From the NCBI GenBank assembly GCA_011390645.1, contig JAABRY010000017.1, positions 1 to 40,099 of the forward strand: a DNA stretch of 40,099 nucleotides, given 5' to 3'. This stretch comes from Gemmatimonadota bacterium. GTDB lineage: Bacteria > Gemmatimonadota > Gemmatimonadetes > Gemmatimonadales > GWC2-71-9. Positions 1 through 40,099 of the stretch are shown piece after piece. Below the pieces are notes generated by a model that was not told the DNA's origin, did no database searches, and saw nothing but the letters and a program-made list of their open reading frames with translations. Numbering within the stretch: position 1 is the first letter of the stretch; each line of letters starts with the position of its first letter. A program made the translations under genes and the position numbers.

Positions 1-2157
1 GGTGGCGCGCGCATGACGCAGACCGGCCTCTCGCTCGGCACGCCGCAGTACATGTCGCCCGAACAGGCGATGGGCGAGAAGCAGATTGATGCGCGCAGTG
101 ATGTGTATGCACTCGCGGCCGTCACCTACGAGATGCTCGCCGGTGACGCACCGTTCACCGGCGGCAGCGTGCAGGCGATCGTCGCGAAGATCATGACCGA
201 GAAGCCGACACCGGTGCACACTCTGCGCGACACGGTGCCAGAGCATGTCGAGGATGCAGTCCTCACCGGACTCGCGAAGCTGCCGGCGGATCGCTGGCCC
301 ACCGCTGCCCGGTTCGCCGAGGCGCTGGTGCAGGACGCGCCCGTCGCCCGCACCACTGGCACGCGAGCGGCTGCGACGCCTCGCAGCCGCCTCAGCATGG
401 GCGTCGCCCTGCTCGGCGCCGCCGCGCTGCTGGGCGCGGGCTGGTGGCTCGGCCGACAGGGGAACACTGCGACAGGCCAGTGGACAGCGTACACCCAGCT
501 GACCGACGCCACCGGCGAGGAAAGTGCACCAACCCTCTCGCCCGATGGTGAATCCTTCGCGTACACGAGCAATGCGCGGGGCACATGGGACATCTACGTG
601 CAGCGCGTTGGCGGCCGCAATCCGATACTGGTGGCCGGAGACAGCACCCTCGATGAGCGTGGGCCCGCGTACAGCCCCGACGGCCGACAGATCGCCTTCA
701 GCGTCAAGGGTGGAGGACTCTTCGTCATGGGTGCCACAGGGGAGTCGCCGCGTCGACTGACCTCCATCGGTGCCGATCCTGCATGGTCGCCCGACGGCCA
801 GCGCGTGGCGTTCGGGACCGAGGAAGTCTTGAATCCGTACGTCGTGAGCGGCGGTCAGATCTTGATCGTCGACGTTGGCGGGGGCGAACCGACGCACCTG
901 ATCGGAGACCCATCAACGACCGTCTACCAGCCCTCCTGGTCGCCGTCCGGGAGTCGAGTGGCCTACTGGGTGGAGCGCGATGGCGTGCGTGACATCGCAA
1001 CCGTGGCCGCCGCTGGTGGCGAGCAGGTCTTGGTCACGGACGATCGGGCGGTGGACTGGGCCCCTACCTGGTCGCCCGACGGGCACCACCTCTACTTCGC
1101 CAGTGACCGCGGCGGAACGATGGGCATCTGGCGGATCGGCGTGGACGAATCGTCTGGCCGCCCACGAGGTGCGCCGGAGCTGGTGATCGCCGGGGTCGAC
1201 GTGGCCATGGACCGCCCGCAACTCTCCCGGGACGGGGAAACGATCATCTTTCGCTCACGGCTCGAATCGGTGAATCCCGCCGCGGTTGCCTTCGATCCAG
1301 CCACCGAACGCATTGGCGCAGTGACACTGCTGCAGCAGCGATCCGGCAACTTGGCGCCGACCGACATCAGTCCCGACGGTGCCTGGCTGGCCCTCTACAA
1401 TTCCCTTGAACGGCAGCAGGACGTCTTTCTCATGCGCGCCGATGGCCGAGACCTGACTCGGCTCACCGATGACATCGCACGGGATTGGCTGCCGCGTTTC
1501 ACGCCGGACGGAGAGGCGCTCGTCTTCTACTCCAACCAGGCCGGTCCCTACGACGGATGGCTGATTCGACGCGATGGCAGCGGGCGCACGCGGCTGAGCG
1601 ATTTTTCGTCCCTGGGGGGAGCGGTGAACGCGGTGTTCGCCCCGGACGGAAAGCGCCTGCTGATCGTGGCCTCGGACAGCACCATCGTGTTTAACGGCGC
1701 CCCGCCCTGGCCGGTGACCCCGGAGACCGCAACGCGATTGACGGGTTCGGACCTCGCGGGGGGGGCACGCATGCTCCCCTCCCAGTGGTCGCCAGATGGG
1801 CGGTGGCTCACAGGTGTGGCGGTGGTGCCGCCCCCCTCGGGCGGGTTTCGGGGCAATGCCGTCTACGACATGGAAGCCGGCCGAGCCCGGATGATGAGCA
1901 GCGACGGCACCAGCCTGGTGCTGGCCTGGCTTCCGGGGTCTCGGCGCGTGCTGTACTTCACGGAGTCCGGTGCGCTGGTCGTTCAGGATATTGGATCACT
2001 TGAGCGGCGTGTCGTGAGTCCGGCGTTGCCATACCCGCCGGATCAGCTGGGCAGCATCACCGCCGCGCCAGATGGCAAGACGCTGTACTACGGCGCACGC
2101 CAGGTGGAATCCAACATCTGGATGGTGCGCCGGGCGGCACCTGCGGGTGGGCCGTGA
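1..2157 (+). CDS. K1: Ser/Thr kinase with PD40 propeller, 5' partial
   Basis: The reading frame is open from base 1, so the N-lobe and catalytic loop lie outside the window. What remains starts at the activation segment (MTQTGLSLGTPQYMSPEQ), followed by the C-lobe with DARSDVYALA, a single membrane segment (MGVALLGAAALLGAGWWLG, about residue 135) and roughly ten PD40/TolB-like blades marked by SPDG or SPSG motifs. This is a transmembrane kinase with an extracytoplasmic beta-propeller, probably a sensor or ligand-binding domain. The activation segment is almost identical to those of K2 and K4, showing recent paralogy. The stop lies 8 bases before a mini-ORF that runs through repeat R1. The family call is secure; the signal sensed is unknown. 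Confidence 0.93.
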   Translation, partial: GGARMTQTGLSLGTPQYMSPEQAMGEKQIDARSDVYALAAVTYEMLAGDAPFTGGSVQAIVAKIMTEKPTPVHTLRDTVPEHVEDAVLTGLAKLPADRWPTAARFAEALVQDAPVARTTGTRAAATPRSRLSMGVALLGAAALLGAGWWLGRQGNTATGQWTAYTQLTDATGEESAPTLSPDGESFAYTSNARGTWDIYVQRVGGRNPILVAGDSTLDERGPAYSPDGRQIAFSVKGGGLFVMGATGESPRRLTSIGADPAWSPDGQRVAFGTEEVLNPYVVSGGQILIVDVGGGEPTHLIGDPSTTVYQPSWSPSGSRVAYWVERDGVRDIATVAAAGGEQVLVTDDRAVDWAPTWSPDGHHLYFASDRGGTMGIWRIGVDESSGRPRGAPELVIAGVDVAMDRPQLSRDGETIIFRSRLESVNPAAVAFDPATERIGAVTLLQQRSGNLAPTDISPDGAWLALYNSLERQQDVFLMRADGRDLTRLTDDIARDWLPRFTPDGEALVFYSNQAGPYDGWLIRRDGSGRTRLSDFSSLGGAVNAVFAPDGKRLLIVASDSTIVFNGAPPWPVTPETATRLTGSDLAGGARMLPSQWSPDGRWLTGVAVVPPPSGGFRGNAVYDMEAGRARMMSSDGTSLVLAWLPGSRRVLYFTESGALVVQDIGSLERRVVSPALPYPPDQLGSITAAPDGKTLYYGARQVESNIWMVRRAAPAGGP

Positions 2158-2165
2158 CGGCGGCG

Positions 2166-2327
2166 ATGGACCTTGAGCTCGCGGCTGAAGCCGCGGCTCG
2201 GCAGACGCCGCTAAAGCGGCGGGGCTCCCCATGGCATAGCGCCGGTCGCTTTAGCGACACCTGCCGAGCCGTCGCTTCAGCGACGTGCTCATTCGCGACG
2301 TGCTCAATGGCGATGAGTCCACGATGA
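2166..2327 (+). CDS. Mini-ORF through repeat R1, overlapping K2 start
   Basis: A 53-codon frame starts 8 bases after the K1 stop (ATG GAC CTT GAG CTC), reads the whole of repeat R1 without a stop and ends in TGA, overlapping the K2 start as ATGA. Its product is basic and repeat-derived (segments such as PLKRRG and GRFSDTCRAVA). The same frame type occurs before K3, K4 and K6. No strong ribosome binding site is visible. It may be a translated coupling peptide for K2 or just an open frame of the repeat; sequence alone cannot decide. Confidence 0.3.
   Translation: MDLELAAEAAARQTPLKRRGSPWHSAGRFSDTCRAVASATCSFATCSMAMSPR
2175..2305. repeat. REPIN-like palindromic repeat R1
   Basis: The left half has hairpin GCGGCTGAAGCCGC, block GGCTCGGC and hairpin GCCGCTAAAGCGGC. 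The right half has GTCGCTTTAGCGAC, the complementary block GCCGAGCC and GTCGCTTCAGCGAC. The two halves are inverted relative to each other, as in a REP doublet. The right end carries a 15-base unit repeated nearly twice (GCGACGTGCTCATTC, then GCGACGTGCTCAATG) that leads into the K2 start. Confidence 0.85.
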
Positions 2328-4966
2328 CGCTCGACGCGCTGCGCGACAGTCTCGCCGACCGCTATCGCCTCGAGCGCGAACTCGGCGCCGGCGGCATGGC
2401 GACCGTCTACCTCGCACGCGATCTCAAGCACGACCGCGAGGTTGCCGTGAAGGTGCTGCGGCCCGACCTCGGCGCGGTGCTCGGGGCTGACCGGTTCCTC
2501 GAGGAAATCAAGATCACGGCCCGGCTCGACCATCCGCACATCCTCACCTTGATTGACTCGGGGGCCACCGAGGGGATGCTGTACTATGTCCTCCCCTATG
2601 TGCGCGGCGAGACGCTGCGCGGTCGGCTCGAGCGCGAGAAGCAGCTGGGCATCGAGGAGGCGATCGCGATCACCAAGCAGATCGCCTCCGCGCTCGACTA
2701 CGCCCATCGGCAGGGCGTGGTGCATCGCGACATCAAGCCCGAGAACATCATGTTCCAGGAAGGCGAGGCGATGCTCGCCGACTTCGGCATCGCGCTCGCG
2801 GTGAAGGAGGCGGGCGGCGATCGCCTCACGCAGACCGGCCTCTCGCTCGGCACGCCGCAGTACATGAGCCCGGAACAGGCCACTGGCGACCGCGCCCTCG
2901 ATGCGAGAAGTGACGTTTACTCGCTCGCGGCCGTGCTCTACGAGATGCTCACCGGCGACCCGCCGGTCACCGGGGCCACTGCGCAGGCAATGATCGCCAA
3001 GCTGATGACCGAGCGACCGACCCGCATTCGCGTGGTGCGCGACGCCGTCCCCGAATCGGTGGACACCGCGGTCTTCAAGGCGCTGGCGAAGATCCCAGCC
3101 GATCGCTTCAGCGGAGCGCGCGAATTTGCTGACGCGCTCGATGCCGGGATGCGGCCGGGCGTGTCAGGGGTAGATCGCCCACGCGTGTCAGGTCGCGCCA
3201 TCGCGGCCGTGGCAGCGGTCGCGGTCGTCATCGTTGCGGCCACCGCCGTCATCACGCGCGATCGCGGCGGCGGTGCCACCGGTGCGCCCGCGATGTCACT
3301 CGAGCCCGGCCGCCAGGTCTCGTTCGTCGGCAATGTCGGGGCGTTCGCCGTCGCCCCTGACGACCGCACGGTCGCCTACCTTACTCCCGACCAGACGCGC
3401 GTGATGTTGTTCGACCTGGATGGTGGCGGATCTCAGGTGCTCTACACTGCCCCGCAAGGCACCACGATCGATGCACTCCAGTGGTCGGTGGACGGGGGAC
3501 GCCTCCTGATGACGGCGTTCCCCTCCAACGGCCGCATCTTCAGTGTCCCCCGCCTCGGCGGAGTGCCCCGCGAGGAATTGCTGCTGCCCGACATCAACGC
3601 GCTCAGTGGCTCGGAGGTCCGCCAGCTCGAGGATGGCGCGTGGCTGGTGGCCGGACGCTCGAACACCTTCTACCTCGGGACCGACCCCGGGGCGACGCGG
3701 GTAGCCGGCACCCAGCTGGAGGGACCGGGCACCTTCAAGATCCCCGGCCTCACCATGGTGAATGAAGCAACGGTCCGCCCCTCCCGCGACGGGACCTTGC
3801 TCGCCTATGAGGGGGCGACCCCGGACGGCCAGGACGTCGGTGGCATCCTCGCGATGTCGACCACCGCGGCACCCCGCGTGATTGCCCAGTGGCCCGGCAT
3901 GTCGCCGGTGGGCTGGAGTCCCGACGCGCGGCAGCTGGTCATGGCGCGCACCGTCGGTGATCAGATCGCTGACCTCCTCGTGGTCGATGTCGACCCCGAG
4001 CGCGGCCGCACGACGGGCGAGCCGCGACTGTTGTACCCCCGGCTGGCCGCGAGCAGCATCGCGCTCAGTGCCGACGGCTCGCGCATCGTCTATGTCGCCG
4101 GGGCGAAGGTGGTGAACGTCCGCGAGCTCACCATCGACGCGACACCAGCGGCCGAGGACAACCCCTCACGGATGGTGACGGAGGGGACCGGTCGGTGGGG
4201 GCTCGGCCTCTACCTCCCGGATGGCGACGTGGTCGCGATCCAGCGCACCAGCACCACCATCGAGGCGCGTCGCTTCGGCCGCGATGGCACCTCGCAGCCG
4301 GTGATGCAGCGGCCCGACTCGGGACTGCGCTGGCCCAACGCACTCTCCGTGGACGGGCGGGTCCTCGCGTCGGGAAGGTCGCAAGGCGGTCGCTCCACGC
4401 TCTTCCTGCACGACCTCACCACCGGGCGCGCCCGCGAGGTGACGTTGCCCCAGGAGCCCTCCGGCATGGCCTGGACGCCCGACGGACAGCACCTCGTGGC
4501 GATGACGGCGTACAGCGTGGATGAACTGATGGTGATCGACGTGGCGGCCGGCACCACGCGCGTCGTGAAGCTCCAGTGTGGCGAGAAGTGCGAGTTCGCC
4601 TGGGAGAATGTTGCCATTGGCGACGCTTGGCCCGAGGTCGTGATCACCTCGGAAGTGGACACCTGGATCGCGAACATCGAGACGGGCGCCCTCCGACACC
4701 TCGCCAGCGAAACCTGGTACGTCATCGGGTGGGTGAGGGGCTGGGTCTACTTCATCCGGGCGGGCGGACAGACCGACTACCCGGGGATGGTGCTCTACCG
4801 GATCGCGGCCGCCGGGGGAACCGAGGAGCGTTTGCTCAACCTCCCTGTCGAGTGCGACCTCAGTTACGGGGCGCGACTCTCGCTCGATGGCACCCGCGTG
4901 ACATGCGGCCTCAACGAGTCGAAGCGCGACCTGTACGTGATCAGCGGGGTGCTTGGGGAGCAGTGA
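2324..4966 (+). CDS. K2: transmembrane Ser/Thr kinase with PD40 propeller
   Basis: 880 residues. Glycine loop LGAGGMATVY at 20-29, ATP-binding Lys43, HRDIKPEN at 134-141 with catalytic Asp136, DFG at 153-155 and SPE at 182-184, so the kinase looks active and is an RD kinase. One membrane helix at about 291-311 (alanine/valine rich, followed by TRDRGGG). The C-terminal 560 residues contain TolB-like/PD40 repeats (VAPDDRTVAYLTPDQ, SVDGGRLLM, SPDARQLVMA, TPDGQHLVAM) and form the extracytoplasmic part. The start is set at the ATG giving MTLDALRDSLADRYRLE, which aligns with K3, K4 and K6. An in-frame GTG 39 bases upstream lies inside repeat R1 and is less likely. No convincing ribosome binding site precedes the ATG; translation may be coupled to the overlapping mini-ORF. 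Confidence 0.95.
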   Translation: MTLDALRDSLADRYRLERELGAGGMATVYLARDLKHDREVAVKVLRPDLGAVLGADRFLEEIKITARLDHPHILTLIDSGATEGMLYYVLPYVRGETLRGRLEREKQLGIEEAIAITKQIASALDYAHRQGVVHRDIKPENIMFQEGEAMLADFGIALAVKEAGGDRLTQTGLSLGTPQYMSPEQATGDRALDARSDVYSLAAVLYEMLTGDPPVTGATAQAMIAKLMTERPTRIRVVRDAVPESVDTAVFKALAKIPADRFSGAREFADALDAGMRPGVSGVDRPRVSGRAIAAVAAVAVVIVAATAVITRDRGGGATGAPAMSLEPGRQVSFVGNVGAFAVAPDDRTVAYLTPDQTRVMLFDLDGGGSQVLYTAPQGTTIDALQWSVDGGRLLMTAFPSNGRIFSVPRLGGVPREELLLPDINALSGSEVRQLEDGAWLVAGRSNTFYLGTDPGATRVAGTQLEGPGTFKIPGLTMVNEATVRPSRDGTLLAYEGATPDGQDVGGILAMSTTAAPRVIAQWPGMSPVGWSPDARQLVMARTVGDQIADLLVVDVDPERGRTTGEPRLLYPRLAASSIALSADGSRIVYVAGAKVVNVRELTIDATPAAEDNPSRMVTEGTGRWGLGLYLPDGDVVAIQRTSTTIEARRFGRDGTSQPVMQRPDSGLRWPNALSVDGRVLASGRSQGGRSTLFLHDLTTGRAREVTLPQEPSGMAWTPDGQHLVAMTAYSVDELMVIDVAAGTTRVVKLQCGEKCEFAWENVAIGDAWPEVVITSEVDTWIANIETGALRHLASETWYVIGWVRGWVYFIRAGGQTDYPGMVLYRIAAAGGTEERLLNLPVECDLSYGARLSLDGTRVTCGLNESKRDLYVISGVLGEQ

Positions 4967-4970
4967 GGCT

Positions 4971-5126
4971 GTCACCCTGAGCGAACCCGCAGGGCGAGCG
5001 AAGGGGCCCGCCCCCCGCGCTGGCTGACCCCCTCGGGAAGGCGTAGATTTCCGGAATCCCATGGAACCCAAGCTGAATGACCCGATGGCCCGCCTCACCG
5101 CGGCCCCCCTTCGACTGCACTCAGGG
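4971..5126. repeat. Inverted pair of GTCACCCTGAG-type dispersed repeats
   Basis: A copy starting GTCACCCTGAGCGAA and ending GCGAAGGGG (4971-5006) is followed by an opposite-orientation copy, CCCCTTCGACTGCACTCAGG (about 5106-5125). These resemble a short intergenic repeat common in GC-rich bacterial genomes. They lie just after the K2 stop and could fold as a terminator, but there is no T-tract. A related GTCATCCCGAGC repeat occurs inside K6 and at 31609. Confidence 0.6.
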
Positions 5127-5182
5127 CATGCTTCGGTCGCTTCTTTCCCTCAGGCGGACAGCCACCTCCGGGAGGAGTGTCC
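5044..5182 (+). promoter_or_regulatory. Putative promoter and strong RBS before mini-ORF/K3
   Basis: TAGATT at 5044-5049 fits a TAnnnT -10 box; no good -35 is visible. GGGAGGAG at 5170-5177 is a near-ideal Shine-Dalgarno sequence, five bases before ATG at 5183. It serves the mini-ORF that begins like a kinase, not the intact K3 start, which has no such site. Confidence 0.45.
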
Positions 5183-5386
5183 ATGAATCTCGACCGCCTC
5201 ACGGCCGCGTTGGGAGACCGATATCGTCCGGAGCTCGCGGCTGAAAGCCGCGGCTCGGCGGATGTCGCTAAAGCGACGCGCTCGCCTCAGCGCTGTGAAG
5301 CCTGTCGCTTTAGCGACATCTGCCGAGCCGTCGCTTTAGCGACGAGCTCGTTGGCGACGAACCCGATGGGCACGAACGCCCGATGA
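5183..5386 (+). CDS. Truncated kinase start fused to repeat R2 frame
   Basis: A 67-codon frame begins MNLDRLTAALGDRYRPE, a clear homologue of the first 17 residues of the array kinases, then runs straight into repeat R2 (ELAAESRGSADVAKAT) and ends NARstop, overlapping the K3 start as ATGA. It has the best ribosome binding site in the array. The likely history is that an original kinase start was cut by the repeat and a second start now follows it. K3 translation may depend on this frame by termination-reinitiation. Expression of the peptide is unproven. Confidence 0.5.
   Translation: MNLDRLTAALGDRYRPELAAESRGSADVAKATRSPQRCEACRFSDICRAVALATSSLATNPMGTNAR
5231..5350. repeat. REPIN-like palindromic repeat R2
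   Basis: Begins GAGCTCGCGGCTGAAAGCCG directly after a kinase-like codon for Glu. The second left hairpin is GTCGCTAAAGCGAC, where R1 has GCCGC/GCGGC, a paired change that keeps the stem. The right half is GTCGCTTTAGCGAC, ATCTGCCGAGCC and GTCGCTTTAGCGAC. The centre (CGCTCGCCTCAGCGCTGTG) is unlike the other copies. Confidence 0.85.
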
Positions 5387-8300
5387 CCATCGAACGCCTC
5401 AGGGCAAGCCTCGCCGACCGCTACCGCCCCGAGCGCGAACTCGGGCAGGGCGGCATGGCGACAGTGTACCTCGCAGAAGATCTCAAGCATGAGCGCAAGG
5501 TCGCCATCAAGGTCCTCAAGCCCGAGCTCGCGGCCGGGCTCGGGCACGAACGGTTCCTGCGAGAGATCGCGACCACCGCGAACCTGCGGCATCCGCACAT
5601 TCTGCCGTTGTTTGACTCCGGCGCCGCCGATGGGCTCCTCTACTACGTCATGCCGTTTGTGGAGGGCGAGTCGTTGCGCGACTGTCTTGATCGGGAGAAG
5701 CAGCTTCCGCTTGCCGACGCGCTGCAGATTGCGCGCGAGGTCGCCGACGCGCTGAGCTACGCACACGGCCGAGGCGTGATCCATCGCGACATCAAACCCG
5801 AGAATATCTTGTTGGAATCTGGGCATGCGGTCGTGGCGGACTTCGGGATCGCGCGCGCGGTAGATGCCGCGAGTGAGGGACAGCTCACCGAGACTGGACT
5901 TGCCATCGGCACGCCCACCTACATGAGTCCCGAGCAGTCAGCCGCCGAAACCCTCGATGCGCGCAGTGATCTCTACAGCCTGGGCTCGGTGCTCTACGAA
6001 ATGTTGTCCGGAGAGCCGCCCTACACCGGGCCGTCGGCCAAGGCGGTGATCGCCAAGCGGATGATGGAGCCGGTACCACACGTCAGCACGCTCCGGGAAA
6101 GCGTACCGCCAGCGGTGGAACAGGCCCTCGTGCGGGCTCTCGCCAAGGCACCGGCGGACCGCTTCGCCACGGTGGATGAGTTCGCGCGCGCGCTCGATCA
6201 ATCGAGGACCGTGTCCACCACCGCGTCCAGCAGCAGGCCACATTGGCGAAGGCTTGTCGTTGCCGCGATTATCGCCGTCGCAGGTCTCACGGCTGTGTGG
6301 GCGGGATCCCGCCTGCTCGGTGGCGACCGCAACGTGCGTGCGTCGATGGAGGACCGCCACAACGTCATCGCCGTCCTCCCCTTCACCGTCCGCGGCGCAC
6401 CGGAGCTGGCGTATCTGGCCGAGGGCCTCGTCGACCTCCTCAGCGGCAAGCTGGATGGCGCGGGACCGCTGCGGATGGTGGATCCACGTGCCGTGGTCGG
6501 GCGCCTCGGCGAACGACAGGCCGAGACCCTCGACGCCGCCGCAAGCGGTCAGTTGGCGAGCTCCCTGGGTGCTGGTCGATTCATCACCGGACAGCTGGTT
6601 GGCCTTCCCGGCCGCGTCAGCCTCTCGGCGCGCCTGCATGCCACGGACGACCCGACGGCGGAACAACCGCTGGTGACCGTCGAGGGGAGTCCCGACAGCC
6701 TGGCGGGACTGGTGGACGCGCTTGCCACCCAATTGCTGGCAACGTCGCTCAGCGGTGCCAACGCACGGATCCAACGGAGCGCTGCGCAGAGCTCACGGTC
6801 CTTGCTGGCGACGAAGGAATTCCTGCGCGGCGAGCAGTTTCACCGTCGGGGGCAATTCGACAGCGCATCGGCGGCATACAACCGAGCCATTGCGGAAGAC
6901 TCCACGTTCGCGCTCGCGCACCTGATGAAGAGCATGAACAACGCGTACACCTACGACACCGACGACTACCTCGCCGCGGTCGCCGCGGCACGGTTCTCCA
7001 CGAACCTGCCGGAGCGCGACCGCGGGATCATCCTCGCCTTTCTCGACCAGCAATCTGGGCGCCTGGCATCCGCTGAGCAGCGGTGGATCGCCCACCTGCA
7101 GCGCTACCCGGACGAGGTGAAGGCACTGCTGCAGTTGGGGATGCTCTACAACCGAGCCAATCCGCGGAAGGGGCGTCCGATCGAGCAGTCACGCCCCTAT
7201 TTCGAGCGCGTGCTTGCGCTCGAACCCGACAACGTCCCCGCTATCCACCATCTCGCACGCCTTGATGCGGCGGCCCGCCTCGCAGACTCGCTCCCGATGC
7301 GCGCGGAGGCGCTCGAGCGCATCGCACCCAACACGGAATGGGCCGTGGACGCCCGGACCATGACGATCGTCACCGGCGCCGACAGCTCACACATCCAGCG
7401 CTTCATCGCGACCTATCCCGACCAGACCTTGCTGTCACGGATCTACGGGGCGTACAACGCGCTGCGGTTCTCGCCTGACCCGCACCTCGTGGACCGATTG
7501 GTGGCGCGCATGGCGGAGGTGGGACGCGCCAACACCACGGGACTTCCCGATGCCGTCGCCATCGACGCCGACTTCTCTCGATTGATCGAGGTGCTTGCCC
7601 ATCTGGCAGCTGGTCGGCACAACGCGGTGCACAGCTTCCTGGCGGACTCGACCCGACGCCGGACGCCCACTTGGGACATCTACGACGGGGAACTCGTCGC
7701 GCTCGGCCTCGTGCCGGTCGATTCTGTGATGCTCGCGCAGGTTGTCGCACGCGTGCGCGCTGTGGACCCCCAGGAGCGCTTGCGCACGAAGTTCGAGCCG
7801 CTGCATGACATCTTCACGCCTGCCGTGGCGGCCCTTGAGCGGGACGTCGTCCTCGCGAAGCTGCTCGCGATGCAGGGCAACGTCGACGAGGCCTGGACGA
7901 TCCAGCGCCGGCTCGCTGCGTTGCCGCCGTTCACCGCGTGGGAGTCGCTGCGCGAGGACGCCGCGACCGGACTTGCCGCGGAGCTGCACTACCTGGCGGG
8001 TGATCATACCCAGGCGCTCGACCTCTTGCGCACGCTTCGGTTCGAGGTGCCGCAGACCGCCAACTCGCTCGCGATCACGGCTGGCAGTCAGGCCCGCTAT
8101 CGGCGTGCACAACTCGAGATGGAGCTCGGCGACAAGGCTGTCGCCCTGCAGTACTACGACGGCCTGGTGCGCAGCTTCACGCCGTCGGACAAGTTCTTCC
8201 TTGCCGATGCGTACGAAGCGATGGGCCGGCTTCATGAAGCGGCCGGACGCGACGCCGACGCTATTTACTGGTACGATCGCCTTGCCACGTCGTGGCGGGA

Positions 8301-8433
8301 TGCAGACGCTTCACTGCTCCCGAGACGACGTGCAGTCGAGGAGCGGCTCGACGTGTTGCGGCGCGAGGCGCGGGATGAAGATGCCGGACGCCCGACGCGC
8401 CTGCCGCCTGTGTCTGGGACGACCGGCGGATGA
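5383..8433 (+). CDS. K3: transmembrane Ser/Thr kinase with FlgO-like and TPR sensor
   Basis: 1016 residues. Kinase domain at about 14-272: LGQGGMATVY (20-29), Lys43, HRDIKPEN (134-141), DFG (153-155), SPE (182-184). A membrane helix follows at about 290-307 (LVVAAIIAVAGLTAVWAG). After it comes a FlgO/TolB-type domain (VIAVLPFTVRGAPELAYLAE, about 328 to 455), as found in adenylate-cyclase-like and transcriptional sensor proteins, then a long TPR-rich helical region to the C-terminus. Unlike K1, K2, K4 and K6 it has no PD40 propeller, so the array mixes sensor types on near-identical kinase domains. The start overlaps the preceding mini-ORF as ATGA and has no Shine-Dalgarno sequence. Its stop overlaps the ATG of a vapC remnant. 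Confidence 0.95.
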   Translation: MTIERLRASLADRYRPERELGQGGMATVYLAEDLKHERKVAIKVLKPELAAGLGHERFLREIATTANLRHPHILPLFDSGAADGLLYYVMPFVEGESLRDCLDREKQLPLADALQIAREVADALSYAHGRGVIHRDIKPENILLESGHAVVADFGIARAVDAASEGQLTETGLAIGTPTYMSPEQSAAETLDARSDLYSLGSVLYEMLSGEPPYTGPSAKAVIAKRMMEPVPHVSTLRESVPPAVEQALVRALAKAPADRFATVDEFARALDQSRTVSTTASSSRPHWRRLVVAAIIAVAGLTAVWAGSRLLGGDRNVRASMEDRHNVIAVLPFTVRGAPELAYLAEGLVDLLSGKLDGAGPLRMVDPRAVVGRLGERQAETLDAAASGQLASSLGAGRFITGQLVGLPGRVSLSARLHATDDPTAEQPLVTVEGSPDSLAGLVDALATQLLATSLSGANARIQRSAAQSSRSLLATKEFLRGEQFHRRGQFDSASAAYNRAIAEDSTFALAHLMKSMNNAYTYDTDDYLAAVAAARFSTNLPERDRGIILAFLDQQSGRLASAEQRWIAHLQRYPDEVKALLQLGMLYNRANPRKGRPIEQSRPYFERVLALEPDNVPAIHHLARLDAAARLADSLPMRAEALERIAPNTEWAVDARTMTIVTGADSSHIQRFIATYPDQTLLSRIYGAYNALRFSPDPHLVDRLVARMAEVGRANTTGLPDAVAIDADFSRLIEVLAHLAAGRHNAVHSFLADSTRRRTPTWDIYDGELVALGLVPVDSVMLAQVVARVRAVDPQERLRTKFEPLHDIFTPAVAALERDVVLAKLLAMQGNVDEAWTIQRRLAALPPFTAWESLREDAATGLAAELHYLAGDHTQALDLLRTLRFEVPQTANSLAITAGSQARYRRAQLEMELGDKAVALQYYDGLVRSFTPSDKFFLADAYEAMGRLHEAAGRDADAIYWYDRLATSWRDADASLLPRRRAVEERLDVLRREARDEDAGRPTRLPPVSGTTGG

Positions 8434-8543
8434 AGATGGACGCGAACCGCCTCGGCGCAGGACTCGCCGTGACGCGTGACAAACCGCTGCTCTTTGTCGG
8501 CGATGATTTCTCGAAGACGGATGTCGAGGTGTGTCCATGGTAG
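8430..8543 (+). pseudogene. vapC 3' remnant (PIN toxin C-terminus)
   Basis: A 37-residue frame whose C-terminal half, KPLLFVGDDFSKTDVEVCPW, matches the conserved tail of VapC PIN toxins (LLFkGdDFxxTD). The preceding RLGAGLAVTRD fits the helix before it. The first hundred or so residues of the toxin are absent: the frame begins inside the last codons of K3 (ATGA). This looks like a toxin gene truncated when K3 or its repeat arrived. It is unrelated in sequence to the intact PIN gene 3.6 kb downstream, which has a different C-terminus. Confidence 0.7.
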
Positions 8544-8890
8544 TCGCGGTCATGACCAACGAGCTCGCGGCCAAAGCCGCGCCTTGGGAGAGCTCGCGGC
8601 TGAAAGCCGCGGCTCGGCGGGTGCCGCTAAAGCGGCGGGGCTCCCGTGGCGTAGAGAGCTCGCGGCTGAAAGCCGCGGCTCGGCGGATGCCGCTAAAGCG
8701 GCGGGGCTCCCGTGGCGTAGAGAGCTCGCGGCTGAAAGCCGCGGCTCGGCGGGTGCCGCTAAAGCGGCGGGGCTCCACATGGCATGGAGCCGGTCGCTTT
8801 AGCGACATCTGCCGAGCCGTCGCTTTAGCGACGTGCTCAATGGCGACGTGCTCGTTCGCGACGCTCTCAATAACGAGGCGTCCGCAATGA
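8537..8890 (+). CDS. Mini-ORF through repeat cluster R3
   Basis: An open frame of 117 codons crosses all tandem units of R3 and keeps the frame seen at R1, R2 and R7 (PLKRRG repeated, then GRFSDICRAVALATCS). Its TGA overlaps the ATG of the mini-ORF at 8887. Because the tandem unit is exactly 66 bases, amplification leaves the frame open. It may be non-coding; the consistent coupling geometry is the only argument for it. Confidence 0.25.
   Translation: MVVAVMTNELAAKAAPWESSRLKAAARRVPLKRRGSRGVESSRLKAAARRMPLKRRGSRGVESSRLKAAARRVPLKRRGSTWHGAGRFSDICRAVALATCSMATCSFATLSITRRPQ
8561..8868. repeat. REPIN-like cluster R3 with three 66-base tandem left halves
   Basis: A partial left end (GCGGCCAAAGCCGC, 8568-8581) is followed by three left halves starting at 8590, 8656 and 8722, a strict 66-base period with only point differences. 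A single right half (about 8793-8839) and the 15-base tail units follow. With the vapC remnant and the mini-ORF at 8887 it fills the 521 bases between K3 and K4. Confidence 0.88.
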
Positions 8891-8958
8891 CCCTCGACCG
8901 CCTCCGCACCGCCCCTTCCGCCCCTTCGGCGCCGCCCGCCCTGGAGTCCCGGCCATGA
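8887..8958 (+). CDS. 23-residue leader ORF with abortive kinase start
   Basis: Encodes MTLDRLRTAPSAPSAPPALE plus three residues. The first seven residues copy the kinase N-terminus (compare MTLDALRD in K2), then a proline/alanine/serine tract takes over. Its ATG overlaps the stop of the preceding repeat frame and its TGA overlaps the K4 start, giving two NTGA couplings in a row. It is probably a remnant of another kinase start, possibly kept as a coupling leader. Confidence 0.35.
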   Translation: MTLDRLRTAPSAPSAPPALESRP

Positions 8959-11600
8959 GTCTCGAACGCCTCAGGGCAAGCCTGTCCGACCGCTACCGCG
9001 TCGAGCACGAACTCGGCGCGGGCGGCATGGCCACGGTCTACCTCGCACACGACCTCAAGCACGAACGCGACGTCGCGATCAAGGTGCTGCATCCGGACCT
9101 CGGTGCGGCGCTCGGCGGTGAACGCTTCCTGTCAGAGATTCGTACCACTGCGAAGCTGCAGCACCCCCACATCCTGCCGCTGTTGGACAGCGGTGACGCC
9201 GACGGCCTCCTCTACTACGTCATGCCGCTCGTCACCGGCGAAACGCTGCGCGCCCGCCTCGACCGCGAGCAGCAACTTCCCGTTACCGATGCCGTCCTGA
9301 TCGCGCGCGAGGTCGCCGATGCGCTCGGGCACGCGCACGGGATGGGGATCATCCACCGCGACATCAAACCCGAGAACATCCTGCTGCAGGGTGGCCACGC
9401 ACTGGTGGCCGACTTCGGCATCGCACTCGCGGTGCAGAGCGCTGGCGGCGCGCGGATGACGCAGACCGGCCTCTCGCTCGGCACGCCACAATACATGAGC
9501 CCCGAACAGGCAATGGGGGAGCGCGCCATTGACGCGCGCAGCGATATCTACGCGCTCGGAGCGGTGACCTACGAGATGCTGGCCGGTGAGGCGCCGTTCA
9601 CAGGCCCCAGCGTGCAGGCGATCGTGGCACGGTTGATCACCGAAGAACCACGACCGCTGGCAGCGCAACGCAAGGCGGTGCCGGAGCACATCGAGGCAGC
9701 GGTGTTGCGCGCACTCGAGAAACTCCCCGCGGATCGCTTCGTGAGTGCAGCAGAGTTCGCAGGCGCGCTTGCGGGCACCATGACGGCCGGGACGGTATCA
9801 CGCACGGCACAACGTGCGCCCGCAGCGAGCGGTCGGTGGCGCGCAGTGAGTGCCGCGCTCGGTGTCACGACCATCGCGCTCGCTGCGGTCGCCGCGTGGG
9901 CATTGACGCGCACACCGAGCTCTACGGGGCCGAGCGTGTACGACGTCGCGACCCCCGACAGCGCGCGCGTCTCGTTCATCAACAGTTCCTCGCGCCTGGA
10001 CACCTACGGTGCGGTCAACCGCAGCGTGTCAATCGCCCCCAACGGCGAATTCGCCGTGTATGTCGCCCTGCCACCCGATTCCGTGCCGTCCCTCTGGTAT
10101 CGCAACCTGCTGACCGACGAGGCGCGACCGATTCCGGGAACGGCCGGGGCGAGCGCGCCGCGAGTGTCGCCCGATGGCTCGCAGGTCGCGTACTTCGGCA
10201 CTGATCAGGTGATGGTGACCTCGCTCACCGGCGGCCCCTCCCGTCCGCTGGCCACGATCATCAACGGGGGGATGCTGGATTGGGTCTCGTCTTCCGAGGT
10301 CCTCGCGCTCGGCTCCGACGGCGATCGCGCAGTCTGGATCAATCCGGGCGGCGGTGAGCCGCGCGAACGCGCGATCGTGCGTTGTCCGCTCGGCACCTGG
10401 ACCGCGAGCCTGAGCGAGTTGCTCTGCTCCTTCAACGGCGTGGCCCGGACGATCAACCTCCAGACCGACTCCACGCACGAGGTCAAGACCGCGCAGGATG
10501 ACGGCACGCCTGGCGCGTCCCTCGCGGGCTCCGAGTTCCGGCTCATTGATGGTCGCTACCTCGTCTTCATCAATCCCGACGGCGTGCTGTCGGCGGCACG
10601 ATACGACCCCGAGACGCATCTGGCCGACCGCCCGGTCGCCTTCTTCTCGGGGATCCGTCGTGAGGCGCTCGGACAGGCACAATTCGATATCTCGGGCACA
10701 GGTACGCTGATCTACGCCCCGGGGATTGATGTGACGAATGGCCGGCTGGTTCGGCGCGTACCGGGTGCTCCTCCAGAGCCCCTTCCGATCGAGGCCGCGA
10801 ACTTCCAGCGCTACGACGTGAGCCGTGACGGCCGGTGGTTGGCCGCGGTGGTGCAGGCGACGAATATGAACGAGTTGCGCATCTATGACCTGCGCACGGG
10901 CCAGCACACCGTGTGGCAGCGCGCCGAGAGCATGCGACATCCGATGTGGAGCCCTGATGGTCAATCGATGGTCTTCCAGGCGCGCACATCCGATCGGTGG
11001 TTCCTGGTACGAGGCTCCCCCGGATCCGGTGCGTCGCTCGACACCCTGGCGCGATACGCCGTGGATAGTGTGAATTTCGATCCGGTGGGGTATGTCACCG
11101 ACTCGTCAGTGATCGCGCAGGATTGGAATCGCTCCATCGTCGCGCGATTCGACCCACGACAGCCAGCGGCCACGATGGACACTGTGCTCAGCGGGGCGCG
11201 CTTCCCCAGCGTCTCGGCGACCGGGCAACTCATCGCCTACCAGACGAGGGATGGTAGCCGGATCATGGTGACCACCTTCCCCGCTCCAGGTAGACGGTGG
11301 CAGATCGCCTCGCAGGGTGTCGAGCCTATCATGCTCTCGCCCTCCACCGTGCTCTTCCGTCAGGGCGCCGCGTGGTACACCGCCATGGTGAACCCGGCGA
11401 CCGGTGAGCCGAGTGGCGCACCAGTAATGTGGGCGACCGATCCACGCTTCTCCGATACCTCCGGGTGGTCGAACGTCCCGACGCACGATGGCGGCATCAT
11501 CTACGTGCAGGGCCCTGAGCAGGAGAGCCCGGGACACTTCCGGGTGATCCCCAACTGGGTTGCCCAGATGAAGCGCGCCGTGGATGCGGGGGGCAAATGA
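8955..11600 (+). CDS. K4: transmembrane Ser/Thr kinase with PD40 propeller
   Basis: 881 residues. Kinase domain with LGAGGMATVY (20-29), Lys43, HRDIKPEN (134-141), DFG (153-155) and the activation segment MTQTGLSLGTPQYMSPEQ, identical to that of K1. A membrane helix lies at about 295-315 (LGVTTIALAAVAAWAL). The C-terminal half is a TolB/PD40-like propeller (VSPDGSQVAYFG, WSPDGQSMVFQA) with less regular blades. The ATG overlaps the 3' end of a 23-codon leader; CCGGCC precedes it, so there is no Shine-Dalgarno sequence. Substrates are unknown; the closeness of K1, K2 and K4 suggests overlapping kinase specificity with different sensor domains. Confidence 0.95.
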   Translation: MSLERLRASLSDRYRVEHELGAGGMATVYLAHDLKHERDVAIKVLHPDLGAALGGERFLSEIRTTAKLQHPHILPLLDSGDADGLLYYVMPLVTGETLRARLDREQQLPVTDAVLIAREVADALGHAHGMGIIHRDIKPENILLQGGHALVADFGIALAVQSAGGARMTQTGLSLGTPQYMSPEQAMGERAIDARSDIYALGAVTYEMLAGEAPFTGPSVQAIVARLITEEPRPLAAQRKAVPEHIEAAVLRALEKLPADRFVSAAEFAGALAGTMTAGTVSRTAQRAPAASGRWRAVSAALGVTTIALAAVAAWALTRTPSSTGPSVYDVATPDSARVSFINSSSRLDTYGAVNRSVSIAPNGEFAVYVALPPDSVPSLWYRNLLTDEARPIPGTAGASAPRVSPDGSQVAYFGTDQVMVTSLTGGPSRPLATIINGGMLDWVSSSEVLALGSDGDRAVWINPGGGEPRERAIVRCPLGTWTASLSELLCSFNGVARTINLQTDSTHEVKTAQDDGTPGASLAGSEFRLIDGRYLVFINPDGVLSAARYDPETHLADRPVAFFSGIRREALGQAQFDISGTGTLIYAPGIDVTNGRLVRRVPGAPPEPLPIEAANFQRYDVSRDGRWLAAVVQATNMNELRIYDLRTGQHTVWQRAESMRHPMWSPDGQSMVFQARTSDRWFLVRGSPGSGASLDTLARYAVDSVNFDPVGYVTDSSVIAQDWNRSIVARFDPRQPAATMDTVLSGARFPSVSATGQLIAYQTRDGSRIMVTTFPAPGRRWQIASQGVEPIMLSPSTVLFRQGAAWYTAMVNPATGEPSGAPVMWATDPRFSDTSGWSNVPTHDGGIIYVQGPEQESPGHFRVIPNWVAQMKRAVDAGGK

Positions 11601-11613
11601 GCCTCACCACCAG

Positions 11614-11810
11614 GAGCTCGCGGCTAAAGCCGAGGCTCGGCGGATGCCGCTAAAGCGGCGGGGCTCACCATGGCATTGAGAGCTCGCGGCTAAAGCCGCG
11701 GCTCGGCTGATGCCGCTAAAGCGGCGGGGCTCACTCTGGCATGGAGCCGGTCGCTTTAGCGACACCTGCCGAGCCGTCGCTTTAGCGACGTGCTCATTAG
11801 CGACGAGCGC
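11614..11810. repeat. REPIN-like cluster R4 with two tandem left halves
   Basis: Left halves start at 11614 and 11680, again exactly 66 bases apart. The first has GCCGAGGCTCGG in place of GCCGCGGCTCGG, which weakens its outer hairpin. One right half follows (GGTCGCTTTAGCGACACC, GCCGAGCC, GTCGCTTTAGCGAC) with the tail GTGCTCATTAGCGACGAGC. It separates K4 from the toxin-antitoxin genes. Confidence 0.87.
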
Positions 11811-11826
11811 TTGTCCGCCCACACCA

Positions 11827-11842
11827 TTATAGCTATTATAGC
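11827..11842 (+). promoter_or_regulatory. Putative antitoxin operator and leaderless promoter
   Basis: Direct repeats TTATAGC at 11827-11833 and 11836-11842, with the palindrome ATAGCTAT at 11829-11836, form an AT-rich island in GC-rich DNA. TATTAT at 11834-11839 fits TAnnnT and ends 6 bases before the antitoxin ATG, with no room for a Shine-Dalgarno sequence, so a leaderless transcript is likely. The repeats are the natural site for autoregulation by the antitoxin; that is inference from the family. Confidence 0.55.
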
Positions 11843-11845
11843 CAG

Positions 11846-12139
11846 ATGACCACCGCATCCGTCTCCGAAGCCAAGAACCAGCTCAGCGCCCTGCTCCGCC
11901 TGGTGCAAGCTGGTGAATCGGTGCTCATCACCGACCGCGGTATCCCCGTGGCACGACTCGAGCCGGTGCGTCTCGGGGCCGGCATCCCCGCCAGCGTCCT
12001 CGGGCTGGCCCAACAGGGCCTGGTGCAGCTGCCGGAAATCGAACCCACCGACGACTGGCTCGACCTTCCTCGCCCAGCCGTGATGTCTGGCCGCTGCGGC
12101 TCCGACCTCCTCCTCGATGAGCGGCGCGAGGGGCGATGA
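11846..12139 (+). CDS. Phd/YefM-type antitoxin
   Basis: 97 residues. The N-terminal MTTASVSEAKNQLSALLRLV with ITDRGIPVARLEPV is the Phd/YefM fold, which binds operator DNA as a dimer. The C-terminal part (IPASVLGLAQQGLVQLPEIE and on) is the extended toxin-neutralising arm typical of partners of PIN toxins. The gene overlaps the toxin by four bases (ATGA). AT-rich repeats just upstream are probably its own operator. The pair lies between repeat clusters R4 and R5 like a cassette. Confidence 0.9.
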   Translation: MTTASVSEAKNQLSALLRLVQAGESVLITDRGIPVARLEPVRLGAGIPASVLGLAQQGLVQLPEIEPTDDWLDLPRPAVMSGRCGSDLLLDERREGR

Positions 12140-12567
12140 GGTTCTGGGATTCGTCCGCGCTGGTTCCCCTGCTCCTACCGGAACCAACGACAGCACACTT
12201 GATGGCTGTGATGCGCGCAGACCCGGCGGCGGCCGTCTGGTGGGCAACACCCGTTGAATGTGCTTCAGCCATCGCGCGACTCACGCGAGACGAACGGCTG
12301 TCGAGAGACGATGCCGCGATGGCCACTGGCCTGCTCACGACCGCGCAGCGCGGGTGGAGCGTGGTGCCACCGACCGACCCGGTGCGTCAGCAGGCGATGC
12401 GGCTCCTGCGCCTGCATCCGCTCCGCGCGGCCGACGCGCTGCAGCTCGCTGCGGCATTGGTCCTCGCCGAACATGACCCACGCACCCTGCCATTCGTCAC
12501 CCTCGACGACCGACTCGCGCTCGCCGCAGAGCGTGAGGGGTTCGAGGTGATGGGAGCTCGCGGCTGA
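12136..12567 (+). CDS. vapC: PIN-domain toxin (VapC family)
   Basis: 143 residues. Acidic PIN residues are present: Asp5 in FWDSSALV, Glu41 in PVECASA, Asp100 in RAADALQLAAAL and Asp124/125 in TLDDRLALAA, so the ribonuclease site looks intact. Known members cleave tRNA or other RNA and are held inactive by the cognate antitoxin, here the overlapping upstream gene. The last residues (GARG) and the stop codon are supplied by repeat R5, which begins at 12554, so the insertion replaced or trimmed the original C-terminus by only a few residues. Confidence 0.92.
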   Translation: MRFWDSSALVPLLLPEPTTAHLMAVMRADPAAAVWWATPVECASAIARLTRDERLSRDDAAMATGLLTTAQRGWSVVPPTDPVRQQAMRLLRLHPLRAADALQLAAALVLAEHDPRTLPFVTLDDRLALAAEREGFEVMGARG

Positions 12568-12732
12568 AGCCGCGGCTCGGCGGATGCCGCTAAAGCGGCG
12601 GGGCTCCCCGTGGCATGGGAGCTCGCGGCTGAAGCCGCGGCTCGGCGGATGTCGCTGAAGCGACATGCTCTCCCTGGCACGGCACCCGTCGCTTTAGCGA
12701 ATCCGCCGAGCCGTCGCTTTAGCGACGAGCTC
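12554..12732. repeat. REPIN-like cluster R5 with two tandem left halves
   Basis: Left halves start at 12554 and 12619 (65 bases apart, one base short of the usual period). The second has GTCGCTGAAGCGAC, again a paired C/T and G/A change relative to the first, GCCGCTAAAGCGGC. The right half lacks part of one stem (GTCGCTTTAGCGAATCC). It overlaps the toxin stop on its left. Confidence 0.86.
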
Positions 12733-12810
12733 ATTCGTTACGCACCCAACGCGTTAAATTGTGGTGATCCACGAATCAATCGCTTCTCGAACACCCCCGG
12801 AGCCGTGTGA
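12610..12810 (+). CDS. Mini-ORF through R5 ending at K5 start
   Basis: A 66-codon frame from GTG crosses the second unit of R5 (WELAAEAAARRMSLKRHALP) and continues through unique sequence to TGA, overlapping the K5 start as GTGA. After the centre it is in a different frame of the right half from the frames at R1, R2, R3 and R7 because of indels. It may be chance; it is listed because the overlap geometry recurs at all five complete kinases. Confidence 0.2.
   Translation: MAWELAAEAAARRMSLKRHALPGTAPVALANPPSRRFSDELIRYAPNALNCGDPRINRFSNTPGAV
12755..12760 (+). promoter_or_regulatory. Putative -10 box of K5
   Basis: TAAATT fits TAnnnT and sits in a short AT-richer stretch between R5 and K5, about 46 bases before the GTG. 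If used, K5 has its own promoter independent of the upstream genes. Confidence 0.35.
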
Positions 12811-15086
12811 ACCCACACGCCGACGCTGGCGCCACCCGCACCGGCACCACCCTTGGGCGCTATCGCCTGCTCGATCGGCTCGGCGCCGGCGGGATGGGCG
12901 AAGTCTGGCGCGCACACGACGCAAACCTTGATCGCGACGTCGCGATCAAGCTGCTCGCACCCGGCGCCGTGGCCGATGCCACCACGACCGAGCGCTTTCG
13001 TCGCGAGGCGCTCGCCCTCTCGCGGCTCTCGCACCCGGGTGTAGCGACGATCTTCGACTTCGACGCACAAGACGGCACCGCCTTCCTCGTGATGGAACTC
13101 GTCAGCGGCGGCTCCCTCGAGGCACGACTCACCGACGGACCGCTTCCCATCGTGGAGATCGCCCAGCTCGGCGCGGCCATCGCCGATGCCATCGCCGAAG
13201 CGCATCAACGCGGCATCCTGCATCGCGATCTCAAGCCGGCCAACATCGTGCTCACCCCGGCAGGACAACCGAAGATCCTCGACTTCGGGATCGCACGCCT
13301 GCTCGGCAACGCCGAATCGGCCAAGCTCACCCAGACGGGGATGCTGATCGGCTCACTCCCCTACATGGCCCCCGAGCAACTCACGGGCGACACCGACGAT
13401 GCGCGCACCGACATCTACGCGCTCGGCGTGATGCTCTTCGAGATGACCACCGGGCGGCGTCCGTTCGTGAAGGAACGCCCGGAAGCGCTGATGTTCGAGA
13501 TCTTCGGCAATGCCGCGCCTGCCGTGCGCTCCCTCCGCGCAGAGACGCCACCCGCGCTCGACCGGCTCATCGACGACTGTCTCGCGAAGGATCCCGCGCG
13601 ACGCCCGGCCTCTGCGTCTGACGTCGCTGCAACACTCCGTTCCCTTGGCAGTGGGACGACCTCCGGTCCCGTGGCGATTCCTGTCCACGATGCCATCCGC
13701 GCGATCGCCGTACTCCCGCTCCGCAACGTCTCGGGTGACCCGACCCAGGAGTATTTCGCGGACGGCCTCACCGAGGCGATCATCTCGGACCTGTCGCGTA
13801 TCAAGGCACTGCGCGTGATCTCACGCACCTCCGCGATGCAGTACAAGGGCAGCACCAAGACGTTGCCGGAGATCGCGCGGGAGCTGAACGTGGACGCCGT
13901 GCTCGAGGGTTCGGCACACCTCGTGGGGGAGCGCGTGCGCGTCAGCGTGCAACTCATCGCTGCGCGCAGTGACGAGACGCTCTGGGCAGACCGGTATGAT
14001 CGCCAGCTCGATGATGTGCTGACGCTGCAGAGTGATGTAGCCGAGACCGTCGCGCGGGAAGTCGCCGTGCAGCTCACGCCGGAGGAGGCTGGGCATCTCG
14101 CGCAGCGGCAGGTCGTGAACCCAGAGGCGCACCTTGAGGTGCTCAAGGCCAGGCATTCGATGTTCGCCGGCACGAAGGACGCCCTCGAGGTGGCACTGCG
14201 CCACGCGCGTCGCGCGCTCGACCTTGCCCCGGACTACCCCGTGGCGTGGGCGGCACTGGCCGACTGCCAGATCGTGCGGGTCATGCGCGGCATGGCGCCC
14301 CCCGCGGAAGCTGGCGCGGAGGCGTGGTCGGCCGCGACCCGTGCCCGCGAGCTGGACCCCGCGCTGGCCGACGCGTGGAGCTCTCTGGGAATTATCGCGT
14401 CCTACCAGCGTGACGTGCCCGGCGGCCTGGAACTGCTCACCCGCGCGGTCGAGCTGAATCCCGGCCTCGCCTTCGCCCATGCGATGCGCGGGATCGCACT
14501 CATCGCCCTGGGCCGCACGGAGGAGGCGGTGGCGTCCTCCCAGCGTGCGATCGCACTCGACCCGCTCTCGTCGATCATCCGCACCGGCCTCGGCGACGCG
14601 CTCTACTACGCGCGCGAGTTCCAGCAGTCCGTCTTCCACTACACCATGGCGATCGAGCTCGACCCTCGGTTCGACGGCGCCCATACCGACCTCGCCCGCT
14701 CCCTCGAGGCGCTCGGGCGCTTTGAGGAGGCGCGCACCGCCTATGAAACCGGACGTCGTTTGGCGGGGGGCATCGCGGGTCCCACGTTCGGGCTCGCGCA
14801 CTTGGAAGCGGCAGCAGGGAACACCATCGAGGCACGGCGCATTCTCGCGGAGCTCACCGCCGCTCGCGGGAGCCGCGTCGTCTCCGCGTGGGGAATTGCC
14901 GCCCTGCACGCATCACTTGGCGACGTGGATGAGGCCTTCGCATGGTTGGAGACCGCGATTGCGGAGAACGCCTCCGGCCTGATGTGGTTGCGCATGCACC
15001 CCCGGCTCGACCCGATCCGGAACGACCCGCGCTATTGGCCGATGGTGGTCCGGGTGGGGCTCGATGATGGGGGGGAGGGCGCGTGA
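12807..15086 (+). CDS. K5: Ser/Thr kinase with FlgO-like and TPR domains, no membrane helix
   Basis: 759 residues from GTG. LGAGGMGEVW (25-34), Lys48, HRDLKPAN (139-146), DFG (159-161), MAPEQL: an active RD kinase of a different subfamily from the other five, whose motifs read GGMATVY and HRDIKPEN. The FlgO/TolB-like domain (IAVLPLRNVSGDPTQEYFAD, from about 307) and TPR repeats (about 430-740) follow. No hydrophobic segment separates kinase and sensor, so the protein is probably cytoplasmic. It has its own possible -10 box. The start overlaps a repeat-derived frame as GTGA; an in-frame alternative start further downstream would cut the glycine-loop strand. Confidence 0.94.
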   Translation: MNPHADAGATRTGTTLGRYRLLDRLGAGGMGEVWRAHDANLDRDVAIKLLAPGAVADATTTERFRREALALSRLSHPGVATIFDFDAQDGTAFLVMELVSGGSLEARLTDGPLPIVEIAQLGAAIADAIAEAHQRGILHRDLKPANIVLTPAGQPKILDFGIARLLGNAESAKLTQTGMLIGSLPYMAPEQLTGDTDDARTDIYALGVMLFEMTTGRRPFVKERPEALMFEIFGNAAPAVRSLRAETPPALDRLIDDCLAKDPARRPASASDVAATLRSLGSGTTSGPVAIPVHDAIRAIAVLPLRNVSGDPTQEYFADGLTEAIISDLSRIKALRVISRTSAMQYKGSTKTLPEIARELNVDAVLEGSAHLVGERVRVSVQLIAARSDETLWADRYDRQLDDVLTLQSDVAETVAREVAVQLTPEEAGHLAQRQVVNPEAHLEVLKARHSMFAGTKDALEVALRHARRALDLAPDYPVAWAALADCQIVRVMRGMAPPAEAGAEAWSAATRARELDPALADAWSSLGIIASYQRDVPGGLELLTRAVELNPGLAFAHAMRGIALIALGRTEEAVASSQRAIALDPLSSIIRTGLGDALYYAREFQQSVFHYTMAIELDPRFDGAHTDLARSLEALGRFEEARTAYETGRRLAGGIAGPTFGLAHLEAAAGNTIEARRILAELTAARGSRVVSAWGIAALHASLGDVDEAFAWLETAIAENASGLMWLRMHPRLDPIRNDPRYWPMVVRVGLDDGGEGA

Positions 15087-15090
15087 GCTC

Positions 15091-15130
15091 GCGTGCGATT
15101 GCGTGCGATTGCGCGCGATTGCGCGCGCTC
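15091..15130. repeat. 10-base tandem repeat (GCGTGCGATT)
   Basis: Units GCGTGCGATT, GCGTGCGATT and GCGCGCGATT, then the partial GCGCGCGCTC, lie between the K5 stop and repeat R6. The last partial unit grades into the R6 left end. It is probably slipped-strand expansion next to the hairpin. Confidence 0.7.
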
Positions 15131-15254
15131 GCGGCTGAAGCCGCGGCTCGGCTGGTGTCGCTAAAGCGACGGGTGCCGTGCCAAGGAGAGCCCGTCACTT
15201 TAGTGACACCAGCCGAGCCGTCGCTTTAGCGACGTGCTCTTTAGCGACGTGCTC
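15127..15254. repeat. REPIN-like repeat R6, 3' flank of the RAYT gene
   Basis: Left half GCGGCTGAAGCCGC, GGCTCGGC, GTCGCTAAAGCGAC. The right half contains GTCACTTTAGTGAC where other copies have GTCGCTTTAGCGAC; both stem bases changed together, keeping the pairing. The stop codon of the transposase (minus strand TGA, 15195-15197) lies inside this altered hairpin. Confidence 0.87.
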
Positions 15255-15662
15255 AAGCGACGGGGCAGGCTCCCAACCCGCGATGGCTTCCGTCGGATGG
15301 TGCAGGTGTTGTGTATTGACGTAGGCAAGGACGCGTTCGAGTCCTCTGGGGCTGACCGAGGTGACGCTGTATCCCTTCGCCCTTTTGAGTGGCGTTTGCG
15401 CTGACGAGTTGGCCGCATTGATGCCGTAGGCGGTACCACCCTTCATCCGCTGGAGCAGCTGTGGGAGGTCGGTTGTGGGATGCACACGCAGGAGCATGTG
15501 AAGGTGTGTGGCCACTATGCCGAGCGCCAGAACGCGAGCCCTTCCCTGTCTGGCGATGATCGGCAGGTGTTCACTGAGGTACAACGCACGCCCACGATCG
15601 AGCGAGGCAATACGATCTCGCGTCGTCCAAACGAGGTGTACATGCAGGCGATGATGCATCAT
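15195..15662 (-). CDS. REP-associated tyrosine transposase (RAYT, Y1 family)
   Basis: 155 residues from ATG (an in-frame TTG lies two codons upstream). The start HHRLHVHLVWTTRDR is the first strand of the IS200-type Y1 fold. The metal-binding HUH motif is THLHMLL with His53 and His55. The catalytic tyrosine is Tyr114 in AYVNTQHLHH, with Gln117. GYSVTSVSPRGLERVL is the usual strand-helix before it, so the enzyme looks intact. Such enzymes nick and join single-stranded DNA at hairpins; RAYTs act on REP palindromes. Here R6 and R7 flank the gene on both sides, and its last twenty or so residues (EHVAKEHVAKATARLVSLK) are translated from R6 itself. It is a single copy within the window and transcribed against the kinase array. 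It is the likely mobilising enzyme of R1-R7. Confidence 0.88.
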   Translation of the reverse strand: MMHHRLHVHLVWTTRDRIASLDRGRALYLSEHLPIIARQGRARVLALGIVATHLHMLLRVHPTTDLPQLLQRMKGGTAYGINAANSSAQTPLKRAKGYSVTSVSPRGLERVLAYVNTQHLHHPTEAIAGWEPAPSLEHVAKEHVAKATARLVSLK

Positions 15663-15737
15663 GGCCAAATGCTACGACACTGGGGGCTCGGGCACGGCAC
15701 GTTTCGCCGCGTTGCGGGGCGCATTGATGCGTCCGTC

Positions 15738-15872
15738 GAGCTCGCGGCTAAAGCCGCGGCTCGGCTGATGCCGCTGAAGCGGCGGTCCCCACGACCACGG
15801 AGCGAATGTCGCTTTAGCGACATCTGCCGAGCCGTCGCTTTAGCGACGTGCTCATTCGCGACGTGCTCGTTG
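15738..15872. repeat. REPIN-like repeat R7, 5' flank of the RAYT gene
   Basis: Left half GCGGCTAAAGCCGC, GGCTCGGC, GCCGCTGAAGCGGC. Right half GTCGCTTTAGCGAC, ATCTGCCGAGCC, GTCGCTTTAGCGAC, then two tail units (GCGACGTGCTCATTC and GCGACGTGCTCGTTG) leading to K6. A frame through it ends in TGA at 15903-15905, overlapping the K6 ATG. Confidence 0.87.
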
Positions 15873-15901
15873 GCAACGAACCCAATGGCGACAGACACAC
15901 G

Positions 15902-18562
15902 ATGATCCTCGAACGCCTAGCCGCCGCATTGGCCGACCGCTATACCCTCGACCGTGAGCTCGGCGCGGGCGGCATGGCCACCGTCTACCTCGCGCGCGAC
16001 CTCAAGCACGAGCGCGACGTGGCCATCAAGGTGTTGCGACCGGAGCTCGCGGCCGTGATCGGTGCCGATCGATTCCTGTCGGAGATTCGCACCACGGCAA
16101 ACCTGCAGCACCCGCACATCTTGCCGCTGTTTGACTCAGGCGCAACGCGCCTGAGTCATCCCGAGCAGAGCGAGGGATCTCAACAGTTCCTCTATTACGT
16201 CATGCCCTTCGTCGAGGGCGAGTCACTCCGCGATCGCCTCGACCGCGAAAAGCAGCTCCCGATCGCTGACGCTCTCCGCATCGCGAGCGAAGTGGCGAGT
16301 GCACTCGACTACGCCCATCGCCGCGGCATCATCCATCGCGACATCAAGCCCGAAAACATCCTGCTGCACGACGGCCAGGCGTTGGTCGCCGATTTCGGCA
16401 TCGCGCTCGCCGCCACCAGTGCGGGCTCCCGCATGACCGAAACCGGGATGTCGCTCGGCACGCCGCACTACATGTCTCCCGAACAGGCGATGGGCGAGCG
16501 CAGTCTGGATGCGCGCAGCGACATCTACGCGCTGGGCGCGATGACCTACGAGATGCTCGTGGGGGATCCACCGTTCACGGGGAGCACGGCGCAGGCCATC
16601 GTGGCCAAGGTGATGACCGAGAAGCCGGCCGCGCCGAGCCGGATGCGCGACACGATTCCCGCGTCGGTCGAGGACGCGGTGCTCACGGCGTTGCAGAAGT
16701 TGCCGGCTGATCGTTTCGCGAGTGCGGCGGAGTTCAGCGCCGCTCTCAAGGGCGGGGATGGCACCACGTCACGGCAGACGGTGGCATACCGGACCGCGGC
16801 ACCGGCGGGACCCGCGCGCTTCATCTGGCCAGCGCTCGCGGCTGTGGCCGTGGCCGCGGCGGCATGGGGGTGGCTGCGACCCACATCCGGGGACTTCGCT
16901 TCGGCAACGCTCCGGTATGCGGTGTCCCTTGATTCAATTGCCGTGGGTCGCGATGCGGTGGGACAACTCGCCGTGTCACCAGATGGCGAGTTGCTGGCCT
17001 ATGCGTACGGTCCCGATGACCGACTGATGCTACGGCGGCGCGATGCGGTGGAATTCTCGTCGCTGGCCGACACGGAGGATGCCCGCTCACCGTTCTTCTC
17101 GCCTGATGGCGAATCGCTGGGCTTTCTCAGGGGATCGCAGGTGATCGTCGTGCCGCTCGGCGGAGGACCACTCACCGTCTACACCGATTCCCTCGCCGGT
17201 GCACAGACGCCCGCCTGGGGTGACGACGGGTACATCTACGGGATCTACCGCGGGGAACCTGGCGGGTTGATGCGCATGCGTGCCGAACCGGGCGCACCGA
17301 TCGAGTCGTTCACCACCCTCGATCGCCCGGCGGGTGAGATCTGGCACCTCTTTCCGGACCCGCTCCCTGGCGGCCGCGGGGTGCTGTTCACGATGCAGCA
17401 CCCACAACGCGGCTACCACATCGCGGTGGCCGCGCCCGACGGCACCCACACCATCCTGTTGGAGGGAGCCCGCGCGCGCTATGCGAGCACTGGCCACCTC
17501 CTGTACACTACCATGGACGGTACCCTGTGGTCGGTCCCCTTTGATCCTGGCACGCTGCAGGTGACGGGCGATCCGTCGCGCGTGGCGACACAGCTCAAAC
17601 CATCCGTCGTCGGTCCGATCGAGTTCGCGATCTCACGGAACGGCACCCTGGCCTACACTGCGTCCGATGCCAGGACGAGTCGTGAACTCGTCTGGGTCAA
17701 CCGTGACGGCGGAGTGACGCCGGTGGACTCCACGTGGCGCGGGGACTTCGTCACCCCGGCGCTGTCACCGAACGATGACCGGATCGTGGTTACGCTCCGC
17801 GAGGGCGATGTCGCCGATCTCTGGGTACGCTCCACAAGTGCAGGCCAACCATCCCGTCTCACGTTCGGACAGGGCAAGAATGCTGGGGCTGTGTGGCACC
17901 CAAATGGGCAGTCGGTCGTATACCTCTCGGGGGAGAACCGACCGGAGGATGTCTGGATGAAACCCGTGGACGGCACCGCAGCTCCGACCCGGCTGACGAC
18001 TTCCGACCGGGCGATCTCCGAGGTGATCATGTCCCCCACCGGGCAGTCCGTGTTGGTCCGCACGACGACTTCGACCGCGGGCTCCGGAGACATCCTGGAA
18101 TTCACGTTGGGGGATTCTGTTGTGGTGCCGATCATCAGCAGCCCGGCCTTGGAGTATTCGCCGACCCTGTCGCCAGACGGTGCCTGGATGGCCTACGCCT
18201 CTGACGACAACGGACGACTCGAGATCTACGTGGTCCCATTTCCGATCCGTAGTGGAGTCCGTTGGCGCGTTTCAACGAATGGTGGGTCGATGCCGCTCTG
18301 GTCCCGCAATGGTCGCGAGATCTATTACGTGGATCGGATGTCGCGGTTGGTGGCTACCACCGTTACCACCGGAGGCAGCGTGCAGGTCGGAGCCACAATA
18401 GAGCTATTCAGTGTCTTGCCCTACGTGGTGGATGTCATCTCGCGCCGGAACTACGACGCAGATGCCAGCGGCAATCGCTTTTTGATGATCCGCGCCGTGG
18501 GTGGCCAGTCTGGCGAACAGGTGATCGTAACCGAGAACTGGCAGGGACCGACGTCGGAGTGA
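15902..18562 (+). CDS. K6: transmembrane Ser/Thr kinase with PD40 propeller and repeat insertion
   Basis: 886 residues. LGAGGMATVY (20-29), Lys43, HRDIKPEN (145-152), DFG (164-166) and SPEQAMGER are all present. Compared with K3, about a dozen extra residues (RLSHPEQSEGSQQ, 83-95) sit in the N-lobe turn between FDSG and LYYVMPF; they are encoded by a dispersed repeat that inserted in frame. A membrane helix at about 305-325 (WPALAAVAVAAAAWGWL) is followed by a PD40 propeller (VSPDGELLAYAYG, FSPDGESLGFLRG, LSPNDDRIVVTLR). The start giving MILERLAAALADRYTLDREL aligns with the other kinases; a GTG 54 bases upstream in R7 is in frame but less likely. A phosphatase gene follows 79 bases downstream. 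Confidence 0.95.
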   Translation: MILERLAAALADRYTLDRELGAGGMATVYLARDLKHERDVAIKVLRPELAAVIGADRFLSEIRTTANLQHPHILPLFDSGATRLSHPEQSEGSQQFLYYVMPFVEGESLRDRLDREKQLPIADALRIASEVASALDYAHRRGIIHRDIKPENILLHDGQALVADFGIALAATSAGSRMTETGMSLGTPHYMSPEQAMGERSLDARSDIYALGAMTYEMLVGDPPFTGSTAQAIVAKVMTEKPAAPSRMRDTIPASVEDAVLTALQKLPADRFASAAEFSAALKGGDGTTSRQTVAYRTAAPAGPARFIWPALAAVAVAAAAWGWLRPTSGDFASATLRYAVSLDSIAVGRDAVGQLAVSPDGELLAYAYGPDDRLMLRRRDAVEFSSLADTEDARSPFFSPDGESLGFLRGSQVIVVPLGGGPLTVYTDSLAGAQTPAWGDDGYIYGIYRGEPGGLMRMRAEPGAPIESFTTLDRPAGEIWHLFPDPLPGGRGVLFTMQHPQRGYHIAVAAPDGTHTILLEGARARYASTGHLLYTTMDGTLWSVPFDPGTLQVTGDPSRVATQLKPSVVGPIEFAISRNGTLAYTASDARTSRELVWVNRDGGVTPVDSTWRGDFVTPALSPNDDRIVVTLREGDVADLWVRSTSAGQPSRLTFGQGKNAGAVWHPNGQSVVYLSGENRPEDVWMKPVDGTAAPTRLTTSDRAISEVIMSPTGQSVLVRTTTSTAGSGDILEFTLGDSVVVPIISSPALEYSPTLSPDGAWMAYASDDNGRLEIYVVPFPIRSGVRWRVSTNGGSMPLWSRNGREIYYVDRMSRLVATTVTTGGSVQVGATIELFSVLPYVVDVISRRNYDADASGNRFLMIRAVGGQSGEQVIVTENWQGPTSE
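16133..16182. repeat. Dispersed GTCATCCCGAGC repeat inserted in K6 coding sequence
   Basis: GACTCAGGCGC, loop AAC and GCGCCTGAGTC form a perfect 11-base stem (16133-16157). It is followed by ATCCCGAGCAGAGCGAGGGA, the core of the repeat also found at 31609-31635. The reading frame stays open, adding residues to a surface turn of the kinase N-lobe. Confidence 0.75.
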
Positions 18563-18641
18563 ACAGGCGATCCTTCGGCGTGTCGCAGCGGCAGATACCG
18601 GAGTCTTCTTGCTTTCTCGCATTCTCGCTTTCGAGGTTGCC

Positions 18642-19526
18642 ATGCCAACAGAAGTCCGCACCACCCGCACGAGCAGCGTCGAGCCAGACCGTCCCCGCGA
18701 TGACGAGCTCGATCTCTTCGGCCTGACGCACACCGGCAACGTGCGCAAGAACAACCAGGACCACTTTCTGCTCGCCACCGTGCACCCGCAAGTGGTGCTC
18801 CACGGCACATCGCTGCCGGAAGCCGAGCGGATGCCGATGCGCGGGCAGCGCGTGGCGACCCTCATGCTGGTGGCGGATGGCGTGGGCGGCACGAGTGGTG
18901 GTGCGGAAGCGAGCCAGCTCGCCGTCGAGGCGATCATGAACTACGTCTCGGGATCGCTGCGTTGCTATCACCTCGCGGGTGACAGTCACGATGGCGAGTT
19001 CGAGGAGGCGCTCCGCACCGCCGCGTTCGAGGCGCACGCCAAGGTGCGCGCCGAGGCCGCGTCGCACCCGGACACGCCGAAGATGGCCACGACACTCACC
19101 ATCGCGATCGTGACCTGGCCGTGGGTCTATGTGGTGCAAGTGGGCGACTCGCGTTGTTATCGCTATGTCCCCGGCGACATGCACCAGATGACGAAGGACC
19201 AGACGATGGCGCAGGCGCTCGCCGACCAGGGTGCGCTGCCGCGCGAGAAGATCACGATGTCGCCACTCAACAACGTCCTCGTGAGCGCCATCGGCGGCGA
19301 CACCGCCGAACCCGACGTGATCCGCTTCGACATCCGCGACCGCCGCTCACTGCTGCTGCTCTGCACCGACGGCCTCACCAAGCATGTCAGCGATGCCGAG
19401 ATTGCTGACCACATTGACCGGATGACCTCCGCCGAGCAACTCTGTCGCGACCTGCTGGCCCTCGCCTTGGAGCGCGGTGGCAGCGACAACGTGACGATCC
19501 TGGCGGGGCGGGCGCCCAAGCAGTGA
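18642..19526 (+). CDS. PP2C-family protein phosphatase
   Basis: 294 residues. PP2C motifs in order: GNVRKNNQDHF with Asp40, LVADGVGG with Asp79, ATTLTIAIV, VGDSRCYRY (168-175), CTDGLTKHVSDAEI with Asp243 and GGSDNVTIL with Asp282. All metal-coordinating aspartates are present. It has no membrane segment, so it acts in the cytoplasm on phospho-Ser/Thr. An inserted loop (about residues 47-70) between the first two motifs is longer than usual. An upstream in-frame start at 18609 exists, but ATG 18642 has GAGG nearby. Its position after six kinases suggests it reverses their phosphorylation. Confidence 0.94.
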   Translation: MPTEVRTTRTSSVEPDRPRDDELDLFGLTHTGNVRKNNQDHFLLATVHPQVVLHGTSLPEAERMPMRGQRVATLMLVADGVGGTSGGAEASQLAVEAIMNYVSGSLRCYHLAGDSHDGEFEEALRTAAFEAHAKVRAEAASHPDTPKMATTLTIAIVTWPWVYVVQVGDSRCYRYVPGDMHQMTKDQTMAQALADQGALPREKITMSPLNNVLVSAIGGDTAEPDVIRFDIRDRRSLLLLCTDGLTKHVSDAEIADHIDRMTSAEQLCRDLLALALERGGSDNVTILAGRAPKQ

Positions 19527-19604
19527 GGGGGAATTGCGTGAGGGGGAACACTGGACCCATGGGAAAGTTGATCTCGCCGAGGTGGCCCTGAGGTTCCCCC
19601 TCAC
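19523..19604. terminator. Convergent inverted repeat GTGAGGGGGAAC / GTTCCCCCTCAC
   Basis: Perfect 12-base arms at 19538-19549 and 19593-19604 lie between the convergent phosphatase and potD genes; a second copy of the left arm (GTGAGGGGGAA) begins at 19523 inside the phosphatase stop. The wide loop and lack of T-tract make a bidirectional terminator only plausible. Confidence 0.45.
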
Positions 19605-19641
19605 CCCTCACCCGAGCTGTTCTCCGTTGTCTGTTCCCTGC

Positions 19642-20736
19642 CTACCCCGCCTTCACCTCGGTCCACACCCGATCCCACAGCTCGGTTGCCGCACCGAGAT
19701 CTTCCTGAAATTCCATTCGTGCGAGGAAGGCGGCGTCCGGAAGCCGCACCGGCTCCTCCATCAGTTCGACTGCCCGCTCGTTGCACGGCCCGAAGCCGGT
19801 CTCTTCGGCGATCTCCACGGCGATTTCGGGGCGCAGCACGTACCGCAGGAAGGCGTGAGCAGCGTTCCGATGCGGCGCATTGCGTGGGATGGCGAGGAAG
19901 TCGGTGAAGATGTTGGATCCCTCCGCAGGGATCACCAAACGGATGTTCGGCTCCTCCATCGCCGCGGCCCGTGCGTCGCCATCCCAGAGCTGCGCGATGG
20001 CGATGTCCCCGCTGATCAGCTGTCCCTTGACCGGCGTGTTCACATAGGCGCGCAGGTTGGCCTTGATGGTTCGGGCATCCGCGCCTGCCGCCCGTACCAA
20101 GGCAGGATCAGTGCTGTTGAGGGAGTGGCCGCGCCACTTGAGCATGGCGCCGAGCACCTCACGGCCGTCATCCAGCATCGTCATCGTCGCACCGCTGGAC
20201 GCAAACACGCCCCACCCCGTGGGAGCCCCAACGAGGTCCTGTCGATAGGCGATCCCCGTCATCCCCCACTGGTACGGCATCCCGTAGCGTCCCTGCGGAT
20301 CACGCGCGGAATCATGGAAGAACGCACCTATCGCCTCCCACCCCGGCAGGGCGGCGTGATCGAGCGGTGCGAGCAGACCACCGTCGCGCAGCACCGGAAC
20401 CAGGTAGCCGGTCGGGCCGATCAGGTCATAGCCACTGCCGCCCGCCACCAGCTTGGCGACCATCTCCTCGTTGCTCTCGAAGGTGTCGTAGATGATCCGC
20501 ACCCCCGTCTCCTGCTCGAAGCGCTCGAGGGTGCCGCGACCGATGTAGTCGCTCCAGTTGAAGATCCGCAGTTCGTCCTCGAGCGGCCCGTCGGCAGGCG
20601 GCGCCACCTCGTTGGGGGGGGGAGCCTCGCGCCGGGTCACGCACCCCCACAGTAGCGAGGTGGTGGGCAACGACAAGCCGAGTCGCAGGCAGTACCGGAC
20701 GAACGCTCTGCGCCCATGCCCCCGTTCACCGTTCAC
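19642..20736 (-). CDS. potD: Polyamine ABC transporter substrate-binding lipoprotein
   Basis: 364 residues. It begins with RRAFVRYCLRLGLSLP and lipobox-like LLWGC, so it is likely membrane-anchored outside the cytoplasm; the twin arginine could mean Tat export. LRIFNWSDYIGRGTLERFEQ is the PotD signature strand, followed by IIYDTFESNEEMVAKL and YDLIGPTGYLV, as in spermidine/putrescine binders. The start is GTG inside a run of GTGAACG heptamers, 17 bases after the potC stop. It is the last gene of the potABCD-like operon. Substrate choice between putrescine and spermidine cannot be read from sequence. Confidence 0.92.
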   Translation of the reverse strand: MNGERGHGRRAFVRYCLRLGLSLPTTSLLWGCVTRREAPPPNEVAPPADGPLEDELRIFNWSDYIGRGTLERFEQETGVRIIYDTFESNEEMVAKLVAGGSGYDLIGPTGYLVPVLRDGGLLAPLDHAALPGWEAIGAFFHDSARDPQGRYGMPYQWGMTGIAYRQDLVGAPTGWGVFASSGATMTMLDDGREVLGAMLKWRGHSLNSTDPALVRAAGADARTIKANLRAYVNTPVKGQLISGDIAIAQLWDGDARAAAMEEPNIRLVIPAEGSNIFTDFLAIPRNAPHRNAAHAFLRYVLRPEIAVEIAEETGFGPCNERAVELMEEPVRLPDAAFLARMEFQEDLGAATELWDRVWTEVKAG

Positions 20737-20762
20737 CGTTCACCCTTTCCGTTCACCGTTCA
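20722..20762. repeat. CCGTTCA heptamer repeats at potC-potD junction
   Basis: Three tandem units (20722-20742), a six-base break, then two more (20749-20762). On the minus strand the unit reads TGAACGG, and successive units offer GTG start codons every seven bases and a TGA stop. The potC stop and the potD start both lie in these units. Confidence 0.8.
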
Positions 20763-21574
20763 CCGTCCCGGCGGCTGGGAGGGACGTTCCCGCCGATCGC
20801 TGTTCGCCGCTCGCCGTTCGCCGCGAGTCGCGCAGCGACGAGCAACAGCACCGTCGTCCCCACCACCAGGAGGGTCGACAGGGCGTTGACCGTCGGCTCC
20901 ACCGTCCGCCGCACCATCCCGTAGATGACCAACGGCAGCGTGCTCGTGCCCGGACCCGCGGTGAAGAAGGTGATCACGAAGTCATCGAACGAGAGCGTGA
21001 AGGCGAGCAGCGCAGCGGCCAGCACACCCGGGGCCAGCTGCGGCAGCGTGACCCGCCGAAATGCGGTGATCTCGTCTGCTCCCAACAGCAGGGCCGCTTC
21101 CTCGAGCGATCGGTCCATCCCGCGCAGTCGGGCGCCGACCACCAGAATGGTGAAGGGCAGGCAGAACGTCGCATGGGCAATGATCACGGTGCCCAACCCG
21201 AGCGAGACGCCGGCCCCCGCGAAGAGCACCAGCAGCGAGATACCGGCCACCACTTCCGGGGTGACGATCGGCAGTGTGAGCAGCGATTCCGCCGCGCGCA
21301 TCGCTCGCCCACGCCCGCGCGCAAGTGCCAGTGCAGCAATCGTCCCCAGCGCGGTCGCGATCACCGTCGCGGTCACCCCGACGACCAGAGAGGTCCGCAG
21401 CGCCTCGAGCAGGTCGGCCCGGTCGCCCAGTCGACGATACCATTCCAGCGTGAAGCCATCCCATCGTGCACCCGTTCGTGAGGCATTGAAGCTCCACGCC
21501 ACCAGCAACAGCATCGGGAGATGCAATGCGGCAAACCCGACCAGCGCAATGATCGGCACGATGCGGCGCGTCAC
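20753..21574 (-). CDS. potC: Polyamine ABC transporter permease
   Basis: 273 residues from a GTG that overlaps the potB stop (GTGA). Five or six membrane helices, starting IVPIIALVGFAALHLPMLLL. The permease coupling motif EEAALLLGADEITAFRRVTL (EAA loop) is present, as is LPLVIYGMV, typical of PotC. A longer frame upstream would overlap potB by 100 bases and is rejected. The C-terminal tail runs into heptamer repeats. Confidence 0.92.
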   Translation of the reverse strand: MTRRIVPIIALVGFAALHLPMLLLVAWSFNASRTGARWDGFTLEWYRRLGDRADLLEALRTSLVVGVTATVIATALGTIAALALARGRGRAMRAAESLLTLPIVTPEVVAGISLLVLFAGAGVSLGLGTVIIAHATFCLPFTILVVGARLRGMDRSLEEAALLLGADEITAFRRVTLPQLAPGVLAAALLAFTLSFDDFVITFFTAGPGTSTLPLVIYGMVRRTVEPTVNALSTLLVVGTTVLLLVAARLAANGERRTAIGGNVPPSRRDGER

Positions 21575-22446
21575 GAGGCCTCTTCCGGGTCGCGCCACCG
21601 CAATCGCACCAACATCGCGAGCAACACCACGCCGAGTAGCACCAGCGACAGCGCCGACCCGAACGGCCAATTCCGTGCGGTGGTGAACTGGTTCTGCACC
21701 AGGTTGCCGACCAGCATCACCTTCGCGCCGCCCAGGAGGTCGGGCGTGAGGAAGGCGCCGAGGGCGGGGACGAAGACCAACAGCCCGCCGGCCACGACAC
21801 CCGGCCGGGACAATGGCCAGGTGACGCGCGAGAAGCGACGCCAGCCGCGTGCCCCGAGGGCTTCGGCCGCCTCATCGAGAGCCGGGTCGAGCTTGTCGAG
21901 GGAGGCATGGATCGGCAGCACCGCAAACGGCAGGAAACCGGTCACCAACCCGAAGAGGACCGCGCCCGGGGTATACAACAGTTGGATCGGTGACCCGATG
22001 ATCCCCAGGCCCAGCAGCACCTGGTTCACCGCCCCGGAATCACGGAGCAGGAAGATCATGGCGTAGGTGCGCACGAGAAAGGAGGTCCAGAACGGCAATA
22101 CGACCAGAAAGAGCAAGGCATTCCGCCAACGCCCGGCGCGGGTGATGGCCAATGCCATCGGGTAGGCGAGGAGGAGTGCGAACACTGTGGCCACCGTGGC
22201 CAGCCACAACGAGCGGAGAAGCACCTCGACATAGATCGGATCGAGCAAGCGCTCGAGTGCAGCGATGCTCCACCCCTCGTGGACTCCGCCGAGAATGTGG
22301 CGGGGCCGCGCGGCGTAGGTGGCCATGATGCCGAGCGGGATGGCGAAGAAGGCGAGCAACCACACCCCGGCCGGCAGGAGCAGGAGCGCCTCGCCGAGGA
22401 CCGGATGACGCGCCGTGAGTCGGAGGAGTCGAGTGCGGACCGTCAC
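21571..22446 (-). CDS. potB: Polyamine ABC transporter permease
   Basis: 291 residues from a GTG overlapping the potA stop (GTGA). Opening helix LLLLPAGVWLLAFFAIPLGI, then the PotB-like region YVEVLLRSLWLATVATVFAL and NALLFLVVLPFWTSFLVRTY. The EAA loop is DEAAEALGARGWRRFSRVTW. It pairs with PotC to form the membrane channel. Overlaps of four bases on both sides show tight translational coupling with potA and potC. Confidence 0.93.
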   Translation of the reverse strand: MTVRTRLLRLTARHPVLGEALLLLPAGVWLLAFFAIPLGIMATYAARPRHILGGVHEGWSIAALERLLDPIYVEVLLRSLWLATVATVFALLLAYPMALAITRAGRWRNALLFLVVLPFWTSFLVRTYAMIFLLRDSGAVNQVLLGLGIIGSPIQLLYTPGAVLFGLVTGFLPFAVLPIHASLDKLDPALDEAAEALGARGWRRFSRVTWPLSRPGVVAGGLLVFVPALGAFLTPDLLGGAKVMLVGNLVQNQFTTARNWPFGSALSLVLLGVVLLAMLVRLRWRDPEEAS

Positions 22447-23555
22447 GACTCGAGCACCTGCGCATCCTGCGGCAACCATGCCACCTCGACGGCCTGACCG
22501 ACCTGCCATTGGAGCGGGTTCTGCAGGATCCCCTCGTTGCGGAGCGCCACGCGCACCAGCGTCCCCCCCCCAACGTCCACGACAACGTGCAGCGTCTCCC
22601 CCAGGAAGACGATCTCGACGATCGTGCCGGCCAGCGCGTTCTCGTCGGGGGGCGCCTCACCAGGAAGGAAGAGGTCATGCCACTCCGGTCGCACCGCGAT
22701 CGCGACCCTTTCACCTTTCACCCAACCGCGATCCCTCGGGATACGCCAGAGTCGACCATCCGCCTGGCGGGCGGCAACAATTCGGGCGTCATCCCCCTCG
22801 GTGACCACCCCCTCGAAGAAGTTCGCCTCCCCGATGAAGTCCGCGACGAACGCGGTGCGGGGTTCCTCGTAGACCTGGGCCGGCGTGCCAAGCTGCGCGA
22901 CTCGCCCCTCATGCATGACCGCCACCCGGTCACTCATCACCAGCGCTTCTTCCTGATCATGCGTGACGAGGATGAAGGTGATCCCGAGTTGGCGGTTGAG
23001 GCGCTTGAGCTCGAACTGCATCTCCTTGCGGAGCTGCAGGTCGAGCGCGGCGAGCGGTTCATCGAGGAGCAGGATCGGTGGCTCGAGCACGAGTGCGCGG
23101 GCCAGCGCCACCCGCTGCTTCTGCCCGCCGGAGAGTTCGGTCGGCCGACGCCGTGCAAAGGTTGCAGGATCGAGCCGCACCAGCTCAAGCGCGCGCCCCA
23201 CCCGCTCGCCGATCTCCGTCGCCGGCACCCGACGCTCCTCGAGGCCGAAGGCGACGTTGCGTTCGACGTTGAGGTGCGGGAAGAGGGCGTAGCTCTGGAA
23301 GACCATCCCCACGGGGCGTTCCCATGGACGCCGGGCGGTGACCACTTCGCCCAGCATCCGGATCTCGCCGCCGTTCTCGGGGACATCAAAGCCGGCGATC
23401 ATCCGGAGCGTCGTCGTCTTGCCGCACCCCGACGGACCGAGCAACGAAAAAAACTCCCCCTGGGCCACGCTGAAGGACACCCCGTCCACAGCTGGGGTGC
23501 CACCGAAACGTCGTGAGACGTTGCGGAGTTCGAGGACGGGTGGGGTGGTGGGCAC
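22443..23555 (-). CDS. potA: Polyamine ABC transporter ATPase
   Basis: 370 residues from GTG. Walker A LLGPSGCGKTTTL (38-50), signature LSGGQKQRVALARAL, Walker B ILLLDEPLAALD, H-loop THDQEEA, and a C-terminal TOBE-type regulatory region (VAIAVRPEWHDLF). It powers import by PotB/PotC. It is the first gene of the operon; TATATT at 23566-23571 on this strand lies 10 bases before the start, giving a very short leader. Confidence 0.95.
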   Translation of the reverse strand: MPTTPPVLELRNVSRRFGGTPAVDGVSFSVAQGEFFSLLGPSGCGKTTTLRMIAGFDVPENGGEIRMLGEVVTARRPWERPVGMVFQSYALFPHLNVERNVAFGLEERRVPATEIGERVGRALELVRLDPATFARRRPTELSGGQKQRVALARALVLEPPILLLDEPLAALDLQLRKEMQFELKRLNRQLGITFILVTHDQEEALVMSDRVAVMHEGRVAQLGTPAQVYEEPRTAFVADFIGEANFFEGVVTEGDDARIVAARQADGRLWRIPRDRGWVKGERVAIAVRPEWHDLFLPGEAPPDENALAGTIVEIVFLGETLHVVVDVGGGTLVRVALRNEGILQNPLQWQVGQAVEVAWLPQDAQVLES

Positions 23556-23565
23556 GGGAGGGACA

Positions 23566-23571
23566 AATATA
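23566..23571 (-). promoter_or_regulatory. Putative -10 box of the pot operon
   Basis: TATATT on the minus strand, in an AT-rich spot (ACAAATATAAAGG on plus), ends 10 bases before the potA GTG. It fits TAnnnT and implies a leader of only a few bases. Confidence 0.45.
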
Positions 23572-23580
23572 AAGGCAAGG

Positions 23581-23697
23581 GGTGAGGGGTGAGGGGGAAC
23601 TGGGGTGAAACGTGAAAGGTGAAAGGGGTTCGATTCCGTTTCACCTTTGACCTTTCACCTCGCGCGGCCGCAGGCCGCGCCCCCCTCACCCCTCACC
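23581..23697. terminator. Nested inverted repeat of GTGAGGGG / GTGAAAGG units
   Basis: The outer arms GGTGAGGGGTGAGGGGG (23581-23597) and CCCCCTCACCCCTCACC (23681-23697) are perfect complements over 17 bases. The inner arms (from 23604 and to 23660) match over about 21 bases with three mismatches. The 8-base stem GCGCGGCC, loop GCA, GGCCGCGC is at 23662-23680. Together they form a cruciform-capable block downstream of the barrel gene and upstream of potA. A terminator role is inferred. Confidence 0.6.
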
Positions 23698-23726
23698 TCA
23701 CCGCGGCGTCAGCCGCGTCCCCTGCT

Positions 23727-25739
23727 TCAGAACGCCCAGCGCAACCCACCCGCCAGTCGGTTCTGATCGAAGAAGCTGATCCCCTGATGCTCGACAAAGA
23801 TCCGCGGCTTCCGGTCCATGGTGGTGCCGTCCTGCGGCTCGAAGGTGACGCCGTAGGCGAAGTTGAACCCGAACTGTGAATCGGTGTCGCCACCCGCTGC
23901 CAGCAGGCCAAGGCTCAGCCGCGTGTGCGGACGCAGCCGGATGGTCTCATTCACCTGCAGCATCCCGAAGCGATACTCCGCGCCACCGGCGAAGAGCACC
24001 GACTTGTCACCGGCAATGCCGATGGCGAACTCCGGCACGAACCGGAGCTGCTCCAGCCCGAACAATGGGCCGGCATCGAGCTGCACGCCCAGCACCAGCG
24101 CATCGAAGCCGGCAACGTACGCCGCCACGCCATCAATCACGCGACCGGTATCCGTGGGCATGTCGATCTCCGGCGTCTGCACGCCGGGCATCACCATGAC
24201 TGGGGCTGCCTGGTTGTTCGGCGCCTGCATCTGCGGGCGACCCGGCGTTGCCTGTCTCGCAGCCGGCGGCATCCGCTCCATCCGATACGCCAGCAGGCTG
24301 TCAATCCGGGCGGACAGCGCGGCCACAATCCGTTGGATATCGGCCTCGGACATCCCGGCGGTCGAGTGACCCGGTACGCTGTCGGCCCGGACCATGCGCT
24401 CCATCATGCCGCCGGTGGCGCCGTAGCGCACGTAGATCTCACCATTCTCCGGCACAGGGAGCATGATCACCCGGCCACGCATGCTGTCCGTGGCCTCTGG
24501 ACGACTCATCCGACGGATGGCGGCCTCACGCTTGTCGTCATCCCGGTCATCGCGGGTCCAGGCATCGTCCCGATCGCGACGATCAATGTCATCGGCCCGA
24601 TCACGAGACCGGCCAATGTTGAAAGCGATCCCGGCGCTGAGCATCCAGTTGTGGGTCAGCTCATCAACCGAGGCGATATCATCGATGTCGCGGCTGCTGC
24701 GGATGAAGTCCCGTGCGGCCACGTTGAGCCGGAACTTGTCGGTGAGGCGGAGGCCGACACCACCACCGACAACCAACGCGTTCTCATCCTCTCGGACCAT
24801 ACCGAGCCCGTCGCGGTAGTCATCCTGATAATCGATGCGGTGGGCGCCAGCGATCAGAAAGGGCGCAACGCCCAGGCTGGCATTGAGGTTGAACTGCGCC
24901 TCGGCGCCGTAGCCCTGGATCGGCATCCGCTCGCCGAATCCATCCGTCCGACCCTGCCAATACACGCCGCGCAATCCGACGTAGTTGCCGAGATCCACAC
25001 CGGCACGAACACCGGCAACCGTCTGCCGCGGCATGTTGTCATCATCGAACTCGAGGCGACCGACGAACGGCTCGATTGGAATCGACGCAAAGGACCAGCG
25101 GTCCTGCGTCTCATCGTAGTCATTGCGCGGGCCCCCGAGTGCGAAGCCAAGTGATGCTGAGGCCGTCCAGTTGCTCCGCGTCGCCCGGGGATCTTCGCTG
25201 GGGACATCAGGTGTCTCCGACGAGAACGCCTCGGGACGCAACAGGAAACGCGAATCCTCGAGCAAGACGGTGGCGCGGATGTTCCGAGCCACGTCATACT
25301 GGAGGCCACCACCATAGCGGTAGTTCACTTGCTCCACGCGGGGCGCATCGGCAGGTGTAAAGCGGATGACGCCAGCGCCGCCGTGCACGAACGGCACGAT
25401 CGTACCCGAGCCCAGCTTCAACTCGAGGTTGGTGCCGAATGTTTCGACATCAGTGGTCGTATTGGCGAACGGCGTGCCGTCCGCAACCAGACCACTCCGG
25501 ACGAAGTTCACCGGAATGTCATCGCCACGATGGTACCACGCGGTGACGCCCAGCAGGCGGCCGAAATCGGCACCCGCACGCGCGCCGATCAGTGTGTAGT
25601 CCTTCAATGGCACGGCATCATCCCACCAGACATACTCCGCCGACGGCGCGAGCGTGAAGCGCACGCCTTGCGATGCAACTGGAGTGACGAACACTCCGAG
25701 AGCGAGGATTCCAGAGGCTAAACGAGGAAGAACCTTCAT
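23727..25739 (-). CDS. Outer-membrane beta-barrel protein
   Basis: 670 residues. Signal peptide MKVLPRLASGILALGVFVTP followed by VASQG. The mature part alternates aromatic and small residues in amphipathic strands (FTLAPSAEYVWWDD, LIGARAGADFGRLLGVTAWY, FVHGGAGVIRF) as in OmpA-like barrels. A charged Arg/Asp-rich stretch (about 385-415) and a Met/Pro/Gln-rich linker (about 490-520) split it into two barrel-like parts, the second ending GGLRWAF with a C-terminal Phe typical of BAM recognition. The upstream GTG five codons earlier is less likely than this ATG. Function is unknown. Confidence 0.8.
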   Translation of the reverse strand: MKVLPRLASGILALGVFVTPVASQGVRFTLAPSAEYVWWDDAVPLKDYTLIGARAGADFGRLLGVTAWYHRGDDIPVNFVRSGLVADGTPFANTTTDVETFGTNLELKLGSGTIVPFVHGGAGVIRFTPADAPRVEQVNYRYGGGLQYDVARNIRATVLLEDSRFLLRPEAFSSETPDVPSEDPRATRSNWTASASLGFALGGPRNDYDETQDRWSFASIPIEPFVGRLEFDDDNMPRQTVAGVRAGVDLGNYVGLRGVYWQGRTDGFGERMPIQGYGAEAQFNLNASLGVAPFLIAGAHRIDYQDDYRDGLGMVREDENALVVGGGVGLRLTDKFRLNVAARDFIRSSRDIDDIASVDELTHNWMLSAGIAFNIGRSRDRADDIDRRDRDDAWTRDDRDDDKREAAIRRMSRPEATDSMRGRVIMLPVPENGEIYVRYGATGGMMERMVRADSVPGHSTAGMSEADIQRIVAALSARIDSLLAYRMERMPPAARQATPGRPQMQAPNNQAAPVMVMPGVQTPEIDMPTDTGRVIDGVAAYVAGFDALVLGVQLDAGPLFGLEQLRFVPEFAIGIAGDKSVLFAGGAEYRFGMLQVNETIRLRPHTRLSLGLLAAGGDTDSQFGFNFAYGVTFEPQDGTTMDRKPRIFVEHQGISFFDQNRLAGGLRWAF

Positions 25740-25948
25740 AATCAACCGAGTCACTTTCCACTTGAGGGGTGCACTGACGACCGCATTGCACTGCCGCCGT
25801 CCACCCTGAGTAACGTCTCAGCAGCGGGTGGGGACACAACGACGTTCGCCGCTCATCAGGCGCACTCCATCGTCGGATTGAGAGTCGATTCCCCTCATCC
25901 TCGAGGCCCAATCCGTCGCCCTGCAGCGCGGATCGTACCGCCAACATG

Positions 25949-25954
25949 TATTTT
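25949..25954 (+). promoter_or_regulatory. Putative -10 box for the histidine kinase
   Basis: TATTTT fits TAnnnT and ends seven bases before the ATG at 25962, consistent with leaderless transcription. No Shine-Dalgarno sequence is present in the CCCCCGC spacer. The 222-base divergent gap to the barrel gene otherwise holds only a short CTGAG/CTCAG inverted repeat. Confidence 0.45.
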
Positions 25955-25961
25955 CCCCCGC

Positions 25962-27269
25962 ATGCAGGAATCCTTCCCACCCGCCGCCGGGGCCGAGCTC
26001 GCTGACGCCATTTTTCAGGCGATCATCACCGCGGGACTCGCGGTGTTTGCGCTCGTCTTGTGGCGCCGAGTCCGCGAGCGCTGGTTCGCGTGGTGGGCCG
26101 CCGCCTGGGGCCTCTACGTCGTGCGCCTCGGCGCCATCATCGCCTTTCTGTCCACCGGCAACCTCGCCTGGCTCTTCTGGCACCAGGTCGCCACGGGGTG
26201 GGTCGCCCTGGCCATTCTCTGGGCGGCACTGGTCTTCTCGCGCAACGCCCTCTGGCGCCCATGGTACCTCGTCTTCGCGGTCGTCCCGTTCGGCTGGGCA
26301 TGGGTCGCGGTCAACTCGCTCGACCGCTTCCTGCTGGTCGCGCTCCCGATGGTGCTGCTCATCTCCGGCGTCACGCTGTACACCGGATGGGTCTTCTGGC
26401 AGCACGCGAAGCGCACCGGATCGGGTGGAGCACGGTTCGTCGCGTTCGCCTTCCTGCTCTGGGGTTTGCACCACCTCGACTATCCCTTCCTGCGGGCCCG
26501 CGGTGCGTGGCAGCCGTGGGGATACTTTCTCGACATTGTCTTCGAGCTGGCCGTGGGGGTCGGCTTCGGATTGATGGTGCTCTCCGACCTGGCCAATCGC
26601 CTGACGGCCCGCACCGATGAGCTCGGCCGCTTGCAAGCTCGCGTGGTGCGTCAGCATGAATCGGAGCGTCGGCGCCTTTCGCGTGAGCTGCACGATGAAA
26701 CGGCACAGACGCTCTCCGCAGTCAAGCTCGAAATCGGAATGCTCCGCGAAGGCGCAGCGCCAGAAGCGGTCGATCGCCTCGATCACGTGCTCGGCCTGGT
26801 GGATGGGGGCATTCGCGGCATTCGCCGGGTGATGAACGACTTGCGCCCCGCCCTCCTCGACGACCTCGGCCTCGCCGCCGCGATCCATTCGATGGCAACC
26901 GATGTGGCTGAACGCAGCACGTTGCAGGTCACCACGCGACTCGAGGACCCGGTGCCCCGCGCCCCGGCCGAGGCCGAACTCGCGCTCTTCCGGGCGGCGC
27001 AGGAAGCAATGGCCAACGTCGTGCGCCACAGCGGTGCCACCAGCGTCACCATTCAATTGGGGCAAAGCGCCGGGGTGATTCGACTCGTGGTGCGCGACAA
27101 CGGTCGCGGCCTCCCCGTCCACTCCGATCTCACCGCATTTGAGCGCGAAGGCCATCTGGGCCTCGCCGGGATGCGCGAACGGATCACCGCGCTCGGTGGA
27201 ACGGTCCGTATTGATGCGGAGGATGGGGTCGCCGTCGTCGTCGAGCTGCCTGCGGTTTGGAAGGGGTGA
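25962..27269 (+). CDS. Membrane sensor histidine kinase, NarX/LiaS type
   Basis: 435 residues. The N-terminal half has six or seven membrane helices (about 17-210), with no extracytoplasmic domain of any size, so it likely senses a membrane or small-molecule cue. A coiled region leads to HisKA_3: ERRRLSRELHDETAQTLSAV with phospho-acceptor His244. The ATPase part has EAMANVVRHS, VRDNGRGLPV and GHLGLAGMRERI. The ATG at 25962 is preferred over an upstream frame of 28 unstructured residues. The cognate response regulator follows after 113 bases of hairpin and heptamer repeats. Confidence 0.93.
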   Translation: MQESFPPAAGAELADAIFQAIITAGLAVFALVLWRRVRERWFAWWAAAWGLYVVRLGAIIAFLSTGNLAWLFWHQVATGWVALAILWAALVFSRNALWRPWYLVFAVVPFGWAWVAVNSLDRFLLVALPMVLLISGVTLYTGWVFWQHAKRTGSGGARFVAFAFLLWGLHHLDYPFLRARGAWQPWGYFLDIVFELAVGVGFGLMVLSDLANRLTARTDELGRLQARVVRQHESERRRLSRELHDETAQTLSAVKLEIGMLREGAAPEAVDRLDHVLGLVDGGIRGIRRVMNDLRPALLDDLGLAAAIHSMATDVAERSTLQVTTRLEDPVPRAPAEAELALFRAAQEAMANVVRHSGATSVTIQLGQSAGVIRLVVRDNGRGLPVHSDLTAFEREGHLGLAGMRERITALGGTVRIDAEDGVAVVVELPAVWKG

Positions 27270-27279
27270 AAGCTGAAAG

Positions 27280-27316
27280 GTGAAAGGGACGCCGCTGACG
27301 CCGTGCCCCCTTTCAC
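27280..27316. terminator. Hairpin GTGAAAGGG / CCCTTTCAC
   Basis: Nine-base perfect arms (27280-27288, 27308-27316) with a 19-base loop lie 10 bases after the histidine kinase stop. Runs of pyrimidines follow (TTTCACGTTTTACC). It may attenuate read-through into the response regulator. Confidence 0.45.
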
Positions 27317-27337
27317 GTTTCACGTTTTACCTTTCCC

Positions 27338-27365
27338 CCGTTCACCGTTCACCGTTCACCGTTCA
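27338..27365. repeat. CCGTTCA heptamer x4
   Basis: Four perfect tandem heptamers end 17 bases before the response regulator ATG. They are the same unit as at the potC-potD junction and near 40,020. Confidence 0.85.
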
Positions 27366-27382
27366 CCCGTCAGGCGCGTCGC

Positions 27383-28015
27383 ATGTCCACCATCCGTGTC
27401 GCCGTCATTGATGATCACGCCGTCGTGCGCGAGGGGATCCGTCGCGTCCTCGAGGGCGAACCGGGCGTCGTGATCGTGGGCGAGGGAAAAGACGGCGACG
27501 AGGCGCTGCTCCTGGCAGAGCGCGGCGGGATCGATGTGCTGGTGATGGACGTCGCCATGCCGGGCCGCACCGGCATCGAAGTCGCCGCCGAACTGCAGCG
27601 ACGCGGCGATCCGGTCCGCATTCTCGTCCTCTCGATGTACGACCAACCCGAGTATGTCCTGGAGAGCGTCAGGGCTGGCGCGCGCGGGTATCTGCTGAAG
27701 GACTCCCCACCAGCCGAGCTGCGCAAGGCCGTCCGCACCATCCACGCGGGCGACCAGTACTTCCCGCCCAACATCGCCGCGCGCCTCACCGACGCGGTCC
27801 GAAGCGATCCCCCCCCCAAGGCGACGGACGTCCTCACGCCGCGGGAGAAGGAGGTACTCGGGGGCATCGCCGCCGGCGAAACCAACAAGCAGATCGCCGC
27901 GCGCCTCGGCATCTCGCACCGCACCGTCGAGACCCATCGCGAATCATTGATGGCCAAGCTCGATGTCCGCACCGTGGCCGGGCTCACCAAGCTCGCGCTG
28001 GAAGAAGGTCTGTAG
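27383..28015 (+). CDS. NarL/FixJ-family response regulator
   Basis: 210 residues. Receiver domain with Asp10, Asp11, phospho-acceptor Asp56 (LVMDVAMPG), Ser84 and Lys106 (YLLKDSP). LuxR-type HTH at about 149-206 (LTPREKEVLGGIAAGETNKQ, then GISHRTVETHRESLMAKL). It is the partner of the upstream histidine kinase. The start ATG follows heptamer repeats without a clear Shine-Dalgarno sequence. Targets are unknown; the neighbouring secreted propeller and multicopper oxidase operon is a candidate by position only. Confidence 0.94.
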   Translation: MSTIRVAVIDDHAVVREGIRRVLEGEPGVVIVGEGKDGDEALLLAERGGIDVLVMDVAMPGRTGIEVAAELQRRGDPVRILVLSMYDQPEYVLESVRAGARGYLLKDSPPAELRKAVRTIHAGDQYFPPNIAARLTDAVRSDPPPKATDVLTPREKEVLGGIAAGETNKQIAARLGISHRTVETHRESLMAKLDVRTVAGLTKLALEEGL

Positions 28016-28059
28016 CACCCCGCCGTTCACTCCGTTGCGGCCTCACCCGAGGAGATCCC

Positions 28060-29433
28060 ATGCGATCCGTCCTGCCCGCCCTCGCCCTCACGCTGACCCT
28101 CCTGCCCACGCTTGCCACGGCCCAGGATCCGGGCGCCGTCCTCGTGGATTTCGACCAGAAGCGAGGTGGCACCGAGAACATGACGCGCCTCGCGCACGTC
28201 GAGAACAATCCCGGGGCCTGGAAGGCGGCCGATATCGAGCTCGAGCAGGACCCGGGTCGCCCGTTCGTCTATGTCTCGGGGTTCGTCAACTACAACTTCT
28301 TCATCTATGACCTCACCAATCCGTCGGCCCCACGGGAACTCTTTCAGTGGACGATCGAAGACCCCGACCTGCACCGTGGCATCGGCGCCATGGACGGGAA
28401 GTACTTCAAGACCGGCGGGCGCTACTACTACGTGCAGTCGTTCCAGTTCAATCCGGGCAGCCCGGATGGCGATCTCGGCGCCGTCATCTTCGACGTCACC
28501 GGGCTCCCGAATCCCGCCAGCGTGCGAGAGGTGGCACGCATTCGCTATGCGGCGTCACCCGGCGGCTTCCACAACATCTTCGCCTACAAGCACTCTACCG
28601 GCCGGGCGCTGCTGTTCAGCACCATCGGCGGCGATCGTGCCCTGATCTGGGATCTCGACAAGATCGTCTCGGGTGCCCCTGAGGCCGATTGGCTCGTCGG
28701 CAATGTCCCGAACCCCACGCCGATGCGGCAGATGGGCGCCAGCGGCTACCACGACTTCTACGTGGGCTTCGACCCGGCCACCAACACCGACAAGTTCTAC
28801 GGTGCTGGCCTGGGCGGCTACTCCACCTGGGACGTCACCGATCCCGCCGCACCCACGCTGCTCTTCACCATCACCTCCCTCGGCATGGACCTGGCGCACA
28901 CCTTCACGCCCTCGCCGGATGGTCGCTACGCCGTGACCGAGACGGAATATCAGTACACGCCGCTGCGCATCTGGGACCTGCAGGATGGCCAGGCCGGCCG
29001 CACCCAGAACATCGACCAGCCGATCAGTGCCTGGACCTCCGACTGGCGCACCCTCCCGCACAACCACGAGGTCCGCTGGCCCTACGTCTTCGTCTCCGGC
29101 TACGAGGATGGCCTGCAGGTCTTCAACCTGAAGGACCCGCACAACCCGGAATCCGAGGGCGGGTTTTACACCTGCAATTGCGAGCACGGCAAGGGATTCG
29201 GCGGTTCGCAGGAAACCGGATGGCAAGGCGGCCCCAGCGTGATGCAGGGCGCCTTCGGCGTGGATGTCCGCAACCACGATGGACTCGTGGTCATCTCCGA
29301 CATGCGCACCGGACTCTGGACCTTCCGGATGGCAGGCTTCGACGGTTGGAACGGTCGTGATCATGGCGTACCCAACATCTCGAGTGTGCAGGACTGGGAC
29401 CGCGGGCCGGAACGGTCGCGGCCGATTCCGTGA
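28060..29433 (+). CDS. Secreted LVIVD-repeat beta-propeller protein
   Basis: 457 residues. Signal peptide MRSVLPALALTLTLLPTLAT cleaved after AQ. The mature protein has propeller blades of the LVIVD type (PFVYVSGFVNYNFFIYDLTN, STWDVTDPAAPTLLF, LRIWDLQDGQ, LQVFNLKDPHNP) and a CNCEHG motif with two cysteines. GAGGAG stands six bases before the ATG, a good Shine-Dalgarno sequence. It overlaps the next gene by four bases, so it is co-translated with the small protein and the multicopper oxidase. The role is probably extracytoplasmic binding or scaffolding; the enzyme partner is inferred from the operon. Confidence 0.82.
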   Translation: MRSVLPALALTLTLLPTLATAQDPGAVLVDFDQKRGGTENMTRLAHVENNPGAWKAADIELEQDPGRPFVYVSGFVNYNFFIYDLTNPSAPRELFQWTIEDPDLHRGIGAMDGKYFKTGGRYYYVQSFQFNPGSPDGDLGAVIFDVTGLPNPASVREVARIRYAASPGGFHNIFAYKHSTGRALLFSTIGGDRALIWDLDKIVSGAPEADWLVGNVPNPTPMRQMGASGYHDFYVGFDPATNTDKFYGAGLGGYSTWDVTDPAAPTLLFTITSLGMDLAHTFTPSPDGRYAVTETEYQYTPLRIWDLQDGQAGRTQNIDQPISAWTSDWRTLPHNHEVRWPYVFVSGYEDGLQVFNLKDPHNPESEGGFYTCNCEHGKGFGGSQETGWQGGPSVMQGAFGVDVRNHDGLVVISDMRTGLWTFRMAGFDGWNGRDHGVPNISSVQDWDRGPERSRPIP

Positions 29434-29897
29434 AGGCCGTGATGCTGGCGGGCCTCCTCCTTCTGGGGGGGGGAGGTCCGTATGACATTCTCTTCCTGCC
29501 GACTCGCGCTGCCCCGGAGGCACGTGGGACGGCCCGGTTGCACTACGCGACTTCACCCTTTGGCGTCGCGGTGACGGCCGAGGGCGTGGCGCGCTGGACG
29601 GTGCGCTTCACGCTGGAGGGTCTGCCCCCTGCCAGGTCGATCGGCAACGCGCAGGGCTACGTCGCGTGGGCAGCTTCCTCCGACTTGCGGGAGTGGGACC
29701 GACTCGGCACCGTCACCAACGGCACCGCGACCCTCGGCCACGTCGCACGCAACAAGTTCATGGTGGTCGTGACTGCCGAGCAGGATACCACCACCACCAT
29801 GCGACGCGGACCGACCGTGCTCTCGGGTATCTCGCCGAGTTCCTGGATGCAACCACTCCTGACCCACGCGCTATTCCGTGGGATTCCTCCGGGATGA
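29430..29897 (+). CDS. Small exported protein of unknown function
   Basis: 155 residues from GTG (GTGA overlap with the upstream stop); ATG at 29442 is an alternative. A short hydrophobic start (MLAGLLLLGGGG) suggests export. The body (FTLEGLPPARSIGNAQGYVA, LGHVARNKFMVVVTAEQ) looks like a single beta-sandwich domain of a kind found beside or fused to multicopper oxidases; I cannot name the family. The ATGA overlap with the oxidase implies a shared role. Confidence 0.75.
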   Translation: MKAVMLAGLLLLGGGGPYDILFLPTRAAPEARGTARLHYATSPFGVAVTAEGVARWTVRFTLEGLPPARSIGNAQGYVAWAASSDLREWDRLGTVTNGTATLGHVARNKFMVVVTAEQDTTTTMRRGPTVLSGISPSSWMQPLLTHALFRGIPPG

Positions 29898-31561
29898 CGC
29901 CGATGCGCGCGGTGCTGGCCGTTCTGTTGCTCGCGATACCTGCGCGCGCGCTGGCGCAGGACCCAGGTGCCCACGACCACGGCAGCCATGGTGGCGGGAT
30001 GCGCATTCCGATGCCGCCCGGGATGTACATGTTGCCCGGCCTCACCACTGAGGAGCCGCGATTGACGCCGTTCCTTCCCGGCAATGGGATCGACCTGCCG
30101 AGTCTCCCTGAGGCACGGCCGAGCGAAACGATCCGGCTCGCCACCGGCGACACCCTCGATCTCACGGCCACGCTGGTGCGTCGTACCATCAACGGCACCT
30201 CGTTCGCGGCGTATGGATACAACGGGATGGTCCCCGGTCCGCTGATCCGAGTGGATCAGGCCGCAACGATCATCGTGCGCTTCCGCAACGAGATCGACAT
30301 GCCCAGCACAGTGCACTGGCATGGGCTCCGGCTCGACGATCGCTTTGACGGCGTACCCGGCCTCACCCAATCCGAGGTCGCGGTGGGTGAGACGTTCACG
30401 TACGAACTGCGCTTCCCAGATGCCGGGATCTACTGGTATCACCCGCACGTGCGCGAAGACATTCAGCAGGCAATGGGACTGATCGGCAACATCCTCGTCG
30501 ATGCAACCGCCGATGACTACTACGCCCCGGTCAATCGCGAAGTCTCGCTCCTGTTGAGTGACCTCCTGATCAATGCCGACACGCTGATCCCGTTCGGCGA
30601 AGAGACGGTGGACTTCGCGCTGATGGGCCGGCTCGGCAATGTGTTGCTCATCAACGGCGCCCCTGACTGGCGCATGTCAGCGGCCAAGGGCGAGGTGGTC
30701 CGGCTGTACCTCACCAACGCGTCGAATTCCCGCACCTGGAACCTCTCGATGCCGGGTGTGCGGATGAAGGTGGTCGCGACCGATGTCGGCAAGTTCGAGC
30801 GGGAGGAGTGGGTCGAGAGCGTGGTCATCGCGCCCGCGGAGCGGTACGCGATCGAGGCGCGTTTCGAGACGCCGGGAGAAGTCGCACTTATCAACGCCGT
30901 GCAGGCAATCAACCACTTCACGGGCGAGTTCGACGCACGCGTCGACACGATCGGTACCATCACAGTGCGCAATGACGCTGCCGATCCGGACCATACTGAA
31001 GATTTTGCGATCCTTCGCGAGAACGCCGATGTACGGGAAGACATCGCCGCATACCGTGATCAGTTCGCACGCGACCCCGACTTTGCGCTCACGCTCACGA
31101 TGCGCGCGCGCGGGCTTCCGCTCACCACCGTGCAGTTCATGAACGTGGACACCGCGTACAAGGCGCCGGTGGAGTGGGCCGACGCAATGCCGCTGATGAA
31201 CTGGCTTTCCAACGGTACCCAGGTCACCTGGATTCTTCGCGACCAGGCAACCGGTGCCGAGAATATGGACATCAACTGGCGCGTACCTGTCGGCAGCGTT
31301 GTCAAATTGCGTATCTTCAACGATCCGAAGTCGTTCCACCCGATGCAGCACCCGATCCACCTGCACGGTCAGCGCATGCTGGTGCTCGAGCGCGACGGCG
31401 TGGCCAATACCAACCTCGCCTGGAAGGACACCGCCCTGATTCCGGTGGGCGCCACGGTGGATGTGCTGATTGACGCCTCGAATCCCGGTGTCTGGATGTT
31501 GCACTGTCACATCGCCGAGCACCTCGGCGCGGGGATGATGGCGGTGTTGCGAGTGGAGTAG
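29894..31561 (+). CDS. Multicopper oxidase, CueO/laccase type
   Basis: 555 residues. Signal peptide ending ARALAQ, then a His/Met-rich stretch (HDHGSHGGGMRIPMPPGMYM) that may bind copper. All four ligand motifs are present: HWHG (141-144), WYHPH (181-185), HPIHLHG (486-492) and HCHIAEHLGAGM (537-548), giving type 1, 2 and 3 copper sites with axial Met548. It oxidises Cu(I), phenols or metals in the periplasm using oxygen. The start overlaps the small upstream gene as ATGA; a longer in-frame extension inside that gene is rejected because it would hide the signal peptide. Confidence 0.95.
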   Translation: MTPMRAVLAVLLLAIPARALAQDPGAHDHGSHGGGMRIPMPPGMYMLPGLTTEEPRLTPFLPGNGIDLPSLPEARPSETIRLATGDTLDLTATLVRRTINGTSFAAYGYNGMVPGPLIRVDQAATIIVRFRNEIDMPSTVHWHGLRLDDRFDGVPGLTQSEVAVGETFTYELRFPDAGIYWYHPHVREDIQQAMGLIGNILVDATADDYYAPVNREVSLLLSDLLINADTLIPFGEETVDFALMGRLGNVLLINGAPDWRMSAAKGEVVRLYLTNASNSRTWNLSMPGVRMKVVATDVGKFEREEWVESVVIAPAERYAIEARFETPGEVALINAVQAINHFTGEFDARVDTIGTITVRNDAADPDHTEDFAILRENADVREDIAAYRDQFARDPDFALTLTMRARGLPLTTVQFMNVDTAYKAPVEWADAMPLMNWLSNGTQVTWILRDQATGAENMDINWRVPVGSVVKLRIFNDPKSFHPMQHPIHLHGQRMLVLERDGVANTNLAWKDTALIPVGATVDVLIDASNPGVWMLHCHIAEHLGAGMMAVLRVE

Positions 31562-31579
31562 CTGCGAAGATTCATCCCA

Positions 31580-31601
31580 GCCGGCGGTGTCAACCGCCGG
31601 C
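31580..31601. terminator. Strong hairpin after multicopper oxidase
   Basis: GCCGGCGGT, loop GTCA, ACCGCCGGC: a perfect 9-base GC stem 18 bases after the stop codon. There is no T-tract, but the position between convergent genes fits a terminator. Confidence 0.6.
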
Positions 31602-31608
31602 CCTCGCC

Positions 31609-31635
31609 GTCATCCCGAGCGCAGCGAGGGATGAC
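31609..31635. repeat. GTCATCCCGAGC...GGGATGAC dispersed repeat
   Basis: GTCATCCC and GGGATGAC are perfect 8-base arms around GAGCGCAGCGA. It is the intergenic form of the element found inside the K6 coding sequence at 16154-16180. Confidence 0.75.
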
Positions 31636-31673
31636 GAATCACACCGCCGTTCACCGCTCGCGGCTCGCCGTTC

Positions 31674-32624
31674 TCACTCCGGAATCGGGATGCTCCCCGC
31701 ATTCGCCTGCAGCCACGTCCGGAAGTCCTGCATGTTCGGGTTGAGCTTTCGGGCCTCCTCCACGCTCCGTGGGCGCACGAAGTCATCGTTGAATTCACGC
31801 TTGACCTGGAACATATTGCCGAGGTCGTCGGCCCCGGGGAAGCCCAGCGCCCGGTACGCATCGTCCTCCATCGCGCAGCAGGCAATCGGTTGGCCAAGTG
31901 CTGCGCTCATCGCCGATGCCATCTCGGTACCGGTCAGGTGCTCACCGGCAATGCCGACCGTGGCATTGATGTGTCGATCACCCGCCGCGATGATCCCGAA
32001 CGCGCACTTGCCGATGTCCTCCACCGCGATCCCGGGAAGCTTCCGCTCTCCCATCGTGTTGAGGAGTGCCAGCGTGCCATCAGGCATCCGCTGCGGCCCG
32101 CTGCCGAAGTGGATGAAATTTTCCCAGTAGAACGAGGTGAGCAGGAAGGTTGTCGGTAGCCCGAGCTCGCGGAAGATCGCGTCGGCTTCACCCTTCCCGT
32201 CGAAGTGCGGCACCTTGTACTTGCCGTGCAGCGTCGGCATGCGATCATCGTCGAGCGGCACCCACTGCCGGGTGTCCTCAAGCGTCGACCAGACGACATG
32301 GCCGACCCCTGCGCGCTTCGCCGCCTCGGCCATGCTGCGCGCCTGCTTCACCTCGCGCTCGGCAGAGAAGTGCTCCCAGAAGTTGGTGACGAGGAATGCC
32401 GCGTCGGCGCCCGCGAAGGCGGCATCGAGCGTGGAGGGATCGTCGGCGTCCGCACCGACCACCTCGGCACCAGCCGCCGCGAGGGCACGCGCCTTCTCCC
32501 CATCGGGGTTGCGGGTAATGGCCCGCGCCCGGAAGCGGTGCGACGGATCCGCGAGAATCGCGCGGACCAAGGCGCCACCTTGGGCACCGGTCGCGCCGAT
32601 GACGGTGATGAGGGACGACGACAT
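31674..32624 (-). CDS. NmrA-like NAD(P)-binding protein
   Basis: 316 residues. Rossmann loop VIGATGAQGGALV (8-20), then GAEVVGADADDPSTLDAAFA and AAFLVTNFWEHF, the usual NmrA/HSCARG pattern. Such proteins act as redox sensors or atypical reductases; they lack the short-chain dehydrogenase Tyr-Lys pair at the usual place. AGGAGA lies seven bases before the ATG, which decides the start over an upstream frame of 25 residues. It is transcribed alone, divergent from the next gene. The substrate is unknown. Confidence 0.9.
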   Translation of the reverse strand: MSSSLITVIGATGAQGGALVRAILADPSHRFRARAITRNPDGEKARALAAAGAEVVGADADDPSTLDAAFAGADAAFLVTNFWEHFSAEREVKQARSMAEAAKRAGVGHVVWSTLEDTRQWVPLDDDRMPTLHGKYKVPHFDGKGEADAIFRELGLPTTFLLTSFYWENFIHFGSGPQRMPDGTLALLNTMGERKLPGIAVEDIGKCAFGIIAAGDRHINATVGIAGEHLTGTEMASAMSAALGQPIACCAMEDDAYRALGFPGADDLGNMFQVKREFNDDFVRPRSVEEARKLNPNMQDFRTWLQANAGSIPIPE

Positions 32625-32765
32625 GGAATCTCTCCTGTAAGAGCTTTTCGTGGTGGACCGATGTGCGGCCTGCGGGCAGTCACCTTCAAGTGAAACCATC
32701 TCCCGGCCTCAGCGGTAGGGAGGAGTATCAAAGCCCTTCTCCTCAGGCGGTTGGAGCACCACCAG

Positions 32766-33686
32766 ATGCGACGGATCACGGCATGCACGGCGACCCTCAT
32801 CGCCACAGCACTCCCCGGTGCCAGCCTCACGGCACAATCCCTCCCGTCCCACACGGCTGCGGCGGCACTCTCCTACTGTACCGGCGCTCCCGATGCGGCC
32901 ACGCGGGCACGGGCGGAGGTGGTGGTGGCACCAGACGCACGGGACGCCACCGAGCGCGACGAGGCGTCGGCACTGTTGATCCGCGCTGGCATCCAGGTCG
33001 CCGAGACTAACGACGGTGCGGCATGCGCGAAGGTCATTGCGGAAGGACGACAACGCTTCACGCGGACGCTGGAGCGACAGACCGCACGCGTCCGCTCGAA
33101 CGCAACGTACGACAAGTCGGCAGTGGCGCGCATCGCGGAGGTACAAGCCCGGTTGACGGCGCAGTGGGTCGCCGATCAAGCCGGCCGAATGGCGTATCTC
33201 GATCTCCAGACCACGGACCGCACCGGCCCCGCCTTCTGGGCTCAGCGTTTGGCCACGGCCAACGCCGTGGCGACCGATGCCGTCTCGACCGAGATGATGC
33301 GCAAGCTGTTGCAGGAGTTCGACTGGATTGACAGCCACCGCTTCGGATCCAGAGTGGCATCACGTGCATGGATACTCGTGCAGCACGCCGATGATCACCC
33401 CGACTTCCAGCAACTCGCACTCGACCGCATGGCCACCCATTTGGCGACAGGTGGTGTGCGCCCTGCTGACTACGCCCACCTCTGGGACCGCGTCGCCGTC
33501 AACACGGGCAAGCCACAGCGCTACGGCACGCAGCCCACCGCCACCTGCAACCCGGATGGCACCCTCGACCTGCGCGCGGTGGAAGACCTTTCCGAACTCG
33601 ACGCGCGCCGCCGCACGATGGGCCTCGGACCCGCCGCGGCAGAACTGGCGCGCAAGGCGGCGGAGCGGTGTCGACGCGGGAGATGA
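32766..33686 (+). CDS. Secreted DUF6624-like protein
   Basis: 306 residues. Signal peptide MRRITACTATLIATALPGAS before LTAQS. The C-terminal half carries VQHADDHPDFQQLALDRM, YAHLWDRVAVNTGKPQRYGT and LDARRRTMGL, the hallmark blocks of DUF6624. The middle (about 90-150) is helical and rich in Ala, Arg and Thr. A TTG five codons upstream is an alternative start. Function is unknown for the family; this copy stands alone between divergent and convergent neighbours. Confidence 0.78.
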   Translation: MRRITACTATLIATALPGASLTAQSLPSHTAAAALSYCTGAPDAATRARAEVVVAPDARDATERDEASALLIRAGIQVAETNDGAACAKVIAEGRQRFTRTLERQTARVRSNATYDKSAVARIAEVQARLTAQWVADQAGRMAYLDLQTTDRTGPAFWAQRLATANAVATDAVSTEMMRKLLQEFDWIDSHRFGSRVASRAWILVQHADDHPDFQQLALDRMATHLATGGVRPADYAHLWDRVAVNTGKPQRYGTQPTATCNPDGTLDLRAVEDLSELDARRRTMGLGPAAAELARKAAERCRRGR

Positions 33687-33707
33687 GCGGAGGGTTGGCC
33701 TCGCGCG

Positions 33708-34511
33708 CTACGTGCTGGCGTCGGACACGCGCAGGTAGGCCACCCAGTAGACCGCACCCACCAACACCGTCCCGCCGATGATGTTGCCGAGGGTGACCAG
33801 GACGAGATTCTGCACCACACCCTCGAGGGGAATGGCTCCCGCCGGTGCGAGGAGCATTCCGTACGGCAGGAAGAACCAGTTGGCGATGGAGTGTTCGAGG
33901 CCGATTGCCACGAACGCCGTGATGGGAAAGACGATGGCAACGACCTTGTCGGCGACGCTGCGACCGCCCATGGCGAGCCACACTGCAAGACAGACCAGTG
34001 CGTTGCAGAGCACGCCACGGGCGAAGGCGGCCCCCATCGAGAGGTCGGCCTTGGCCGCAGCAATCTGGACGGCGGTCTCTGCCACCGCGGCGCCGCCGAG
34101 GGCACCCACATCAGCCCACCCGACCACGGCGACAGTCGCGAGACAGCCCGCCACATTGCCAACATACGCCAGCACCCAGTTGCGGAGCACCGCACGCGTG
34201 CTGATCAAGCGGGAGGCCCACGCCATCGCGAGCAGGTTGTTGCCGGTAAAGAGCTCTGCTCCGGCAACGACCACGAGGATCAGGCCGAGCGAGAAGACCA
34301 CCCCACCCACCAAACGCGTGAGACCAAAGCCCAAGGCCGATCCCGTCACGGTGACGGTGAAGAAGAGCGCACCGAGCGAAATGAACGCGCCAGCCAGGAC
34401 GGCCAAGACGAGCACCGTGAGCGTGTCCATGTGGGCCTTGGTCACACCGAGCGCTTCCACCTGCCTCGCGATCTGCCGCGGCGGGCGGGCGTCAGCGGTG
34501 TCAGTTGTCAT
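33708..34511 (-). CDS. Formate/nitrite transporter family channel
   Basis: 267 residues, six membrane helices. FNT signatures: AGAELFTGNNLLAMAWASRL, ARGVLCNALVCLAVWLAMGG and FVAIGLEHSIANWFFLPYGM. It carries small monovalent anions such as formate, nitrite or hydrosulfide; the exact ion cannot be told. The ATG at 34511 has GAGG upstream and lies inside the 3' end of the preceding small gene (11-base overlap), so the two are coupled. Its 3' end faces the DUF6624-like gene 21 bases away. Confidence 0.93.
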   Translation of the reverse strand: MTTDTADARPPRQIARQVEALGVTKAHMDTLTVLVLAVLAGAFISLGALFFTVTVTGSALGFGLTRLVGGVVFSLGLILVVVAGAELFTGNNLLAMAWASRLISTRAVLRNWVLAYVGNVAGCLATVAVVGWADVGALGGAAVAETAVQIAAAKADLSMGAAFARGVLCNALVCLAVWLAMGGRSVADKVVAIVFPITAFVAIGLEHSIANWFFLPYGMLLAPAGAIPLEGVVQNLVLVTLGNIIGGTVLVGAVYWVAYLRVSDAST

Positions 34512-34797
34512 CGTCACCCTCGCTCACCATCCGCTCGCTGATCGTGAGCTCCTCGCACTGGTGATCGAGTCCTTCGTACTCGGCGGCGTGCTTCTGCCGG
34601 AAGACGATCCATGCCGCCTCCGCCTCCCAACGATCGGTGGTCCGGTATGCGCCATCCTCGAGCCGCTCGAGGTCAGTGCCGAGGTATCCCAGCGCCAGTC
34701 CGAAGAGCTGCGCCCAGGCGCCATCAGGGCCGTAGATGCGCTCGAAGGCCTCCTCGCGGCCGGGGGCCGGGATGAATTCCCAGATGCGGACGAACAT
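34501..34797 (-). CDS. Small ABM-like (dimeric alpha-beta barrel) protein
   Basis: 98 residues. MFVRIWEFIPAPGREEAFER with a later YRTTDRWEAEAAWIVFRQKH matches the strand-helix-strand layout of antibiotic-biosynthesis-monooxygenase-like proteins. No cofactor site is evident, as is usual for these. GGGAGG seven bases before the ATG fixes the start and rules out a 75-residue upstream extension. It is the first gene of a two-gene unit with the FNT channel and is divergent from the CHAT gene. The enzyme activity is unassigned. Confidence 0.78.
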   Translation of the reverse strand: MFVRIWEFIPAPGREEAFERIYGPDGAWAQLFGLALGYLGTDLERLEDGAYRTTDRWEAEAAWIVFRQKHAAEYEGLDHQCEELTISERMVSEGDDDN

Positions 34798-34918
34798 CGG
34801 CGGCCTCCCACGTAGCTGAGGGGTCAAACCAACGCTTACTTTGGGGGATACCCATCCAAGATAGCCGACCCTCCCGTGACCCGCCTCGGCGCGAGGCCGA
34901 CATCCAAGGGCGTGACCG

Positions 34919-37711
34919 ATGATCCCGTTGCGCATCGCCGTCGCACTGTTGACCGCCACCCCGGCCCCACCCGCCGAGACCGTCGTCTGGATCGAACAGG
35001 CGATGGCGTCGCTGGCGTGCACGGCACTCGCGGAAGATGCGGAGATCGCGTCGCTGCGGCGTCCGGTGCTGCAGAACCCCGGCGACGCAAGCGCGTTGCG
35101 TGCCTACTTCCAGGCAACACCACGTGACGCGCGACATGCCCGCTATCGTCACCTCGCCACGCTGTCGGGCATCGCGTGGTGGGCTGGTCGTATCAACGAC
35201 CAGGAACTGCGTGGCGACGTCCTCGCCAACATTCTCGGCACGGCACAACAGGCGGCGGCGGCGGACCGCGATCCGCTCCTGTTTCGTCAGATCCAGCAGT
35301 GCGCCTTGGCACAGATCGTCGTGGTGACCTTGGAACAGGGCCGCTTCGAGGCGGCCGACAAGCTCACCGCCGCGCTGCTCACCACGCGGCGCACGGCAGC
35401 CGTGGAGGACTGGCCGCTGATTCTCGCGCTGCGCGAGGCGCAGCTCCTCCCCGCCGCCCGGACCACCACCGCCCGCCTGGCCACCGCGCTGCTGACTACC
35501 GCCGGCACCGCGCAGGCCGCAGGCGACAGTGCACGCGCGTCACGGCTGTATGCGGCGGTGAGCCTCGCGCTGACTGCCCTCGGTGAGCCTCGTGCACGCG
35601 ATGCGGCGCTGCAAGCGCTGGTACTGAGCGGCCGCCCGCCCCGTCCTGCCACCGCTTGGCAGGTCTTTCCAGTGCTCTTCGACGCCCAGCATCGCGCCAC
35701 CACGCTCACCCAGGCCGCCGGGCTTGCCCAGCTCGTGGCCCCGGGGACTCCCCCCCCCACCCTGCGAGACAGCCGGGCCGTCTTCGCGACGCTGCAGCGG
35801 CTGGCAGCCATCGCCGAGGGTCGTGAGGAGTACGAGACGGGAGGACAGCATCGGCTCGCGGCATTTCGCGCACTCAACACCGCCGGTGCCCTCGATCCGC
35901 CCTCGCTGCTCTTCCTGCGCACTGGCCTCGCCGACCTGCTTGGCCCGCGCGACACCACGATCCGAACCGTCGCGCGCGCCAGGCCCGCATGGGGTCGGGA
36001 AACACTCGCGGACTATCTGAAGGCGCCCGCCACCCTCGCCACACAGGCTGCGAACCAGTTCGTGAGTGACGCACCGGCACGCCTGATCGAGCGCTACAAG
36101 ATTGACAGCAACCTGCGCGCCCTGATGCAATTGCACGATGCGATGCCGACAGAACGCGCACGAATTGTCGACGCGGCGTTCCGCCTCGCACAGCTCCGTT
36201 CCTTTGGCCGCCTCACCCTCGCGACGCTCAGCGCCGAACTGGCGCGCAGTCCGATCCCTGCGGCCCGGCGCTTCGATACCGAGCGGTTCTTCTCGCTGGC
36301 GAGCCAGGATGGCACCTGGATGCGGGGGTTGCTCAACCAGATCGCCACCCCACACGATGCCCCACCCCCGGAAGGCGCGCGCCTTTGGCCGGTGGTCTTC
36401 ATGCTGAGTGTCTTCCAGAACGAAACCACGCAGGGGCTGGCCGACTACCTCGCCTACGTGCGCGCGAACGCGCCGGCGGTCGGCGCGCTCGCCACCCCAC
36501 GTCCATTGGCGTTCACCGCGTTTCAGGATCGCCTCGAGATCGATGAAGCACTCGTCGCCACGCTCGTGACCACGCATGAGAGCTACGTCTTCGCGATCAC
36601 CAGCCGGGCAGTGCGCATGGTGCAGGTACCGATCACCGAGGCAGAGCTCGTCGCCACCATCACGCGCCTCCGCGCAGGGCTCACCCCCACCGTGGTGGCC
36701 GGAGCCACCCGGCTCCCTGATTTCGACGCCGCCGCGGCACACGCGCTCTACCAGCACTTCTTCGCCCCGGTCGAGGACATGCTCGCCAATGTCCGCACCA
36801 TCACCTGGTATGGCGATGGCCCGCTCGGCAGTGTCCCGCCGGCTGTGTTGCTGACAGCTCCTCCCCCCACGCCCACGGTGACGCACGCGGCGGACATTGC
36901 GCAGTTGACGTTCCTGCTTGACAAGCACGCCATCGTGGCGCTGCCGGACCTCGCCCTCTTCATTCCCTATCGTGACCGCGCGCGCGCCCCGGAGCGTGCA
37001 CGAAGCTTTTTCGGCGTGGGCGCCCCGATGCTCGCGCCGGAGGAGATTGACGGGACGCGACGTGGCCGCTCGACCGAGCTCGCGGGAGCGATGGATGGCC
37101 GCGCGCTGCGGGAACTACCCACGCTCGCCGAGTCGGTGGACGAGATCCGAGGCATCGCGGCACTCTTCCCCGAGGGCGGTGCCACACTGCGACTCGGCCC
37201 TGCCGCCAACGAGCGCGAGTTCGTGGGCAATCAACTCGCCGGGCATCGCGTGATCGCGCTCGCAACGCACGGCTTCCTGGCGGGCGAGGTCGCAGGGGTT
37301 CCCGAGCCGTCGCTGATGCTCGCCCTGCCGGACGATCCGGAGGGTCGGTTCGACGGGATCCTGCGCGCGAGCGAGATCGCGCAGTTGCAGCTCAACGCCG
37401 ACCTGGTGATCCTCTCCGCGTGCAACACCGCCACGGCCAACGGCCGGCCGCGTTCCGAGATGTACACCGGATTGGCACAGGCATTCTTCACGGCAGGTGC
37501 GCGGAACCTGCTGGTGAGCCATTGGCCCGTGGTCTCAGGGGCGGCGGTGCAGCTCACGGTGGCAACGGTACAGGACCACGTTGGAGGCACCGTCCCACTC
37601 GCGCAGAGTTTGCAGCGCGCGATGCAGCAGGTGCGGCGTACAGCAACCACGGATTTCGAGGCGCACCCCGCCTACTGGGGGCCCTTCGTCATTGCGGGCG
37701 ACGGTCGCTGA
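34919..37711 (+). CDS. CHAT-domain caspase-like protease with helical N-terminus
   Basis: 930 residues. The C-terminal CHAT domain (about 620-930) has the catalytic His in VIALATHGFLAG and Cys in LVILSACNTATA, then AFFTAGARNLLVSHWPV and HPAYWGPFVIAGD, all typical of the family (separase/caspase clan). The first 550 residues are alpha-helical and repeat-like, in the place where TPRs usually sit, though canonical TPR residues are weak. The start MIPLRIAVALLTATPAPPAE looks like a short export signal, unusual for a CHAT protease. The 3' end overlaps the convergent FecR-like gene by 23 bases. The neighbours (FecR-like, CHASE2) suggest a sensing pathway that controls a protease. Confidence 0.9.
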   Translation: MIPLRIAVALLTATPAPPAETVVWIEQAMASLACTALAEDAEIASLRRPVLQNPGDASALRAYFQATPRDARHARYRHLATLSGIAWWAGRINDQELRGDVLANILGTAQQAAAADRDPLLFRQIQQCALAQIVVVTLEQGRFEAADKLTAALLTTRRTAAVEDWPLILALREAQLLPAARTTTARLATALLTTAGTAQAAGDSARASRLYAAVSLALTALGEPRARDAALQALVLSGRPPRPATAWQVFPVLFDAQHRATTLTQAAGLAQLVAPGTPPPTLRDSRAVFATLQRLAAIAEGREEYETGGQHRLAAFRALNTAGALDPPSLLFLRTGLADLLGPRDTTIRTVARARPAWGRETLADYLKAPATLATQAANQFVSDAPARLIERYKIDSNLRALMQLHDAMPTERARIVDAAFRLAQLRSFGRLTLATLSAELARSPIPAARRFDTERFFSLASQDGTWMRGLLNQIATPHDAPPPEGARLWPVVFMLSVFQNETTQGLADYLAYVRANAPAVGALATPRPLAFTAFQDRLEIDEALVATLVTTHESYVFAITSRAVRMVQVPITEAELVATITRLRAGLTPTVVAGATRLPDFDAAAAHALYQHFFAPVEDMLANVRTITWYGDGPLGSVPPAVLLTAPPPTPTVTHAADIAQLTFLLDKHAIVALPDLALFIPYRDRARAPERARSFFGVGAPMLAPEEIDGTRRGRSTELAGAMDGRALRELPTLAESVDEIRGIAALFPEGGATLRLGPAANEREFVGNQLAGHRVIALATHGFLAGEVAGVPEPSLMLALPDDPEGRFDGILRASEIAQLQLNADLVILSACNTATANGRPRSEMYTGLAQAFFTAGARNLLVSHWPVVSGAAVQLTVATVQDHVGGTVPLAQSLQRAMQQVRRTATTDFEAHPAYWGPFVIAGDGR

Positions 37712-38588
37712 CGTCGGCTGCACGACCCCAGAGGATCGCATCGCCGAGGGCACTGGCGAGTTCGTCGCCCGCACGGATCAACGGACGCAACCGCTCAAAC
37801 GCATCGAACTGCCAGCGCCCGGCGTCCAGATCCGCGAGCCACGCGGCGTGGGCCACCGTACCGAACGCGCTGGTGTCCGCAACCAGCTCCGGTGGGGATG
37901 TCGGCAGCGTGGCCATCACCTCCAGTGTGCCGACAAAGCGCTGACCCGCCGCATCACCGATCACCAACTGCAGCGGACCCGGGCGCAGGCTGAGCGCATT
38001 GAGGCGTACCTGTGGTGCTACGATGCCCGTACGATGCGCGAGCGTGTCATCGCCCGCGAGCAGATGCACGGAATACGGTGGACAGCCACCCCGCCACGCC
38101 AGCGGCAGGTCGCGTGGGCCCGTCGCGATGCGGGCGCCGGGGGTCAGCATCGGAAACTCGATCGCGGCCGCAGGCGTCCCTGCCCCCGGGCACTGCGTCT
38201 GGCCGCGTCCCGCGGCCATGCGTGATTGCCGGTACGAGTCATCAAAGAGATTCGGCAGCTTCCGGAAGAATGACGCGAGCGCGCCCATCCGCGGCGACGC
38301 CGGCACCACCTGACGCCCCGGTCCGTTGAGGCGCAGCGGTTCAGTGCGAGGGCGCTGCACCATGATGGAGGCGCCCGCGGGCAGGAGCACCGCATCACCG
38401 GCGTGCACCACCGTGCCGAGCTTGACGGCGACGGAATCACTGGGGCCGCGCAGCAGCACGAAGCGCCCGGTGACCGGCCGGTACTCCGCCACGACACCGA
38501 CTTCATCGCCGGACTGTGCGGTAGCAATCGTCGGCATTGCCATGGCGCTCGCGATCACGCACATCAGCGCATTCGACCACTGTCGCAT
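37689..38588 (-). CDS. Exported FecR-like protein
   Basis: 299 residues. Signal peptide MRQWSNALMCVIASAMAMPT then IATAQ. VTGRFVLLRGPSDSVAVKLG followed by VVHAGDAVLLPAGASIMVQR is the double-stranded FecR-like motif, as found in FecR-domain proteins next to CHASE2 genes. The second half (LPLAWRGGCPPYSVHLLAGD, VRLNALSLRPGPLQLVIGD) looks like an added beta-sandwich. Its ATG overlaps the CHASE2 stop (TGATG). Family assignment is moderate. Confidence 0.75.
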   Translation of the reverse strand: MRQWSNALMCVIASAMAMPTIATAQSGDEVGVVAEYRPVTGRFVLLRGPSDSVAVKLGTVVHAGDAVLLPAGASIMVQRPRTEPLRLNGPGRQVVPASPRMGALASFFRKLPNLFDDSYRQSRMAAGRGQTQCPGAGTPAAAIEFPMLTPGARIATGPRDLPLAWRGGCPPYSVHLLAGDDTLAHRTGIVAPQVRLNALSLRPGPLQLVIGDAAGQRFVGTLEVMATLPTSPPELVADTSAFGTVAHAAWLADLDAGRWQFDAFERLRPLIRAGDELASALGDAILWGRAADVSDRRPQ

Positions 38589-39871
38589 CACGCGCCCTCC
38601 GCATTGGGGGATTGCCATACTGCGTCTTTCACCGCACGCCAGGTGCGCCGGGGTTGTCCGGCATAGGTGGCGCGCCCGCGTCGGATGTTGCTGATCACCT
38701 CGCTGACGGCACGCAGCGCCTCGTACCAGATGGTCAGCAGGATGGCCGCCTCGAGTGATTCCACGAATCCGAGCCACCCGAACGTACCTAGTGCCACGCG
38801 GGTCAGCACGAGGACGAGCAACACCAACACCACCACCGTCGGGACGACGCCGCGCAGGTGGGCAGCCAGCCAGATGAAGGCACCGAAGAGCAGCAGGCCG
38901 ATCACCCGCCGACCGAGTTCGGGACCGATCCCGTCGCCAGGCTGGAATGGTGCGAACTGCACGGTGCCCGCGAGCAACTCGACGCCGGGGCGTGGGCCAG
39001 CGGGTGTCATCCAGAGATCACCGCTGGTGGTGTGGGTGAGGCCGAGCAACACCACGCGATCAGCGAAGAGCGCGGCGTCGTCTCGCGCGACCAACGTGTC
39101 GAGCACTGCGATCGCCGGAATCACCCGCGCCTGTGACGCGAAGCCCCCGGCGCCGATGCCGGTGAGCGACGGCCCGACCAGCATCGGGCGATCGGCTGGG
39201 TCGTCGGCCTCGGTGCATCCGGCAGGAGGAGCCGAGGTTGCATCATCAACCACGGCGTCAGCCACGGACGGTAGCATGACCGGCGCGTCCCCATCGCATG
39301 CCGCCAGCCATGGCGACCAGCGCCGCACGCTCCCGGATCCTTCGACCATGAAGTTCGCATGCGCCCAGCGCACGTGCGGGTGCAGAGCCACGAGCGAGTC
39401 GAGCGGACTGACCGCAAATCGTCGCGTACCATCTGCATCGGTGCGCACGCGCTTGGGCAGCACCACCATCGTCGGACCAGGGTGGGCCCCAAGGAAATCA
39501 CGAAGTTCCGGCTCACCTGCCGTCGAATCGCGCGTCGTCCCCCACGAGACATCAATGTCCACCACCAGCGCGGTCGGCCGTTGCACCACGATTCGCTCGA
39601 TCACCTGCACCAGCTCGGCGCGTGGCGTCAGCGCCGGATTGCCCCACGCCGCATCGGTCGCATCATCAATCGCCACCAAGGTGATCGGGGTGGTGCGGTC
39701 ATCAGGGAGCCAGCCGATTGCTGCTGCGCGCAGCGCGATATCCGGGTTGACAGCACCCGCGCCGACCAGCGCGATCGGCCACCCGGGCGCCTGGCTGCCG
39801 CACGCGAGGTAGATCGCACCGAGGAGCGGGGCGAGGCGGGAGAGGCCGTGGCGGGCGAGGAGGGAGGGCAA
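38588..39871 (-). CDS. CHASE2-domain membrane sensor
   Basis: 427 residues from TTG; no ATG or GTG occurs near the N-terminus, so the start is uncertain. CHASE2 landmarks: ITLVAIDDATDAAWG (63-77), RAELVQVIERIVVQRPTALV, VVDIDVSW, then VVLLGLTHTTSGDLWMTPAG and PGVELLAGTVQFA. Three C-terminal membrane helices follow (LLLFGAFIWLAAHL, VVPTVVVLVLLVLVLTRVAL, AAILLTIWYEAL) and a short basic tail with no kinase or cyclase output domain. The sensor must therefore act through partners, plausibly the FecR-like protein and the CHAT protease. A heptamer repeat lies just before the start codon. Confidence 0.88.
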   Translation of the reverse strand: MPSLLARHGLSRLAPLLGAIYLACGSQAPGWPIALVGAGAVNPDIALRAAAIGWLPDDRTTPITLVAIDDATDAAWGNPALTPRAELVQVIERIVVQRPTALVVDIDVSWGTTRDSTAGEPELRDFLGAHPGPTMVVLPKRVRTDADGTRRFAVSPLDSLVALHPHVRWAHANFMVEGSGSVRRWSPWLAACDGDAPVMLPSVADAVVDDATSAPPAGCTEADDPADRPMLVGPSLTGIGAGGFASQARVIPAIAVLDTLVARDDAALFADRVVLLGLTHTTSGDLWMTPAGPRPGVELLAGTVQFAPFQPGDGIGPELGRRVIGLLLFGAFIWLAAHLRGVVPTVVVLVLLVLVLTRVALGTFGWLGFVESLEAAILLTIWYEALRAVSEVISNIRRGRATYAGQPRRTWRAVKDAVWQSPNAEGA

Positions 39872-39874
39872 GGG

Positions 39875-39907
39875 AGGTCGTAGGTCGTAGGTCGTAGGTC
39901 GTAGGTC
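39875..39907. repeat. AGGTCGT heptamer repeat at CHASE2 start
   Basis: Four perfect units and one partial unit (AGGTCCG) end three bases from the CHASE2 start codon. Read on the minus strand the unit is ACGACCT. It occupies the place where a ribosome binding site would be. Confidence 0.85.
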
Positions 39908-39943
39908 CGGAATGGTGGTCAGGCCGTTTGGGGAGGATTCTCC

Positions 39944-39949
39944 AATATA
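39944..39949 (-). promoter_or_regulatory. Putative -10 box of CHASE2 operon
   Basis: TATATT on the minus strand fits TAnnnT and gives a leader of about 65 bases that includes the heptamer run. The same hexamer precedes potA. Confidence 0.4.
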
Positions 39950-39952
39950 CGC

Positions 39953-40041
39953 CTCCGGCCTAGGCCGGAGCCCCCCCTTTCACCTTTCACCTTCGGCGGT
40001 CCCCCGTTCCCCGTTCCCCGTTCACCGTTCACCGTTCACCA
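39953..40041. repeat. 18-base palindrome plus TTCACC-type simple repeats
   Basis: CTCCGGCCTAGGCCGGAG (39953-39970) is a perfect palindrome followed by a C-run. Then come CTTTCACCTTTCACC, two CCGTTCC units, and CCGTTCA units at about 40018-40038. No gene is seen from 39872 to the window end. Confidence 0.7.
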
Positions 40042-40099
40042 ATCACCAATCGCTCCTTTGACCCTCCGTATACCTCCTGACCCCCTCCCCGCACGATTC

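Follow-up and report, generated by a model that had tools for sequence, protein, structure and literature searches.

The window that we analyzed is an entire contig (G000:C30; 40,099 bases) of a Gemmatimonadota MAG that is 86% complete. Close to one of its ends lie three genes, encoding a predicted CHAT-domain cysteine peptidase of 930 aa (34919..37711, plus strand), a 299-aa protein with a predicted export signal, hereafter the middle protein (37689..38588, minus strand), and a 427-aa CHASE2 receptor without an output domain (38588..39871, minus strand). The preliminary description of this DNA had claimed the three as a set, and all are indeed real genes, with a codon-position GC typical of coding sequence. 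The CHASE2 and middle genes share a TGATG junction (38586..38590, minus strand), in which the stop codon of the former overlaps the start codon of the latter by 1 nt. This suggests that their translation is coupled and, together with the strong GGAGG before the middle gene, makes the pair look like an operon. The CHAT gene is convergent to both, its 3′ end overlapping that of the middle gene by 23 bp, and the three genes are therefore not a single transcript. No promoter-like sites were found in the region of the three genes, and terminators occurred there at chance level only.

None of the three proteins matched the PADLOC defence profiles, no CRISPR-Cas gene was recognized next to the CHAT gene, and, as previously described, no gasdermin-like substrate was recognized beside the trio, nor was any defence gene. 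The contig end, directly upstream of CHASE2, carries tandem repeats of the heptamers AGGTCGT and CCGTTCA (39875-39907 and 40004-40047). Elsewhere, a run of six Ser/Thr protein kinase genes, the first of which is truncated by the contig start, leads up to a PP2C phosphatase gene (13-18562 and 18609-19526 of the window).

The CHAT protease, the CHASE2 receptor and the middle protein

Residues 606-928 of the CHAT protein match PF12770 with an E-value of 1.7e-42 (146.3 bits, against a gathering cut-off of 24). The motifs LATHG (H784) and LSACNT (C835) both line up with catalytic residues in relatives and, judged from its sequence, the protein is a predicted cysteine protease with an intact His784/Cys835 pair. 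It has no TM segment and no Pfam TPR match, and its N-terminal ~600 residues are without any significant Pfam match; many relatives, by contrast, have clear TPRs. A PDB sequence search with the CHAT protein alone gave no match, and a PDB profile search returned mostly TPR matches and a single CHAT entry, 8rot.

The ATG at 34919 is preceded by AAGG and by an in-frame TGA, which makes it the most upstream start possible. We consider it more plausible than a downstream start giving a cytoplasmic protein, which the preliminary description had set against its own proposal. Export was scored with a simple home-made signal-peptide score, in which 99% of internal control segments fall below 9.1 and which one cytoplasmic control passed (9.9), so that single cases are not proof. 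At the CHAT N-terminus, MIPLRIAVALLTATPAPPAE looks like a short Sec signal. Its core is short, however, there is no acceptable −3/−1 cleavage site, and the scorer rejects it for want of a fitting site. What stands of the export signal first attributed to this protein is thus a weak Sec-like N-terminus that fails the −3/−1 rule; we regard export of the CHAT protein as a plausible possibility.

A second, partial CHAT sequence is present in the same MAG. At the end of another contig (G000:C128, 1-414; L078), beside unrelated genes, a 414 bp piece is 90% identical to positions 36858-37271 of the window, within the CHAT gene. It may be a partial CHAT copy, a strain variant, or an assembly artefact.

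The CHASE2 protein matches PF05226 with an E-value of 6.8e-17 (62.3 bits, against a cut-off of 26.3). In its predicted layout, an extracytoplasmic CHASE2 domain (residues 52-304) lies between a weak N-terminal TM segment and three C-terminal TM helices, after which comes a short cytoplasmic tail. The three helices are placed at residues 317-338, 343-361, and 366-404 in a structure model of medium confidence (mean pLDDT 68), for which a PDB fold search gave no significant match. Since only TM helices and a tail of ~25-45 residues without a known domain follow the PF05226 domain, the earlier view that this CHASE2 lacks an enzymatic output holds. The gene starts with TTG and has no obvious ribosome-binding site. 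Single-sequence searches with the protein found no relatives, and profiles were required.

The middle gene likely starts at ATG 38588, downstream of GGAGG, rather than at GTG 38777. The resulting protein has a predicted Sec signal (residues 1-24; MRQWSNALMCVIASAMAMPTIATA, followed by QSGD) that scores 11.5, against the control value of 9.1 given above. A small beta domain (~29-94), a region that aligns with FN3/DUF928-like sequences, and a helical C-terminus follow. No match was found in Pfam, NCBIfam, or PADLOC, even at loose cut-offs, and PF04773 (FecR) was not matched at E≤1. Weak support for the idea that the protein is FecR-like, as had been proposed, came instead from its beta domain, which resembles FecR/LapA-retention domains, and from alignments. 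The AlphaFold model has low confidence overall, the confident part being N-terminal residues ~30-90, and it matches the cell-surface anchoring domain 5ix9 (TMt 0.76, rmsd 1.6, 68 columns), a match for which that confident part probably accounts. When aligned by hhalign with the FecR-like neighbors of other CHASE2 genes, the protein matched over the right stretch, the N-terminal halves, at E ~0.01-0.02 but with a low probability of 2-4%. It is 19-25% identical to the exported neighbors of the CHASE2-cyclases of family f5 (see below), with Gly, Pro, and Trp positions conserved. These f5 relatives give sub-threshold matches to the LapA retention model NF033682, and their C-terminal halves weakly resemble DUF928, with one aligned member (L052) lying above the DUF928 cut-off. 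The resemblance thus consists of a fold match over part of the protein and of weak similarity between profiles, and neither Pfam nor NCBIfam calls the protein a FecR; "FecR-like" is therefore a fair description of its N-terminal domain, and not a statement of family membership.

CHASE2 loci in Gemmatimonadota

CHASE2 genes are rare: within the order, 15 of 288 genomes have one, and in a sample of the phylum, 35 of 395. They are absent from all nine congeners of the host, and there was no match in any other genome of the same family that we searched. It is therefore probable that the window genes were acquired by transfer or have been retained in few lineages. A search for the empty site in the congeners allowed no comparison, as they lack an ortholog of the flanking FNT gene.

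We inspected 41 CHASE2 loci from 35 genomes (L046-L059, L101-L126, and the window), and scored as linked any CHAT or caspase (C14) gene located up to about 6 kb from CHASE2. Twenty-two of the 41 loci have such a caspase-fold gene (CHAT at 7 and C14 at 16, one locus having both), compared with 0.20 co-localizations expected for CHAT and 0.26 for C14 (about 0.5 in total) from gene counts and genome sizes in the same genomes. The pairing is found in six families (f1, f2, f4, f5, f6, and f7) with differing gene orders. Because the f5 operon is inherited, the 22 linked loci do not represent 22 independent events. The linkage of CHASE2 with a protease is not accidental. The neighborhood survey for which the preliminary description had called thus reveals that CHASE2 and a caspase-fold protease, often together with an exported middle protein, recur across the phylum. 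The catalytic pair is intact in the linked C14s and in all linked CHATs that were aligned, which thus retain the catalytic His. Many TPR-CHATs unlinked to CHASE2, from the genus, family, and order of the host (L060, L061, L064, L065, L067, L069, L071, L073, and L074), retain the Cys but carry Tyr or Phe where the catalytic His would be (HLATYG); on their sequences, they may be pseudo-proteases.

Three further loci combine a protease with a CHASE2 that has no output domain. At L055 (G208), CHAT, middle, and CHASE2 genes follow one another on one strand; at L101 (G337), the order is middle gene, CHASE2, and TPR-CHAT, with 8-bp overlaps; and at L058 (G266), a WD40-C14 gene is divergent from a middle gene and CHASE2. 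No relatives of the L101 triplet were found in its family, and a tblastn search of plasmids with its CHASE2 gave no match. Across the four output-less loci, the window included, no sequence homology could be detected among the middle proteins.

The strongly conserved operon of family f5 (L110-L124) encodes an MBL-like protein (named from a sequence motif only), a C14-DUF4384 protein, a CHASE2-cyclase, a FecR-like protein, and a GAF-HD protein, with the C14, CHASE2-cyclase, and FecR-like genes in that order; its C14 caspase is of the GHGSQ / D(N/K)CN(S/A)G type and has a Sec signal. At L056 (1150-7871), CHASE2-cyclase, GAF, subtilase, and CHAT genes lie on one strand, so that a single CHASE2 is adjoined by two protease types. 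L057 has two C14 genes near a CHASE2-cyclase, and L053 has a CHASE2-cyclase-DUF928 gene with an M48 peptidase and CHATs adjoining. L107 encodes a CHAT-TM-CHASE2 fusion, which does not qualify as a HetF, scoring 21.6 bits where the cut-off is 1200.

Predicted location of the protease and proposed function of the module

The signal score was passed by 13 of the 14 linked C14 proteins and by 4 of the 8 linked CHATs. Clear Sec signals are present on linked proteases of L101, L053, L056, L057, and L106 and on all complete f5 C14s; those of L055 and L058, which lie outside the limits of the scorer, were seen by eye. Several CHATs of the phylum that are unlinked to CHASE2 pass as well, and export is therefore not specific to the linked ones. 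The L107 fusion, by contrast, lacks a signal, and its TM segment is preceded by a positively charged stretch, from which its CHAT is predicted to be cytoplasmic. By prediction, two topologies thus exist among CHASE2-linked proteases. At L053, the DUF928 region follows a signal-like/TM segment, itself placed after the cyclase, and would for that reason lie outside the cytoplasm.

We think it very probable that CHASE2, the caspase-fold protease, and the exported partner work together as one module. Slightly below an even chance, in our estimation, but ahead of its rivals, is the fuller reading that the trio of the window is a variant of a recurrent Gemmatimonadota module, composed of a CHAT or C14 protease, CHASE2, and an exported FecR/DUF928-like protein, and that it acts as a periplasmic relay. 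From its domain and TM anatomy, CHASE2 would span the inner membrane with four helices and expose its sensing domain on the extracytoplasmic side. Because a cytoplasmic output domain is missing, it would fall to the exported middle protein, encoded in the same operon, to read the state of CHASE2 on that side. The middle protein may in turn hold or release the CHAT protease, which would itself be exported; its own signal is weak, but most of its linked relatives have clear ones. An envelope cue would thereby lead the His784/Cys835 protease to cut either the middle protein or some protein of the envelope. In favor of such a relay count the three other lineages in which an output-less CHASE2 is accompanied by a protease and an exported middle protein, the co-localization at 22 of 41 loci, the conserved f5 operon, the Sec signals and intact catalytic pairs of linked proteases, and the predicted placement of the L053 DUF928 region. 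Against it stand the failure of the CHAT signal at the −3/−1 rule, the lack of co-transcription of CHAT with CHASE2, the topology of L107, and the lack of recognizable sequence homology among the middle proteins that accompany an output-less CHASE2 at the four loci. The original proposal that an envelope signal is passed to a protease outside the cytoplasm has accordingly gained from the recurrence of the module and the mostly Sec-bearing linked proteases, and lost from the weak signal in the window and the predicted cytoplasmic CHAT of L107; periplasmic action of the window protease is plausible. The general form of the idea, namely that exported caspase-like proteases, with CHAT and C14 interchangeable, are controlled by a CHASE2 without output domain via an exported FecR/DUF928-like adaptor, all outside the cytoplasm, is one that we put forward more tentatively still.

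The same module could operate with a cytoplasmic CHAT, if the TM helices and short C-terminal tail of CHASE2 relay the signal inward and the sensing domain has the middle protein as its partner in the periplasm. This topology is predicted for the L107 and Trichodesmium fusions (PMC3501461), it agrees with the weak signal on the window CHAT, and deletion of its TM makes another CHAT protein, HetF, cytoplasmic (PMC8406250). However, many linked CHAT and C14 proteins have clear Sec signals, and the CHASE2 tail comprises just ~25-45 residues without a known domain; we regard this arrangement as unlikely, though a serious contender. That CHASE2 and the middle protein form a self-standing two-gene sensor, with CHAT as a chance or loosely related neighbor, would suit the convergent CHAT gene, which has no common transcript with them, and the restriction of CHASE2 to this one genome among those searched in the family leaves no close relative in which to compare the arrangement. 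Seven CHAT-CHASE2 co-localizations against 0.2 expected, in shuffled orders and four families, make this rather improbable.

The set could also be a FecIR-type surface-signaling operon, in which the middle protein is a genuine FecR anti-sigma regulator, given the FecR-like pattern of its beta domain and the PF04773 FecR gene that lies upstream of CHASE2 at one locus (L046). We consider this highly improbable, as the protein lacks a PF04773 match and has a predicted, cleaved N-terminal Sec signal in place of the cytoplasmic N-terminus and single TM of FecR; moreover, no ECF sigma factor or TonB receptor gene was recognized on the contig side of the trio, its other side being the contig end.

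Caspase-like proteases of bacteria have mostly been treated as enzymes of the cytoplasm, and often as linked to death or defence. Their phylum-wide pairing with an envelope receptor, and the signals that most of them bear, suggest a pathway of regulated envelope proteolysis, and the gene set provides a concrete, testable basis for asking what CHASE2 senses and what the protease targets.

Comparison with known systems

The cyanobacterial precedent to which the preliminary description appealed exists for metacaspase-CHASE2 fusions (PMC2853523, PMC3501461) and for a WD40/CHASE2/DUF928 cluster of Nostoc, whose function its authors only inferred (PMC5587647), but not for CHAT: in the open-access literature that we searched, we found neither CHASE2 nor FecR associated with CHAT, and no report in which a CHASE2 set of this type includes an exported caspase-fold protease. 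The TPR-CHAT of Craspase shares with the window protein a long N-terminal region ahead of a CHAT protease, but has an RNA-guided CRISPR partner (PMC9729208, PMC9935389), whereas no CRISPR-Cas neighbor was recognized here. HetF of Anabaena, a divisome/heterocyst protein, likewise ties a CHAT domain to the membrane, and with its TM deleted it loses its peripheral location (PMC8406250). It does so through its own TM and has TPRs, with no CHASE2 described, whereas the window CHAT has neither a TM nor a Pfam TPR. The FecR/LapA retention modules (PF04773, NF033682) resemble the middle protein in their small beta domain, in the 5ix9 fold match, and in the sub-threshold NF033682 matches of f5; the middle protein differs in having no profile match and no anti-sigma anatomy, and in not being an adhesin.

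In the Nostoc WD40/CHASE2/DUF928 cluster, CHASE2 adjoins a DUF928 protein, and at L058 a WD40-caspase lies beside the middle gene and CHASE2; a protease is not noted in that cluster (PMC5587647). The Trichodesmium erythraeum metacaspase-CHASE2 also couples a caspase-fold protease to CHASE2, with one TM before the domain and three after it (PMC2853523, PMC3501461). That protein, however, is one polypeptide with a C14 protease proposed to be cytoplasmic (PMC3501461), whereas the window has a separate CHAT, possibly extracytoplasmic, and a separate middle protein that is predicted to be exported.
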